A DNA stretch of 64,000 nucleotides, taken from the NCBI RefSeq assembly GCF_009193175.1, contig NZ_VUKE01000018.1, positions 1 to 64,000 on the forward strand, written 5' to 3'. Position numbers and translations under genes: made by a program. Shown here in pieces: positions 1 to 64,000 of this stretch (the first letter of the stretch is position 1; every line of letters starts with the position of its first letter). Origin of the DNA: Georgenia ruanii (GTDB lineage: Bacteria; Actinomycetota; Actinomycetes; Actinomycetales; Actinomycetaceae). A model generated the notes under the pieces. That model made no database searches and was not told the DNA's origin. It worked only from the letters and a program-made list of their open reading frames with translations.

Positions 1-1319
1 CCGGGGATGACGAAGGCGCTGTTGAGCTCCTCGGCGCTGACCACCTCCGCGATCGCGACGGCCGCCACCCGCAGCATCTCGTCGGAGATGTACGAGGCCC
101 CGGCGTCCAGCAGCCCCCGGAACAGCCCCGGAAAGGCCAGGACGTTGTTGATCTGGTTCGGGTAGTCACTGCGCCCGGTGGCCACCACCGCCGCGGTCTC
201 CCCCGCCTCGATCGGGTCGACCTCCGGGGTCGGGTTGGCCAGCGCGAACACGATCGCCCCCTCGGCCATCCGCGCCACGTCCGCCCCGGTCAAGATGTTG
301 CCCGCCGAGACCCCGATGAACACGTCCGCACCCACCAGCCCCTCCTGCAGCGAGCCGGTGAACCCCTCCTCGTTGGTGTGCTGAGCGATCCAGTTACGGT
401 ACTCATCCCCGTTGACCTCACCGCGGTGCAAGGCCCCCTGACGCCCGAAGCCCACGATGTGCCGGGCCCCCTGGGCCTTGAGCAGCTTGATGATCGCCGA
501 CCCCGCAGCACCGACCCCGGAGACGACGATCCGCACGTCCTCCATCTTCTTGTCCACCACCCTCAGCGCGTTGAGCAGCGCCGCCAGCACCACGATCGCC
601 GTGCCGTGCTGGTCGTCGTGGAAGACCGGGATGTCCAGCTCCTCGCGCAACCGCGCCTCGATCTCGAAGCACCGCGGCGCGGAGATGTCCTCCAGGTTCA
701 CGCCCCCGTACACCGGCGCCAGCGCCTTGACGATGCCGATGATCTCCTCGGTGTCCTTGGTGTCCAGGCACACCGGCCACGCGTCCACGTTCGCGAACTG
801 CTTGAACAACGCCGCCTTGCCCTCCATCACCGGCAACGCCGCCGCCGGGCCGATGTCCCCCAGCCCCAGCACCGCCGTGCCGTCGGTGACCACCGCGACC
901 GTGTTCCGCTTGATCGTCAACCGGCGCGCGTCCTCGGGCTTCTCCGCGATCGCCAGGCACACCCGCGCCACCCCCGGGGTATACGCCCGCGACAGGTCCC
1001 GCCGGGTCTTCAACGGCACCTTCGCGTTCACCTCGATCTTCCCGCCCAGGTGCAACAAGAACGTCGAGTCGCTCATCTTCAGCACCCTGACCCCCTCCAG
1101 GGCATTGAGCGCCTCGACGATCCGGTCGCCGTGCTCGGCATCGACCGTGTCGCACGTGACGTCCACGACCAGCTTCGTCGTGGTCGAGTGGGCGATGTCC
1201 ACCCCCATCACCGCCCCGCCCGCCTCGGCCACCGCCGCGACGAGCATGCTCGTGGCACGCTGCGAGGCAGGCACCTCCACGCGCATGGTGATGGTGTAGC
1301 TAGGGCTGGGCATGGCCAT
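1..1319 (-). CDS. NAD-dependent malic enzyme with ACT domain, copy 1 (3' end cut by window)
   Basis: Decarboxylates malate to pyruvate in the cytoplasm. The visible 439 codons are identical to the start of the complete copy at 7059-8486; about 36 C-terminal codons lie outside the window. An N-terminal ACT-like domain (about residues 8-85) precedes the malic enzyme domain (YTPGVARV, HDDQHGTAIV) and a Rossmann NAD domain (SGVGAAGSA). The ATG at 1319 has a GAAAGG ribosome site upstream. The gene is divergent from the IclR regulator, and the shared intergenic region carries a variant of the inverted repeat found at the purine-catabolism promoters here. This suggests that this copy, unlike copy 2, is co-regulated with urate degradation. 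Family assignment is firm; the regulatory reading is inference. Confidence 0.9.
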   Translation of the reverse strand, partial: MAMPSPSYTITMRVEVPASQRATSMLVAAVAEAGGAVMGVDIAHSTTTKLVVDVTCDTVDAEHGDRIVEALNALEGVRVLKMSDSTFLLHLGGKIEVNAKVPLKTRRDLSRAYTPGVARVCLAIAEKPEDARRLTIKRNTVAVVTDGTAVLGLGDIGPAAALPVMEGKAALFKQFANVDAWPVCLDTKDTEEIIGIVKALAPVYGGVNLEDISAPRCFEIEARLREELDIPVFHDDQHGTAIVVLAALLNALRVVDKKMEDVRIVVSGVGAAGSAIIKLLKAQGARHIVGFGRQGALHRGEVNGDEYRNWIAQHTNEEGFTGSLQEGLVGADVFIGVSAGNILTGADVARMAEGAIVFALANPTPEVDPIEAGETAAVVATGRSDYPNQINNVLAFPGLFRGLLDAGASYISDEMLRVAAVAIAEVVSAEELNSAFVIP

Positions 1320-1321
1320 GA
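1..1321. repeat. Long direct repeat, copy A (identical to 7168-8488)
   Basis: This segment repeats at a constant offset of 7167 bp. No mismatch was found in the blocks compared, and the translations in several frames are the same throughout. Identity stops two bases upstream of the malic enzyme start codon, after which the promoters differ. The left limit is set by the window edge. Confidence 0.95.
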
Positions 1322-1359
1322 CGGGTCGTCCTTTCGACTGACAGCGACTTTCGACATGT

Positions 1360-1373
1360 GGAAGAATCTTTCT
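1360..1373. promoter_or_regulatory. Putative IclR-family operator, site A (variant)
   Basis: GGAA-N6-TTCT, one base off the GGAA-N6-TTCC core seen at three other purine-gene promoters in this window. It lies between malic enzyme copy 1 and the iclR gene, 58 bp before the iclR start, where it could control both. A CTTTCGAC octamer also occurs twice nearby (1331-1338 and 1348-1355). Confidence 0.5.
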
Positions 1374-1431
1374 GTGCGCCGCGTCGGGCGCGCAGTCCCG
1401 CCGGGCGAGCCCGGCACGAGGGAGGCGAAGC

Positions 1432-2178
1432 ATGGCGGATGGCGTGCAGTCCGTGGACCGGGCGATCGACCTGCTCGAGATCATGACCGACCTCGGCGGC
1501 GACGCAGCGCTCAGTGAGCTGGCCACCAGCTCGGGCCTGCCGCTGCCGACGATCCACCGCCTCATGCGCACGCTGGTCCTGCGCGGCTACGCCCGCCAGC
1601 TGCCCTCGCGCCGCTACACCCTGGGCCCCCGGCTCATCCGTCTGGGCGAGAGCGCGGGCCGGCAGCTCGGCGCCGGGGCCAAGCCGCACCTCGAGCGGCT
1701 GGTCCGCGAGCTCGGCGAGTCCGCGAACCTGGCGATGATCGACCGGGACATGGCGGTCTACGTCGCTCAGGCCTCCTCCCAGCACTCGATGCGCACGTTC
1801 ACCGAGGTCGGCCGGCGGGTGTACTGCAGCTGCACGGGCGTCGGCAAGGCGGTGCTCGCCCAGCTCCCCGACACCACCGTGCGCGAGATCGTCGGCCGCA
1901 CCGGCATGCCGGCGGCCACCGACCGCTCCATCACCGACCTCCGCACGCTCCTGGACGAGATGGCGAAGGTGCGGGACCAGGGGTACGCCGTCGACGACGG
2001 CGAGCAGGAGATCGGCGTGCGGTGCTTCGCGGTGCCGGTCCCCCACGCCCCGACGCCGTCGGCGCTGTCCATCTCCGGGCCCGCCGCCCGGGTGTCCTTC
2101 GAGTTCGGCGAGCAGGCCCTGCCGCTGCTCCACGAGATCGCCGGCCACATCTCGGACGAGCTCATCACCGCCCGCTGA
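1432..2178 (+). CDS. IclR-family transcriptional regulator
   Basis: A 248-residue DNA-binding regulator. The N-terminal winged helix-turn-helix (about residues 5-60, with the LSELATSSGLPLPTIHRLMRT helix pair region) is followed by an IclR effector domain (about 75-245). The ATG at 1432 follows a GGGAGGCG ribosome site. The gene sits between the malic enzyme copy and the urate operon, in the position of AllR/HpxR-like regulators of purine and allantoin use. The most likely targets are the CGGAA-N6-TTCCG sites at 1360, 4212, 6027 and 14448. The ligand is unknown; by family analogy it could be glyoxylate, allantoin or another ureide intermediate. It is probably autoregulated from site A. Confidence 0.88.
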   Translation: MADGVQSVDRAIDLLEIMTDLGGDAALSELATSSGLPLPTIHRLMRTLVLRGYARQLPSRRYTLGPRLIRLGESAGRQLGAGAKPHLERLVRELGESANLAMIDRDMAVYVAQASSQHSMRTFTEVGRRVYCSCTGVGKAVLAQLPDTTVREIVGRTGMPAATDRSITDLRTLLDEMAKVRDQGYAVDDGEQEIGVRCFAVPVPHAPTPSALSISGPAARVSFEFGEQALPLLHEIAGHISDELITAR

Positions 2179-2181
2179 GAG

Positions 2182-2199
2182 GGCGGCGCGGGCGCCGCC
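2182..2199 (+). terminator. Hairpin just after the iclR stop
   Basis: Perfect 7-bp arms GGCGGCG/CGCCGCC with a 4-base loop start 3 bases after the stop codon, with no T-run. A longer-range inverted repeat (CACCATCG at 2240-2247, CGATGGTG at 2268-2275) follows, between the convergent iclR and uricase genes. Confidence 0.5.
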
Positions 2200-2311
2200 G
2201 GTCGGGTGTCCTCCCCCGGCCCCGCCGCGCCGTCCGGGACACCATCGGGTGCACCACCGCCAGGACGCGATGGTGGTCATGTCGCGCTCCTTGGTGTCGG
2301 ACGGCTCCCGG

Positions 2312-3271
2312 TCAGCAGAACCCCGTCACGGTCGCCCAGGCACGCGGCTCGGGGGTGACGTCGGAACGCTTCACCTCCGCCTCGATGAGCCCGTAGGGCC
2401 GGTCCGCGGCGTAGAACACCTCCTTCGGGTTCTCCAGCCCGAACGGGGCGAGGTCCACGAGGAAGTGGTGCAGGTTCGGCATGGAGAACTTGATCTCCCC
2501 GATCTCCGGGTGGGTCTCCAGGACCCGCTTGCCCATCTGGTACAGCGTCTGCTGCAGCGCCAGGGAGTGCACGTCCGCGAAGGTCTCGAGCATGACCCGC
2601 CGCACGTCGTCGTAGGCGGCGTTGAAGTCGATGTCGGTGGTGGTGTAGCGCCACCGGGCGGTGACGGAGGTCGCGAGGATCCGGTCGTCCGTCTCCACCA
2701 GGGTGGTGTACCGGTCGCGCGGGAAGCCGTGGAACTCCGAGCCGGTGGACTTCAGCACCGAGAGGTCCTCGAGGCCGGCGACGACGAAGACGTCGTCGCC
2801 GTCGCGCTGGACGACGGCGGTGCGCGTCTCGGTGCCCGCCTTGACGAAGGCATGGTCGTGCTCGCCGTCGGAGGCGTTGGTGGTCAGCGAGGTCGGGATG
2901 TGCTCCCAGGTGTACTCCTTGACCTCCCACCGCCCGCCGGTGACCCAGTCGAAGGAGGAGGTGAAGTGCTCGGCCAGCCGCATCGCGAACTGCTCCGGGG
3001 AGCCGACGCCGTCCTTGGCGAGCGCGAAGATCGTGTTCTTCTGCGTGTCGGTGGCCACGACCGGGGAGTTGTCACCCTGGGTGTGGGCGACCGTGAAGTC
3101 CCCGCGGAGCTGGGAGGTCACGGACAGGTCGGTGATGCGGTGGCGGGGCTTGTCCCGGTCGACCTTGACGACCCGGACCTCGGCCTTGCCGTACTGGTTG
3201 TCGCCCAGGACGATCGCACCGTCCTGGCCCGCCTCGGAGGCGGGGGCGGGGGTGGCGATGGTGTCGCTCAT
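2312..3271 (-). CDS. uox: Urate oxidase (uricase)
   Basis: Cofactor-free enzyme that oxidises urate to 5-hydroxyisourate, the first step of urate breakdown. The 319-residue length fits the family. Recognisable blocks are YGKAEVRVVKV with the catalytic Lys, VATDTQKNT with the active-site Thr, FHGFPRDRYTTL with the substrate-binding Arg, SLALQQTLYQMG with the conserved Gln, and FSMPNLHHFLVDL near the C-terminus. It ends GFC, with no peroxisomal signal, as expected in bacteria. It is the last gene of a three-gene operon, uraD-hiuH-uox, 71 bp after hiuH, which places all three enzymes from urate to (S)-allantoin under one promoter. Confidence 0.96.
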   Translation of the reverse strand: MSDTIATPAPASEAGQDGAIVLGDNQYGKAEVRVVKVDRDKPRHRITDLSVTSQLRGDFTVAHTQGDNSPVVATDTQKNTIFALAKDGVGSPEQFAMRLAEHFTSSFDWVTGGRWEVKEYTWEHIPTSLTTNASDGEHDHAFVKAGTETRTAVVQRDGDDVFVVAGLEDLSVLKSTGSEFHGFPRDRYTTLVETDDRILATSVTARWRYTTTDIDFNAAYDDVRRVMLETFADVHSLALQQTLYQMGKRVLETHPEIGEIKFSMPNLHHFLVDLAPFGLENPKEVFYAADRPYGLIEAEVKRSDVTPEPRAWATVTGFC

Positions 3272-3342
3272 CTTCTAGCTCCTTCGATAGGTCGTGCGAC
3301 GGGTTGCGGGTCGGTGGGCTGGCGGCGAGGCGCCCGACCCGG

Positions 3343-3681
3343 TCAGCTGCCCCGGTAGGTGGAGTAGGCGAACGGGCTGAGCAAGATGGGGACGTGGTAG
3401 TGGTCCTGCCCCTCCTCCACGCGGAAGTCGATGGTGACCTGGGGGTAGAACGTCGGCCGGCCGGCGGCGGCGAAGTACTCGCCGGTGGCGAAGACGAGGC
3501 GGTAGGTGCCCGGCTCGAGCACGGCGGGGCCGAGCTCGCGGTTGCGGCCGTCGGCGTCGGTGCGGCCGGTGGCCACCTCCGCCAGCCCGTCACCGGCGTG
3601 GCGGGACAGCGTCAGTCCCACGCCGGCGGCCGGGACCCCGGCGACGGCGTCGAGGACGTGGGTGGTGATGTGGGACGTCAT
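3343..3681 (-). CDS. 5-hydroxyisourate hydrolase (transthyretin-like)
   Basis: Hydrolyses 5-hydroxyisourate, the uricase product, to OHCU. The 112-residue protein begins MTSHITTHVLD, with the conserved N-terminal His, and ends in the YRGS tetrapeptide that separates HIU hydrolases from true transthyretins. GTYRLVFATGEYF and HYHVPILLSPF are further family blocks. The ATG at 3681 overlaps the uraD stop by four bases (ATGA), so the two are translationally coupled. A longer open frame runs upstream of this start, but it is antisense to the permease and not coding. Confidence 0.95.
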   Translation of the reverse strand: MTSHITTHVLDAVAGVPAAGVGLTLSRHAGDGLAEVATGRTDADGRNRELGPAVLEPGTYRLVFATGEYFAAAGRPTFYPQVTIDFRVEEGQDHYHVPILLSPFAYSTYRGS

Positions 3682-4181
3682 GCGAGCTCCTTCTCGAGGC
3701 GGAGGACGGCGATCTCCCGCAGCTGCTCGGCGGCGATGCGCCGCTCGGTCGCCGGGTCGTGGGTGAGGCGCTCCTCGAGCGCGGCGAGGATCTCCGCGGC
3801 GCTGCGGCCCGCGGCGCGGACGAGGAAGACGTGGCCGAACCGCGCCTCGTAGGCGGCGTTGCCCTCGCGCAGCCGGCGGGCGACCTCCGGGTCCGTGCCG
3901 TCGACGGCGGCCTGCTCCCGGCGGGAGTGCGCGGCGTCGGCGTCCGCGCCCTGCGGGCGTTCGCCGATGCGCGGGTGGCGGGCGAGGGCGGCGTCCACCT
4001 CCTCCTCGCTCCAGGGCTCGGCGGCCGCGCGCGCCGCGACCAGTGCGGTCTCGACGTCGGCGTAGGGTCGGCGCTGGACGATCTCCTCCGCCCAGCGCGG
4101 CACCGCGGCGCAGGTGAGCAGCAGCGCCCGGGCCTCCCGCGCGTCGGCCTCGTTGAGCCGCGCCAGGCCGGTGAGCGTCAT
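3678..4181 (-). CDS. uraD: 2-oxo-4-hydroxy-4-carboxy-5-ureidoimidazoline (OHCU) decarboxylase
   Basis: Decarboxylates OHCU to (S)-allantoin, completing the urate-to-allantoin route. At 167 residues it matches stand-alone UraD proteins. The HPRIGERP block with the catalytic His (about residue 69) and FGHVFLVRAAGRSAAEIL near the C-terminus are typical. It is the first gene of the urate operon, and a CGGAA-N6-TTCCG operator lies about 30 bp upstream of its ATG. It overlaps hiuH by four bases. Confidence 0.95.
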   Translation of the reverse strand: MTLTGLARLNEADAREARALLLTCAAVPRWAEEIVQRRPYADVETALVAARAAAEPWSEEEVDAALARHPRIGERPQGADADAAHSRREQAAVDGTDPEVARRLREGNAAYEARFGHVFLVRAAGRSAAEILAALEERLTHDPATERRIAAEQLREIAVLRLEKELA

Positions 4182-4211
4182 TCTCGACTCCCTCGTCGCT
4201 GTTTCGTATCG

Positions 4212-4227
4212 CGGAAGTGGCTTTCCG
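4212..4227. promoter_or_regulatory. Putative IclR-family operator, site B (urate operon)
   Basis: CGGAA-N6-TTCCG, a perfect 5-base inverted repeat upstream of uraD. It has the same arms and spacing as the sites before the permease and xdhA. Its closeness to the start codon would suit repression. Confidence 0.65.
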
Positions 4228-4334
4228 TTCTAGAAAGTAGACCCTGGCGTCACGAGGCCTGTCAAGACGCTGCGGCGACCCCCGCGGCGACCCCCATTCG
4301 GACCGTCGCGTCGCGCCGCGGCGGGCACGGCGGC

Positions 4335-4372
4335 GGGCGCCGCCCCGGGCCGAGAACCCCGGGGCGACGCCC
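4335..4372 (-). terminator. Strong hairpin downstream of the permease gene
   Basis: Two 15-base arms (4335-4349 and 4358-4372) pair with one mismatch around an 8-base loop, 22 bases after the permease stop. It separates the permease transcript from the urate operon on the same strand. No T-run is seen. Confidence 0.6.
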
Positions 4373-4394
4373 ACCGGACCGCGCGGCCGCTCGG

Positions 4395-5891
4395 CTAGGC
4401 CCGCTCGGGCGCGGCCACCCGGTCCGGCCCACCCTGCGGGACCAGGGGAACCTCGCGGCCCTGGGCGTCGACGAGCCGGCCGCCCTCGACGCGGTCCCCG
4501 TCCTCGAGCACCTCGAGCAGCTCGGGGCTGACGTAGCGCGCCCCGCGCGCGACGAAGACCGAGGACTGCGGGGCGTTGCCCGCGCGGAGCACGTTGAAGA
4601 CGAGGTTGAGCAGCACCGCCATGATCGCCGCGGAGCTGATGCCGGAGTGGAAGATCGTCACGAACCACGCCGGGAAGCCCTCGTAGAAGCTCGGGGAGAC
4701 GATCGGGATCATGCCGAAGGCGAGCGAGCTGGCCACGATGACGAGGTTCATGTTGCCCTCGTAGTCGACCTTCGCCAGCGTCCGGATGCCGCTCGCGGCG
4801 ACCGTGCCGAACAGGACGATCCCGGCCCCGCCGAGCACCGGCGTGGGGACCGCCGCCACGAGCCGGCCGAGGACCGGCAGCAGGCCCAGGACGACCATGA
4901 TGACGCCGCCGGCGCTGACGACGAAGCGGCTGCGGATCCCGGTGATGGCGACCAGGCCGACGTTCTGCGCGAAGGCCGTCTGGGTGAAGGAGTTGAACAC
5001 CGGCGCCACCGCGCTGGAGAGCATGTCCGCCCGCAGCCCGTCGGCGATGCGGCGGGAGCCGACCTTGGTGCGCACGATCTCCCCGACGGCGAGGATGTCG
5101 GCGGTCGTCTCGGTCATCGTCACCAGCACGACGATCGTCATCGAGATGATCGCGGCGATCTCGAAGTGCGGCATGCCGAAGGCGAACGGCGTGGGCACGG
5201 CCACCACCGCGCCGTCGCCCACGCCGGAGAAGTCGGCCATACCCAGGGCCGCCGCCACGAGCGTGCCGACGACGATGGCCAGGAGGATCGAGAGCCGCGA
5301 GACGGCGGCGATGCCGACCTTGCTCAGCACGAGGACGACGACGAACGTCAGGGCGGCCAGCCCGATGTTCGCGGGGCTGCCGTACCCCTCGGCCTGAGGG
5401 TTGCCGCCCAGGGTCCAGCTGGCCGCGACCGGCATGAGCGTCAGCCCGATCGTGGTGATGACGACGCCGGTGACCACCGGCGGGAAGAACCGGATGACCT
5501 TGGCGAAGAAGGGGGCGAGCACGAGCCCGACGAGCCCGGCGACGAGGACGGCGCCGAAGACCGCCGGCAACCCGCCGCCGCTGGCGAGGATCGCCAGCAT
5601 GGTCGCCACCCCGGCGAACGAGACGCCCTGGACGAGCGGCAGCTGGGACCCGAAGAACGGCACGCCCCAGCTCTGCAGGATCGTCGCCGCGCCGCCGACG
5701 AACAGCGCCGAGGCGATGAGGACGGCGATGTCCGGGCCCTGGAGCCCGGCGGCGGTCCCGACGATGAGCGGCACGGCGATGATCCCGCCGTACATCGTGA
5801 GCACGTGCTGCAGCCCGTACACGAAGGAGCGGGCGACGGGCAGCCGCTCGTCCTCGGGCCGCGCCGCCGTGGTCGTGGTTCGACTTGCCAT
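4395..5891 (-). CDS. NCS2-family purine (urate/xanthine) permease
   Basis: A 498-residue membrane transporter of the nucleobase-cation symporter-2 family, with about 12-14 hydrophobic segments between residues 20 and 440. The block QSWGVPFFGSQLPLVQGVSF and the conserved acidic TETTADILAVGEI segment are family hallmarks. Its place between the urate operon and an operator of the same kind (site C) suggests import of urate or xanthine for the enzymes encoded beside it; the exact substrate cannot be read from sequence. It is transcribed separately from uraD, with a hairpin in between. Confidence 0.9.
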   Translation of the reverse strand: MASRTTTTAARPEDERLPVARSFVYGLQHVLTMYGGIIAVPLIVGTAAGLQGPDIAVLIASALFVGGAATILQSWGVPFFGSQLPLVQGVSFAGVATMLAILASGGGLPAVFGAVLVAGLVGLVLAPFFAKVIRFFPPVVTGVVITTIGLTLMPVAASWTLGGNPQAEGYGSPANIGLAALTFVVVLVLSKVGIAAVSRLSILLAIVVGTLVAAALGMADFSGVGDGAVVAVPTPFAFGMPHFEIAAIISMTIVVLVTMTETTADILAVGEIVRTKVGSRRIADGLRADMLSSAVAPVFNSFTQTAFAQNVGLVAITGIRSRFVVSAGGVIMVVLGLLPVLGRLVAAVPTPVLGGAGIVLFGTVAASGIRTLAKVDYEGNMNLVIVASSLAFGMIPIVSPSFYEGFPAWFVTIFHSGISSAAIMAVLLNLVFNVLRAGNAPQSSVFVARGARYVSPELLEVLEDGDRVEGGRLVDAQGREVPLVPQGGPDRVAAPERA

Positions 5892-6335
5892 CCGTTGACC
5901 TCCTCGTCAACCGGCCCTCGGGCCGCATCGATGTGTGCCTGCCGCGCCGGGGGGCGGACGACCCCCGCTGGTCCGCCTCGGAAGGGCCCACGTCACGCCG
6001 CCACCTCCGGCAGCGTTTCCGTGATGTGGAACACATCTTCCGAGCAGGCGCGGTCAACGTAACCGGCCCGTGGGGCCGCGTCAAGGGGCCGGTCCCGGCC
6101 CCGAGGCCTCTCCGTCGGTCGCACGGGCCGGCCCTGCGCCTGCTCCACGGGTGCGACGACCCGGGACCTTCGCCCCGCCGTCGCCCCGGCCGCCGCGAGG
6201 TCGCGACGGGACGCCGCCGCGTCGGGACGTAAGCCCCAGGAACCGGACATTGCGGGCGGCCATGCTTGAGACCAAGGAGCTCAACCCGAGCCCGACACGG
6301 AGCAAGGTCGCTCCACCACTGCTCACAAGGAGAGC
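5892..6335. promoter_or_regulatory. Divergent intergenic region, permease / DoxX gene (444 bp)
   Basis: There is no credible gene here. It contains operator-like site C 136 bp before the permease start, and an AAGGAG ribosome site just before the DoxX gene at 6336. I could not assign -35/-10 boxes with confidence. Confidence 0.5.
6027..6042. promoter_or_regulatory. Putative IclR-family operator, site C (permease)
   Basis: TGGAA-N6-TTCCG, matching the CGGAA-N6-TTCCG pattern at nine of ten arm positions, upstream of the permease gene. A second overlapping half site, TTCC at 6017-6020, precedes it. Confidence 0.6.
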
Positions 6336-6899
6336 ATGATGGCCACCTCATTCGAGCACCGCACCGCGGGCACCACCCCTCGCCCGGCAGCCCGGTACCA
6401 GGAAGAGCTCGTCACCGCCCCCGCGGCCCGCAGGGTGCTGGCCGCCGGCCGCATCATCATCGGCTGGGTGTTCCTCTGGGCCTTCCTCGACAAGCTGGTC
6501 GGCCTGGGCTTCATGACCACGGCCGACAAGGCCTGGCTCCACGGCGGCACCCCGGCCCAGGGCTTCATCAAGGGCATCGAGGGCCCGTTCCACGGCGTCT
6601 TCCAGGTCTTCGCCAACCCGTTCGGCGACACGCTGTTCATGCTCGGCCTGCTCGGGATCGGCGTCGCGATGATGCTCGGCGCCGGCCTGCGCATCGCTGC
6701 CGTGACCGGCACGCTGCTCCTGCTGTTCATGTACCTCGCGGAGCTGCCCCTGGCGATCGGCGGCACCAACCCGGTCGTCGACTCCCACTGGATCGAGGCG
6801 ATGCTGCTCATCATCTCCGCGGTGACCCTCTCGGGCGACACCTGGGGCGTGGGCAAGTGGTGGGCCGGCGTCATCGGTAAGAACACCTGGCTGCGCTGA
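6336..6899 (+). CDS. DoxX-family membrane protein
   Basis: A 187-residue protein with about four transmembrane helices (residues near 35-55, 90-110, 115-135 and 150-165) and the DoxX-type pattern LAAGRIIIGWVFLWAFLDKL at the first helix. DoxX proteins are small membrane components linked to sulfur or quinone redox chemistry in some bacteria; the role here is unknown. The ATG at 6336 follows AAGGAG; a second ATG comes one codon later. It is monocistronic, and ends before a 30-base perfect palindrome shared with the convergent malic enzyme gene. No purine operator precedes it directly. Confidence 0.8.
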   Translation: MMATSFEHRTAGTTPRPAARYQEELVTAPAARRVLAAGRIIIGWVFLWAFLDKLVGLGFMTTADKAWLHGGTPAQGFIKGIEGPFHGVFQVFANPFGDTLFMLGLLGIGVAMMLGAGLRIAAVTGTLLLLFMYLAELPLAIGGTNPVVDSHWIEAMLLIISAVTLSGDTWGVGKWWAGVIGKNTWLR

Positions 6900-6966
6900 C
6901 CGACGCCGCCCCCTCGGGCGGCCGACTCGGAGACCCGGCCCGTCCCGGGCGCCCGACACCATGACC

Positions 6967-6996
6967 GAGGCCCTGGTCCGATCGGACCAGGGCCTC
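6967..6996. terminator. Bidirectional hairpin between DoxX and malic enzyme copy 2
   Basis: A 30-base perfect palindrome (arm GAGGCCCTGGTCCGA) lies between two convergent genes, 68 bp after the DoxX stop and 63 bp after the malic enzyme stop. It can serve both. Confidence 0.75.
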
Positions 6997-7058
6997 AGTC
7001 TCGAGACGACGGCGCATGCCTTCTTCAGCCCCGGGGGGCCGGCGTGGCGCCGCCGCCG

Positions 7059-8486
7059 TCAGGCGGTGACGGCCTCCTCGGCGGCGCCGGCCTGCTCGGC
7101 GAGGTACTTCTCGGCCTCCGCGCGCACGGCCTCGGCGACGGCCTCGGCGACGCGGTGGTCGAACACGCCGGGGATGACGAAGGCGCTGTTGAGCTCCTCG
7201 GCGCTGACCACCTCCGCGATCGCGACGGCCGCCACCCGCAGCATCTCGTCGGAGATGTACGAGGCCCCGGCGTCCAGCAGCCCCCGGAACAGCCCCGGAA
7301 AGGCCAGGACGTTGTTGATCTGGTTCGGGTAGTCACTGCGCCCGGTGGCCACCACCGCCGCGGTCTCCCCCGCCTCGATCGGGTCGACCTCCGGGGTCGG
7401 GTTGGCCAGCGCGAACACGATCGCCCCCTCGGCCATCCGCGCCACGTCCGCCCCGGTCAAGATGTTGCCCGCCGAGACCCCGATGAACACGTCCGCACCC
7501 ACCAGCCCCTCCTGCAGCGAGCCGGTGAACCCCTCCTCGTTGGTGTGCTGAGCGATCCAGTTACGGTACTCATCCCCGTTGACCTCACCGCGGTGCAAGG
7601 CCCCCTGACGCCCGAAGCCCACGATGTGCCGGGCCCCCTGGGCCTTGAGCAGCTTGATGATCGCCGACCCCGCAGCACCGACCCCGGAGACGACGATCCG
7701 CACGTCCTCCATCTTCTTGTCCACCACCCTCAGCGCGTTGAGCAGCGCCGCCAGCACCACGATCGCCGTGCCGTGCTGGTCGTCGTGGAAGACCGGGATG
7801 TCCAGCTCCTCGCGCAACCGCGCCTCGATCTCGAAGCACCGCGGCGCGGAGATGTCCTCCAGGTTCACGCCCCCGTACACCGGCGCCAGCGCCTTGACGA
7901 TGCCGATGATCTCCTCGGTGTCCTTGGTGTCCAGGCACACCGGCCACGCGTCCACGTTCGCGAACTGCTTGAACAACGCCGCCTTGCCCTCCATCACCGG
8001 CAACGCCGCCGCCGGGCCGATGTCCCCCAGCCCCAGCACCGCCGTGCCGTCGGTGACCACCGCGACCGTGTTCCGCTTGATCGTCAACCGGCGCGCGTCC
8101 TCGGGCTTCTCCGCGATCGCCAGGCACACCCGCGCCACCCCCGGGGTATACGCCCGCGACAGGTCCCGCCGGGTCTTCAACGGCACCTTCGCGTTCACCT
8201 CGATCTTCCCGCCCAGGTGCAACAAGAACGTCGAGTCGCTCATCTTCAGCACCCTGACCCCCTCCAGGGCATTGAGCGCCTCGACGATCCGGTCGCCGTG
8301 CTCGGCATCGACCGTGTCGCACGTGACGTCCACGACCAGCTTCGTCGTGGTCGAGTGGGCGATGTCCACCCCCATCACCGCCCCGCCCGCCTCGGCCACC
8401 GCCGCGACGAGCATGCTCGTGGCACGCTGCGAGGCAGGCACCTCCACGCGCATGGTGATGGTGTAGCTAGGGCTGGGCATGGCCAT
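7059..8486 (-). CDS. NAD-dependent malic enzyme with ACT domain, copy 2 (complete)
   Basis: The complete 475-residue twin of the gene at 1-1319. Domain order is an ACT-like segment (about 8-85), the malic enzyme N-terminal domain with YTPGVARV (about 110) and HDDQHGTAIV, and the NAD-binding domain with SGVGAAGSAIIKLL. The C-terminus is Ala/Glu-rich. Start MAMPSPSYT at 8486 follows GAAAGG. Its upstream region is unrelated to that of copy 1 and has no GGAA-N6-TTCC site, so it probably serves general metabolism. It lies downstream of gatB on the same strand, with a hairpin between. Confidence 0.95.
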   Translation of the reverse strand: MAMPSPSYTITMRVEVPASQRATSMLVAAVAEAGGAVMGVDIAHSTTTKLVVDVTCDTVDAEHGDRIVEALNALEGVRVLKMSDSTFLLHLGGKIEVNAKVPLKTRRDLSRAYTPGVARVCLAIAEKPEDARRLTIKRNTVAVVTDGTAVLGLGDIGPAAALPVMEGKAALFKQFANVDAWPVCLDTKDTEEIIGIVKALAPVYGGVNLEDISAPRCFEIEARLREELDIPVFHDDQHGTAIVVLAALLNALRVVDKKMEDVRIVVSGVGAAGSAIIKLLKAQGARHIVGFGRQGALHRGEVNGDEYRNWIAQHTNEEGFTGSLQEGLVGADVFIGVSAGNILTGADVARMAEGAIVFALANPTPEVDPIEAGETAAVVATGRSDYPNQINNVLAFPGLFRGLLDAGASYISDEMLRVAAVAIAEVVSAEELNSAFVIPGVFDHRVAEAVAEAVRAEAEKYLAEQAGAAEEAVTA

Positions 8487-8488
8487 GA
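7168..8488. repeat. Long direct repeat, copy B (identical to 1-1321)
   Basis: The second copy of the 1321-bp identical segment, covering malic enzyme codons 1-439 plus two bases before the ATG. The two copies flank the iclR, urate operon, permease and DoxX genes in direct orientation. Recombination between them could therefore delete or amplify that 7.2-kb unit. Confidence 0.95.
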
Positions 8489-8582
8489 GGCGGGCCTTTC
8501 AAAGGTGGGACGAATCACGATGAGCGGCATGAATCGTAACCCCCCGCACACCCGGGCCCCGACCCGCCACCCCCGGGACGAC

Positions 8583-8620
8583 GACGCCCCCTTCCCGGCG
8601 GCAGGCGGGAAGGGGGCGTC
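8583..8620 (-). terminator. Hairpin downstream of gatB
   Basis: Perfect 15-base arms GACGCCCCCTTCCCG/CGGGAAGGGGGCGTC with an 8-base loop, 45 bases after the gatB stop and before the promoter region of malic enzyme copy 2. Confidence 0.75.
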
Positions 8621-8664
8621 TGGAGGCTCGACCGGTGCGGTGCGAGCCCGGTGCGGTGATCGCG

Positions 8665-10170
8665 TCAGCCGATGCGTTGCATGAGGAGCTCGCGCACGCG
8701 GGCGGCGTCGGCCTTGCCGCGGGTGGCCTTCATGACCGCGCCGACGATCGCGCCGGCCGCCTGGACCTTGCCGCCGCGGATCTTCTCCACGACGTCGGGG
8801 TTGGCGGCCAGCGCCTCGTCGATGGCCGTCTCGAGGGCGCCGTCGTCGGAGACGACCTCGAGGCCGCGGGCGACGACGACCTGCTCCGGGGAGCCCTCGC
8901 CGGCGAGCACGCCCTCGAGCACCTGCCGGGCCAGCTTGTCGGTGATCCGGCCGGCGTCGACGAGGGCGGCGAGCTCGGCGACCTGCTGGGGGGTGATCGC
9001 CAGCTCCTCCAGCGCCACGCCGTCGGTCTTGGCGGTGCGGGCCAGCTCGCCCATCCACCACTTGCGGGCGGCGGCCGGGCCGGCGCCGGCGGCGACGGTG
9101 GCCTCGACGAGGTCCCCGGCGCCGGCGTTGACCAGGTCGCGCATCTCGGCGTCGGAGTAGCCCCACTCGGCCTGCAGGCGGCGGCGGCGCACGGCCGGCA
9201 GCTCGGGCAGGGTGGCCCGCAGCTGCTCGACCCACTCGCGCGGCGGGGCGAGCGGGACGAGGTCGGGCTCGGGGAAGTACCGGTAGTCCTCGGCGTCGGA
9301 CTTCACGCGCCCGGGCGAGGTGGTGCCGTCGTCCTCGTGCCAGTGACGGGTCTCCTGGACCACCCGCTCGCCGGCGTCGAGCACGGCGGCCTGGCGGGAG
9401 ATCTCGTAGCGCACCGCCCGCTCGACCGAGCGGAAGGAGTTGACGTTCTTCGTCTCGGTGCGGGTGCCCAGCGGCGAGGTCGGCGTGGGGCGCAGGGAGA
9501 CGTTGACGTCGGCGCGCACGTTGCCGCGCTCCATGCGGGCCTCGGATACGCCGAGGGCCCGGAAGATGTCGCGCAGGGTGTTGACGTAGGCGCGGGCGAC
9601 CTCCGGCGCGCGGGCGCCGGCGCCCTCGATGGGGCGGGTGACGATCTCCACGAGCGGGATGCCCGCCCGGTTGTAGTCGACCAGGGAGTACTCCGCGCCC
9701 TGGATGCGGCCCGCGGCGCCGCCGATGTGGGTGTTCTTGCCCGCGTCCTCCTCCATGTGGGCGCGCTCGATCTCCACCCGGAAGATCGTGCCGTCCTCGA
9801 GCTCGACGTCGAGGTGGCCGTCGTGGGCGATGGGCTCGTCGTACTGGGAGGTCTGGAAGTTCTTCGGCACGTCCGGGTAGAAGTAGTTCTTCCGGGCGAA
9901 CCGGCAGCTCTCGGCGATGGAGCAGTTCAGCGCCAGGCCGATCTTCACCGCGTACTCGACGGCGGTGGCGTTGACCACCGGCAGCGCGCCGGGCAGGCCG
10001 AGCGAGACGGGCGTGACGGCCGTGTTGGGCTCGGCGCCGAAGGTCTGCGGGGCGCCGTCGAACATCTTCGACCTCGTGCCCAGCTCGACGTGGACCTCGA
10101 TGCCCAGGACGGGGTCGTAGCGGGTGACGGCGTCGTCGAAGTCGACGAGGAGAGACGTCTGCGTGCTCAT
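8665..10170 (-). CDS. gatB: Aspartyl/glutamyl-tRNA(Asn/Gln) amidotransferase subunit B
   Basis: The tRNA-binding and kinase subunit of GatCAB, which amidates misacylated Glu-tRNA(Gln) or Asp-tRNA(Asn). The 501-residue protein starts [11 protein letters not shown] at 10170; longer upstream extension is not supported, because the ATG overlaps the gatA stop (ATGA). Seen are the [15 protein letters not shown] block near the N-terminus, [10 protein letters not shown], and a C-terminal YqeY-like helical tail ending LLMQRIG. It is the third gene of the gatC-gatA-gatB operon. Confidence 0.96.
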
Positions 10171-11675
10171 CGGGAGGCCACCTCCAGCTCGGGGGCCTGG
10201 GCCAGCAGCGGGCCGCCCCACTTCTCGGTGAGCAGGCGCTCGAGCACGCCGCCCACCCGGTACAGACGGGCGTCCTCGCGGGCGGGCGCGAGGACCTGGA
10301 AGCCCACCGGCAGGCCGTCGTCGCTCAGGCCCGAGGGGAGCGAGATGCCGGGGATGCCGGCGAGGTTCGCCGGGATGGTGGCGACGTCGTTGAGGTACAT
10401 CGCCATGGGGTCGTCGAGCTTCTCGCCGAAGCGGAACGCCGTGGTCGGCGCGGTGGGCGAGACGAGGACGTCGGCCTTGGCGAAGGCCTGGGCGAAGTCG
10501 CGCTGGATGAGGGTGCGCACCTTCTGCGCCGAGCCGTAGTAGGCGTCGTAGTAGCCGGCCGAGAGCACGTGGGTGCCCAGGATGATGCGGCGCTTGACCT
10601 CGTCGCCGAAGCCGGCGCCGCGGGTGGCGGCCATGACGCGCTCGGCGGTGACCGGGCCCTCGGCGGGCTCCACCCGCAGGCCGAAGCGCATGCCGTCGAA
10701 CTTGGCGAGGTTGGAGGAGGCCTCCGCGGGCATGATCAGGTAGTAGGCCGCGAGCGCGTAGTCGAAGCTGGGGCAGGAGACCTCCACGACCTCGGCGCCG
10801 GCCTGCTTGAGCAGCTCGACGGACTCGAGGAAGCTGCGGCGCACGCCCTCCTGGTAGCCCTCGCCGCCGAGCTCCGTGACGATGCCCACGCGCAGGCCCT
10901 TGAGGTCCGCGGCGCGGGCGGCGGCCACGTAACCGGTGGCCGGGTCGGTCAGCGAGGTGGAGTCGAGCGGGTCGTGGCCGCCGATGACCTCGTGCAGCAT
11001 CGCGGCGTCGAGCACCGTGCGGGTGACCGGGCCGGCCTGGTCCAGGGAGGAGGCCATGGCGATGAGGCCGTAGCGGGAGACCGAGCCGTAGGTGGGCTTG
11101 ACGCCGATGGTGCCGGTGACGGCGGCCGGCTGGCGGATCGAGCCGCCGGTGTCGGTGCCGATGGCCAGCGGCGCCTCGTAGGCGGCGACGGCGGCCGCGG
11201 ACCCGCCGCCGGAGCCGCCCGGGATGCGCTCGAGGTCCCAGGGGTTGCGGGTGTTGCCGTACGCCGAGTGCTCGGTGCTCGACCCCATCGCGAACTCGTC
11301 GAGGTTGGTCTTGCCCAGGATCGGCATCCCGGCGGCGCGCAGCCGGCTGACCAGGGTGGCGTCGTAGGGCGGCACCCAGTTCTCGAGGATCTTCGAGGCC
11401 GCGGTGGTCACCTGCCCGCGGGTGACGACGATGTCCTTGACGGCGATCGGCACGCCGGCCAGCTCGGGCAGCTCCTCGCCGGCGCCGCGGCGGGCGTCGA
11501 CGTCGGCCGCGGCGGCGAGCGCCTCGTCGGTGTTGACGTGGAGGAAGGCGTGGACGGCGCCGTCGACGGCGGCCATGCGGTCCAGGTGGGCCTGGGTGAC
11601 CTCGACGGCGGAGACGTCGCCGGCGGCGAGGAGGCCGGCGAGCTCGGCGGCGCTGCGGCGGGTCAGGTCGCTCAT
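10167..11675 (-). CDS. gatA: Aspartyl/glutamyl-tRNA(Asn/Gln) amidotransferase subunit A
   Basis: The glutaminase subunit of GatCAB, which releases ammonia for tRNA amidation. The 502 residues carry the amidase-signature Ser-cisSer-Lys triad: Lys80 in GVPIAVKD, Ser155 in [10 protein letters not shown] and Ser179 in [12 protein letters not shown]. Length is normal. It overlaps gatC and gatB by four bases each (ATGA), which should give equal subunit synthesis. Confidence 0.97.
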
Positions 11676-11971
11676 GCGTCCTCCCCGAGGATCTGCGGGA
11701 CGGCGAAGCGGCCCTCGGCGGCGGCCGGGGCCGCGGCGAGCACCTCGTCGGCGTCGAGCGTGGCCACCACCTCGTCCGGGCGCATGACGTTGGTCAGCGG
11801 GATGGGGTGGGAGGTGGCGGGCACGTCGGGCGTGGCGACCTCGTTGACCCGAGCGACCGCGGAGGCGATGACGTCGAGCTCGCCGGCGAGGCGCTCGACC
11901 TCCTCGGGCGTCAGCTCGATGCGGGCGAGCGCCGCGACGCGCGCGACCTCGTCGGAAGAGATGGTGGACAT
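11672..11971 (-). CDS. gatC: Aspartyl/glutamyl-tRNA(Asn/Gln) amidotransferase subunit C
   Basis: The 99-residue linker subunit that stabilises the GatA-GatB interface. [20 protein letters not shown] and RPDEV are typical GatC features. The start at 11971 is preceded by unrelated sequence, and longer open reading upstream is antisense noise. It is the first gene of the gatCAB operon, and the overlap ATGA links it to gatA. Confidence 0.95.
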
Positions 11972-12024
11972 ACGAGCGAGTCTAAACGTCCGCCGCCCCG
12001 CGGCGCCGGGGCCGGCGGCGTTCC

Positions 12025-12435
12025 TCAGATGGCGGCCGGCCCGATGAGCTCGAGCAGCGCCCGGGCGTAGGCGTCCGCCGCCCCGGGGGCGCGGTGCTCG
12101 ACGGCGCCCCGGCCGGGCACGGCGGTGGTGACGAGGAAGGCGCCGTCCTCGCGGCGCAGGGACCGGAAGGTGCCGCCGAGGAGCTCGCGCAGCTGGTCCT
12201 CGCGCGGCAGCCAGACCGTCTGGTCGAGCGTGACGGCGTCCAGCGCCCACTCCACGGTGCCGTTGAACCCCAGCACCGTGCCGGTGGGAAAGCGATGGGT
12301 CTCGATGCTCATCTCGGCGACCGTGAACACCTCCCCGACCAGCCCGGGCTGGTCGATGGTGAACCGGTCGCCGGACGCGGGACGCCACCGCAGCCCGGCG
12401 GCGCGCAGCGCCCGGGCGAGCTCGAGCGAGATCAC
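12025..12435 (-). CDS. Conserved hypothetical protein (136 aa)
   Basis: A small soluble protein starting at a GTG (MISLELARALRAAG), with no signal peptide or membrane segment. Proteins of this type are sometimes auto-annotated as 'pilus assembly protein CpaE', but I see no ATPase motif or pilus gene and would not use that name. It has a hydrophobic/charged alternation like a compact alpha/beta fold. It sits 53 bp upstream of gatC on the same strand, so it may share the gatCAB promoter. Confidence 0.7.
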   Translation of the reverse strand: MISLELARALRAAGLRWRPASGDRFTIDQPGLVGEVFTVAEMSIETHRFPTGTVLGFNGTVEWALDAVTLDQTVWLPREDQLRELLGGTFRSLRREDGAFLVTTAVPGRGAVEHRAPGAADAYARALLELIGPAAI

Positions 12436-12518
12436 CGGGCCAGTATCCGGTCAGGGCCGCCCGGCCGCGCGCGATCGGCTGCCGGGTCCGAGGGGCGCCG
12501 AGCCGTTAGGTTGACGCC

Positions 12519-13808
12519 ATGCCGATGAGATCACGCCTGGGGCACGCCCTCCTGCGGGCGCAGCGCATCCAGGGCCGCGACGTGTGGCGCGCCGTCCGCT
12601 GGTACGTGACGGGCACCGTGGCGGTCCAGGCCGCGGCGGCCGCCGCCGTCGTCTCGGTGGACCGGGTGCGCAAGCGGCGCCAGCCGCCCACGGGCGAGTT
12701 CCCGCGCACGCCGCCCGCCACGTTGCCGGTGGCGCACTCGACGGTGACGACCTACACCTTCGGCGCGGACCTCTACGAGGACATGCTCGCGGCCATCCGC
12801 GACGCCCGCCGCACCGTCTACTTCGAGACCTTCATCTGGAAGTCCGACGACGTCGGCCAGCGGTTCAAGGACGCGCTCCTGGCCGCCGCGCGCCGGGGCG
12901 TGGAGGTCTACGTCGTCTTCGACAGCTGGGCGAACCTCGTGGTGCCGCCGGCATTCCAGCGGTTCCCTCGGCTGCCGACCCTGCACGTCCTGCGCTTCCC
13001 GCTGGTCCGGCCGGGCCTGCTCACCCTCAACCTGCGCAAGACCGGCCGCGACCACCGCAAGATCCTCGTCATCGACGGCGAGGTGAGCTTCGTCGGCGGG
13101 TACAACATCGGCTCGCTCTACGCCACGCAGTGGCGCGACACCCACGTGCGCGTCGAGGGCCCGAGCGCGTGGGAGCTGGAGAACGCCTTCGTCGACTTCT
13201 GGAACGACCATCGCAAGCGGAGGCACCCCCAGATCCCGGACCGCGGCGCCCGGGCCTGGGAGGCGCGCATCCGCGCCGCGCAGAACGCCCCGAACCGGCT
13301 GAGCTTCCCCGTGCGCGGGCTCTACCTGGAGGCGATCGACCGGGCCGAGCACCGCATCTACATCACCCAGGGGTACTTCATCCCCGACCGCGACATCCTG
13401 CGGGGACTCGTCCAGGCCGCCCGCCGCGGCGTCGAGGTCAAGGTGCTCATCCCCGAGGTCTCCAACCACGTGCTGGCCGACTGGGCCGCCCGCGCCTACT
13501 ACACCCAGCTCCTCGAGTCCGGCGTGCAGCTGTGGCTGTTCCAGGACGCGATGGTCCACGCCAAGACCATGACGGTCGACGGGCGGTGGACCACGGTGGG
13601 CACCACCAACATCGACCGCATGTCGATGACGGGCAACTTCGAGGTGAACCTGGAGATCTACGACGACGACCTGGCCGCCCAGATGGAGAAGATCTTCGCC
13701 ACCGACCTCACCAACTCCCGCCAGCTCACCCTGCGCGAGTGGGAGTCGCGCGGGCTGCTGTCGAAGATCGGCGAGCGGATCCTGCGCCGGCTCGGCCCGC
13801 TGCTGTAG
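12519..13808 (+). CDS. Phospholipase D-like protein, probable cardiolipin synthase
   Basis: A 429-residue protein with two HKD motifs, HRKILVIDG near residue 178 and HAKTMTVDG near 347, each followed by a Gly-rich or NID segment as in bacterial cardiolipin synthases (joining two phosphatidylglycerols). An Ala-rich segment (about 28-45) may be one membrane anchor instead of the two helices of ClsA, which is closer to the ClsB form. ATG at 12519; a second in-frame ATG two codons later is possible. It is divergent from the hypothetical gene at 12025 and convergent with the acetyltransferase at 13812. Confidence 0.85.
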   Translation: MPMRSRLGHALLRAQRIQGRDVWRAVRWYVTGTVAVQAAAAAAVVSVDRVRKRRQPPTGEFPRTPPATLPVAHSTVTTYTFGADLYEDMLAAIRDARRTVYFETFIWKSDDVGQRFKDALLAAARRGVEVYVVFDSWANLVVPPAFQRFPRLPTLHVLRFPLVRPGLLTLNLRKTGRDHRKILVIDGEVSFVGGYNIGSLYATQWRDTHVRVEGPSAWELENAFVDFWNDHRKRRHPQIPDRGARAWEARIRAAQNAPNRLSFPVRGLYLEAIDRAEHRIYITQGYFIPDRDILRGLVQAARRGVEVKVLIPEVSNHVLADWAARAYYTQLLESGVQLWLFQDAMVHAKTMTVDGRWTTVGTTNIDRMSMTGNFEVNLEIYDDDLAAQMEKIFATDLTNSRQLTLREWESRGLLSKIGERILRRLGPLL

Positions 13809-13811
13809 CGC

Positions 13812-14324
13812 TCAGACCTCCAGCTCGTAGAACCACATGACCGCCGTGGGGTCCCAGGAGCCGACGTAGTCGCGGCCGGGGTTGCGCCGGTACCCCACGC
13901 GCTCGTAGAGGCGGTGCGGGATGGCCGGGCCCGCCACGGACAGCACCGACAGCACCAGTCGCGGATAGCCCTGCTCCGCCGCCCACTCCTGGGCGGCGCG
14001 CAGCAGGGCCTCGGCGACGCCGCGGCGCTGGGCGGCGGGGTCGACGGCGAGCATGCGCACCTCGAGCTCGTCCTCGCGCGCCAGGTCGGCGTAGGCGGTG
14101 CCGGCGGCGGCGAGCGTGAGCGTGCCGAGCACCTCCCGTCCGGCGCGCGCCACGAGGACGATCGCCTCGGCCGCCCGGCGGCCCACGTCGCGCAGGGCGA
14201 GGGCGTACCCGTCGTCCTCCTCCGCCATGCCGGCCGCGCGGTAGGCGGCCACGCTGAGCTCCCCGACGCGGTCGAGCTCCTCGGGACGGACGGTGGAGAC
14301 GGTGATCGAGGCGGTGTGCGGCAC
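13812..14324 (-). CDS. GNAT-family N-acetyltransferase
   Basis: A 170-residue acetyl-CoA-dependent transferase starting at GTG 14324 (VPHTASITVSTVRP). The acetyl-CoA loop is seen as VDPAAQRRGVAEALLRAA (about residues 94-111), followed by LYERVGYRR. The substrate is unknown. Its 3' end is 3 bp from that of the cardiolipin synthase gene. Its start is 124 bp from purine operator site D, with the gene facing away from xdhA. Confidence 0.85.
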   Translation of the reverse strand: MPHTASITVSTVRPEELDRVGELSVAAYRAAGMAEEDDGYALALRDVGRRAAEAIVLVARAGREVLGTLTLAAAGTAYADLAREDELEVRMLAVDPAAQRRGVAEALLRAAQEWAAEQGYPRLVLSVLSVAGPAIPHRLYERVGYRRNPGRDYVGSWDPTAVMWFYELEV

Positions 14325-14447
14325 GCGACCATTATCGCGTGGCGGCTCGCCCGTCCCGGGCCCCTGGGGACCGGCAGCTGCGGGCCCGCGGCCGGGCACC
14401 CGTGGGGACCGGCAGCGTGCGGCGCGCGGCGCCCCCAACTCCGGCAG

Positions 14448-14465
14448 GCGGAAAACTTCTTCCGC
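14448..14465. promoter_or_regulatory. Putative IclR-family operator, site D (xdhABC)
   Basis: GCGGAA-N6-TTCCGC, a perfect 6-base inverted repeat and the best version of the motif in this window. It lies 167 bp before the xdhA start and between divergent genes. Confidence 0.7.
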
Positions 14466-14631
14466 AATTGTGGAGCCGGTCGGCCCTCCCCATGTATGGT
14501 CCGTGTCACACCGAGTCGCTGTTCGGCATGGATAACCAGCGGCTCGGGCCGGCTCCCAACCATGCCTCGCACGCCCGCGCGCAATGGCGCCGCCGGGGCG
14601 GAGCGGGAACAGTAGACGAGGAGTGTGAGCC

Positions 14632-16127
<1,496 letters not shown>

Positions 16128-16131
<4 letters not shown>

Positions 16132-18560
16132 GGTCCCTGGCCGACCGCCCCGAGAGCCCCGTCGTCGGGCTGCCCGTCGCCCACGAGAGCGCCGACCTGC
16201 ACGTCACCGGGGCCGCCCTGTACACCGACGACCTCGTCGGGCGCACCCACGACGTCCTGCACGCCTGGCCCGTCCAGGCCCCCCACGCCCACGCCCGCGT
16301 CACCGCCCTGCGCACCGCGCCGGCCCTCGAGGTGCCCGGCGTCGTCCGGGTGCTCACCGCGGCCGACGTGCCCGGCGTCAACGACGCGGGCATCAAGCAC
16401 GACGAGCCGCTCTTCCCCGACGAGGTCATGTACCACGGTCACGCGGTGTGCTGGGTGCTCGGCGAGACCCTCGAGGCCGCCCGCCGCGGCGCCGCGGCGG
16501 TCGAGGTCGACTACGAGCCGCTGCCCTCGCTGCTCACGCTGCCCGAGGCCATCGAGGCGGGCAGCTTCCAGGGCAACCAGCCCACCGTCAGCCGCGGCGA
16601 GGTCGAGGCGGGGCTGCGCGCCGCCGCCCACCGGTTCACCGGCGAGACCACCATCGGCGGGCAGGAGCACTTCTACCTCGAGACCCACGCGGCCCTGGCC
16701 CAGGTCGACGAGGCCGGGCAGGTCTTCGTCCAGTCCAGCACCCAGCACCCCTCCGAGACCCAGGAGATCGTCGCCCACGTCCTCGGCCTGCACAGCCACG
16801 AGGTCACCGTCCAGTGCCTGCGCATGGGCGGCGGGTTCGGCGGCAAGGAGATGCAGCCGCACGGCCTGGCCGCGGTCGCCGCGCTCGGCGCCGCGGTCAC
16901 CGGGCGGCCGGTCCGGGTGCGGCTGAACCGTACCCAGGACATGACGATGACCGGCAAGCGGCACCCCTTCCACGCCACCTGGGAGGTCGGCTTCGACGGC
17001 GAGGGCCGCCTGGTGGCCCTGCGCGCCACGCTGACCAGCGACGGCGGCTGGAGCCTGGACCTGTCCGAGCCGGTGCTCGCCCGCGCGCTGTGCCACGTCG
17101 ACAACGCCTACCACGTCCCGCACATCGAGGTCCGCGGCCGGATCGCCAAGACCCACAAGACCTCGCAGACGGCGTTCCGCGGCTTCGGCGGCCCGCAGGG
17201 GATGCACGTCATCGAGGACATCCTCGGCCGGTGCGCCCCGCTGCTCGGCGTCGACCCGGCCGAGCTGCGCCGCCGCAATTTCTACCTGGCCGGCCAGGCC
17301 ACCCCGTACGGCCAGCCGGTGCGCCACCCGGAGCGGCTGCACGCCATCTGGGCCCGGCTCACCGAGCGCGCCGAGGTGGACCGGCGCCGCGCCGAGATCG
17401 CCGCGTTCAACGCCGCCCACCCGCACACCAAGCGCGCCCTGGCGCTGACGCCGGTGAAGTTCGGCATCTCCTTCAACCTCACCGCCTTCAACCAGGCCGG
17501 CGCGCTCGTGCACGTCTACAAGGACGGCTCGGTGCTGATCAACCACGGCGGCACCGAGATGGGCCAGGGCCTGCACACGAAGATGCGGCAGGTGGCCGCC
17601 ACCGCGCTGGGGGTGCCGCTGGAGTACGTCCGGCTCGCGCCCACCCGCACCGACAAGGTGCCCAACACCTCCGCCACCGCGGCGAGCTCGGGAGCGGACC
17701 TCAACGGCGGGGCCGTGAAGAACGCCTGCGAGCAGATCCGCGAGCGCCTCGCCGAGGTGGCGGCCCGCAAGCTGGGCATCCACCCCGACGACGTGCGCTT
17801 CACCGACGGCAAGGTCACCGGCATCCGCTTCCACGACCGCGACCTGGCCTGGGCCGACGTCGTCCGCGACGCCTACTTCCAGCGCGTGCAGCTCTTCGCC
17901 GCCGGCTACTACCGCACCGAGGGGCTGCACTGGGACGGGGCCCGCATGCAGGGCGAGCCGTTCAAGTACTTCGCCTACGGCGCCGCCGCCACCGAGGTCG
18001 AGGTGGACGGGTTCACCGGCGCCTACCGGTTCCTGCGCGCCGACATCGTCCACGACGTCGGCGACTCCCTCTCCCCGCTCATCGACGTCGGGCAGATCGA
18101 GGGCGGGTTCGTCCAGGGGGCGGGCTGGCTGACGCTGGAGGAGCTGCGCTGGGACGTCTCCGACGGCCCGGGCCGCGGCCGGCTGCTCACCCGGGGGGCG
18201 AGCACCTACAAGCTGCCGAGCTTCTCGGAGATGCCCGAGGAGTTCCACGTCCACCTCTTCGAGCAGGCCACCGAGCGCGGGGTGGTGTACGGGTCGAAGG
18301 CGGTCGGCGAGCCGCCGCTCATGCTCGCCTTCAGCGTCCGCGAGGCCCTGCGCGAGGCGGCCGCCGCGTTCGGTCCCCCTGGCCGGTCGGCGGAGCTGGC
18401 CAGCCCGGCCACGCCCGAGGCGGTGTTCTGGGCGGTCCAGGCCGCCCGGCAGGCCACCGCGGCAGACGGGGACGGCGCCACAGGCACCACGGGCACCGCC
18501 GGCGACGCCGTGGCGGCCGGCGGTGCGGAGCCCAGCCCGCGGGCGCTGTCGAGGGGCTGA
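16128..18560 (+). CDS. xdhB: Xanthine dehydrogenase molybdopterin-binding large subunit
   Basis: The 810-residue molybdenum subunit where xanthine is hydroxylated. Seen are GGQEHFYLETHAAL and MGGGFGGKE in the Mo-cofactor region, TAFRGFGGPQGM near residue 350 with the substrate Arg of true xanthine dehydrogenases, and KAVGEPPLML near residue 725 with the catalytic Glu. The real start is ATG 16128, overlapping the xdhA stop; open reading upstream is a shadow of xdhA. The C-terminus has an Ala/Gly/Thr-rich tail of about 35 residues. Confidence 0.95.
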
Positions 18561-18561
18561 G

Positions 18562-19404
18562 GTGGACTGGCTCGCGGCCCTGGAGCACCTGCGCGAGCAG
18601 GGCCGCTCCGGCGTGCTCGTGACCGTCACCACCGTGCGCGGGCACGCCCCGCGCGACGCCGGGGCGAAGATGGTGGTCGCCGCCGACGGCACCTGGGACA
18701 GCATCGGCGGCGGCAACCTCGAGGCCACGGCGATCGACCGAGCGCGGGCGATGCTGCGCGACGGCGCCGAGGCGCCCGAGACGCTGCTGCTGCCGCTCAA
18801 CGAGCACGTGGCGAACCGGCACGGGCAGCAGTGCTGCGGCGGGGAGGTGACGGTGCTGCTCGAGCCGCTGCGCGCCTGGCCGACGGTGGCCGTCTTCGGC
18901 GTCGGCCACGTCGGCCACGAGCTCGCCCGGATCCTGTCCCGGCTGCCGCTCGACCTGCACCTCGTCGACAGCCGGCCCGGGCAGCTCGCCGACGACGCGC
19001 TCGCCGACGTCCGCGGCGGCCGCGCCCGGGTCCACGTCCATCCCGCCCCGGCCCCCGAGGCGGTGCTGCGCACCCTGCCTGCCGGCGCCCACGTGCTCAT
19101 CATGAGCCACGACCACGCCGAGGACTTCGTCCTGTGCGACGCCGCGCTGCGCCGCGGCGACCTCGAGGTCGGGCTCATCGGCTCCCGGGCGAAGTGGGCC
19201 CGGTTCCGCCACCGGCTGCGCGGCGAAGGCCACGCCGACGCCGCCGTGGACCGGATCGTGTGCCCCATCGGCCTGCCGGGCCTCGGCGGCAAGGACCCGG
19301 CCGTCATCGCCGTCAGCGTCGCCGCCCGCCTGCTCCAGGACCTCGAGGGCACGCCGCCGCCTGCCCCGGCGCCGGAGCGGCGCGCGTCGGCCGCGCCGGC
19401 CTGA
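18562..19404 (+). CDS. xdhC: XdhC-type molybdenum cofactor insertion protein
   Basis: Binds and sulfurates Mo cofactor and loads it into XdhB. The 280-residue protein starts at GTG 18562, one base after the xdhB stop. It has the XdhC N-terminal domain (GGGNLEATAID, CCGGEVTVLLEPL) and a Rossmann-like C-terminal domain (VAVFGVGHVGHELAR, VGLIGSRAKWARFR, CPIGLPGLGGKDPAVIAVSVAA). It is the last gene of xdhABC and ends 10 bp from the convergent ligA stop. Confidence 0.95.
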   Translation: MDWLAALEHLREQGRSGVLVTVTTVRGHAPRDAGAKMVVAADGTWDSIGGGNLEATAIDRARAMLRDGAEAPETLLLPLNEHVANRHGQQCCGGEVTVLLEPLRAWPTVAVFGVGHVGHELARILSRLPLDLHLVDSRPGQLADDALADVRGGRARVHVHPAPAPEAVLRTLPAGAHVLIMSHDHAEDFVLCDAALRRGDLEVGLIGSRAKWARFRHRLRGEGHADAAVDRIVCPIGLPGLGGKDPAVIAVSVAARLLQDLEGTPPPAPAPERRASAAPA

Positions 19405-19414
19405 CCCGGGCGCG

Positions 19415-24193
<4,779 letters not shown>

Positions 24194-24197
<4 letters not shown>

Positions 24198-24886
24198 CCA
24201 CCCCGACCACCGACCCGGCCCCCATCCGCGTGGCGCTGGTCGACGACCAGCAGCTCGTGCGCGCGGGCTTCGCCATGGTCATCGGCTCCCAGCCGGACAT
24301 GGAGGTGGTCCTCGAGGCCGGCGACGGCGCCCAGGCGGTACGCCTGCTCGGCAGCCACCGCGCCGACGTCGTCCTCATGGACGTGCGCATGCCCACCATG
24401 GACGGGCTCGCGGCGACCGCCGAGGTCACGGGCGGGGCGGACGGCGAGGGCCCGCGGGTGATCATCCTGACCACCTTCGACGTCGACGAGTACGTGCTCA
24501 AGGCCATCAAGGCCGGGGCGAGCGGGTTCCTCCTCAAGGACGCCCCGCCCGAGGAGATGCTCGCCGCCATCCGCACCGTCCACGCCGGGGACGCCGTCAT
24601 CGCGCCGTCGTCGACGAAGCGGCTCATCGGCCACCTCGCCCAGGTGCTGCCGGAGACGGAGAAGGCCCCGCCGGCCGTGCTCGACGCGCTGACCGACCGC
24701 GAGCGCGAGGTGCTCGTGCTCATGGCCCGGGGCCGGTCCAACACCGAGATCGCGGCCGACCTCTACGTCGCGGAGGCGACGGTGAAGACCCACGTGGGAC
24801 GCGTGCTGGCCAAGCTCGGCGCGCGGGACCGGGTCCAGGCGGTAGTGCTCGCCTACGAGACCGCGTTGGTCACCCCCGGCTCGTAG
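24194..24886 (+). CDS. LuxR/NarL-family response regulator
   Basis: The 230-residue partner of the preceding kinase. The receiver domain (residues 10-130) has DD17-18, the phospho-acceptor Asp63 in LMDVRMPTMDG and Lys in FLLKDAPPEEM. A LuxR helix-turn-helix occupies about 165-225 (LTDREREVLVLMARGRSNTEIA, VKTHVGRVLAKLG). The start ATG 24194 follows GAAGGAG and overlaps the kinase stop. No obvious target lies next to it; the downstream gene is convergent. Confidence 0.94.
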
Positions 24887-24970
24887 GGCCCGGCCGGGCC
24901 GGGACCTCCGGCCGGACGCACGGAGGCCGCCGGTGCACCCTCCGCCGGCCCGGCGCGGGGTCCGCCCTCG

Positions 24971-25024
24971 GGTCCGCCCTCCGCCGGCCCGGCGCTCGGT
25001 CCGCCCTCCGCCGGCCCGGCGCTC
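24971..25024. repeat. 27-bp tandem repeat ending at the glutamate decarboxylase stop
   Basis: Two perfect 27-bp units (24971-24997 and 24998-25024) follow a degenerate earlier unit from about 24938. The last unit runs two bases into the stop codon of the convergent glutamate decarboxylase gene. It fills most of the gap between the response regulator and that gene. Confidence 0.85.
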
Positions 25025-26402
25025 AGTGCCCGCTGCCGGTGACCACCTTCTGGCGTTCGGACTCGTGGGCGCCGCCCTTCTTGGCCAGGGTCGTGCAGGC
25101 CTCCTCGATGTCCCGCGCGAGGGTGTCGACGTGCTCACGGGTCAGCGTCTGCTTCACGAGCGCCCGCATGATCGTCACGTCCTGGGCGTCGGGCGGGAGG
25201 CTGTAGGCCGGGACCATCCAGCTGCGCTCGGCCGCGAGCTGCCAGGCGATGTCGAACTCGTCGTAGCCGGGGTCCCCGGCGAGCCGGAAGGCCACCAGCG
25301 GCAGCTGCTCCTTGTCGGCGCCGATCAGCTCGAAGCGGCCCATGGCCTGCAGCTTCTCCGCCAGGGCCTGCGCGTTGAGCTGCATGTTCCGCATGATGTA
25401 GGCGTAGCCCGCCCGGCCGTAGCGGACGAAGTTGTAGTACTGCGCCAGGACCATCGCGGAGCCGGTGGAGAAGTTCAGCGTGAACGTCGCGTCGGTCTTG
25501 CCGAGGTAGTTCTCCTCGAACACCAGCTCGGGGGCCAGGTCGGCCCGCTCCTTGAAGATCAGCCAGCCGATGCCGGGGTAGACGAGCCCGAACTTGTGCC
25601 CGGACACGTTGATGGACCGCACCTGCTCCAGGCGGAAGTCCCACGGGGTGTCGGGGTAGAGGAACGGCCAGACGAAGCCGCCGCTCGCGCCGTCGACGTG
25701 CAGGGGGACGTCGAGCCCACGCTCGGCCTTGAGACGCACGAGCAGGTCGTTGATGCCCACGATGTCGTCCTTGTGCCCGGTGAAGGTCGTCCCGAGCACG
25801 GCGGCCACGCCGATGGTGTTCTCGTCGACGTGCGGCGCGACGTCCTCGGGGCCGATCGTGTACTTGCCCCTGCTGAGCGGCACGATCCGCGGCTCGACGT
25901 CGAAGTAGCGGCAGAACTTCTCCCACACGACGTGGACGTCGCCGCCGAACACGAGGTTGGGGCTCGACGTCGACTCCCCGGCCGCCTCCCGGCGCTTGCG
26001 CCACCTCCACTTCAGGGAGAGCGCGCCGAGCATGATCGCCTCGGACGATCCCTGGGTGCGGGCGCCGGTCGTCTCCCCGGGCGCGTGGAACAGGTCGGCG
26101 AGCATGCGGATGCACCGCTGCTCGATCTCGGCCGTGCGCGGGTACTCGGCGTGGTCGATGAAGTTCCGGTGCAGGTTCTCGGCGATGAGGCGCTGCGCCT
26201 CCGGCTCCATCCAGGTGGTCACGAAGGTCGCGAGGTTGCGCGCGGGATCGCCCTCGAGGGCCAGGTCCTCCGCGACCAGCCGCATCGCGTCCACGGCGGT
26301 CATGCCGTCGTCGGGAAACTCCCTCGTCGGCACCTCCTCGATGGCGAAGCGGTTACCGAACAGTGCCGCGTCGGCAGCGTGGGGCAGGACGCTCATGGAC
26401 AT
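25023..26402 (-). CDS. Glutamate decarboxylase
   Basis: A PLP enzyme converting glutamate to GABA and consuming a proton, cytosolic, often for acid resistance. The 459-residue protein has the PLP-Lys motif INVSGHKFGLVYPG (about residue 270), HVDGASGGFVWPF with the cofactor Asp, and ENLHRNFIDHAEYP in the N-terminal third. The C-terminal tail KKGGAHESERQKVVTGSGH could include the pH-gating His segment known from GadB. There is no GadC-type antiporter in the window. It lies 48 bp downstream of the membrane gene at 26451, same strand, so may be co-transcribed. Confidence 0.95.
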   Translation of the reverse strand: MSMSVLPHAADAALFGNRFAIEEVPTREFPDDGMTAVDAMRLVAEDLALEGDPARNLATFVTTWMEPEAQRLIAENLHRNFIDHAEYPRTAEIEQRCIRMLADLFHAPGETTGARTQGSSEAIMLGALSLKWRWRKRREAAGESTSSPNLVFGGDVHVVWEKFCRYFDVEPRIVPLSRGKYTIGPEDVAPHVDENTIGVAAVLGTTFTGHKDDIVGINDLLVRLKAERGLDVPLHVDGASGGFVWPFLYPDTPWDFRLEQVRSINVSGHKFGLVYPGIGWLIFKERADLAPELVFEENYLGKTDATFTLNFSTGSAMVLAQYYNFVRYGRAGYAYIMRNMQLNAQALAEKLQAMGRFELIGADKEQLPLVAFRLAGDPGYDEFDIAWQLAAERSWMVPAYSLPPDAQDVTIMRALVKQTLTREHVDTLARDIEEACTTLAKKGGAHESERQKVVTGSGH

Positions 26403-26450
26403 CTCCTTCGGTCGAGGGCGGGGCGACGTGGTGCCCCAGCCCGTGCTGCG

Positions 26451-26975
26451 TCATCCGGGGTCGGTTAGCGGGCCGGCGGGGTGCGCGCGCTGTCGCGACT
26501 CCACGGCCGACCTCCACGCGGGGAACATGAGGCCTGCTCCCGCGAGGAAGCACAGCGCTCCGAGCAGGGTCCCGGCGCCGGAGAGCCGGGGGCCGAGCAT
26601 CTCTGCCGTGCCGGGGAGCACATAGCTCGCGACCGCCGAGGCCATGAAGAAGACGGAACCGATCATGTTGAGCCACGCGATGCCCCTCGGCACGAGATCG
26701 GCCCATGCCTTCCGGATCCGGCCACCGACGGCGACGATGCCGAACGCGCTCGCCACGAGGAAGAGCGTCGACCCGAAGAAGTCGGGGCGCCAGATGCGCC
26801 GGTTCTCCTCGGCGACGGTGGCGTTGTACGTGAGGGCGGCGAAGGTGCTGACGTTGAAGAAGAGGGTCCCAGGAAACTGTGTGGCGGCGGCGAGCCAGCT
26901 CGGGTCGCGGGGCCGCCAGCCCCGTAGGCGCAGCGACTGCCGGGCGTGCTGACCGGTGAGGTCGACGTCGGTCAT
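26451..26975 (-). CDS. Membrane protein, C-terminal part of an interrupted gene
   Basis: A 174-residue open frame with about four hydrophobic segments (QFPGTLFFNVSTFAALTY, FFGSTLFLVASAFGIVAV, GIAWLNMIGSVFFMASAVAS, LLGALCFLAGAGLMF). Its ATG at 26975 lies three codons after, and in the same frame as, the TAG that ends the 62-residue frame at 26985-27173. I recall related actinobacterial membrane proteins as one chain in which both parts are joined, with Gln where this TAG stands. It may therefore be the larger piece of a pseudogene, or be translated by re-initiation. It precedes glutamate decarboxylase on the same strand. Confidence 0.6.
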   Translation of the reverse strand: MTDVDLTGQHARQSLRLRGWRPRDPSWLAAATQFPGTLFFNVSTFAALTYNATVAEENRRIWRPDFFGSTLFLVASAFGIVAVGGRIRKAWADLVPRGIAWLNMIGSVFFMASAVASYVLPGTAEMLGPRLSGAGTLLGALCFLAGAGLMFPAWRSAVESRQRAHPAGPLTDPG

Positions 26976-26984
26976 CGCCGGGGT

Positions 26985-27173
26985 CTACGCCTGCAGCAGC
27001 TGGGCGAACGAGGCGGCCGTGAAGAAGAGCGAGCCGACGAAGAACGTCACGGAGTCGACCGCCGCGCCGACGGCGTTCTCGTAGCTCGGCACCGCGCCCA
27101 GCGCGAAGCACGCCGCCCCGATGATGAACAGCCAGGCGATGGCCGCGTTGAACGCGACCGGCCGCACCATCAT
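26985..27173 (-). CDS. Membrane protein, N-terminal part of an interrupted gene
   Basis: A 62-residue frame with two transmembrane helices (FNAAIAWLFIIGAACFALG and DSVTFFVGSLFFTAASFAQL). It ends at a TAG (26985-26987) that is followed in frame by ACC CCG GCG ATG, the start of the 174-residue frame. The combined length without the stop would be about 239 residues with six helices. The start lies at the first copy of a 15-base direct repeat. Function unknown. Confidence 0.55.
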   Translation of the reverse strand: MMVRPVAFNAAIAWLFIIGAACFALGAVPSYENAVGAAVDSVTFFVGSLFFTAASFAQLLQA

Positions 27174-27198
27174 GCCGGTCCCAGCCGCACCATCATGC
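27161..27198. repeat. 15-bp direct repeat spanning a start codon
   Basis: The 15-mer GCCGCACCATCATGC occurs at 27161-27175 and 27184-27198, offset 23 bp. The first copy contains the start codon of the 62-residue membrane frame; the second puts the same ATGATG in another frame. It looks like a small tandem duplication. Confidence 0.75.
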
Positions 27199-27485
27199 TG
27201 ATCCCCTCTGCCGGGTTCTCACATGCTGCGCCCGGCGCCGCGGCAGGAGACTCATCCTGTTCGGGTGAGCGGGCCGCACCGGCGGCCCCCTCCCCAGCGC
27301 CCCCCACCCCGGCGTCCCGCCGGATCCCCGCGCTCCCGGCCGTGTCCCCCCACGGGATGACGTGGGGTCCAGACCGAGGACCGACGCCGCGTCCGGTGTT
27401 CGTCCGTAACGTCGGAGGGGCCGGCACGTTCCCGGCGACGGCCCGCGCGTCGGCGCGCCGTCCCGCACGACCCAGGAGCCTTCCC
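27174..27485. other. Divergent intergenic region, membrane gene / ABC transporter (312 bp)
   Basis: Apart from the 15-bp repeat copy at its left end, I see no gene, hairpin or clear operator. It must hold the promoters of both divergent units. Confidence 0.4.
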
Positions 27486-28258
<773 letters not shown>

Positions 28259-28259
<1 letters not shown>

Positions 28260-30853
28260 TGCTCCGCCTCACCCTGGCGCAGATGCGCCAGTCGGCCGTC
28301 CGGCTGGCCGCCGCCGGCGTCGCCATCGTCGTGGGCACGGCGTTCGTCGCCGCCACCCTGCTGGCCGGCGCCCTGATCCGCGACACGACCTACCGCACGG
28401 TGACCGCCTCGCTCGGCGACGCCGACGTCGTCGTCCGCCCGACCGACGCGCCGCTGACGGCGGAGACCGTCGCGTCGATCGCGGCGCTCGACGGCGTCGC
28501 CGCGGCCGACGGCGTCGCCACGCTCGGCGGCCAGCTGCGGGCGGCCGGCCGGCAGGACGCCGCGCTGCTCACCGCGGTGGCCGCGACGGAGCGGCTCGAC
28601 CCGTTCACCGTCGTCGCCGGCCACGTGCCGACCGCCAACACCGAGATCGCCGTGACGGCGGCCAGCGCCGAGCGGCTGGGCCTGGCGGTGGGCGACCCGG
28701 TGCGGGCGGAGTGGGACGTCTTCGCCGCCGACCCGGCCGCCGACGGCGGGGGGACCTGGACCAGCGCCGGCGCCGACCTCGTCCTCAGCGGCATCCTCGC
28801 CGACCCGCCCGCGATCGCCGCCCCCGGCTCCGCGGCCCTGGTGACCCGGGCGAACCTCGAGCGCTGGCGGGCCCCCGACGACACGACCGGCTACGACCGG
28901 GTGCTCGTCGCCACCGACGCGGACCCGGAGACGGTGGCGCACGAGATCGCCCAGCTCGGCGCGGACGTGCGCACCGCCCAGCAGGAGGCCGAGGAGCAGA
29001 CCCGGATGCTCACCGGCGACACCCAGACGCTGACCTATCTCGTGCTCGGCTTCGCCGCGGTGGCGATGTTCGTCGCCGGCCTGGTCATCGCCAACACCTT
29101 CCAGGTCCTCGTCGCCCAGCGCACCCGCTTCCTCGCCCTGCTGCGCTGCGTCGGGGCGACGACCGGCCAGGTGCACCGCTCGGTGCTGCTCGAGGCCGTC
29201 GCCCTGGGCGTGGTCGCCAGCGTGGTCGGGCTCGTGGCCGGGCTGGCGCTGGGACAGGGCGCCCTGTGGGTGCTGCACGGGGCCGACCTCGGCCTCGAGG
29301 TCGCCCCGACGATCACGGTGACCCCCGCCGTCGTCGCGGTCCCGCTCCTGACCGGCACGGTGGTCACCGTGCTGGCCGCGCTCGCCCCGGCTCGCTCGGC
29401 CACCCGGGTGCGGCCGCTGGCGGCGCTGCGCCCCGCCGCCGCGCCCACCGCCCGCGGCGGGGGCCGCGGGCGGCTGTGGACGGCCGTCGCGCTGACCGGG
29501 GTCGGCGCCGTCCTGCTCGGCGCCGGCGCGGCCGTGCCCCACCTGCCCGGGCTCGACGGGATGTCGGCGATCGGGCTGGCGCTGATGGTCGGCGTCCTCG
29601 GCGGCATCTTGTCCTTCGCCGGCGTCATGGTCGGCGCCGTCTTCCTCGTCCCGCGGGCGCTGCGCGGCCTCGGCCGCGCCCTGACGGCGCTGGCGCCCCG
29701 CGCCTGGCGGCCCACCGTGCGCCTCGCCACCGTCAACGCGACCCGCAACCCGCGGCGCACCTCGGCGACGGCGTCGGCGCTGCTCATCGGCGTGGCCCTG
29801 GTGACCATGATGGCCACCGGCGCGGCCGGGGCGCGCGCCAGCCTCGGCGCCGCGCTCAGCGCGCAGTTCCCGGTGGACGTGGCGGTGATGTCCCCCGAGG
29901 GCCCCGACGCCGCCTTCTCCGTCGGCCAGCTGGAGGCGGTCGCCGCCACGCCCGGCGTCGCCGAGGCGATCCCCACGCCCACCGCGAAGGCGTGGCTGGA
30001 CTCCGGCTCGGCGGCGACCGACACCTCCGTGGTCGCGCTGACGGCGGGAGACGCGGCCACGGTCGTGCGCGACCCGGGCGCGTTCGGGGTGCTCGCCGAC
30101 GGCGTGGTGCTGCTCGGCGACGACCTCGCGACCACGCTCGACGTCGCCGACGGCGACGAGGTCACCCTCGCCGGTCAGCCGACCGGCGACGACGCACCGG
30201 CGGGCGCGACGGTGACGGTGCGGGTGCTCCGCGACGGCGGCTACCTGGCCGTCGCGGAGCCCGCGACGCTGGCCCGCGCGGGACTGGCGGCGCCCGTCGG
30301 CGGCGCGTGGGCCCGGCTGGACGGTGACGATGCCGCGGGCACCGTCGTCGCGATCCAGGACGCCCTGGCCGCGGCGACGACGACGACGGACCCGGTGCCG
30401 TACGTCGTGGGGGCCGCCGCCGAGCGGCAGCAGTACGAGCAGATCATCGACACCCTCCTGGCGATCGTCGTGGGGATGCTCGGCGTGGCGGTCGTCATCG
30501 CGCTCATCGGCGTGGCGAACACCTTGTCGCTGTCGGTGATCGAGCGGCGCCGGGAGCACGCCCTGCTGCGCGCCACCGGCCTCACCCGCGGTCAGCTGCG
30601 GGGCGTGCTCGCCACCGAGGGTCTCCTCATCGCCGGCGTCGGGGCGCTGCTCGGCGCCGTGCTGGGGCTGGTGTACGGCTGGGCCGGCACCGCGGTGATC
30701 CTCGGCGGCACGGGCGACGTGGTGCTGGCGGTCCCGTGGCTCTCCCTCCTCGGCGTCGGCGCCGTCGCGGCGCTGGCCGGGCTGCTCGCCTCGGTGCTGC
30801 CGGCCCGCTCGGCCGTCCGCACCCCGCCGGTGGCCGCGCTGGCCGCGGAGTAG
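28259..30853 (+). CDS. FtsX-like ABC transporter permease
   Basis: An 864-residue membrane partner of the preceding ATPase. It has an N-terminal helix (about 15-40), an extracytoplasmic MacB-like domain (about 45-245), three FtsX-type helices (LTYLVLGFAAVAMFVAGLV onward), a second soluble part (about 540-730) and a final set of three helices ending in a Pro-Ala-Arg motif. Both permease modules are thus fused in one chain, as is common in actinobacteria. Start ATG 28259 overlaps the ATPase stop. Confidence 0.92.
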
Positions 30854-30962
30854 CCGCCTGCGGCGGTGGCGGCCGCCGCGCAGCCACCGGCGAGATGCGG
30901 TGAGGTGGCCAGGTCCACAGGCGCGCGCCACCGCTCGACGCGGGTCGGGCACGCTGGGCGAC

Positions 30963-33900
30963 GTGGGCGGCGATCCGCACGACGGCGGCGACCCGGCGGG
31001 CCGTGAGGGCCTCGCCGCGGCGGCGCTGCGCGCCGCCTGGCACCTCGCCGTCGTCGCCGGCCCGGACACCGGGTGGTGCCTGCCGCTGGCGCCGGGCCCG
31101 GCCACCGTCGGGCGCGGCACCGCAGGCCTGACGGACCCCGCGGTCTCCCGCCGCCACCTGGAGGCCCGCACCCGTGGGGGTCGGGTCCAGGTCCGGGACG
31201 CCGGCTCGGCCAACGGGACCCGGTGGCGCGCGCCGGGCCGCCTCCGCCGGCCGCGCCGGCTGGGGCGACGCTGGCGCGCCGTGCCCGCGGGCACCCGCCT
31301 GGCCGTGGGCGGCACCGTGCTGGAGGTGCGCCCGCGCCCCACCCGCCTCGCCCTCGCCGACCTACAGGCCGGCGACGACCGCGTGCCCGTGGACCTTCTC
31401 CGGGTGGCGATGCCGGTCCTCATGTGCCTCGGCCTCGCGCCGCTGCTCGCCTCGTCCGGGGCCGGCGGCTGGCGGTGGGCGCTGCTCGCCCTGCCCGCCG
31501 GCGCCCTCCTGCTCACCGTGCTCGAGGCGCGCCGGCGGTCGCGGCGGGCGCCATCCGAAAGCCCCGGGTCCGGTGCGCGGGTCCCCGGGCGGGGGACGTG
31601 GGGCGCCGGGCGCCGCGCGGGGGCCGGCCGGACCGGGCCCGACCCGGCCTCGTTGCTCCTCCTCGCGGCGGCCGGCCCCGTCACGGCCGAGGGAGGCGAG
31701 GTGCTGCGCGTCGCCGTCGCCGGCACGCGGCGTCGATGGCCCGAGCCGGGCCCGCCCCTGGGCCGGCGGAGGCGGCGCCAGGTGCCCACTATCGAGCTGG
31801 CCGGCGGCGACCGGGTGGCGCTCGTCGGGCCGGCGGCGCGGGTGCTCGGCGCCGGGCGCTGGGTCGTCGCCCAGCTGCTGGTGCGCCACGGGGCTGCGAT
31901 GTCGTGCTCCCTGCCGCCCGACTGGCCCTTCGCCGGTCATCCGGCGGGCGGCCGCCGTCACGACGCGCCGGCGCGGGCCGGCCCGTGGCACCTCGACGTG
32001 CGCGCCCCGGCTGCCGGTCCCGCACGATCGCGCGTCAGCTCCGCGGCGGCCCCGTCACCCCCGCCGACGGCCACCGAGCCGGGCGGCGGCCCCCCGCCGG
32101 CCCCACCGACGGCGCGGCACGCCGTGCTGGTCCTGGCCGAGCGGCTCGAGCAGGTGCCCACCTGGTGCACCCGCGTCGTCCCGCTACCCGCCGAGGCCGT
32201 GACCGTCACCGCGGCGTGGCTGGCCGCCGTCACCGCCGTCCTGGCGCCGACGGCGGGCACCGGCCTCCCGGCCGGCGTCCCGCTCGCCGGCCTGCTCGGC
32301 GACCTCGAGCGCCTCGAGCGCCGCTGGGCGGCGCCGCCGCCCGGCCTGGCCGCCGTCGTCGGTGTCGACCGCGCCGGGCCGGTCGAGCTCGACCTCGCGG
32401 CCGAGGGCCCGCACGCCCTCGTCGCGGGCACCACCGGGGCGGGCAAGTCCGACCTGCTGCTCGCCTGGCTGCTCGGCCTCGCGGTGCGCCACTCCCCCGG
32501 CGACCTCCAGCTCGTGCTGGTCGACTACAAGGGCGGCGCCACCTTCGACGTGCTCGCCGCGCTGCCGCACACCGCGGGGGTGCTCACCGACCTCGACCCG
32601 GCGGCGACCACCCGCGCCCTGGCCAGCCTGCGGGCGGAGGTCCGCCGACGTGAGCGGGTGCTGGCGGGCGCCGGCGCCCGCGACCTCGCCGCCTACCGCG
32701 CCGCGGCGGGCAACGCCACGCCGGACAGCATCGCGCCGGACAGCATCGCGCCGGGCGGCGCGGCGCGGGGCATCGCTGCGCTGCCGCGCCTGCTCGTCGT
32801 CGTCGACGAGTTCCGGGCCCTCGCCGACACCCATCCGGCGGCACTCTCCGACCTGGTCCGCCTGGCCTCGCAGGGCCGGTCCCTGGGCATCCACCTGGTG
32901 CTGGCCACCCAGCGTCCCGCCGGTGCCGTCACCCCCGAGATCCGCGCCAACCTCACCGCGCGAGTCTGCCTGCGCGTGCTGGACGCCGCGGACTCCCTCG
33001 ACGTCCTGGCCGTGCCCGACGCCGCCCGGCTGCCGGCGTTGCCCGGCCGGGCGCTCCTGCGCACCGCGGCGCTGCGCGAGATCCAGGTGCCCTGGGTCGG
33101 CGCGGACGGCGCGCTGGCGGCGACCGTCGTCGCCGCCGCCCGGTCGGCCTGGCGTCGCGCCGGGCACGGGACGGCACCCGCCCGGCCGTGGGCCGAGCCG
33201 CTGCCCGCCGCGCTGGCGCTCACGGACCTGCCGCTCCCGACCGCCGGTGACTCGGGGGCCGGCACCGCGGCAACCGGCTCGGCCGCGGCCGACTCCGCCG
33301 CGGCCGACCCAGCACCAGCCGCGCTCGCCTTCCCGCTCGCCCGCACCGACCTGCCGGCCGAGCAGCGCCTGGGCGTGTGGACCTGGGACGGCGCCACGCT
33401 GCTGGTCACCGGCGGGCCGCGCACCGGTCGGACCGAGGCGCTGCGCGCCGTCGTCGCCCAGGCGCTGCGCGCCGGCGTGGAGGTGCACGTCCTGGCCGCG
33501 GCGCCGGAGCGGTTCGCGGACCTGCGCGGCCCGGCCCTCGGCACGGTCGTGGGCGCCGAGGACCCGCGGCGGGCGGCGCGGCTGCTCCGCCTGCTCGCGT
33601 CCGGACGCCCCGGCGCGGCGGTGCTCGTCGTCGACGACGCCGACGTCGTCGCCGACCGGCTCGACCTCACCGGGCCGGGTCGGGGCGTGGCGGCGCTCGG
33701 CGGGCTCGTGCGCGGCGCGGGCCGGGTCGGGCTCGCCGTGGCCCTCTCCGGCCCGCCGTCGATGGCCACCGTCCGGTGGGTCGAGGCGGTGCGCACCCGC
33801 CTGGTGCTGGCCCCGCGCGACGAGACCGAGGCGCTCCTCGCCGGCGTGCCCGCCGCGCTGCGCTCGCCGCACGCCGGTGCCGGCCGCGGCGTGCTCCTCG

Positions 33901-34604
33901 CGCCCGGCGCCGCGACCGTGGTCCAGCTGGCTCGGGCCGCCCCGGTGCGGCTGGCCGGTGCGCCGGTGCCGGGCGTCCCCCGGCTCGCGCCGCTGCCGAC
34001 GGGCGTCGCCGCGGCGGACCTGCCCGCCCCGTCGGGGCACGAGGTCGCCGTGGGCCGCGGCGGCGACGACGGCGGCCCGGTGCGGGTGGCGTGCGGGCCG
34101 GGCGCCCGCGTGCTCGTCGTCGGCCCGCCGGGCAGCGGGCGCACGACGGCGCTGGCGACGGTGCGGGACCAGCTGCGGCGGGCCGGCCGCACCGCCGCCG
34201 CCCCGATGCTTCCCGGCGCCCTGCCGCGGGCCGACGCGCTCGTGCTCGACGACGTCGACGGCTGGCCGCCCGGGGCGCTGGACGAGGCGGCGCCCGCGCT
34301 GCACGCGTACCCCGGCGCCGTCCTGGCGGCGGCCGGGGTCGACGCCGTGGTGGCGGCCTACCGCGGGCCGCTGGCCACCTGGCGCGGCGGCGCGACGCTG
34401 CTGGTGCTGCGCCCGGCGGCGATCCCCGTCGCCCAGCTCACCGCGGCCGACGTCGCCGCGGCGGCCGATCCTGCCCGGCCGTTCCACCCCGGACGCGGGG
34501 CGCTCGTCGAGCGCGGCGTCGTCGTGCCCGTCCAGGTCGCCCGAGTGTCTAGTGGTGAACCCGCTCAGGGCAGGAACGAGGGCGTGCCGGTGTGGGAGGC
34601 GTAG
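30963..34604 (+). CDS. FHA-domain FtsK/SpoIIIE multi-ATPase protein (EssC/EccC-like)
   Basis: A protein of about 1213 residues (GTG 30963; a GTG at 30900 is possible). The N-terminal FHA domain (VGRGTAGLTDPAVSRRHLEA, RDAGSANGTRW, about 40-110) precedes two transmembrane helices (about 148-195), a Pro/Ala-rich linker and three P-loop modules. The first has an intact Walker A GTTGAGKSD (about 489) with LVDYKGGATFD and LLVVVDEFRAL. The second is degenerate (GGPRTGRTE), and the third is GPPGSGRTT. This is the EssC/EccC architecture of type VII secretion motors, but no WXG100 substrate or other secretion component lies within 64 kb. Its last 40 bp overlap the convergent membrane gene. Confidence 0.85.
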   Translation: MGGDPHDGGDPAGREGLAAAALRAAWHLAVVAGPDTGWCLPLAPGPATVGRGTAGLTDPAVSRRHLEARTRGGRVQVRDAGSANGTRWRAPGRLRRPRRLGRRWRAVPAGTRLAVGGTVLEVRPRPTRLALADLQAGDDRVPVDLLRVAMPVLMCLGLAPLLASSGAGGWRWALLALPAGALLLTVLEARRRSRRAPSESPGSGARVPGRGTWGAGRRAGAGRTGPDPASLLLLAAAGPVTAEGGEVLRVAVAGTRRRWPEPGPPLGRRRRRQVPTIELAGGDRVALVGPAARVLGAGRWVVAQLLVRHGAAMSCSLPPDWPFAGHPAGGRRHDAPARAGPWHLDVRAPAAGPARSRVSSAAAPSPPPTATEPGGGPPPAPPTARHAVLVLAERLEQVPTWCTRVVPLPAEAVTVTAAWLAAVTAVLAPTAGTGLPAGVPLAGLLGDLERLERRWAAPPPGLAAVVGVDRAGPVELDLAAEGPHALVAGTTGAGKSDLLLAWLLGLAVRHSPGDLQLVLVDYKGGATFDVLAALPHTAGVLTDLDPAATTRALASLRAEVRRRERVLAGAGARDLAAYRAAAGNATPDSIAPDSIAPGGAARGIAALPRLLVVVDEFRALADTHPAALSDLVRLASQGRSLGIHLVLATQRPAGAVTPEIRANLTARVCLRVLDAADSLDVLAVPDAARLPALPGRALLRTAALREIQVPWVGADGALAATVVAAARSAWRRAGHGTAPARPWAEPLPAALALTDLPLPTAGDSGAGTAATGSAAADSAAADPAPAALAFPLARTDLPAEQRLGVWTWDGATLLVTGGPRTGRTEALRAVVAQALRAGVEVHVLAAAPERFADLRGPALGTVVGAEDPRRAARLLRLLASGRPGAAVLVVDDADVVADRLDLTGPGRGVAALGGLVRGAGRVGLAVALSGPPSMATVRWVEAVRTRLVLAPRDETEALLAGVPAALRSPHAGAGRGVLLAPGAATVVQLARAAPVRLAGAPVPGVPRLAPLPTGVAAADLPAPSGHEVAVGRGGDDGGPVRVACGPGARVLVVGPPGSGRTTALATVRDQLRRAGRTAAAPMLPGALPRADALVLDDVDGWPPGALDEAAPALHAYPGAVLAAAGVDAVVAAYRGPLATWRGGATLLVLRPAAIPVAQLTAADVAAAADPARPFHPGRGALVERGVVVPVQVARVSSGEPAQGRNEGVPVWEA
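32721..32750 (+). repeat. 15-bp tandem duplication inside the FtsK-like gene
   Basis: CCGGACAGCATCGCG occurs twice in tandem, in frame, giving PDSIAPDSIA in a surface loop between the Walker A and Walker B elements of the first ATPase module. Confidence 0.85.
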
Positions 34605-35002
34605 TCGCGCGAGGACGGCCAGAGCACCCCGACGATGACGCCGACCGAGACGAGGATGAGGAGCACGACGAGGTAGATCGGCAGCGCGCCGGCGGTGGCG
34701 ACGGCGACGACCGCCTGGAGCAGCTGCCAGGTGATGACGGGCCCGCGCCCCCAGCGCCGCCGCCGCCACAGCGCCCGCCCGCCGACGATGAGCAGCAGCG
34801 CCAGCCCGACGAAGAACACCGCCATCGCGACGGTGGTGCTGACGTCGACGACGAGGCCCCGCACGACGTCGAGCAGGAAGGCCACCGCCATGCCGAGCAG
34901 CGCCGCCGCCTCCAGCACGACGGCGAGCAGCGCGGCGGCGAGCGGTGCGGGAACCGGCTTGTGGCCCTCGGGGGCGGTGGAGGCGTCGCGGGTGGTGCTC
35001 AC
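34565..35002 (-). CDS. Small integral membrane protein (145 aa)
   Basis: Four predicted transmembrane helices (about residues 20-45, 55-75, 90-110 and 110-130) with a basic WRRRRWGRG loop. No catalytic motif is visible. It faces away from whiB1 and shares the intergenic region at 35003-35246 with it. Its 3' end overlaps the FtsK-like gene by 40 bp on the other strand. Function unknown. Confidence 0.75.
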   Translation of the reverse strand: MSTTRDASTAPEGHKPVPAPLAAALLAVVLEAAALLGMAVAFLLDVVRGLVVDVSTTVAMAVFFVGLALLLIVGGRALWRRRRWGRGPVITWQLLQAVVAVATAGALPIYLVVLLILVSVGVIVGVLWPSSRDYASHTGTPSFLP

Positions 35003-35077
35003 CCCACGAGCCTAGTCGGCGCCCCCGCGGCCGCCCGCGGGGCCCCGACCTGGGGCGATGGACGAGCCCCCATATCA

Positions 35078-35093
35078 TGTGACGAAGGCCACG
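35078..35093. promoter_or_regulatory. Crp-like site upstream of whiB1
   Basis: TGTGA-N6-CCACG, close to the TGTGA-N6-TCACA consensus and, from memory, sharing 11 of 16 positions with the Crp (Rv3676) site before Mycobacterium tuberculosis whiB1. It lies about 155 bp before the whiB1 start codon. Confidence 0.45.
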
Positions 35094-35246
35094 TCCGTAA
35101 CCGGATAGTCACTTGTCCGAAACCTCTTGTCGTCGCACCTTTGACCGTGCCAACCTTGGTGTCAGCCGCAGAACCCCCCAAGAAGTTGGGCCCCATTCCC
35201 CGTGCCGAGGAGTCGGACCCGACGCGTGCCCTGAAGGAGCCCCCGA

Positions 35247-35495
35247 ATGGATTGGCGTCACCGCGCTGCCTGTCTCACCGAGGATCCGGAGCTGTTCTTC
35301 CCCATCGGGAACACCGGCCCCGCCCTCGCGCAGATCGAGGAGGCGAAGGCCGTGTGCGGGAAGTGCGAGGTGGTCGACACCTGCCTCAAGTGGGCCCTGG
35401 AGACGGGTCAGGACTCGGGCGTGTGGGGTGGCCTGAGCGAGGACGAGCGGCGCGCGCTCAAGCGGCGCACCGCCCGCGCCCGCCGCGCCGGCTGA
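35247..35495 (+). CDS. whiB1: WhiB1-type iron-sulfur regulator
   Basis: An 82-residue WhiB protein that should hold a 4Fe-4S cluster on Cys9, Cys37, Cys40 and Cys46. The turn motif GVWGG and the basic C-terminus KRRTARARRAG (DNA binding) are present. MDWRHRAACLTEDPELFFPIG and the whole length closely match mycobacterial WhiB1, an essential nitric-oxide-responsive regulator that binds the main sigma factor. The start ATG follows GGAG. The gene is monocistronic with a long upstream region and a hairpin after it. Confidence 0.95.
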   Translation: MDWRHRAACLTEDPELFFPIGNTGPALAQIEEAKAVCGKCEVVDTCLKWALETGQDSGVWGGLSEDERRALKRRTARARRAG

Positions 35496-35517
35496 CCGCC
35501 GCGCCCCACGCTTCACC

Positions 35518-35547
35518 ACGACGCCGTCGGGAGACCGGCGGCGTCGT
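35518..35547 (+). terminator. Hairpin after whiB1
   Basis: 13-base arms (35518-35530 and 35535-35547) pair with one G-U around a GAGA tetraloop, 22 bp after the whiB1 stop. It also lies after the convergent histidine kinase gene. Confidence 0.75.
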
Positions 35548-35662
35548 CGTGTCTGCGGGCACCGCCGGGGAGCCGGCGTCGTGGTGGACCCAGGCACCGC
35601 GGCCGACGGGCCGCGCGCGAGTCTCGGCCGGTCGCACCCGCCGGACGGGCCTCGACCGGTCC

Positions 35663-37114
35663 TCACCGCTCCCGCTGACGCGCGTGCAGGATCACCTCGG
35701 TGCCGCCCTCGGGCACGGCGCGCCACTCGATCGACCCGCCGAGCTCGCCCGTGACGAGGGTCTTGACGATCTGCGTCCCCAGCCCGGAGAGCACCTTGCC
35801 CTCCGCGATCCCCCGCCCGTCGTCGTGCACCCGGACCTCCAGCTCGGACCCGTCGCGCTCGGCCTGCACGGTCACCGTGCCGGTGCGCCCGTGCAGGCCG
35901 TGCTCGACGGCATTGGTCACCAGCTCGGTGAGCACGACCGCCAGGGTGGTCGCCGCCTCGGCGCCGACGAGGCCAAAGCTGCCCTCCACCACCGTGCGCA
36001 CCGAGGAGTCCGGGGAGGCGACGTCGGCCGCCAGGCGCAGCACCCGGCCGAAGACCTCGTCGAAGTCGACGACCTCGTCGATGTTCTGGGAGAGCGTCTC
36101 GTGCACGAGGGCGATCGTGGACACCCGGCGCTCGGCCTCCTCGAGGGCGTCCTTGGTCTCGGGGTTGTCCGAGCGGCGGGCCTGCAGCCGCAGCAGCGCC
36201 GAGACGGTCTGCAGGTTGTTCTTCACCCGATGGTGGATCTCCCGGATGGTGGCGTCCTTGGTGATGAGCTCGCGCTCGCGCCGGCGCACCTCCGAGACGT
36301 CCCGGCACAGCAGCAGGGCGCCGCGCCGCTCCCCGCGGTCGGTCAGCGGGACGGCGCGCAGGCTCAGGGTGACCCCCCGGACGTCCACCTCGGTGCGCCA
36401 GGCGGCCCGGCCCATGACGACGACGGCGAGGGTCTCCTCCACCGAGGAGGACTCCTCCAGCAGCTGCGTGACGACCTCGGCGAGCACCTCCCCGCGCAGC
36501 TGCCCGATCACGCCCAGCCGGTGGAAGTTGCTCACCGCGTTCGGGCTCGCGTAGATGACCCGGCCCTCGGCGTCCAGGCGCACCAGGCCGTCGCCCACGC
36601 GCGGGGCGCCGCGCCGGGACCCGGTGGGGGCGCCGGCCTGCGGGAACTCCCCGCGGGAGACCATCGCGCAGAGCATGTCCGCGATCTCGGTGTAGGAGAT
36701 CTCCAGGCGGGAGGGCACGCGGGTGGCCGGCAGGCTGGACTCGCGCGTCATGACGCCGAGCGCGCGGCCCTCGTGCACGACCGGGACGAGCACCTCCCGG
36801 ACCCCGTACGCGGTGCGCGACTGCTCGGCGCGCAGGTGGATCCCGCCGTCGACCATGGTCTGGCGCAGGAGCTCCTGGCGCTGCTCGGGGATGCGGTGCC
36901 CGACGATGTCGTCGTAGTGGACGGTCGCGGCCGTCGAGGGGCGGCAGTGCGCCGCGGCGACGAAGCCGCCGTCACCCGTCGGCAGCCACAGCACCAGGTC
37001 GGCGAACGCCAGGTCCGCCACCACCTGCCAGTCCCCGACGAGCTGATGGAGCCACTCGGTGTCCTGGGGCTCGAGCTCGACGGTCTCCGCGATCATGTTC
37101 GCCAGGGTGGGCAC
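35663..37114 (-). CDS. pdtaS: PdtaS-type cytosolic sensor histidine kinase
   Basis: A 483-residue soluble kinase. A GAF-like domain (about residues 1-150) is followed by a PAS domain (about 170-280), a HisKA_2 dimerisation segment with EIHHRVKNNLQTVSALLRLQ (His294/295) and an ATPase domain (TELVTNAVEHG, DDGRGI, GLGTQIVKTL). This order matches Mycobacterium tuberculosis PdtaS (Rv3220c), which controls the RNA-binding antiterminator PdtaR. No membrane helix is present. PdtaR is not in the window, as in mycobacteria where the two genes are apart. Confidence 0.9.
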   Translation of the reverse strand: MPTLANMIAETVELEPQDTEWLHQLVGDWQVVADLAFADLVLWLPTGDGGFVAAAHCRPSTAATVHYDDIVGHRIPEQRQELLRQTMVDGGIHLRAEQSRTAYGVREVLVPVVHEGRALGVMTRESSLPATRVPSRLEISYTEIADMLCAMVSRGEFPQAGAPTGSRRGAPRVGDGLVRLDAEGRVIYASPNAVSNFHRLGVIGQLRGEVLAEVVTQLLEESSSVEETLAVVVMGRAAWRTEVDVRGVTLSLRAVPLTDRGERRGALLLCRDVSEVRRRERELITKDATIREIHHRVKNNLQTVSALLRLQARRSDNPETKDALEEAERRVSTIALVHETLSQNIDEVVDFDEVFGRVLRLAADVASPDSSVRTVVEGSFGLVGAEAATTLAVVLTELVTNAVEHGLHGRTGTVTVQAERDGSELEVRVHDDGRGIAEGKVLSGLGTQIVKTLVTGELGGSIEWRAVPEGGTEVILHARQRER

Positions 37115-37269
37115 GCCCCCACCCTAGTGCCGCCGCCACGCCCGGCCCGCCGGGGGCCGACCCCGCGGCCCGGCCCCCGGCCCCCGATTCGGTCGCCCTC
37201 GCCGGTTACGCTGTCGAGGTCCCGCCGGCCCGCACGTCGCGCCGGCGTCCACGACCCCGAAGGAGCACC

Positions 37270-37764
37270 GTGCACTTCTCTGCCACGTCCGACTACCCCG
37301 CCGACGCCACCACCGTCGCCGCGATGCTCGCGGACGAGGACTTCGCCCGCCGCCGTGCCGCGGCGACCGGCCCGCTGGAGCAGTCCACCGAGGTCACCCG
37401 GGACGGCGAGGCGTTCACGGTCACGACGAAGCTGAAGATGCCCACGACGATGGTGCCGCCGAAGTTCCGGTCGTTCGCGCCCAGCTCGCTCAACGTCACG
37501 CTGGTGGAGGCGTGGGCCGCCCCGGCCGCCGACGGCGTGCGGACCTCCGCGTTCACCGTCGACATCCAGGGCGTGCCGGCCAAGGTGCGAGGCACGCAGA
37601 AGCTGGCCCCCTCCGCCGCGGGCAGCACGATGACCTACGACGGCGAGGTCACCGCCTCCATCCCGCTGGTCGGCAAGAAGATGGAGCAGATGGCGGTCGC
37701 GGCCGTGGACAAGATCGTCCAGGTGGAGCGTCGCGTCGCCCTGGAGTACCTCGCCGAGCACTGA
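37270..37764 (+). CDS. DUF2505 family protein
   Basis: A 164-residue protein starting at GTG 37270 after a GAAGGAG ribosome site. The pattern MHFSATSDYPADATTVAAMLADEDF and KMEQMAVAAVDKIVQVERR fits the DUF2505/SRPBCC-like fold with a hydrophobic cavity. No enzymatic function is known. It is divergent from pdtaS, a neighbourhood that I recall in other actinobacteria. Confidence 0.85.
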   Translation: MHFSATSDYPADATTVAAMLADEDFARRRAAATGPLEQSTEVTRDGEAFTVTTKLKMPTTMVPPKFRSFAPSSLNVTLVEAWAAPAADGVRTSAFTVDIQGVPAKVRGTQKLAPSAAGSTMTYDGEVTASIPLVGKKMEQMAVAAVDKIVQVERRVALEYLAEH

Positions 37765-37778
37765 GACGCGGGAGACGG

Positions 37779-37813
37779 GGCGCGTCCGGCCGCGCAGGCC
37801 GGCCGGACGCGCC
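37779..37813. terminator. Bidirectional hairpin between the DUF2505 gene and putA
   Basis: Perfect 13-base arms GGCGCGTCCGGCC/GGCCGGACGCGCC with a 9-base loop lie in the 54-bp gap between convergent genes. Confidence 0.8.
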
Positions 37814-37818
37814 GCCGC

Positions 37819-40800
37819 TCAGTGGCGCTCGGCCGGCAGGTGACCGAAGCGGTGCCGCGTGAGCGAGATGGCCTGCTCGCGCAGCACCGTGAGCAGCTCG
37901 CGTCGGCCGGTCGCCAGCACCGGCTGGGTCAGCAGGGAGACGTCCTCCCCGGCGAGCGCACCGGGCAGGGACGCGGCCTCGTCGCCGATGACCCGCACCC
38001 GCCCGGTGACCTCGCCGCGACGGACCCGGCCGATCAGCTGGTCCGCCGACTCGGCCGCGTCGACGTGGGCGGCCAGGCGCCGCAGGCCCAGCCGGGCGGG
38101 CTCGCCCGTGGCGTCGAGCGCCTTGAGCGCGTTGGAGAGCTCGGGGTGCAGGCTCACCCGGACCTCGCTGCCGGCCAGCTCGCCCGCGAGCAGGACGCGG
38201 ACGAGCTCGACGGCGCTCGCGCCGACCCCGGCCCGCACGGTCACCGGCACGGGCCGGTAGCGGAAGGTGTTCTCCTCGCTGCGCAGCCCGGTCCAGTCGA
38301 CCTCCCGGCCGAGCTCGCCGGCCCAGGCGGCGGCGTCGGAGGCGACGGCGGCGCGCAACCAGGACCGGTCGGCCTGGGAGGTGATGAGCCCGGTGTAGTC
38401 CGCCAGGGCGCGGCGCACCTCCCGGGCGGGCTCGCCCTGGCGCCCCGGGACGCCGTCGGCCGCCCAGGTGCCGAGCTGAGCGACATAGTTCGGCCCGCCG
38501 GCCTTCGCGCCGGGGCCGACGGCGGAGTCCTTCCACCCACCGAACGGCTGGCGCTGGACGATCGCGCCGGTGATGTGCCGGTTCACGTAGGCGTTGCCCA
38601 CCTCGACGCGGTCGAGCCAGGAGGCGATCTCGTCCTCGTCGAGGGAGTGCAGGCCGCCGGTGAGGCCGAAGGCGGTGGCGTTCTGCAGCGCGACGGCCTC
38701 CTCGAGGGTGCGGGCCCGCATGATCCCGAGCACCGGGCCGAAGCACTCGGTGAGGTGGAAGAACGAGCCCGGCGCTACGCCCTCCTTCAGCCCGGGCGCC
38801 CACAGCCGGCCGGTCTCGTCCAGGCGGCGGGGTTCGACGAGCCAGGACTCCCCCGGCTCCAGCGTGGTCAGCGCGCGCTCGAGCTTGCCCGTGGGCGGCT
38901 CGATGACCGGGCCCATCGTCACGCCCAGATCGTCGGGCCAGCCCACCCGCAGGGACCGCACCGCGTCGACGAGCTGGCGGCGCAGCCGCTCCGACCGCCC
39001 GGCGGAGCCGACCAGGATGACCAGCGAGGCCGCCGAGCACTTCTGCCCGGCGTGGCCGAACGCGCTCTTGACGAGGTCGGCCACCGCGAGGTCGTAGTCC
39101 GCGGCGGGGGTGATGACGAGGGCGTTCTTGCCCGACGTCTCGGCGTACACCCGCGGGCCGCCAGGCCGCTCGGCCCGCCACCGCTCGAACATCCGCGCGG
39201 TCTCGATGGCGCCGGTGAGCACGACGGTGTCCACGCCCTCGTGGGCCACCAGCGCCCGGCCGACCTCGCCCTCGTCGGTGCGCACCACCTGCAGCAGGTC
39301 CGCCGGCGCCCCGGCGGCCGCGAGCGCCGCCTGCACCGCCCCCGCGGCCACCTCGGTGCAGCCGGGGACGGCGTGGGCGGGCTTGATGACGACGGCGGAG
39401 CCGGCGGCCAGCGCGGCCAGCACCCCGCCGGTGGGGATGGCCACGGGGAAGTTCCACGGCGGGGTCACGAGCGTGAGGGTCGACGGGGTGAAGGCTGCGC
39501 CGTCGGTGGACAGGTGCCCGGCGTCCGGGGCGAGCTCGGCGGCCCGGTCGGCGTAGTAGCGGGCGAAGTCGATCGCCTCGGAGACCTCCGGGTCGGCCTC
39601 GGCCACGGTCTTGCCGCCCTCGGCGGCCATCACGGTGACCAGATCGCCGCGGCGGGCCTCGAGCTCGTCGGCGGCCGCGCGCAGGACGGCGGCGCGTTCG
39701 GCGCCGCTGCGCGCGGCCCAGGCCGGCTGCGCGGCGCGTCCGGCGGCGACCACGCGGTCCACCTCCGCCGGCGAGTCGAGCACCGGTGAGCTCGGCGGCG
39801 CGGGCCGGGCGGTGACCCGGTCCCCGGCCCAGGCGCGCACGGCGGGCAGCGCGGGGTCGGCGTCGGTGGTGTTGGCGAAGCGCTCGCCGGCGCGGGGGTG
39901 CTCGGGCGTGCGGCGCGGCTCGGCGGGCACGGTCGCCATCGCGGCGACCGAGGCACGGAACCGGGCCTCCTGGTCCGCCATCGCGCCCGCCGGCCCCGCG
40001 CCGTCCCCGGCCGCCGGCCCAACGCCGTCGCCGCCCGCCGGCCCGACGCCGTCGCCGCCCGCCGGCCCGACGCCGTCGCCGGCGAACAGCGCGTGGAGGA
40101 AGTTCTGCGACTGGGAGTTCTCCTCCAGCCGGCGCACCAGGTAGGAGACGGCGACGTCGAAGTCCTCCGGCGCCACCACCGGGGTGTAGAGGATGACCGC
40201 GCCGACGGTGTCGCGCACCGCCCGCGCCTGGGCCGGGGCCATGCCCTGGAGCATCTCGACGTCGAGCGAGGCGCCCACGCCGCGGCGCTCGGCGAGCAGG
40301 TGGGCCAGCGCCACGTCGTAGAGGTTGTGCGACGCCACGCCCAGCCGGACCACACCGGCGAGCTCGGGCCGCAGGGTCCGCTCGATCAGCCGCAGGTAGT
40401 TCGCGTCGACCTCGGCCTTGTCGGCGTAGGGCGCCTGCGCCCAGCCGTGCAGCTCGGCCTCGACGCGCTCCATCGACAGGTTCGCACCCTTGACGAACCG
40501 GATCTTGATGCCCGCCCCGCCGGCCATCGCCCGCTTCTCGGCGAAGGCGATGAGTCGCTCGAGCGCGGCGCGCGAGTCGGGCAGGTAGGCCTGCAGCACG
40601 ATGCCGGCCTCGAGGTCGCGCAGCTCCGGCTCGGCCAGCAGCGCCGTGAACACCTCCACGGTGAGGTCGAGGTCGCGGTACTCCTCCATGTCGAGGTTGA
40701 CGAACGCGTGCGGCGAGCGGGCCCGCGCGGCCTGGTAGAGCGGCCGCAGGCGGCGCAGCACCCGCGCGCAGGTGCCCTCGGTGTCCCAGGTGGAGATCTG

Positions 40801-41430
40801 GGAGACGAGGGAGGAGACCTTGATGGAGACGTAGTCGACGTCCTCGCGCGCGAGCAGCGCGAGGGTGCGCTCGGTGCGGGCGGTCGCCTCGGCCTCGCCG
40901 AGCACGGCCTCGCCGAGGAGGTTGATGTTGAGCCGGAAGCCCTGCTCCCGGGCGCGGGCGAGGTGCTCGGCCAGCGCGGGGTCGTGGGCGTCGACGACCA
41001 GATGGCCGACCAGCTGGCGCAGCCGCTTGCGGGCCAGCGGCACCACGACGCCCGGGGCCAGCCGCGCCACCCGGGCGCCCACGGCGAGCAGCGCCTGGTC
41101 CGTGGGGCGCAGGAAGCCCGCGGCGCCGGCCGAGATGCCGGCGAGCTCCTTGGCGGCCACCCGGGAGTCCTCCGGCCGCGCGACCTGGTCGACGAAGCGC
41201 ACCGCGAGGTCGAGGCCCTCCGGGTCGCCGACGAGCCCGGCCAGCTGGGTGGTCGCGACGCGCTCGGCGTCGGTCTGTCCGGCCTCGGTCGCCGCCAACC
41301 AGCGGCGGCCGAGCGCGACGGCGTCGTCCACCAGCGCCCCGACGTCGTCGCGCACCACGTCCGCGGCGCGCGTCCGGCGCCCCTGCGGCACGTCGTCGGC
41401 GGCGGAGGTAGGAGCGTGCTGGGTGGTCAT
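37819..41430 (-). CDS. putA: Bifunctional proline dehydrogenase / P5C dehydrogenase
   Basis: Oxidises proline to glutamate through P5C. The 1203-residue chain has a PRODH barrel (about 90-440, with FVKGANLSMERVEAELHGW and YTPVVAPEDFDVAVSYLVRR), then an aldehyde dehydrogenase domain (about 540-1000, TLVTPPWNFPVAIP, VLTGAIETARMF and GQKCSAASL with the catalytic Cys), then a C-terminal extension. No N-terminal DNA-binding domain is present, so it is not self-regulating like enterobacterial PutA. A 24-bp repeat array encodes a Gly/Pro-rich linker of four 8-residue units between the domains. The ATG at 41430 is the first codon. Confidence 0.94.
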   Translation of the reverse strand: MTTQHAPTSAADDVPQGRRTRAADVVRDDVGALVDDAVALGRRWLAATEAGQTDAERVATTQLAGLVGDPEGLDLAVRFVDQVARPEDSRVAAKELAGISAGAAGFLRPTDQALLAVGARVARLAPGVVVPLARKRLRQLVGHLVVDAHDPALAEHLARAREQGFRLNINLLGEAVLGEAEATARTERTLALLAREDVDYVSIKVSSLVSQISTWDTEGTCARVLRRLRPLYQAARARSPHAFVNLDMEEYRDLDLTVEVFTALLAEPELRDLEAGIVLQAYLPDSRAALERLIAFAEKRAMAGGAGIKIRFVKGANLSMERVEAELHGWAQAPYADKAEVDANYLRLIERTLRPELAGVVRLGVASHNLYDVALAHLLAERRGVGASLDVEMLQGMAPAQARAVRDTVGAVILYTPVVAPEDFDVAVSYLVRRLEENSQSQNFLHALFAGDGVGPAGGDGVGPAGGDGVGPAAGDGAGPAGAMADQEARFRASVAAMATVPAEPRRTPEHPRAGERFANTTDADPALPAVRAWAGDRVTARPAPPSSPVLDSPAEVDRVVAAGRAAQPAWAARSGAERAAVLRAAADELEARRGDLVTVMAAEGGKTVAEADPEVSEAIDFARYYADRAAELAPDAGHLSTDGAAFTPSTLTLVTPPWNFPVAIPTGGVLAALAAGSAVVIKPAHAVPGCTEVAAGAVQAALAAAGAPADLLQVVRTDEGEVGRALVAHEGVDTVVLTGAIETARMFERWRAERPGGPRVYAETSGKNALVITPAADYDLAVADLVKSAFGHAGQKCSAASLVILVGSAGRSERLRRQLVDAVRSLRVGWPDDLGVTMGPVIEPPTGKLERALTTLEPGESWLVEPRRLDETGRLWAPGLKEGVAPGSFFHLTECFGPVLGIMRARTLEEAVALQNATAFGLTGGLHSLDEDEIASWLDRVEVGNAYVNRHITGAIVQRQPFGGWKDSAVGPGAKAGGPNYVAQLGTWAADGVPGRQGEPAREVRRALADYTGLITSQADRSWLRAAVASDAAAWAGELGREVDWTGLRSEENTFRYRPVPVTVRAGVGASAVELVRVLLAGELAGSEVRVSLHPELSNALKALDATGEPARLGLRRLAAHVDAAESADQLIGRVRRGEVTGRVRVIGDEAASLPGALAGEDVSLLTQPVLATGRRELLTVLREQAISLTRHRFGHLPAERH
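39989..40084 (-). repeat. Four 24-bp tandem units in the putA interdomain linker
   Basis: Units at 39989-40012, 40013-40036, 40037-40060 and 40061-40084 differ at a few bases and encode GVGPAGGD-like octapeptides. The frame is kept, so the repeat number can vary without breaking PutA. Confidence 0.9.
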
Positions 41431-41650
41431 GGGGTGGCCTCCTCACCAGACGGGCGGCGGGGTTCGCCGCTGCCGACGGCCCGCGGGGTGCGCCGGCCGG
41501 GTCGGCGTGTCGCGATCCACGGTACTGGGCACCCTGCCACGCGCGCATGGGTCGGGCACCCGCAGCGGGCCTGTCATCTGCGCTCTTGCACGCTGGGTCC
41601 CGGCCGGGGCCGGGGGCAGTGATGCCCTGGCTCGCCGTTGAGCCAGGTGC

Positions 41651-41664
41651 GTGACGTACGTTAC
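41651..41664. promoter_or_regulatory. Palindrome with ACGTACGT core, putA upstream region
   Basis: GTGACGTACGTTAC, a 14-base palindrome with one mismatched pair, lies about 220 bp before the putA start and next to the zwf terminator. The 280-bp region 41431-41710 has no gene. The regulator is unknown. Confidence 0.4.
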
Positions 41665-41665
41665 A

Positions 41666-41688
41666 CCCCCGAAACACGTGCTCGGGGG
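41666..41688 (-). terminator. Hairpin after zwf
   Basis: Perfect 7-base arms CCCCCGA/TCGGGGG around a 9-base loop lie 22 bp downstream of the zwf stop. Confidence 0.6.
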
Positions 41689-41710
41689 ATCTGCGGACCG
41701 GTACGCGCCG

Positions 41711-43153
41711 CTACTCGCCCAGCATCCACCGGTGCGGCGCGGCGAGGCGGCGCGCCTCCTCCGGCCCCCAGGAGCCGGGCGGGTAGGGCAACGGGGCGGG
41801 TCGGTCCGGTCCCTGCAGCGGCGCGAACGCGGTGAACGCGGCCCGCAGGCCCTCCGCCGTCGTGAACAGCGACCGGTCCCCGACGAGGGCGTCGTTGATG
41901 AGCGAGGCGTAGGGCGAGAGCCCCTCCCCGCCGACGACGTCGTCGAGGTTGAGCCGGGCGCGCCCGGAGGAGTACGTGAGGTCCGGGCCGGGGGTCTTGA
42001 CGGTCATGCCCAGCGCGACCTCGCCCTCGCCGGCGAAGTCGATCTCGACGGTGTTGGGCACCTTGAGCTCGTGGGCGAGCGGGCCGAACGGCGGGCGGAG
42101 GACCAAGGTGATGCGCTGCTGCTTGGTGGCCATCCGCTTGCCGGTCCGCAGCAGGAAGGGCACGCCGCGCCAGCGCTCGGTGTCGACCCACAGCCGGGCG
42201 GCGACGAAGGTGTCCTGGGTGGAGTCGTCCGGGACGCCGGGGATGTCGCGGTAACCGTCGAACTGGCCGAGGACCACGTCCTCCTTCGGGTCCAGCGGGT
42301 GGAAGGACTTCAGCACGGCCTCGCGGGCCTGCAGGACGCTGTTGGGGTCGCGCAGGTCCATCGGCGGCTCCATGGCCACTTGGCTGGCGACCTGGAAGAG
42401 GTGGGTGACGAGCATGTCGAGGGCGGCGCCGGTGGCCTCGTAGAACGTCGCCCGGTTGGCGACGTCGAGGTCCTCGGGCACGTCGATCTGCACCTGCTCG
42501 ATGCTGGAGCGGTTCCACTCGGAGCCGAAGAGCTGGTTGGCGAAGCGCAGCACGTAGATCGTCTGCACGCCCTCCTTGCCGAGGAAGTGGTCGATGCGGA
42601 AGACCTGCTCCTCGGCGAGCACCTCCTTGACCAGGGCGTCGAGCTTCTCGAAGGACTCCAGCGAGGTGCCGTACGGCTTCTCGAAGATCACCCGGGCGCC
42701 GTCGGCGAGGTGGTGCGCGCCCAGCCCCCGGGTGATGGGGGCGAAGGCCACCGGCGGCACGGCGAGGAAGTGGATGACCACCGGCTCGCCGCCCGTCTCC
42801 CGGCGCAGCTCCTCGCGCACCTCCCCCAGCACCTCGGGCAGCCGCCCGGGGTTGTCGACCCCGAAGGTCCCGGCGCAGTAGCGGACGTTGCCGCGGATGT
42901 GGGCCCAGTCGTCCGGCAGTCCGCCGCCGCGGCGGGCGACCGCCTCGTCGACGTGCCGGCGGAATCCTTCATCGTCGAGCTCGTCCGCCGCGCAGCCGAT
43001 GATGCGCCACGCCCGCGGCATGAGGCCCCGCTCGTGCACCTCGACGATCGCGGGGAGCACCATGCGGCCGGCGAGGTCGCCGGTGGCGCCGAACAGGACG
43101 ATGACGGCGGCGTCGGGCAGCTGCTGGGTGGTCGACGACGGGGTGTGCGGCAT
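41711..43153 (-). CDS. zwf: Glucose-6-phosphate 1-dehydrogenase
   Basis: The first enzyme of the oxidative pentose phosphate path, making NADPH. The 480-residue protein has the nucleotide motif GATGDLA (residues 22-28), the active-site block RIDHFLGKE with His189, and VIFEKPYG. The length is normal. It stands alone here rather than beside tal/tkt/opcA, which suggests a second, stand-alone Zwf paralogue as seen in some actinobacteria. The nearby OsmC and oxidoreductase genes also depend on reducing power. Confidence 0.94.
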   Translation of the reverse strand: MPHTPSSTTQQLPDAAVIVLFGATGDLAGRMVLPAIVEVHERGLMPRAWRIIGCAADELDDEGFRRHVDEAVARRGGGLPDDWAHIRGNVRYCAGTFGVDNPGRLPEVLGEVREELRRETGGEPVVIHFLAVPPVAFAPITRGLGAHHLADGARVIFEKPYGTSLESFEKLDALVKEVLAEEQVFRIDHFLGKEGVQTIYVLRFANQLFGSEWNRSSIEQVQIDVPEDLDVANRATFYEATGAALDMLVTHLFQVASQVAMEPPMDLRDPNSVLQAREAVLKSFHPLDPKEDVVLGQFDGYRDIPGVPDDSTQDTFVAARLWVDTERWRGVPFLLRTGKRMATKQQRITLVLRPPFGPLAHELKVPNTVEIDFAGEGEVALGMTVKTPGPDLTYSSGRARLNLDDVVGGEGLSPYASLINDALVGDRSLFTTAEGLRAAFTAFAPLQGPDRPAPLPYPPGSWGPEEARRLAAPHRWMLGE

Positions 43154-43248
43154 GCCCGCAACCTACGCGGCCCCCGCGTTCCGGGCGCGCCGACCCCCGC
43201 CCCCCGGTTGCGAGCGACGGCGCCGCGGTGACGTGCGACGATCAGGCC

Positions 43249-43725
43249 ATGACCGACGTCGACCCGGACCTGAAGTCCGCCGCCTCCCCCGACCTGGAGG
43301 CCTCCCCCTCGCCGGCGCTGTGGGCCGAGCGCACCGGCACCCGCACCTACACCGGGCGCAACACCCGCGGCGCCCAGGTGCTCATCGGCGACAGCAAGGA
43401 CGACGGCGTGTTCTCGCCCGGCGAGCTGCTCCAGATCGCGCTCGCGGCCTGCAGCGCGCTGTCCGCCGACCACCGCCTGGCGCACGCCCTGGGCCCCGAC
43501 TTCCGCGCCGTCGTCGGGGTCTCGAACGCGAAGAACCAGGAGGAGAACCGCTACGAGTCGATGACGGTGGAGATCGTCACCGACCTGTCGGGCCTGGACG
43601 AGGCCGCGCGGGCCAAGACGCTCGAGCGGGCGGAGATCGCCATCGAGCGGCAGTGCACGGTCGGGCGCACCCTCGAGGCCGGGGCCTCGCACACCATCGT
43701 CTTCACCGACGAGGCGGCCGGATGA
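43249..43725 (+). CDS. OsmC-family peroxiredoxin-like protein
   Basis: A 158-residue OsmC/Ohr-type thiol peroxidase that would reduce organic hydroperoxides. The two reactive cysteines are Cys68 in LAACSALSADH and Cys136 in RQCTVGR. ATG 43249 is preferred over the GTG at 43228 because homologues start near here. It overlaps the next gene by four bases, forming a two-gene operon divergent from zwf. Confidence 0.88.
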   Translation: MTDVDPDLKSAASPDLEASPSPALWAERTGTRTYTGRNTRGAQVLIGDSKDDGVFSPGELLQIALAACSALSADHRLAHALGPDFRAVVGVSNAKNQEENRYESMTVEIVTDLSGLDEAARAKTLERAEIAIERQCTVGRTLEAGASHTIVFTDEAAG

Positions 43726-44402
43726 GCACGACGACGGCCACCAGCCCGGGGTCGCCGCTCGAACGGCTGCTCGACCGTGCCGTGCGCCGCTCGAAGGGGC
43801 ACGAGGTGGCCCTCGAGCTGCGGCAGGAGCACCCGGGTGCCACGCCGGCCGAGCTCATCGGCCTCCTCGAGCGGCGCTACCTGCGGCGGTCCGCCCTGCT
43901 GGGCGGGGGCGTCGGGGCGGCCGCGACCGTGCCGGCGGTCGGCACCGGCACCGCGGTGGTGCTCACCGCAGGCCAGGTGGCCTCCTTCCTCATCTCGTCG
44001 GCGACCTTCGCCATGGCCGTGGCCACCGTCCACGGGGTCGAGGTCGACGACGTCGAGAGGCGCCGGACGCTCCTCGCCGCGTCGCTGCTCGGCGAGGAGG
44101 GCGCCGAGATCGTCTCCGGGCAGGTCGGCCTGGGCACCTTGTACTGGGCGCGGACCCTGCTCACCAAGCTCCCGATCGGGCGGATCCGGGCGGTGAACAA
44201 GCTGCTCGCCCGGCGCCTCATGCGCTTCGGGTTCGCGCGCGGCGGGGCGCTGGCGCTCGGGCGCCTCGTGCCGTTCGGGGTCGGCGCGGTCATCGGCTAC
44301 GTCGGCACCCGGGGCATGGGGCAGAACGTGGTCGACGGCGTGCACGAGGCCTTCGGGCCGCCGCCGGCCCGCTTCACCGCGGACCTCGAGCCGGCCCGCT
44401 GA
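43722..44402 (+). CDS. Hypothetical membrane-associated protein (226 aa)
   Basis: It begins MSTTTATSPGSPLERLLDRAV at an ATG overlapping the OsmC stop. Small-residue-rich hydrophobic stretches are present at about 60-75, 83-105 and 190-210, with a basic middle region (KLLARRLMRFGFARGG). The pattern is somewhat like EcsC-type proteins, but I cannot assign it. Coupling to OsmC hints at a role in envelope or oxidative stress. Confidence 0.75.
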   Translation: MSTTTATSPGSPLERLLDRAVRRSKGHEVALELRQEHPGATPAELIGLLERRYLRRSALLGGGVGAAATVPAVGTGTAVVLTAGQVASFLISSATFAMAVATVHGVEVDDVERRRTLLAASLLGEEGAEIVSGQVGLGTLYWARTLLTKLPIGRIRAVNKLLARRLMRFGFARGGALALGRLVPFGVGAVIGYVGTRGMGQNVVDGVHEAFGPPPARFTADLEPAR

Positions 44403-44476
44403 CCCGGCCGCCGGCGTCGGCCGCCCCGGCCGCCCGCCCCCGCGCCGCACCGGGCCCGGTCCGGCACGATGGGCAC

Positions 44477-45274
44477 GTGAGCGTCCCCGTCCCGTCCGTC
44501 CCCCTCACCGCGCCGGGCGGCGTCGTCGAGATCCCCGTGCTGGGGCTGGGCACGTGGCAGGCGCGGGGCGCCGAGGCCTACGACGCCGTCCGGGCCGCCC
44601 TCGACGCCGGGGTCCGCCACGTCGACACCGCGACGATGTACGCCAACGAGCGCGACGTGGGCCGGGCCCTGGCCGACTCGGGCGTGGCTCGCGAGGAGCT
44701 GTTCGTGACCACCAAGCTCCCGCCGGACCGGGCCGGGCAGGAGGCCGCCACCCTCGAGGCGTCGCTGCGGGCGTTGGGACTGGACCACGTCGACCTCTGG
44801 CTGGTGCACTGGCCGCCGCAGGGGCGCGCGCGGCCGGAGACCTGGGAGCGGTTCATCGAGGCGCAGGCCGCGGGCCGGGCCCGGGCGATCGGGGTGTCGA
44901 ACTACTCGGCCGCGCAGATCGACGAGCTGGTGACGGCGACCGGCGTGACGCCCGCGATCGACCAGATCCCGTGGAGCCTGCCCGACTACGACCCCGCCGT
45001 GGTCGACGCGCTGCGCTCCCGGGCGGTGGTCCTCGAGGGCTACAGCCCCTTCAAGCGGACCCGCATGTCGGACGCGACGCTGAGGGCCGTGGCGGACGCC
45101 CACGGCGTCACCCCGCAGCAGGTCGTCCTGCGCTGGCACGTCCAGCACGGCTTCGTCGTCATCCCCAAGTCCGTCACGCCCGCGCGCATCGCGCAGAACG
45201 CCGACGTGTTCGGCTTCGCGCTCACCGACGAGGAGATGGCGGCCCTCGACGGGCTCGGGCAGACCCGGCGCTGA
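44477..45274 (+). CDS. Aldo/keto reductase
   Basis: A 265-residue NADPH-dependent carbonyl reductase of the AKR5-like group, starting at GTG 44477. The catalytic tetrad is visible: Asp and Tyr in DTATMYANERD, Lys in TTKL and His in LVHWPPQ. GVSNYSAAQI and VIPKSVTPARI (cofactor binding) are also present. The substrate is unknown. It is monocistronic, and ends 36 bp before the convergent flavodoxin gene. Confidence 0.93.
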   Translation: MSVPVPSVPLTAPGGVVEIPVLGLGTWQARGAEAYDAVRAALDAGVRHVDTATMYANERDVGRALADSGVAREELFVTTKLPPDRAGQEAATLEASLRALGLDHVDLWLVHWPPQGRARPETWERFIEAQAAGRARAIGVSNYSAAQIDELVTATGVTPAIDQIPWSLPDYDPAVVDALRSRAVVLEGYSPFKRTRMSDATLRAVADAHGVTPQQVVLRWHVQHGFVVIPKSVTPARIAQNADVFGFALTDEEMAALDGLGQTRR

Positions 45275-45310
45275 CCACCGGTACCGTCGGCGCGGGCCCC
45301 GGCCGCCCGC

Positions 45311-45796
45311 TCAGCTGCTCATCTCGGCGGCGATGTGCCGCGACCAGCGGGCGACGGCGTCCCAGTCGCGGAAGTCGCCCACCGGCGCGTGCAGCGCCCG
45401 GGCGACGGCGCGCTCGGCGTAGGCGAGCTTGTGCTTGTCGAGGCAGCCGGGGAAGACGGTGTGCCCGCGCGCGGCGGTCGTCACCATGACGGAGGAGATG
45501 TCGACGTCCTCGGAGGGCATCGGGGGGTCGCCGAGCGGGCCCGAGGAGAACAGCCACACCTCGCGCGCGGCGAGCTCGGGGCCGAGGCGCTCGACGAAGT
45601 CGTACCCGCTCTTGAGCCACCGGCCGGCGTAGATGGCGCTGCCGAGGACGACGGCGTCGAAGGCGGTGACCTCGTCGACGTCCTCGACCCGGCGGTAGTC
45701 CACGTCGTGGCCCGCGTCGGCGAGGTGGCGCGCGACCGTCCGGGCGATCTCCGCGGTGGAGCCGTGCCGGCTCGCGGCCGTGACGAGGACCTTCAT
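45311..45796 (-). CDS. Flavodoxin-domain protein (HemG-like)
   Basis: A 161-residue FMN-binding protein. MKVLVTAASRHGSTAEIART holds the phosphate-binding loop, and VLGSAIYAGRWLKSGYDFVERL matches the menaquinone-dependent protoporphyrinogen oxidase/flavodoxin family. It could carry electrons in quinone or haem chemistry. A paralogue follows at 45888 on the same strand, 91 bp upstream. It is part of the redox-stress island. Confidence 0.88.
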   Translation of the reverse strand: MKVLVTAASRHGSTAEIARTVARHLADAGHDVDYRRVEDVDEVTAFDAVVLGSAIYAGRWLKSGYDFVERLGPELAAREVWLFSSGPLGDPPMPSEDVDISSVMVTTAARGHTVFPGCLDKHKLAYAERAVARALHAPVGDFRDWDAVARWSRHIAAEMSS

Positions 45797-45887
45797 CGCC
45801 GCACCTCCCCGGTGCCACCCCCAGCATCCTCCCGGCGCAGACGTCCGCGCCAGGGTGCTCCGCCCGTGCGCGGGCGGGCGAGGGGCC

Positions 45888-46421
45888 TCACAGGCCCGGC
45901 GAGGGGGCGGCGAGGTCCCGCGCGATCTCCCGTGCCCAGCTCTCGACCTCGTCGACGTCGGCGGCCTCCTCGCCCGCCCGCGGGCCTTCCCCGGGCTGCG
46001 CGCGCCCGGCCCGCCCGGGCGGGCCGACGTCGCCGGACGGCAGGGCGGCGGAGAAGGCGTGGTGGTCGCGCGGCCGCAGGGTCTCGGCGATCGAGGCGAG
46101 GTCCTCCGGTGCCGCGGCGCCGCCGTCCTCCCGCGCCGCGCCGCCGGTGCCGGCGCCCGTCGGTCCGTTGCTGAACAGCCACACGGGGCGGTAGAGCAGC
46201 TCGTGCATGTGGGCACGCAGGAAGGCGACGACCTCGGGATGCCAGCGCCCCAGGTGCACCGACCCTCCGACGACGAACGCGTCGTACCCGGACAGGTCCC
46301 CCACCGTGCCCACCGGTCGGACGTCCACGACCTGCCCGGCCGCGCGCAGCACCTCCGCCACCCGGTCCGCGATGCCCCGCGTCGCCCCCTGCCTGCTCCC
46401 GTAGGCCACCAGCACCGGCAT
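45888..46421 (-). CDS. Flavodoxin-domain protein, second copy
   Basis: A 177-residue paralogue of the preceding protein, starting MPVLVAYGSRQGATRGIADR at ATG 46421 (a GTG three codons upstream is possible). VVGGSVHLGRWHPEVVAFLRAH and VWLFSNGPTG are flavodoxin landmarks. A Gly/Ala/Pro/Glu-rich low-complexity stretch (about residues 105-155) separates these from the last helix, and is longer than usual. It lies between the alcohol dehydrogenase and the first flavodoxin. Confidence 0.87.
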   Translation of the reverse strand: MPVLVAYGSRQGATRGIADRVAEVLRAAGQVVDVRPVGTVGDLSGYDAFVVGGSVHLGRWHPEVVAFLRAHMHELLYRPVWLFSNGPTGAGTGGAAREDGGAAAPEDLASIAETLRPRDHHAFSAALPSGDVGPPGRAGRAQPGEGPRAGEEAADVDEVESWAREIARDLAAPSPGL

Positions 46422-46561
46422 CTCGCTCACCCCTCCCCGGCGTCGCTGCGCGCCGGGCCCGCGGCGCGCCCACTTCCCACGATGCCCGCCCCGGCCCGCT
46501 CGCGGAGGCCGAACGCGCCCCCGGCTTCGGGCGGGTCGGGCCGGGCACGCCCTCCCGGTGC

Positions 46562-47560
46562 TCAGGGCACCAGCACGGCCGCGCCCTCGTAGGCGTCGGC
46601 GGCGAGGTCGGCCAGGGTGTCCGCGGCCGCCGCGAGCGGCCGGACCGTCGTCGTCGGCCGCAGGTCCAGCGTGACCGCCAGGCGCAGCAGCTCCTCGCCG
46701 TCGACGCGGGTGTTGGCGGTGACGCTGCGGATCTCCTTCTCGTAGAACACCTCGCGCTCGTAGCTCAGGGGCGGGATGTCGGTGAGGTGGATGCCGGCGA
46801 TGACGCAGACGCCGCCGCGGTCCAGGGCCCGCAGCGCGGGCGGGACGAGCGTGCCGACCGGCGCGAAGAGGATGACGGCGTCCAGCGGCTCGGGCGGCGC
46901 GGCGTCGGCGCCCACCGCCGAGGCCGCGCCGAGGTCGAGCGCCAGGCGGCGGGCCGCCGGCGACCGGGTCATGACGTGGACGACGGCGCCCTGCCGGATC
47001 GCCACCTGCGCCACCAGGTGCGCGGAGGCGCCGAACCCCGACAGCCCCAGCCGCCCGCCGGGCGGCAGGCCCGCGCGCTTGAGGGCCCGGTAGCCGACGA
47101 TGCCCGAGCACAGCAGCGGGGCCGCGGCGGTGGCCGGGACGCCGTCGGGGACGCGGTAGGCGAAGCGCTCGTCCACGACCGCCCGCTCGGCGAACCCGCC
47201 GTCGGCGTCCCACCCCGTGAAGCGGGCCGACGGGCACAGGTTCTCCCGTCCGGAGCGGCACCAGCGGCACCGGCCGCAGGTCCCGCGCAGCCACGCCACC
47301 CCGATCCGGTCCCCCACCGCGAACCGTCCGGCGCCGTGGCCGAGCCGGTCCACGCGGCCCACGACCTCGTGCCCGGGGACCGTGCGGGGCCGGCGCGGGG
47401 CGAGGTCGCCCTCGGTCAGGTGCAGGTCCGTGCGGCACACCCCGCACGCCTCGACGACGAGGCGCACCTGCCCGGGCCCCGGCTCGGGGTCGGGCAGCTC
47501 GGTCCACTCCAGCGGTCCGGTGGCGACCGGGCCGGGCCGGGCGACCACCCAGGCGCGCAC
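46562..47560 (-). CDS. Zinc-dependent alcohol dehydrogenase
   Basis: A 332-residue medium-chain dehydrogenase. The catalytic zinc ligands are CGVCRTDLH and GHEVVGRV; the structural zinc site is CGRCRWCRSGRENLC. GLSGFGASAHLVAQVA is the NAD-binding glycine motif. The form with an early GHE and the long final helix resembles AdhA-type enzymes acting on small alcohols and aldehydes. It starts at GTG 47560 directly after the DUF1918 stop (no gap), so the two are coupled. Confidence 0.93.
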   Translation of the reverse strand: MRAWVVARPGPVATGPLEWTELPDPEPGPGQVRLVVEACGVCRTDLHLTEGDLAPRRPRTVPGHEVVGRVDRLGHGAGRFAVGDRIGVAWLRGTCGRCRWCRSGRENLCPSARFTGWDADGGFAERAVVDERFAYRVPDGVPATAAAPLLCSGIVGYRALKRAGLPPGGRLGLSGFGASAHLVAQVAIRQGAVVHVMTRSPAARRLALDLGAASAVGADAAPPEPLDAVILFAPVGTLVPPALRALDRGGVCVIAGIHLTDIPPLSYEREVFYEKEIRSVTANTRVDGEELLRLAVTLDLRPTTTVRPLAAAADTLADLAADAYEGAAVLVP

Positions 47561-47779
47561 TCAGGCCTCCGCCCGCTGGTGCTCGACGCCGGCGGCGGTG
47601 TGGATGACGGCGTCGGGCCCGGGGTAGAGGAGCGAGACGTGACCGGTGTCCGACCAGCGCACGAGGTAGGGCGCCGTGCCGCCCGGTCCGCGGGCCTCCA
47701 GCACCTCGCCGTCACACTCGGGCCCGCCCACGCGCACCGCCTGGACGACGATCCGGTCCCCCGGCGCGGCCGGCGTCAT
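47561..47779 (-). CDS. DUF1918 domain protein
   Basis: A 72-residue protein with the DUF1918 pattern PGDRIVVQAVRVGGPECDGEV and YLVRWSDTGHVSLLYPGPDAVI, a small SH3-like beta barrel of unknown role. The start ATG 47779 follows AAGGGA. It is upstream of, and adjoins, the alcohol dehydrogenase gene. In actinobacteria DUF1918 genes are often found near stress genes, as here. Confidence 0.88.
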   Translation of the reverse strand: MTPAAPGDRIVVQAVRVGGPECDGEVLEARGPGGTAPYLVRWSDTGHVSLLYPGPDAVIHTAAGVEHQRAEA

Positions 47780-47845
47780 CGCCGTCCCTTCGCGCACGCC
47801 CCCGCCGCAGTCATCGGCGTCGCCCCGACCGCACCCCGGCCGCCC

Positions 47846-48118
47846 TCACCGCTGCGGCTGGCCGGCGCGGCGGGCGAGGTCCTGCCCCCAGGCCCGGGCC
47901 CGCTCCCGCTCGCCCGCCCGCAGCGGCCCCTCGACGTCCTCGACGACGAACCGCTCGGGGTCACCCACGAGGGTGGAGCCGTGGCGCCGCAGACCCCGGG
48001 CGATGCCATGGCTCGCGCCGCCCGAGAGCGGGGAGGGCAGGTGGGTGTCGAGGGCGGCCGCGCGCCACTCCCCCTCCACCGCCGGCAGGGTGCCACGACA
48101 GCGACGTCCATCGGTCAC
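47846..48118 (-). pseudogene. Flavodoxin-family remnant (C-terminal part only)
   Basis: A 90-residue frame starting at a GTG (MTDGRRC...). The part AAALDTHLPSPLSGGASHG, then LVGDPERFVVEDVEGPL and ERARAWGQDLA, resembles the C-terminal half of actinobacterial flavodoxin-family proteins of about 160-200 residues. The FMN-binding N-terminus is missing, and the upstream DNA does not encode it in any frame I read. It may still be expressed as a short protein. It is divergent from the metal ATPase gene. Confidence 0.5.
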
Positions 48119-48191
48119 CTCCGCCGGGGCCGGCGCCGGTGCCGGTGCCGGCCGTCGTCCTCATGGTCCTCCCACCCGTCGGCGGCGGGAA

Positions 48192-48226
48192 GGGTCTTGC
48201 GGCCCGCCGGCCGGGTCGAAGGCCCC
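48192..48226. promoter_or_regulatory. Two GGGTC-N4 half-palindromic boxes before the metal ATPase
   Basis: GGGTC-N4-GGCCC (48192-48205) and GGGTC-N4-GCCCC (48213-48226) are spaced exactly 21 bp, two helical turns, 36 bp before the ATPase start. Each matches the DosR-like pattern GGGAC-N4-GTCCC at 8 of 10 positions. In such GC-rich DNA chance is a real alternative. Confidence 0.3.
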
Positions 48227-48261
48227 TTCCCCCGCTCCGGGGGGCGGGTCATGCTGGCTGC

Positions 48262-50175
48262 ATGACCGGCGCCATGGCCGCCGTGGGCCGGGCGGCGCGC
48301 AGCTACCCGGTGGTGGCCGCGACCCTGGCCGTCGGCGCCGTCGGGGGTGTCCTCGAGCTGACCGGGGCCGCGCCGGCGGCCCGGGTCGTCCTGTCGGTGT
48401 ACGCGCTCGTCGTCGCGCTGCGCCAGTCCCGCGGCATGGTGGCCGACCTGCGGGCCGGCACCTACGGCGTCGACCTCCTGGCCGTCCTCGCCGTCGTCTC
48501 CACCGTCCTCGTCGGGGAGTACTGGGCGGCCCTGGTGGTGTGCCTCATGCTCTCCGGGGGCGAGGCGCTGGAGGCCTACGCCGCGGGCCGCGCCCGGCGG
48601 GAGCTCTCCGACCTGCTCGCGCGGGTGCCACGGGTCGCGCACCGGGTCCGGCCCGACGGCGGCTCCCTCGACGTGCCGATCGACGAGATCGGCCCCGGGG
48701 ACGAGCTGTGGGTCCGGCCCGGCGAGCTCGTCCCGGTCGACGGCGAGCTGCTCACCGCCGACGCCGCGTTCGACGAGTCCTCGGTGACCGGGGAGTCGCT
48801 GCCGGTGGAGCACCGCCGCGGCGACGCCCTGCTGTCCGGCTCGGTCAACGGCGGCGAGGCCGTCCGGGTGCGGGCCACCGCCACCGCCGCCCAGTCGCAG
48901 TACCAGGCCATCGTCGCGCTGGTGGAGGAGGCGCAGGCCTCCAGGGCGCCGTTCGTCCGGCTCGCGGACCGGGTCGCCGTGCCCTTCACCCTGGTCGCCC
49001 TGGGCATCGCGGCGGTGGCGTGGGCGGTCGCCGGCCAGGCGTCCCGCTTCGCCGAGGTGCTCGTCGTCGCGACGCCGTGCCCGCTGATCATCGCCGCCCC
49101 GGTCGCGTTCATGGCCGGCATGTCCCGGGCGGCCAAGACCGGGATCATCGTCAAGTCCGGCGGCACGCTCGAGCAGCTCGCGCGGGTGCGCACGGTCGCC
49201 TTCGACAAGACCGGCACCCTCACGCACGGGGTCCCCGTGGTCGCGGCGGTCCACCCGGCCCGGTGCTGGGGGGCCGACGAGGTCCTGGCCCTGGCCGCGG
49301 CGGTGGAGCAGTACTCCGCGCACCCGCTCGCCGCCGCGATCGTCGCCGCCGCCCGGCAGCGGGCGCTGCCGGTCCCCGCGGCGCGGGACCCCGAGGAGCA
49401 CACCGCCCACGGGGTGCGCGCCACGGTGGGTGGCCGCGCCGTCGTCGTGGGCAAGCAGGGGTTCGTCCGCTCCGCCGCGCCCGACGTCGCCGGCGCCCCG
49501 CTCGCCCCCGGGCAGACGGGGGTGCACGTGGGCGTGGACGGCGGCTACGCCGGCGTGGTGGCCCTGGCGGACGAGGTGCGCGCCGAGACCCCCGCCACCC
49601 TCGCCGCGCTGCACCGCAGCGGGGTGCGCTCGACCCTCATGCTCACCGGCGACGCGGAGCCCACCGCCCGGCACATCGCCGGCCGGATCGGCATCGACGA
49701 CGTCCGGGCGGGGCTGCTCCCCCAGGACAAGGTCGACGCCGTGCGCGCGGTGACCGACCGCCCGGTGATGATGGTCGGCGACGGCGTCAACGACGCCCCG
49801 GTGCTCGCCGTCGCCGACATCGGGGTGGCGATGGGCGCGAAGGGCTCGACCGCGGCGAGCGAGTCGGCGGACGTGGTGGTCATGCTCGACGACCTCTCCC
49901 GCACCGTCCGCGCGGTCCGGATCGGCCGGCGCACCCTCCGGGTGGCCTGGCAGGCCATCGGCCTGGGCGTCGGTCTGTCGATGGCGCTCATGGTGGTGGC
50001 CGCCTTCGGGCTGCTGCCGGCCATCGTCGGGGCGTGGCTGCAGGAGGCTGTCGACCTGGCGTGCATCCTCTGGGCGCTGCTGGCCTCCCGCCCGGGCCGG
50101 GAGGAGCGCGCCGCGGAGCCCCTCCCCCTGCCCGCCCCGCTCCGGGTGCCCGCGGGCGGGTTCAGCCGGGGGTGA
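48262..50175 (+). CDS. P1B-type heavy-metal ATPase (TPCP, QExxD)
   Basis: A 637-residue metal efflux pump. It has no N-terminal metal-binding domain. The phosphorylation site is FDKTGTLTHG, with TGES in the actuator domain, an HP motif in YSAHPLAAA and GDGVNDAP at the hinge. The transport helix reads VATPCPLIIAAP (TPCP rather than CPC), and a late helix has LQEAVDLAC (QExxD). These two motifs are what I recall for the P1B-5 group, linked to nickel and iron export. ATG 48262 is chosen; the upstream extension lacks homology features. It overlaps the convergent pncB by 14 bp. Confidence 0.9.
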   Translation: MTGAMAAVGRAARSYPVVAATLAVGAVGGVLELTGAAPAARVVLSVYALVVALRQSRGMVADLRAGTYGVDLLAVLAVVSTVLVGEYWAALVVCLMLSGGEALEAYAAGRARRELSDLLARVPRVAHRVRPDGGSLDVPIDEIGPGDELWVRPGELVPVDGELLTADAAFDESSVTGESLPVEHRRGDALLSGSVNGGEAVRVRATATAAQSQYQAIVALVEEAQASRAPFVRLADRVAVPFTLVALGIAAVAWAVAGQASRFAEVLVVATPCPLIIAAPVAFMAGMSRAAKTGIIVKSGGTLEQLARVRTVAFDKTGTLTHGVPVVAAVHPARCWGADEVLALAAAVEQYSAHPLAAAIVAAARQRALPVPAARDPEEHTAHGVRATVGGRAVVVGKQGFVRSAAPDVAGAPLAPGQTGVHVGVDGGYAGVVALADEVRAETPATLAALHRSGVRSTLMLTGDAEPTARHIAGRIGIDDVRAGLLPQDKVDAVRAVTDRPVMMVGDGVNDAPVLAVADIGVAMGAKGSTAASESADVVVMLDDLSRTVRAVRIGRRTLRVAWQAIGLGVGLSMALMVVAAFGLLPAIVGAWLQEAVDLACILWALLASRPGREERAAEPLPLPAPLRVPAGGFSRG

Positions 50176-51502
50176 CCGCGGCCGGGGGCGCCGAGGCCGT
50201 CCGCAGGCCCGCCCGCACCTCCTCGTGGAGCCGCTTCAGCCGCTCGCCGGTGACGCACACGGCCGGGACCGGGTCGCGGACCCGCTTCGCCTCGCCCGGC
50301 AGCCACGCCAGGCCCTCCGCCAGCCGCGCGTGGGCCTGGGCGAGCGTCGCGGCGGGGCGCAGCCGCCGGCCGCCGCGCACGACGGGCTCGAGCAGCGCCC
50401 GAGCCCCCGGTGGGCCCTGGTCGTCGCGAGGGGTGAGCACGTCCGCCGCGCCGGGGCGGCGCCACACCTGCTTGGGGCCGGGCGGGTACCCCTTGCCGGC
50501 GGAGAGCTTCGTGACGGGTCGCCCGTGGTACTGCGCGAGCTTGTAGGCGGAGTCCAGCGACGGCGCGTCGGCCGCGGTGCCCACGCGGGTGCCGACGGCG
50601 AAGACGTCTACCGGGGCGCCGCGGGCAGCCAGGTCGTCGACGGCGAGCTCGTCCAGGCCGCCGCTCACGACGATGCGCACGGCGGGCAGCCCGGCGTCGT
50701 CGAGCAGGCGCCGGGCGAGGCGGGCCTCGGCGGCGAGGTCGCCGCTGTCGAGCCGGACGGCGGCCCGTTCGGCCAGCCCCCGCGCCTGGATGACCGCGGC
50801 CGCCGCGCGGACCCCGCCGGCCGTGTCGTAGGTGTCGACGAGGAACGTCGGGCTCGCCGGGAACGCCGCCGCGAACGCCTCGAAGGCGGCGCGCTCGTCG
50901 CCGGTGGCCTGCACGTAGGAGTGCGCCATCGTCCCCGTGGCCGCCAGGGCGAGCTGGCGGGCGGCGGCGACGTTGCTCGTGGCGGCGAACCCGGCGAGGG
51001 CGCCCGCGCGCGCCGCCGCGGTGGCCGCCTCGAGGCCGTGGTCCCGGCGCAGCGAGAAGTCGACCACCGGCCGGCCGCGGGCCGCCAGGACGCACCGGAC
51101 CGCCTTGCTCGCCAGCGCCGTCTGGTAGGTGACGGCGTTGAGCAGCATCGACTCGGGCACCTGGGCCTCGGGCAGCGGCGCCGTGATCTCGAGGAGCGGC
51201 TCGCCGGCGAGGACCACCGTGCCCTCCCGGACCGCCCAGGCCTCCCCGGTGAAGCACAGGCCGGCGAGCGGGGCGAAGGTGTCCTCGCCCGTGCCGAGCT
51301 GGGTCGCGAGCCAACGGGTGTCGGCGTCGGTGACCTGCCAGGCGAGCAACCGGCCCACCGCCTCGTCGACCCCGGCCGCCACCAGGAAGCCCCGGTCGGG
51401 CGGCAGCGTGCGGACGAACAGGCTGAAGGTCGCCGCCGCCTCCATCCCCCGGCGACGGTAGATCGCCGCCATGGTCAGCTCGTACAGGTCGGTGACGAGC
51501 AT
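50162..51502 (-). CDS. pncB: Nicotinate phosphoribosyltransferase
   Basis: Makes nicotinate mononucleotide from nicotinic acid in NAD salvage. The 446-residue protein starts MLVTDLYELTMAAIYRRRG, and has VVDFSLRRDHGLEAA, FAATSNVAAARQL, GTMAHSYVQA (with the conserved His) and VRLDSGDLA. The length is normal. A pncB-type gene (Rv0573c) belongs to the DosR dormancy set in mycobacteria, which fits the stress genes around it. It lies downstream of the Hsp20 gene at 51542 on the same strand, 39 bp away, so probably in one operon. Confidence 0.94.
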   Translation of the reverse strand: MLVTDLYELTMAAIYRRRGMEAAATFSLFVRTLPPDRGFLVAAGVDEAVGRLLAWQVTDADTRWLATQLGTGEDTFAPLAGLCFTGEAWAVREGTVVLAGEPLLEITAPLPEAQVPESMLLNAVTYQTALASKAVRCVLAARGRPVVDFSLRRDHGLEAATAAARAGALAGFAATSNVAAARQLALAATGTMAHSYVQATGDERAAFEAFAAAFPASPTFLVDTYDTAGGVRAAAAVIQARGLAERAAVRLDSGDLAAEARLARRLLDDAGLPAVRIVVSGGLDELAVDDLAARGAPVDVFAVGTRVGTAADAPSLDSAYKLAQYHGRPVTKLSAGKGYPPGPKQVWRRPGAADVLTPRDDQGPPGARALLEPVVRGGRRLRPAATLAQAHARLAEGLAWLPGEAKRVRDPVPAVCVTGERLKRLHEEVRAGLRTASAPPAAVTPG

Positions 51503-51541
51503 CGCCCCGTCCTCCCCGCGGAAGCCGGCCCCCGGCCGCCG

Positions 51542-52120
51542 TCAGCTGCGCTGGACGTCGATGCGCCTCGCCGAGGGCGCCTCGGGTGGAACGGGCAGAC
51601 GCACCTCGAGCAACCCGTCGCGGTAGCTGGCCGAGACGACGTCCGGGCTGGTGCCCTTGGGCAGGCGGATCTGCCGTTCGAACCGCCCGTACCGGAACTC
51701 GCTGCGGTAGCTGTCGGCCTGGCGGTCCTCGGTCCGCTCCTGCCGGTGGGCCCGGATGGTCAGGACGCCCTCGTCGACCGTGACGTCGATGTCCTTCTCC
51801 GGGTCGACACCGGGCAGCTCGGCGCGCACGACCAGCTGGTCGCCCTCCCGGACCTCCTCGACGCGGATCGGCGCGCCGGCCGGGCGGCCGGCCTCGCGGA
51901 AGGGCCACCCCGCCTCGCCGAACGGCCAGTCCCAGCGGGGCGGCCAGCCGCCCCACAGGTGCTCCGCGAGCTCACGGGGCGACCAGCGGGCGGGGGTCAT
52001 CTGGCGACCCGTCTCCTCCTGGCCCTGCTGGGGGGAGGCGGGCTGCTGTCCGCCCGGGGCCTGTCCCCCGCCGAGCGGCGGCTGTGGGGCGCCCGGAGGC
52101 TGTGCGGACTCCGTGCTCAT
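51542..52120 (-). CDS. Hsp20 small heat-shock protein with long N-terminal extension
   Basis: A 192-residue chaperone. The alpha-crystallin domain (about 80-185) shows VVRAELPGVDPEKDIDVTV, FRYGRFERQIRLP and DGLLEVRLPV. The first 75 residues are Gln/Gly/Pro-rich and include a Trp/Phe-rich segment (WGGWPPRWDWPFGEAGW), longer than in typical Hsp20. AAGGAGG precedes the ATG; its AAG belongs to the right arm of a perfect 14-base palindrome. It is first gene of an apparent hsp20-pncB unit. Confidence 0.92.
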   Translation of the reverse strand: MSTESAQPPGAPQPPLGGGQAPGGQQPASPQQGQEETGRQMTPARWSPRELAEHLWGGWPPRWDWPFGEAGWPFREAGRPAGAPIRVEEVREGDQLVVRAELPGVDPEKDIDVTVDEGVLTIRAHRQERTEDRQADSYRSEFRYGRFERQIRLPKGTSPDVVSASYRDGLLEVRLPVPPEAPSARRIDVQRS

Positions 52121-52130
52121 CGCGATCCTC

Positions 52131-52144
52131 CTTGACCGGTCAAG
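52131..52144 (-). promoter_or_regulatory. Palindrome overlapping the hsp20 ribosome site
   Basis: CTTGACCGGTCAAG, a perfect 14-base palindrome whose right arm forms the AAG of the AAGGAGG ribosome site. It can be a protein operator (similar to HAIR half sites, but with too short a spacer) or an RNA hairpin limiting translation until heated. Confidence 0.45.
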
Positions 52145-52356
52145 CCGGGCCGAGGTGACCCGGCCCGTCTACCGTGCGCCCGCGCGAGTCCCGGTGCAAG
52201 GGTCGATCGTCGGCGCCGGGCACGCGCGCCGTCGGGCACTCGCGCAGGACGCGGGGGGCGTGGTGCACTGGCTCCAGGACTCCCCGCGCCGTGACCACGA
52301 TGTGCCGGCGGGCCGACCGGGCGCCGGCCCGACTCGAGGGAATTGGGGGAACGACC

Positions 52357-52911
52357 ATGACCACCACCCCAGAGCGACGCCGCACCGCCGGGGACGTCGT
52401 TCTCGGCATCCTGCTGCTCCTCGCTGGTCTGTTCGTGCTCGGCAACGCCGTTCTGGCGACGAAGGCGTCCATCCTGCTGCTGGGCTGGATCGCCGTGTGC
52501 GCGGGCCTCGCGCTCTTCCTCGGCGCGTTCTTCCGGATCGGCTCGGGCCGATTCTGGTCGGCGGCGCTCGGCGGGGGGCTGCTCGTGGTGCTGGGCGTGT
52601 TCACGCTGCGCAACCCCGCGATCGGTGCGGCCACGCTCACCCTGCTGGCCGGCTCGTTGTTCCTCGCGGGCGGTCTGGTGCGGGTCGTCTTCGCCTTCCA
52701 GCTCGCCGAGGCGCGCTGGCTGCTGCTCGTCAGCGGGATCATCTCGGTGCTGCTCGGGCTGTACGTGCTGTTCAACCTCAGCACCGCCTCGCTCGCGCTG
52801 CTCGGCGTGCTCATCGGCATCCAGATCCTCGTCGAGGGACTCACGATGCTCGTGGCCGGGCGGGTGCGCAGCGCCCCGGCCGGCGGGATGCGGCTGGGCG
52901 CGGCGACCTGA
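52357..52911 (+). CDS. HdeD-family membrane protein
   Basis: A 184-residue protein with six hydrophobic helices in pairs (GDVVLGILLLLAGLFVLG, ILLLGWIAVCAGLALFLG, LLVVLGVFTLRNP and so on), the layout of acid-resistance membrane protein HdeD and DUF308. The start ATG 52357 follows GGGGGAA. It is divergent from hsp20 within the stress island, and may help membrane or acid stress tolerance. The role is not proven in actinobacteria. Confidence 0.88.
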   Translation: MTTTPERRRTAGDVVLGILLLLAGLFVLGNAVLATKASILLLGWIAVCAGLALFLGAFFRIGSGRFWSAALGGGLLVVLGVFTLRNPAIGAATLTLLAGSLFLAGGLVRVVFAFQLAEARWLLLVSGIISVLLGLYVLFNLSTASLALLGVLIGIQILVEGLTMLVAGRVRSAPAGGMRLGAAT

Positions 52912-52915
52912 GGGC

Positions 52916-52952
52916 GCGCCCGGCCGGCGGCGTCACGCGCCCGGCCGGGCGC
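52916..52952. terminator. Hairpin between HdeD and acetyltransferase genes
   Basis: Perfect 12-base arms GCGCCCGGCCGG/CCGGCCGGGCGC; the 13-base loop contains the stop codon of the convergent acetyltransferase gene. Confidence 0.7.
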
Positions 52953-53520
52953 TCCACTCGGGCGCGAGCGCGGCCATGCGGATCATGTCGACGCGCCGGC
53001 CGTCGAAGAGCAGCGCCTCGCGGTCCACCCCCTCGACGACGAAGCCGGCCTTCTCGTACACGTGCCGGGCGCGGGGGTTGAAGGCGTAGACCCCCAGCGA
53101 GACCCGGTGCAGCCGGAGGTCCGCGAAGGCGTAGCGGAGCAGGAGGGTCGTCGCCTCGGTGCCCAGCCCGCGGCCCCGGCCGTCGGGGCCGATGAGGATC
53201 CGGAAGTTGCAGGCGGCGTTGGCCGGCTCCCACTCGTTGAGCACCACCTCGCCCACGCACCGGCCGCTGCGCCGGTCCTCGACGGCGAGATCGAGGCGGC
53301 CCTCCTGCGCGCCCCGGGTGGAGTACCAGGCGGCGAGGTCGCCGAACCGGCCGTCGTCGGCCTGGGCCTCGGTGGTGCTGGACGCGCTGCCGGTGAGGAT
53401 GCGCACCTCGGGATCGGCGATCGCGGCGGCCATCGCCGCGACGTCGTCGTCGCGGAAGGGCCGCAGGGCGACGCGCGCGCCCACGAGCGTCGGCTTGGCG
53501 GCGAAGGGGGTTCCGGTCAC
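52933..53520 (-). CDS. GNAT-family N-acetyltransferase (RimJ/RimL type)
   Basis: A 195-residue protein starting at GTG 53520 (VTGTPFAAKPTLVGARVALRP). The acetyl-CoA loop GPDGRGRGLGTEATTLLLRYAF and the pattern LHRVSLGVYAFNPRARHVYEKAGF are characteristic of RimJ/RimL-like transferases acting on protein N-termini, or on small molecules such as polyamines. The exact substrate is unknown. Confidence 0.88.
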   Translation of the reverse strand: MTGTPFAAKPTLVGARVALRPFRDDDVAAMAAAIADPEVRILTGSASSTTEAQADDGRFGDLAAWYSTRGAQEGRLDLAVEDRRSGRCVGEVVLNEWEPANAACNFRILIGPDGRGRGLGTEATTLLLRYAFADLRLHRVSLGVYAFNPRARHVYEKAGFVVEGVDREALLFDGRRVDMIRMAALAPEWSARPGA

Positions 53521-53612
53521 GGGGAGGATCCTGCCCGAGCCGCCCGCGGCGGACCAAGACGCGCGGCGCGTGCCCCCGAGAAAACGGCACTGTGGCAACG
53601 GATAAGCAGTGG

Positions 53613-53633
53613 GTTGAGCGTGGGCGGCTCAAC
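53613..53633. promoter_or_regulatory. HAIR-like element (HspR operator) before hsp20
   Basis: GTTGAGC-N7-GCTCAAC, a perfect 7-base inverted repeat with the 7-base spacer of HAIR (CTTGAGT-N7-ACTCAAG), matching it at 10 of 14 arm positions. It lies 25 bp before a CIRCE element. Confidence 0.6.
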
Positions 53634-53657
53634 TTTTACGCCGAGAGCGATCTACCG

Positions 53658-53684
53658 CTAGCACTCCCCGGGTCCGAGTGCTAA
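53658..53684. promoter_or_regulatory. CIRCE element (HrcA operator) before hsp20
   Basis: CTAGCACTC-N9-GAGTGCTAA matches the CIRCE consensus TTAGCACTC-N9-GAGTGCTAA at 17 of 18 arm positions, with the exact 9-base spacer. It lies about 94 bp before the hsp20 start at 53778, probably in the transcribed leader. Confidence 0.92.
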
Positions 53685-53777
53685 AACGGGTGTCACGAAG
53701 ACCGCCGGCCCCACCGGATGCGGGCCGGCGGCGACACGGCCCGGAAGGCCCGGGCCGCACGGAGTGAGGTGGTATTC

Positions 53778-54224
53778 ATGGCTACCCGTTACGACCCGTT
53801 CCGGGAGATGGACCGCTGGCTGTCGAACGTGCGCCAGGTTCCCGCGGCCCCCGGCCTGCCCCTGGACCTCTACCGCCAGGGGGAGGTCTTCGTCGCCAAG
53901 GTCGACCTGCCCGGCGTCGACCCCGCGACCATCGACATCGACGTGGAGGACCGGACCCTGACCATCCGGGCCGAGCGGCGGCGCGAGGAGGCGGAGGACC
54001 TCCAGTGGCTGACCCACGAGCGGCCCACCGGCACCTTCGCCCGGCAGCTCTCGCTCGGTCAGGGCCTGGCCCTGGACCGGATCGAGGCGGCCTACTCCGA
54101 CGGCGTGCTCACGCTGACCATCCCGGTCGCCGAGGAGGCCAAGCCCCGCAAGATCCAGGTCGCCCACACCGGCCGGCCGGCCTCCGTGGAGACCGGATCG
54201 AGCGAGGAGGCCGCGTCCATCTGA
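53778..54224 (+). CDS. Hsp20 small heat-shock protein (CIRCE-controlled)
   Basis: A 148-residue ATP-independent holdase. [15 protein letters not shown] is the usual Hsp20 N-terminus; VFVAKVDLPGVDPATIDIDV, the domain end DGVLTLTIPV and a KPRKIQV tail mark the alpha-crystallin domain. The C-terminal IxI-like motif (KIQV) is weak. It is controlled by the HAIR-like and CIRCE sites upstream, and starts a tandem pair with the paralogue at 54425, 200 bp downstream. Confidence 0.95.
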   Translation: MATRYDPFREMDRWLSNVRQVPAAPGLPLDLYRQGEVFVAKVDLPGVDPATIDIDVEDRTLTIRAERRREEAEDLQWLTHERPTGTFARQLSLGQGLALDRIEAAYSDGVLTLTIPVAEEAKPRKIQVAHTGRPASVETGSSEEAASI

Positions 54225-54424
54225 GACGCCCACGTCCCGGCCCGCGCGGCCGGGGCCGCCGAGCCCCGGGGTGCAGCACCGAGGAGACCCGACGTCTCGG
54301 TGACGCACGAAGGGCCCGCCCCGGGCTCGGCCCACCGAGGAGCAGTGACAGGACAGGAACCGTCCCGGCCGGCACCGGCCGGACCGGCCCGGCACCCCGG
54401 GCCGCCACTCTGGAGGTGACACCG

Positions 54425-54886
54425 ATGCGTACCGACCCGTTCCGTGAGATGGACCGCCTGCTGGACACCGTGCTGCGCCAGGCTCCGACGACGCACCCGA
54501 TGCCCATGGACCTGCACCGCGACGGCGACACGTTCGTGGCGAAGATCGACCTGCCGGGAGTGCGCCCGGAGAGCCTCGACCTCGACGTCGAGGAGCGCAC
54601 GCTGACGGTGCGCGCCGAGCGGGCCGCCGACGTCGCCGAGGGCGTGCAGTGGCTCTCCCGGGAGCGCCCCACGGGCACCTTCGCCCGCCAGCTCACGCTC
54701 GGCCCGCGGGTGGACGCCGACCACATCGACGCCACCTACGCCGACGGCGTGCTGACGCTGACCCTCCCCGTCGCCGAGGAGGCCAAGCCCCGCAAGATCC
54801 AGGTCGCCCACAGCGGCGGCCGGACCACGCTGGAGCAGGGGTCCGCGCGCACGATCGAGGGCGCCGCGAGCGGCACCGACAGCTGA
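54425..54886 (+). CDS. Hsp20 small heat-shock protein, tandem paralogue
   Basis: A 153-residue Hsp20 closely related to its upstream neighbour (both with PFREMDR at the start and the [11 protein letters not shown] block). A 43-bp run at the end of the crystallin domain is identical between the two genes (54126-54168 and 54770-54812). ATG 54425 follows GGAGGTG. No separate CIRCE or HAIR site precedes it, so it is probably read from the upstream promoter. Confidence 0.94.
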
Positions 54887-54899
54887 CGGCACGCGCCAG

Positions 54900-54931
54900 G
54901 GGCCGGGCGGGTTCGTCCCGCCCGGCCCTTT
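54900..54931 (+). terminator. Rho-independent terminator after the hsp20 pair
   Basis: Perfect 12-base arms GGGCCGGGCGGG/CCCGCCCGGCCC, TTCGT loop and a short T-run, 14 bp after the stop. Confidence 0.85.
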
Positions 54932-55034
54932 CGCGGGCGCCGCGGTCCTTCCCCCCGGTTCGGACGCCAGGGACGCGAGCCGTGCCGTCGCCCGTGGTCC
55001 GCGTCCCGCTCGGCACTCCGCCTACGATGCACCC

Positions 55035-55847
55035 GTGACCCCCCAGCCCCGCGTCAACACCGCCTACGAGGACCTGCTCCGCCACGTCCTGGAGAACGGC
55101 ACCCCCAAGAGCGACCGCACCGGCACCGGGACCCGCAGCGTCTTCGGGCACCAGATGCGCTTCCCGCTGACCGAGGGGTTCCCGCTCATCACCACCAAGC
55201 GCGTGTTCCTGCGCGGGGTGGCCGAGGAGCTGTTCTGGTTCCTGCGCGGGGAGCACAACGCGCGCCCGCTGCAGGACAAGGGCGTGCACATCTGGGACGA
55301 GTGGGCCAGGCCCGACGGCGAGCTCGGACCCGTCTACGGGGTGCAGTGGCGCTCGTGGCCGGCGCCGGACGGGCGCCACATCGACCAGGTCCAGCAGGTC
55401 CTCGACACCCTGCGGTCCAACCCCGACTCCCGCCGCATGATCGTCTCGGCCTGGAACGTCGCGGACCTGGATCAGATGGCGCTCATGCCGTGCCACGCGC
55501 TGTTCCAGTTCTACGTGGCCGACGGCCGGCTCTCCTGCCAGCTCTACCAGCGCAGCGCCGACCTCTTCCTCGGCGTGCCGTTCAACATCGCCTCCTACGC
55601 ACTGCTCACCCACATGATCGCCCAGCAGGTCGGCCTCGACGTCGGCGACTTCGTCTGGACCGGCGGGGACTGCCACATCTACGACAACCACGTCGAGCAG
55701 GTGACCGAGCAGCTCACCCGCGAGCCCTACCCCTTCCCCACGCTCCAGCTCCGCCAGGCGCCCTCGCTGTTCGACTACACCTTCGACGACGTCGAGGTGG
55801 TCGACTACCGGCACCACCCCGCCATCAAGGCGCCGGTGGCGGTGTGA
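55035..55847 (+). CDS. thyA: Thymidylate synthase
   Basis: Methylates dUMP to dTMP using methylene-tetrahydrofolate. The 270-residue protein starts at GTG 55035. The catalytic Cys153 lies in [28 protein letters not shown] and [13 protein letters not shown] are conserved substrate blocks. It overlaps folA by one base (TGATG), the usual thyA-folA operon, which recycles the dihydrofolate produced. Confidence 0.97.
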
Positions 55848-56341
55848 TGCTCGGGATGATCTGGGCCCAGGCCCACGACCGCGTCATCGGCGCCGACGGC
55901 GCCATGCCCTGGCACCTGCCCGAGGACCTCGCCCACTTCAAGCGCACCACGTCCGGCTCCGCCGTCGTCATGGGGCGGGCCACCTGGGACGCGCTGGACC
56001 CGCGGTTCCGGCCGCTGCCGGGCCGGCGCAACATCGTCCTCACCCGCCAGGACCGGTTCACGGCCGAGGGCGCCGACGTCGTCGGCACCCTCGAGGAGGC
56101 GCTGCGGCTGGCCGGCGAGGACGGCTGGGTCATCGGCGGCGGGCAGATCTTCGCCCAGGCCCTCCCCCGGGCCGGCCGGCTCGTCGTGACCGACATCGAC
56201 CTCGCCGTCGACGGCGACGCCCGCGCCCCGGCCATCGACGACACCGTGTGGGAGATCGAGGCCGCCGACCCCGACCGCGGCTGGCACACCTCGCGCACCG
56301 GGCTGCGCTACCGCATCACCACGTTCCGCCGGCGCGGCTGA
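55847..56341 (+). CDS. folA: Dihydrofolate reductase
   Basis: Reduces dihydrofolate with NADPH. The 164-residue protein has IWAQAHDRVIG, WHLPEDLAHFK with the catalytic Asp27, VVMGRATWDAL and VIGGGQIFAQAL. The reading frame starts at ATG 55847 within the thyA stop. Its last codons and stop lie in the first unit of a 27-bp tandem duplication. Confidence 0.96.
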   Translation: MLGMIWAQAHDRVIGADGAMPWHLPEDLAHFKRTTSGSAVVMGRATWDALDPRFRPLPGRRNIVLTRQDRFTAEGADVVGTLEEALRLAGEDGWVIGGGQIFAQALPRAGRLVVTDIDLAVDGDARAPAIDDTVWEIEAADPDRGWHTSRTGLRYRITTFRRRG

Positions 56342-56370
56342 GCCACCACGTTCCGCCGGCGCCTCTGAGC
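56317..56370. repeat. 27-bp imperfect tandem duplication over the folA stop codon
   Basis: CACCACGTTCCGCCGGCGC occurs at 56317 and again at 56344, each followed by a TGA-containing segment. The first unit holds the true stop; the second is untranslated. Confidence 0.85.
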
Positions 56371-56496
56371 CTGCTTCGCCGACGCGGCGGCCGGGCACCG
56401 CGGCGCCGGCGCACGCCCCCGGTCGCGCGGCCGGTCCGCCGCGCCTGCCGGATATGCTCCGGTTTCAGAAGATGCCGTCCTGAATCTGGAGAGTCG

Positions 56497-57087
56497 ATGA
56501 GACCCGTCCGTCGCGCCGCCCTGCTCGGCGCCACCGCCCTCACCGTGGCCCTGCTGGGCGCCTGCTCGTCCTCGGCGGACGCCCCCGCGGACGCGGCGTC
56601 CACCGCCGCCTCGCACGGCGCGGCCAAGGACGGCGCGAAGGCCGCCCCGGCGTCCGGGGCCGGCGTCGACGACCTGGACCCCGCCGACGTCATCGCCGAG
56701 CAGACGTACACCGTGCCGGGCAGCGAGGACAAGGTCACCGTCGGGGTGCACTCGCTCGTGGTCAAGGGCGACGTGATGGTCCTCAACCTCTTCTTCACCC
56801 CGGAGTTCGCCGACCACCCCAAGGACGAGCCGATCTCCGTCTTCGACATGGTGGGCGCCGCGTGGGACCCGAGCCTGATGGACCGGGAGAACCTCAAGGA
56901 GTACACGATCCTCAGCGAGAACGTCACCACCGACTGGGCCGCCGACCAGGTCCACACGGAGGCCACCAACGGCCAGCCGGTGCTGTGGTGGGGCGGGTAC
57001 GCCGCCCCGCAGGACGACATCGACACCGTCGACGTCCGGGTGCTCGACGAGCTGCCCGAGTTCACCGACGTCCCGATCACCCGATGA
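56497..57087 (+). CDS. Secreted lipoprotein, unknown function
   Basis: A 196-residue protein with a lipoprotein signal peptide: RRAALLGATALTVALLGACS, with lipobox LGAC and the lipidated Cys near residue 24. An Ala/Ser/Asp-rich linker follows, then a beta-rich domain (VTVGVHSLVVKGDVMVLNLFF). I do not recognise the domain. It overlaps the OmpA-like gene by four bases, so the two are made together and probably act together outside the membrane. Confidence 0.85.
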   Translation: MRPVRRAALLGATALTVALLGACSSSADAPADAASTAASHGAAKDGAKAAPASGAGVDDLDPADVIAEQTYTVPGSEDKVTVGVHSLVVKGDVMVLNLFFTPEFADHPKDEPISVFDMVGAAWDPSLMDRENLKEYTILSENVTTDWAADQVHTEATNGQPVLWWGGYAAPQDDIDTVDVRVLDELPEFTDVPITR

Positions 57088-57713
57088 GCGCGGCGCCCTC
57101 GCCGCGGTGGTGGGCACCGCGCGGGCGCCGGCGCGACCGGTCCCGCGCCGGCCGCGCCACCCGAGGCGGCGCCGCGGCAGCCCTCGCCGTCGTCCTCGCC
57201 GCGACGCTCGCACCGCCGGCCGCCGGCTTCGCCGGCCCCGACGAGCTGCCCGATCCCACGCCCGAGCTGCTGGCCGCCTCGGTCATCGCGTGGGACCCGG
57301 CCGGCACGGTCATCCAGTGGGACCCGGCCGGCACGGTGCGCTCGGTCGAGCAGGTCGAGACCCAGGCGGGGAAGACCACCATCACCCTCGCCACGGACAT
57401 CCTCTTCACCCCCGACAGCGCGGACCTGCCGGAGACGGCGGCGGCGCGGATCGGCGAGCTCGTCGCCCAGGTGCCGCAGGGCGCCGCGGTGCAGGTGCAC
57501 GGGCACACCGACTCCGTCCAGGGCGCCGTGGACAACCAGCAGCTCTCCACCGGCCGCGCCGAGGCGGTGGCCGAGGTGCTGCGGTCAAGCCGGCCCGACC
57601 TCCAGCTGGAGGTCGCGGGCTTCGCGGCCACCCGGCCGGCCGTGTCCGAGCGCGCCGACGACCCCGCCACCCGCGCCGCGAACCGCCGCGTGGAGATCGT
57701 CTACACCGGCTGA
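57084..57713 (+). CDS. OmpA-family protein
   Basis: A 209-residue exported protein with a basic N-terminus and a hydrophobic signal or anchor (AAAALAVVLAATLAPPAAG). A linker contains a 9-residue tandem repeat (VIAWDPAGT/VIQWDPAGT). The C-terminal OmpA/MotB-like peptidoglycan-binding domain has TDILFTPDSADLPETAAARI, VHGHTDSVQGAVDNQQLSTGRAEAV and NRRVEIV. It is coupled to the upstream lipoprotein gene (ATGA overlap) and overlaps the convergent ATPase gene by 13 bp. Confidence 0.9.
   Translation: MSAAPSPRWWAPRGRRRDRSRAGRATRGGAAAALAVVLAATLAPPAAGFAGPDELPDPTPELLAASVIAWDPAGTVIQWDPAGTVRSVEQVETQAGKTTITLATDILFTPDSADLPETAAARIGELVAQVPQGAAVQVHGHTDSVQGAVDNQQLSTGRAEAVAEVLRSSRPDLQLEVAGFAATRPAVSERADDPATRAANRRVEIVYTG
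57282..57335 (+). repeat. 27-bp tandem duplication in the OmpA-family gene
   Basis: Units 57282-57308 and 57309-57335 differ at only three bases, and encode a repeated nonapeptide in the linker before the OmpA domain. Confidence 0.88.
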
Positions 57714-60442
57714 CGCCCGGGTTCGCCGTCCCGGGCGGCGACGGGCGCGGCGACGGTGGCGGCGCCGGCCGGACGACGTCGCCGGCGCCGGCCCGCGGCA
57801 CGCCCGGGGGCCGCACGCCGGGAGGAGAAGCGCCGCGACCGGCGCAGCACCCGGTACCCCTCGCGGCGCACCCGCGCTGCCGGCGCGCCCGGCAGCGCGC
57901 GGTAGAACCACACCTTGCCCAGCTCGATGAGGCCCAGGTAGCACACGACCAGCACGACGAGCACGGCGAAGAAGCCCACCGGCAGGGGCCGGAAGCCGAG
58001 GGCGGGCGCCACGGGCAGGTATGGCAGGACCGCGCCCAGCGCGACGACGGCGAACATGGCCGCCGTCAGGGCCAGGCTCGGGCGGCTGCGCAGGAACGGC
58101 ACCCGGCGGGTGCGGATGACGAAGATGACGAGGCACTGGGTGGCCAGCGACTCGACGAACCACCCGGTGCGGAACAGCGCGGGCCCGGCGTGGAACACCC
58201 ACAGCATCACGCCGAACGTGAGGAAGTCGAACACGGAGCTGATCGGCCCGAAGAACAGCATGAAGCGGCGGATGAACCCCACGTCCCACCGGGCCGGCCG
58301 GGCCAGCTGCTCGGCGTCCACGCGGTCGGTGGGGATCGCGAGCTGGCTGGCGTCGTAGAGCAGGTTGTTGAGCAGGATCTGGGTCGGCAGCATCGGCAGG
58401 AAGGTCAGCAGGGCCGAGGCGCCCGCCGCGCTGAACATGTTCCCGAAGTTGCTCGACGTCCCCATGAGCACGTACTTGATGGTGTTGGCAAAGATGCGGC
58501 GCCCGTCCACCACGCCGTCGGCGAGGACGTCGAGGTCCTTCTCCAGCAGGATGATGTCGGCGGCGTCCTTGGCCACGTCGGCCGCGGAGTCGACGGAGAT
58601 CCCCACGTCCGCGGCGTGCAGGGCCAGGGCGTCGTTGACGCCGTCGCCGAGGAAGGCGACGTCGAGGCCGGTGCTGCGCTGCGCGCGCACGATGCGGGCC
58701 TTCTGCGCCGGGCTCACCCGCGCGAACACCGTCGTCCGGGCCACGAGGGCGGGCAGCCGCGCCTCGTCGGTGGCGTCGAGCTCGCCGCCGGTGACGACGG
58801 CGGCCACGGGCAGGCCGAGCTGCTCGCAGACCCGGGCCGCGACCTGGGCGTTGTCGCCGGTGACGACCTTGACCGTCACCCCCAGGCGGGCCAGGCGCTC
58901 CAGCGCCCCGGGCGCGCTGGCCTTGGGGGCGTCGAGGAAGACGAGGAAGCCGCGCAGCGTCAGCTCGCGCTCGTCCTCGGGCCCGATGGCCGCGCGGCCG
59001 GGCAGCGGCCGGGTGGCGACGGCGACGACGCGGCCGCCGGCGCCGAACTCGGCGTCCAGGACCCCGCGGGCGGCGGCGGGCACCTCCGCGCAGCGCTCGA
59101 GCACGCCCTCGGGGGCGCCCTTGGTGATCAGGGTGGGGACGCCGTCGCCGTCGGACACGAGGACGGAGGCGAGGCGCCGGTCGTGGTCGAAGGGCACGGC
59201 GGCGAGCCGCCGGTAGCGGGCCAGCTCGTCCACCTGGTCGGCGGCGCCCGCCCACAGGGCGGCGTCGAGGGCGCTGCCGCCGCCGCGGTCGGCGCCGGCC
59301 ACGTCCGGGTCGCTGCAGAGCAGGCCGAGACGCAGCACCTCCGCGCTGGGGGCGCCGCCGGGGCCGACGGCGCGGAGGAAACCGATGCGGCCCTCGGTGA
59401 GCGTGCCGGTCTTGTCGGTGAAGAGGACCTCGATGTCCCCGAGGTCCTCGATGCACACCAGGCGTTTGACGAGCACCTTGCTGCGGGCCAGCTGCCGGGA
59501 GCCGGCGGCCAGGGAGGTGGAGACCACCGCGGGCAGCAGCTGCGGGGAGATCCCGACCGCGATGGCAAGGGCGAACAGCAGCGCGTCGAGGATGGGCCGC
59601 TGCAGCAGCACGTTGGTCACGAAGATCGCCACCGTCAGGGCGGCGCCGACCTGGACCAGCAGGAGGGAGAACCGGCGCAGCCCCACCTGGAACTCGGTCT
59701 CCGGCTCACCCTCGGTCAGGCCGGCGGCGATGCGGCCGAACTCCGCCCCGGCGCCGATGGCCACCACCACACCGAGCCCGGAGCCGGCGTGGACGACGGT
59801 GCCCATGAGCGCGGCGCTGGCGAGGTCCGCGAGGGCGACGCCGTCCGGGACCGGGACGACCGACTTCGCCACCGGCACCGACTCCCCGGTGAGCACCCCC
59901 TCGTCGCACTCGAGGCCGGTGACCTCGAGCAGGCGCAGGTCGGCCGGGACCACCTCGCCGAGCCGGAGCTCGACGACGTCGCCGGGGACCAGCTCGGTGA
60001 CGTCGACGGCCGCCGTCCGCCCCTCGCGCCGGACCACGCACCGGTGGCGGATCTGCGCGTGCAGCGCCTCGGCGGCCCGCGCCGCCCGGAACTCGTTGCC
60101 GACGCCCAGGCCGACCGAGAAGACGAGGATGACGCCGATGATGACGGCACTGGTGCGCTCGCCGAGGAAGAACGACAGCGCGGCCGCGACGGCGAGAAGC
60201 AGCAGGAGCGGCGAGCGCAGCTGGCGCACCACGAGCGGGGCGAGGCGGGCGCGGTCCGAGCGGACCGCGTTGGGCCCCACGCGAATGCGGCGCCGGGCGA
60301 CTTCCGCCCCGGACAGACCGGCGCGGTCGGTTCCCAGGTCGCGCAGGACCTCTTCGGCCGTCTTGGCGGCGGCGGACCCGACGGCGAGCCCCGGCGGCTC
60401 GGCGGGGGCGGTGACGGACCTGGCGACCATGGGCACCCCCAT
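57701..60442 (-). CDS. Magnesium-translocating P-type ATPase (MgtA/MgtB type)
   Basis: A 913-residue P3B-type pump, probably for magnesium import. The N-terminal cation-ATPase domain is followed by EGVLTGESVPV, FTDKTGTLTEG (phosphorylation Asp), GDGVNDALALHAADVGISVDSAADVAKDAADIILL and the MgtA-like C-terminal helices (GTSSNFGNMFSAAGAS, LPMLPTQILLNN). The C-terminus carries an Arg/Ala-rich tail of about 50 residues that is not usual. Either Met at 60442 or Met at 60430 could start it. I see no Mg-sensing leader. Confidence 0.92.
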   Translation of the reverse strand: MGVPMVARSVTAPAEPPGLAVGSAAAKTAEEVLRDLGTDRAGLSGAEVARRRIRVGPNAVRSDRARLAPLVVRQLRSPLLLLLAVAAALSFFLGERTSAVIIGVILVFSVGLGVGNEFRAARAAEALHAQIRHRCVVRREGRTAAVDVTELVPGDVVELRLGEVVPADLRLLEVTGLECDEGVLTGESVPVAKSVVPVPDGVALADLASAALMGTVVHAGSGLGVVVAIGAGAEFGRIAAGLTEGEPETEFQVGLRRFSLLLVQVGAALTVAIFVTNVLLQRPILDALLFALAIAVGISPQLLPAVVSTSLAAGSRQLARSKVLVKRLVCIEDLGDIEVLFTDKTGTLTEGRIGFLRAVGPGGAPSAEVLRLGLLCSDPDVAGADRGGGSALDAALWAGAADQVDELARYRRLAAVPFDHDRRLASVLVSDGDGVPTLITKGAPEGVLERCAEVPAAARGVLDAEFGAGGRVVAVATRPLPGRAAIGPEDERELTLRGFLVFLDAPKASAPGALERLARLGVTVKVVTGDNAQVAARVCEQLGLPVAAVVTGGELDATDEARLPALVARTTVFARVSPAQKARIVRAQRSTGLDVAFLGDGVNDALALHAADVGISVDSAADVAKDAADIILLEKDLDVLADGVVDGRRIFANTIKYVLMGTSSNFGNMFSAAGASALLTFLPMLPTQILLNNLLYDASQLAIPTDRVDAEQLARPARWDVGFIRRFMLFFGPISSVFDFLTFGVMLWVFHAGPALFRTGWFVESLATQCLVIFVIRTRRVPFLRSRPSLALTAAMFAVVALGAVLPYLPVAPALGFRPLPVGFFAVLVVLVVCYLGLIELGKVWFYRALPGAPAARVRREGYRVLRRSRRFSSRRAAPGRAAGRRRRRRPAGAATVAAPVAARDGEPGRQPV

Positions 60443-60522
60443 CGCCGCCAGGCTAACCCCGCGCCGTCGGCCGCGGGCGGGACGGACGGCCCCCCGGCCC
60501 GGTCAGGGCGCCACGGGCACAC

Positions 60523-60586
60523 CTCCGGCCCTCAGGCCGCCACCACCGGCACGGCTCCGGCCCTCAGGCCGCCACCACCGGCACGG
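60523..60586. repeat. 32-bp tandem repeat between the Mg ATPase and VOC genes
   Basis: Two perfect 32-bp units (60523-60554 and 60555-60586) and a partial third reaching the stop codon of the VOC gene (60589-60591) fill most of this intergenic region, which is also the upstream region of the ATPase gene. Confidence 0.9.
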
Positions 60587-60588
60587 CC

Positions 60589-61536
60589 TCAGGCCGCGGC
60601 GCGCACCTCGATGAGGTTGTTCCACGGGTCGTCGACCCGCAGCACCGCGCCGTCGTGACGCACCGCCACGCCCTGCTCACCCATCCGTGCCGAGAGGGCG
60701 TTCACCTGCTCGGTGGTGGGCAGGACGATGTCCACCGTGCCGAGCCCGAGGGCCGGCACGCGCGGGCCGGCGCCCGCGCTGTTCCAGGTGTTCATGGCCA
60801 TGTGGTGGTGGTAGCCGCCGGCCGAGACGAACAGCGCCTGGTTGCCCAGGCTCGTGGTCTCCTCGAAGCCGAGCTTGCGCACGTAGAAGTCACGGGCCGT
60901 GGGCACGTCGCCGACCTGCAGGTGCACGTGCCCGACGACCGCGCCCGCCAGGCCGGAGGCCGGGGAGGTCGGGATGGTGGGCTCGGCCGTCGCGATGAGC
61001 TCGCGCGCGGCGTCGGTGAGGTGCTGGGCGAGGAACCGGTTCGGGTCGAGCCAGTTCGTCCCCATCTTCACGCGGCCGTTGGTCCACTCCCAGGTCTCCC
61101 GGGGCCGGTCGGCGTACAGCTCCAGGCCGTTGCCCTCGGGGTCGGTGAAGTAGAAGGCCTCGGAGACGTCGTGGTCGCCGGCGCCGGCGAAGGTACCCGG
61201 GGCGCGCACGGCGACGGAGGCGAGGGCGGCGGCCAGGGCGGACTGGTCCTCGAACAGGATCGCGGTGTGGAACAGGCCGGCGCTGCGGGGCGAGCCCGCC
61301 GGCAGCGAGGGGTCGTGGCGCAGCACGAGCAAGGGCACGCCGTGGCGGCCGAGGGTGACCTCGTTGCCCTCCGCGGCCAGGACGGTCAGCATGACGGCGT
61401 CGCGGTAGTACCGGGTCATGAGGTCGAGGTCGCCGACCAGGAGCGTGACCGCCCCCATGGCGGTGTCGGCGGGCAGCAGGTCGTCGGCCGGCCCGGAGAC
61501 CGCGGCAGTGGGCTGGAGGTTGGGGATCTGGGTCAT
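60589..61536 (-). CDS. Two-domain VOC protein (CatE-like extradiol dioxygenase)
   Basis: A 315-residue protein made of two glyoxalase/VOC modules (about 25-150 and 190-310). The C-terminal module has possible metal ligands in VGHVHLQVGD (His), GGYHHHMAMNTW (His) and NNLIEVR (Glu), as in ring-cleaving catechol/hydroquinone dioxygenases such as Bacillus CatE/MhqO. The substrate is unproven. A TTGA-N4-TCAA palindrome 26 bp upstream suggests MarR-type control by phenolic or quinone stress. The start ATG 61536 follows GAGGAGC. Confidence 0.88.
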   Translation of the reverse strand: MTQIPNLQPTAAVSGPADDLLPADTAMGAVTLLVGDLDLMTRYYRDAVMLTVLAAEGNEVTLGRHGVPLLVLRHDPSLPAGSPRSAGLFHTAILFEDQSALAAALASVAVRAPGTFAGAGDHDVSEAFYFTDPEGNGLELYADRPRETWEWTNGRVKMGTNWLDPNRFLAQHLTDAARELIATAEPTIPTSPASGLAGAVVGHVHLQVGDVPTARDFYVRKLGFEETTSLGNQALFVSAGGYHHHMAMNTWNSAGAGPRVPALGLGTVDIVLPTTEQVNALSARMGEQGVAVRHDGAVLRVDDPWNNLIEVRAAA

Positions 61537-61560
61537 GGCTGCTCCTCGGGGACGGCGATT

Positions 61561-61576
61561 ACTTGACGCTTCAACT
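61561..61576. promoter_or_regulatory. MarR-type palindrome upstream of the VOC gene
   Basis: ACTTGA-N4-TCAACT with the perfect core TTGA-CGCT-TCAA (61563-61574), just before the ribosome site. The rest of the 312-bp gap to the tRNA gene holds no gene that I can see. Confidence 0.5.
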
Positions 61577-61803
61577 TGCTCCGTCGTCAGAGTATTCCGA
61601 CTGGGACCCAACGGTCCACGCGTTGCGGGGTGAGCCGCGTCTCCTCCGCCGCCTCCCTCACGCTCGCCCGGGGCGCGCGCCGCGGCGCGCCTGTAGCGAC
61701 ACCCTTCGCCGTCCGCCGTCCATCGGGCCGGCCCCCCCCGCCGTCCGGCACTCATCGGCAGCGACACCCCTGGCCGTCGTGCGGTCTCCGACAACAGCAG
61801 AAG

Positions 61804-61835
61804 GCCCGCTCATCGGAATGATGAGCGGGCTTTCT
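61804..61835. terminator. Hairpin downstream of the initiator tRNA gene
   Basis: Perfect 10-base arms GCCCGCTCAT/ATGAGCGGGC with a 7-base loop and TTTCT on the plus side, 19 bp after the tRNA 3' end. Confidence 0.8.
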
Positions 61836-61848
61836 GGTCAACTACCAC

Positions 61849-61925
61849 TGGTAGCGGGGGCAGGATTTGAACCTGCGACCTCCGGGTTATGAGCCCGGCG
61901 AGCTACCGAGCTGCTCCACCCCGCG
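61849..61925 (-). tRNA. Initiator tRNA-Met (CAT anticodon)
   Basis: A 77-nt tRNA with CCA encoded. The anticodon loop CTCATAA is closed by three G-C pairs (GGG/CCC), the T-arm is GGTTCAAATCC, and the acceptor ends are CGCGGGG and CCCCGCT, leaving the first pair (C1-U72) mismatched. The unpaired first position and the GC-rich anticodon stem identify it as the initiator form. Confidence 0.95.
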
Positions 61926-61936
61926 TCGGCCTGAAC

Positions 61937-61966
61937 AGGTTACGTCGCGGTGACGTCCTGGGGCAA
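61937..61966 (-). promoter_or_regulatory. Probable promoter of the initiator tRNA gene
   Basis: On the minus strand TTGCCC, an 18-base spacer and TAACCT lie 11 bp before the mature tRNA 5' end, a housekeeping-sigma type arrangement. Confidence 0.5.
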
Positions 61967-62051
61967 ATCGCGTGACGTGCCATCGCTCACACAGGGGCAG
62001 GCGCCGTACGGTCACGGCACTGGCAGGCAGGGAGGCGTCGGAGGAGGCCGG

Positions 62052-62708
62052 ATGGGCACCAGCTGGCGCGCTCGACCGGCCGGCCCCGTAGTCCTGGCCG
62101 CCGTGACCGCGGCTCTTCTCGCGGGCTCCGGCGGGTCGGGTGTGAATCCTGCGCCGCCGCTGGAGGCCCGAGTGGTGGCCGAGGTGGCGCGTGGCGGTCC
62201 CGACTGCCTCGCCAGGGAAGTCCTGCTCGAGCTCGTCGGCGTGGAGCCGGCGGGGTCCGCACCCGCGGCATCACGTTCCGGCGCAGTGCCGGAGGGGTTC
62301 GAGCCGGTTCAGGTGGTCCTGTGCCGACCAGGTCCGCTGTCCCCGGTCGAGCCGGAGCCCCGCGTGGTCGTCCCCACCGTTCCTGCGTTTCCCAGCGCGC
62401 CCGCGGCCGACGCATCTCACGACCGTAGGCCCACGACTGCGACGGTGGAGCAGGTGACGCTTGCCGGTGACATCTCGCCCCTGCTGACCGCCCTCGCACG
62501 GCCGTCCGACGCCGAGGACGGCCGCCCGTGCCCGGCGGTGTGGCAGTCGAAGCCGCAGATCTATCTGGTCGACGCCGGCGGCGGCGCCGTCCGGCCGCGC
62601 TGGCCCGTCACTGCCTGCGGGTTCCTGCGGCAGGGCGCCGCGGATGCGCTCGCACAGCTCGAGGAGGTCAGTTCCGTCGACCTGACCGCCGAGATCGACC
62701 TGTGTTGA
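62052..62708 (+). CDS. Secreted protein of unknown function (218 aa)
   Basis: The start ATG 62052 follows GGAGGAGG. It has a signal-like N-terminus (RARPAGPVVLAAVTAALLAGS), after which comes a Gly/Ser stretch. The position where a lipoprotein would have Cys is Ser (LLAGS), so this may be a former lipoprotein or a cleaved secreted protein. Four Cys residues in the mature part (VLC, PDC, RPC, TAC) plus a final Cys may form disulfides. I do not recognise the fold. It lies 126 bp from the tRNA gene, divergent. Confidence 0.7.
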   Translation: MGTSWRARPAGPVVLAAVTAALLAGSGGSGVNPAPPLEARVVAEVARGGPDCLAREVLLELVGVEPAGSAPAASRSGAVPEGFEPVQVVLCRPGPLSPVEPEPRVVVPTVPAFPSAPAADASHDRRPTTATVEQVTLAGDISPLLTALARPSDAEDGRPCPAVWQSKPQIYLVDAGGGAVRPRWPVTACGFLRQGAADALAQLEEVSSVDLTAEIDLC

Positions 62709-62787
62709 GGGGCAGCGGGCCGGTCCACCCGGGATCGGCCGACGGCGGCCAGCGCCACGTGCCTGGCGTGGCAGCTGTCCGGGGACG

Positions 62788-62824
62788 CACCGAGGGGCCG
62801 TCCGCATGGGACGACCCCTCGGTG
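62788..62824. terminator. Bidirectional hairpin before the UPF0182 gene end
   Basis: CACCGAGGGG/CCCCTCGGTG 10-base perfect outer arms plus a short inner GTCC/GGAC stem lie between convergent genes. Confidence 0.75.
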
Positions 62825-62867
62825 GTCACGGCCGGGCGGAACCGCCTCAGCGGACCGCCGTCAGCCC

Positions 62868-64000
62868 CTAGCCGGCGGCCGCCGGCGTCGGCGTCGCCGA
62901 GGGCGCGGGGGCAGGCGCCTTGCCGCCGGTGGCCGCGGCGATCTCCTGCTCGGCGGCCAGGGCGTCGGAGACGGCCTTGCTCAGCCGGCTCTGCGCGTCG
63001 CCGTAGGCGCCCCAGTTGCCCTGGGACAGCGCCGTGTTGCTGTCCGCGAGCGCCTTCTGCGCGTCGGAGAGGGCCTGGTTGAGCCTCGCCTGGGCGTCCG
63101 CCGGCACATTGGTGCCCGGCTGCTGCCCCTGCCCCTGCCCCTGTCCCGGCGGGGCCGCGGGCTGTTGGCCGGCGTCGCCGGCCGCGGCGCCCGAGTTGCC
63201 GCCGAAGACCTGGTTGAGCGCCTCGTCCAGGGTGGAGGCGAAGCCGATCTCGTCACCGAAGGCCACGAGCACACGCTGCAGCAGCGGGTAGGACGTGCCC
63301 GCCGCGGACTGCACGTAGACGGGCTGGACGTAGAGCAGGCCGCCGCCGACAGGCAGCGTCAGCAGGTTGCCGAATCTCACGTCCGACCCACCCTGGCGCA
63401 GCAGGTTGAGCTCCGTGGAGACGGTCGGGTTGGAGTTGAAGTTGTTCTGCACCTGGCCCGGGCCGGGCACGGTGACGGTGCTGGGCAGCTCGAGCAGCCG
63501 CAGCTTGCCGTAGCCCTCGCGCACCTTGCCCGGGTCGTTGCCGGTCTCGGAGTCCACGGCGAGGAACCCGGTGAGGATGTTGCGCTCCGTCTGACCGCCG
63601 GGGATGTAGCTCGACGTGAGCGAGAACTGTGCGGAGTCCTGCCCGGGCATCTGCATCGTCAGGTAGAACGGCGGCTGCGGAACGTTGTTGACGTTCGGGT
63701 CCTTGGGGATGTTCCAGAAGTTGGAGCCCGAGTAGAACGAAGCCGCGTCCGTCACGTGGTAGGAGGCGAGCAGCTGACGCTGGACCTTGAAGAGGTCCTC
63801 GGGGTAGCGCAGGTGCGCCATGAGGTCGCCGCTGATGTCGCTCATCGGCTTGATCTCGTTGGGGAAGATGTGCTTCCAGGTGTTGAGGACCGGGTCGTTG
63901 TTGTCCCACTGGTACAGCGTCACCGTGCCGTCGAAGGCGTTGACCACGGCCTTGACCGAGTTGCGGATGTAGTTCACCTGCTCGGGTGCCACACCCGCCG
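62868..64000 (-). CDS. UPF0182 family membrane protein, C-terminal part (5' end outside window)
   Basis: The visible 377 codons match the soluble C-terminal region of the large (about 900-1000 residue) UPF0182 proteins: APEQVNYIRNSVKAVVNAFDG, YHVTDAASFYSGSNFW and LLRQGGSDVRFGNLLTLPVGGGLLYVQPVYVQ. The last 120 residues are a Gly/Gln/Ala/Pro-rich linker and a helical tail (DAQKALADSNTALSQGNWGAYGDAQ). The N-terminal membrane helices lie beyond the right edge. Function unknown; the family is common in actinobacteria. Confidence 0.9.
   Translation of the reverse strand, partial: AGVAPEQVNYIRNSVKAVVNAFDGTVTLYQWDNNDPVLNTWKHIFPNEIKPMSDISGDLMAHLRYPEDLFKVQRQLLASYHVTDAASFYSGSNFWNIPKDPNVNNVPQPPFYLTMQMPGQDSAQFSLTSSYIPGGQTERNILTGFLAVDSETGNDPGKVREGYGKLRLLELPSTVTVPGPGQVQNNFNSNPTVSTELNLLRQGGSDVRFGNLLTLPVGGGLLYVQPVYVQSAAGTSYPLLQRVLVAFGDEIGFASTLDEALNQVFGGNSGAAAGDAGQQPAAPPGQGQGQGQQPGTNVPADAQARLNQALSDAQKALADSNTALSQGNWGAYGDAQSRLSKAVSDALAAEQEIAAATGGKAPAPAPSATPTPAAAG

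Follow-up and report, generated by a model that had tools for sequence, protein, structure and literature searches.

In Streptomyces coelicolor, the IclR-family regulator AllR reportedly controls allantoin and glyoxylate genes, and repression by Streptomyces AllR is relieved by allantoate and glyoxylate. Glyoxylate and acetyl-CoA are converted to malate by malate synthase, and malate to pyruvate by malic enzyme, with gcl, hyi, glxR and glxK constituting a parallel glycerate route.

At the level of the DNA sites, Suvorova and Gelfand 2021 distinguish within the IclR family (i) group 1 sites, GKTYCRYW3-4RYGRAMC, (ii) group 2 sites, TGRAACAN1-2TGTTYCA, and (iii) three-box sites, the latter found in 32 groups, and the E. 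coli AllR and IclR motifs display GGAA and TTCC arms with an inward gap of 5 (PMC8222616). S. coelicolor AllR is the subject of Navone et al. 2015 (AEM 81:6649), as cited in PMC12772271. A literature search that left most subscription papers outside, and hence provides weak evidence on this point, returned no report of xdh, uox and malic enzyme under one IclR regulon.

Gene content of the locus and identity of the regulator

The window, a stretch of 64,000 nucleotides, forms the left end of contig C9 in a Georgenia genome of 4.42 Mb and 36 contigs, and the study covered about its first 20 kb (Table 1). A second contig, C29, of 16 kb, carries allantoin and glyoxylate genes, all on one strand, in the order glcF, glcE (assigned by eye), glcD, malate synthase A, a peroxiredoxin-like gene, allantoicase, allantoinase, glycerate kinase, glyoxylate carboligase, tartronate semialdehyde reductase, hyi, DUF6986 and the end of malic enzyme 1. 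Malate synthase A, allantoicase, allantoinase, glycerate kinase, the carboligase, the reductase and, by 3 bits, glcF score over their NCBIfam cut-offs; glcD and hyi score under theirs, the best match of hyi being hydroxypyruvate isomerase (228 bits vs 353). The final 263 bases of C29 agree with window positions 1-263 at 262 places, and relatives with uncut contigs display the gene order DUF6986-malic enzyme-iclR, which makes a junction of C29 and C9 within malic enzyme 1 very probable.

Table 1. Genes and putative operators of the locus, in window coordinates unless contig C29 is named
Feature	Position	Strand	Remarks
iclR, putative AllR-type regulator, 248 aa	1432..2178	+	
malic enzyme 1	1..1319	-	3' end cut at contig edge; continues on C29
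uox, urate oxidase	2312..3271	-	TIGR03383, over cut-off
hiuH, hydroxyisourate hydrolase	3343..3681	-	TIGR02962, over cut-off
uraD, OHCU decarboxylase	3678..4181	-	TIGR03180, over cut-off
NCS2 permease	4395..5891	-	profile of xanthine permease pbuX, TIGR03173, over cut-off
xdhA, xanthine dehydrogenase small subunit	14632..16131	+	TIGR02963, 443 bits vs cut-off 467
xdhB, molybdopterin subunit	16197..18560	+	TIGR02965, over cut-off; true start may lie slightly upstream of 16197
xdhC, accessory protein	18523..19404	+	TIGR02964, over cut-off
Operator 1, iclR / malic enzyme 1 intergenic	1349..1373	-	AGAA-N6-TTCC-N7-GAAA, 2 mismatches vs GGAA/TTCC/GGAA
Operator 2, uraD-hiuH-uox	4202..4226	-	GGAA-N6-TTCC-N7-GAAA, 1 mismatch
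Operator 3, NCS2 permease	6017..6041	-	GGAA-N6-TTCC-N7-GGAA, 12/12 bases match
Operator 4, xdhABC	14439..14463	-	GGAA-N6-TTCC-N7-GGAG, 1 mismatch
Fifth operator, hyi	contig C29, directly before hyi		three boxes, 0 mismatches

The product of iclR comprises the N-terminal HTH and C-terminal effector domain of the IclR family, with near full-length matches to solved structures (1mkm, query residues 7-243, E 4e-27). It is the sole match to itself in its own genome at E <= 1e-30, with 18 of 28 first-look candidates scored. Among the genomes listed, the closest with a name is Georgenia thermotolerans, of the same genus (G126), whose protein is 96% identical; for the Streptomyces proteins within the 80 best loci, identity is 61-67%. 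The Streptomyces orthologues lie near the allantoinase gene allB in the 12 of 57 Streptomyces-like loci displayed; in relatives, iclR clusters with malic enzyme 1, DUF6986, hyi, glxR, gcl, glxK and allB. By identity and neighbourhood, the protein is therefore orthologous to actinobacterial IclR proteins linked to allantoin genes, and the operator, with its third box at gap 7, is shared.

Three NCBIfam profiles of the IclR family match the protein under their cut-offs, namely (i) the E. coli AllR equivalog NF007548 (90.2 bits vs 406), (ii) the IclR profile (130 bits vs 380), and (iii) the BhcR equivalog NF045644, which is still the best NCBIfam match (167.7 bits vs 350). In the alignment with E. 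coli IclR, read against Table 1 of PMC11323563, the residues that contact the glyoxylate oxygens, G160, D212, S239 and S241, are kept, A161 is replaced by V, and the positions of the hydrophobic patch are occupied by S143, T146, V154 and V220; such a pocket would favour a small polar oxo-acid over pyruvate as effector. The best reading of these sequence comparisons is that the protein represents the Georgenia orthologue of Streptomyces AllR, a relationship that the preliminary description missed and that makes the finding less novel.

A three-box operator and its conservation

Exact copies of GGAA-N6-TTCC occur at 4213, 6028 and 14450 and nowhere else in the window (0.13 expected), a count reached in none of 100 window shuffles, and a one-mismatch copy, GGAAgaatctTTCT, lies at 1360 between iclR and malic enzyme 1. 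The four sites with a fixed 6-base gap claimed in the preliminary description thus stand at their coordinates; the longer consensus proposed there, CGGAA-N6-TTCCG, does not, since the outer C/G is unconserved (TGGAA..TTCCG in site 3, TGGAA..TTCTG in site 1). At <=1 mismatch, this longer pattern alone is not above chance in the window, with 3 found vs 1.77 expected and 30 shuffles reaching 3.

Genome-wide, the exact two-box pattern occurs at 15 places (6 for the reversed-pattern control), comprising the uraD, NCS2, xdhA and hyi promoters and 11 places outside purine promoters, and was rejected as a genome-wide predictor on account of the latter. These include (i) matches within called genes (L007, L009, L013, L014 and L015); (ii) L001, at C2:84870, a perfect CGGAA-N6-TTCCG inside the open frame 1335-2261 of an AT-rich stretch; (iii) L008 and L010, copies of one repeat close to contig ends; (iv) L012, between nicotinamidase-like and MFS-like genes (named by eye) and without a third box; and (v) L002 and L006.

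All 4-base palindromes with gaps of 0-14 were ranked without prior choice in 57 uraD, hyi and xdhA upstream regions, and the first two, GGAA-N6-TTCC (37/57) and TTCC-N7-GGAA (33/57), both 0/180 in controls, together give the 25-bp operator GGAA-N6-TTCC-N7-GRAA, whose third box had previously been overlooked. It combines a group 1 pair, TTYC-N7-GRAA, and a group 2 pair, GRAA-N6-TTYC, around a common middle box, the arrangement of three-box IclR-family operators. Counted over distinct sites, a third box at gap 7 accompanies 58 of the 68 before uraD, hyi, xdhA, iclR and NCS2 in Georgenia and its relatives, and 68 of the 70 before allB and aceB in the Streptomyces-like loci. Other gaps from 2 to 15 account for 0 to 2 sites each, except gap 8 (6 and 24 sites, respectively), possibly an overlap effect, and shuffled flanks yield at most 5. 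At xdhA the third box is mostly GGAG and is missing in G076 and G052.

The strict form GGAA/TTCC/GGAA, with 0 mismatches, occurs at two places in the 4.42 Mb genome, before NCS2 and hyi. The hyi site on C29 is the kind of further glyoxylate target that the preliminary description had expected from a genome scan. Random hits outside purine genes, named there as evidence against the regulon, are thus frequent for two boxes (11/15) and absent for three strict boxes (0/2). At <=1 mismatch, nine placements correspond to eight places, four of them before NCS2, hyi, uraD and xdhA and four non-purine, namely L205 and L208 in called genes, L211, which is intergenic, and L209, which lies inside an open frame and coincides with L007. 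At <=2 mismatches the pattern is background (63 forward vs 71 in the reversed control), and the case for site 1 therefore rests on conservation, not on score.

Conservation was followed across Georgenia and its family, Isoptericola, Cellulosimicrobium, Actinotalea and Promicromonospora, each region spanning the 250 bp before a gene and its first 20 bp. The counts exclude loci of twice-fetched genomes (L091, L093 and L095), the distant IclR loci L083-L090, hits to a gene that begin past query residue 30 and regions of <120 bases; this length threshold eliminated the iclR regions of G126, G007, G065, G076, G052, G013 and one G094 copy, which lie at stretch ends. L100, titled Sphaerisporangium, is counted with Cellulosimicrobium.

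The two-box core is found, exactly and at <=1 mismatch, respectively, in 20/24 and 23/24 uraD regions, 10/21 and 21/21 hyi regions, 7/12 and 9/12 xdhA regions, 7/26 and 15/26 iclR regions, and 0/26 and 10/26 malic enzyme regions (both enzyme copies counted). In 100 rounds of dinucleotide shuffling, each of these sets yields at most 1 exact core, with means of 0.9 to 2.2 and maxima of 3 to 6 at <=1 mismatch, and eleven control gene sets contain none at <=1 mismatch (0/180). The core is absent from the malic enzyme 2 copies adjoining DoxX in all six genomes examined with that copy, in line with the preliminary description of that promoter; the two sites at DoxX are shared uraD operators. Among the Cellulosimicrobium group, the iclR / malic enzyme regions display it in 0/9.

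At NCS2, the core is confined to the two closest of 12 regions, this genome and G. thermotolerans, and the other 10, with genes 41-70% identical, are without it. The iclR site of G. thermotolerans, read in L091, is present with 2 mismatches over three boxes. In G107 and G076, xdhA keeps the core even though about 420 kb and 500 kb, respectively, separate it from iclR, which favours a trans-acting factor over local drift; in G065, xdhA is without a site, and one of the 12 xdhA regions belongs to a 38% paralogue in that genome. Footprinting that includes such unlinked xdh operons, together with hyi, supports the urate and xanthine regulon centred on the IclR protein in the preliminary description, with the protein as the presumed binder.

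One relative, G094, has no site at uraD or xdhA and its locus is without iclR and malic enzyme 1; it was considered as a natural knock-out and rejected, since it encodes elsewhere two IclR proteins (77-79%) whose recognition helix is unchanged, making it an exception and not a control. Among 151 sampled family genomes, uraD (E <= 1e-10) is present in 11, all of them among the 12 with an IclR protein at least 68% identical.

Proposed regulation, its alternatives and DUF6986

We consider it very probable that the AllR-type IclR protein binds the three-box operator and, most likely, represses a xanthine-to-pyruvate route until allantoate or glyoxylate releases it. The protein would bind at its own gene and the divergent malic enzyme 1, at uraD-hiuH-uox, at NCS2 and at xdhABC, as well as at the hyi promoter on C29, covering the genes downstream of hyi. 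As dimers or a tetramer, it would sit on the operator, close to or overlapping the promoters, and a build-up of allantoate and/or glyoxylate, the presumed effectors, would release it, jointly inducing the route from xanthine through urate, allantoin, allantoate, glyoxylate and malate or glycerate to pyruvate. Malic enzyme fits such a regulon because it would carry to pyruvate the malate that malate synthase forms from glyoxylate.

The distances between site and start codon, 22 bp at hyi, 31 at uraD, 40/58 at malic enzyme 1/iclR, 136 at NCS2 and 168 at xdhA, bear on the direction of control. The longer ones, at NCS2 and xdhA, could suit activation, whereas at uraD, hyi and iclR the site is close beside the start codon, a placement that fits repression, and a protein acting as activator, or as activator and repressor depending on the promoter, is on balance unlikely. 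It is more improbable still that another transcription factor occupies the operator, a reading to which G094 lends itself, with IclR proteins and yet siteless uraD and xdhA genes, but against which the operator also precedes the iclR gene, both here and in relatives, lies beside allR in Streptomyces, and fits the IclR-family consensus, and uraD and this IclR co-occur across the bacterial family. Chance palindromes in GC-rich DNA, suggested by the two-box matches outside purine promoters, can practically be dismissed given conservation in relatives against none in the controls and a third box at a fixed gap.

Repression by the AllR-type protein would extend the predicted reach of one IclR-type regulator beyond allantoin breakdown, taking in the oxidation of xanthine and the uptake of purines as well as urate breakdown on the upstream side, and malic enzyme on the downstream side, through a sharply defined 25-bp operator. 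The same operator marks DUF6986 (PF22484), an enzyme family whose function is unknown and whose gene sits between malic enzyme 1 and hyi, as a pathway member; in Streptomyces, DUF6986 carries an AllR operator at an unlinked locus. The literature searched contains no mention of DUF6986, and the AllA family is missing from 92 of the 94 allantoicase-bearing class genomes examined. DUF6986 is a tentative candidate, at somewhat less than even chance, for the ureidoglycolate lyase that purine breakdown in actinobacteria lacks, or for some other step that handles glyoxylate; as an enzyme of the malate synthase/malyl-CoA lyase type, it would then stand in place of the AllA family and, if true, fill a gap in this pathway.

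Comparison with known systems

The E. coli regulators AllR and IclR are glyoxylate-sensing relatives that recognize the same GGAA/TTCC arms, with an inward gap of 5 instead of the 6 of Georgenia, and E. coli AllR likewise controls allantoin genes; gene content differs. The operator resembles the PcaU-type three-box operators in its alternating box direction and in combining one group 1 pair with one group 2 pair (PMC8222616). According to PMC11323563, BhcR from Paracoccus denitrificans shares G160, D212, S239 and S241 with the Georgenia protein, with an aliphatic residue at position 161 (I in BhcR, V in Georgenia) and a polar one at 143 (T and S, respectively), but controls another glyoxylate route.

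The closest correspondence is with Streptomyces. As for S. coelicolor AllR, an IclR-family regulator resides near allB, and the same three-box operator lies upstream of Streptomyces allB/allR and aceB, the core being present at <=1 mismatch before allB in 40/55 and before aceB in 42/47 of the Streptomyces-like cases. In Georgenia, unlike in the Streptomyces AllR system, copies of the operator are further found before uraD-hiuH-uox, before xdh and before the genes of the NCS2 permease and malic enzyme 1. Since the core is found at uraD in 0/6 and at NCS2 in 0/12 of the Streptomyces-like cases, a small sample of ~10 kb around the regulator, control of uptake and of the urate steps seems to be an extension within the Georgenia-Isoptericola-Cellulosimicrobium group. 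The system would accordingly belong to the AllR type, with a wider predicted reach than that of known AllR.

Malic enzyme copies

The two malic enzyme genes of the window, one divergent from iclR at its left edge and the second beside DoxX, share 1,321 bp with full identity. Since both positions are syntenic in G126 (also Georgenia) and in the related genomes G119 and G107, yet the copies are 97.6%, 99.9% and 89.2% identical within these genomes, respectively, against 80-92% between genomes (window genome included), sequence comparison indicates concerted evolution, with gene conversion as the probable cause. The purine operator, the predicted three-box site of the IclR protein, accompanies one copy and is missing from the other.

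Purine operators beyond the window

The operator of the hyi promoter, on the neighbouring contig C29, displays an additional fourth box on the opposite flank, and is therefore nearly symmetric. DUF6986, a protein with a malate synthase/malyl-CoA lyase fold, co-occurs with allantoicase in actinobacteria, most of which lack the AllA lyase; its gene carries the purine operator in presumed Streptomyces genomes. In the Georgenia relative G094 (stretches L174, L075 and L076), the uraD and xdhA sites are absent. The G094 locus lacks iclR and malic enzyme 1, and two IclR proteins are encoded elsewhere.

Other two-box matches

Coordinates of the features
Feature	Position	Detail
Malic enzyme copies	window 1-1321 and 7168-8488	
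hyi promoter operator	L027:14415-14450 (C29)	TTTC-N7-GGAA-N6-TTCC-N7-GGAA
DUF6986 gene	L027:14601-15857 (C29)	
Exact two-box site	L012:1501 (G000:C31:40937)	
AT-rich stretch	L001:1335-2860 (G000:C2, about 84.7-86.2 kb)	

The exact two-box site in L012, where the third box is absent, lies ~22 bp upstream of a nicotinamidase-like gene, whose divergently transcribed neighbour is MFS-like (both genes named by eye). The AT-rich stretch of L001 contains frames that, by eye, we take to be a DUF4435-like gene adjoining an ATPase-like gene, presumably resembling a PARIS-type defence pair.
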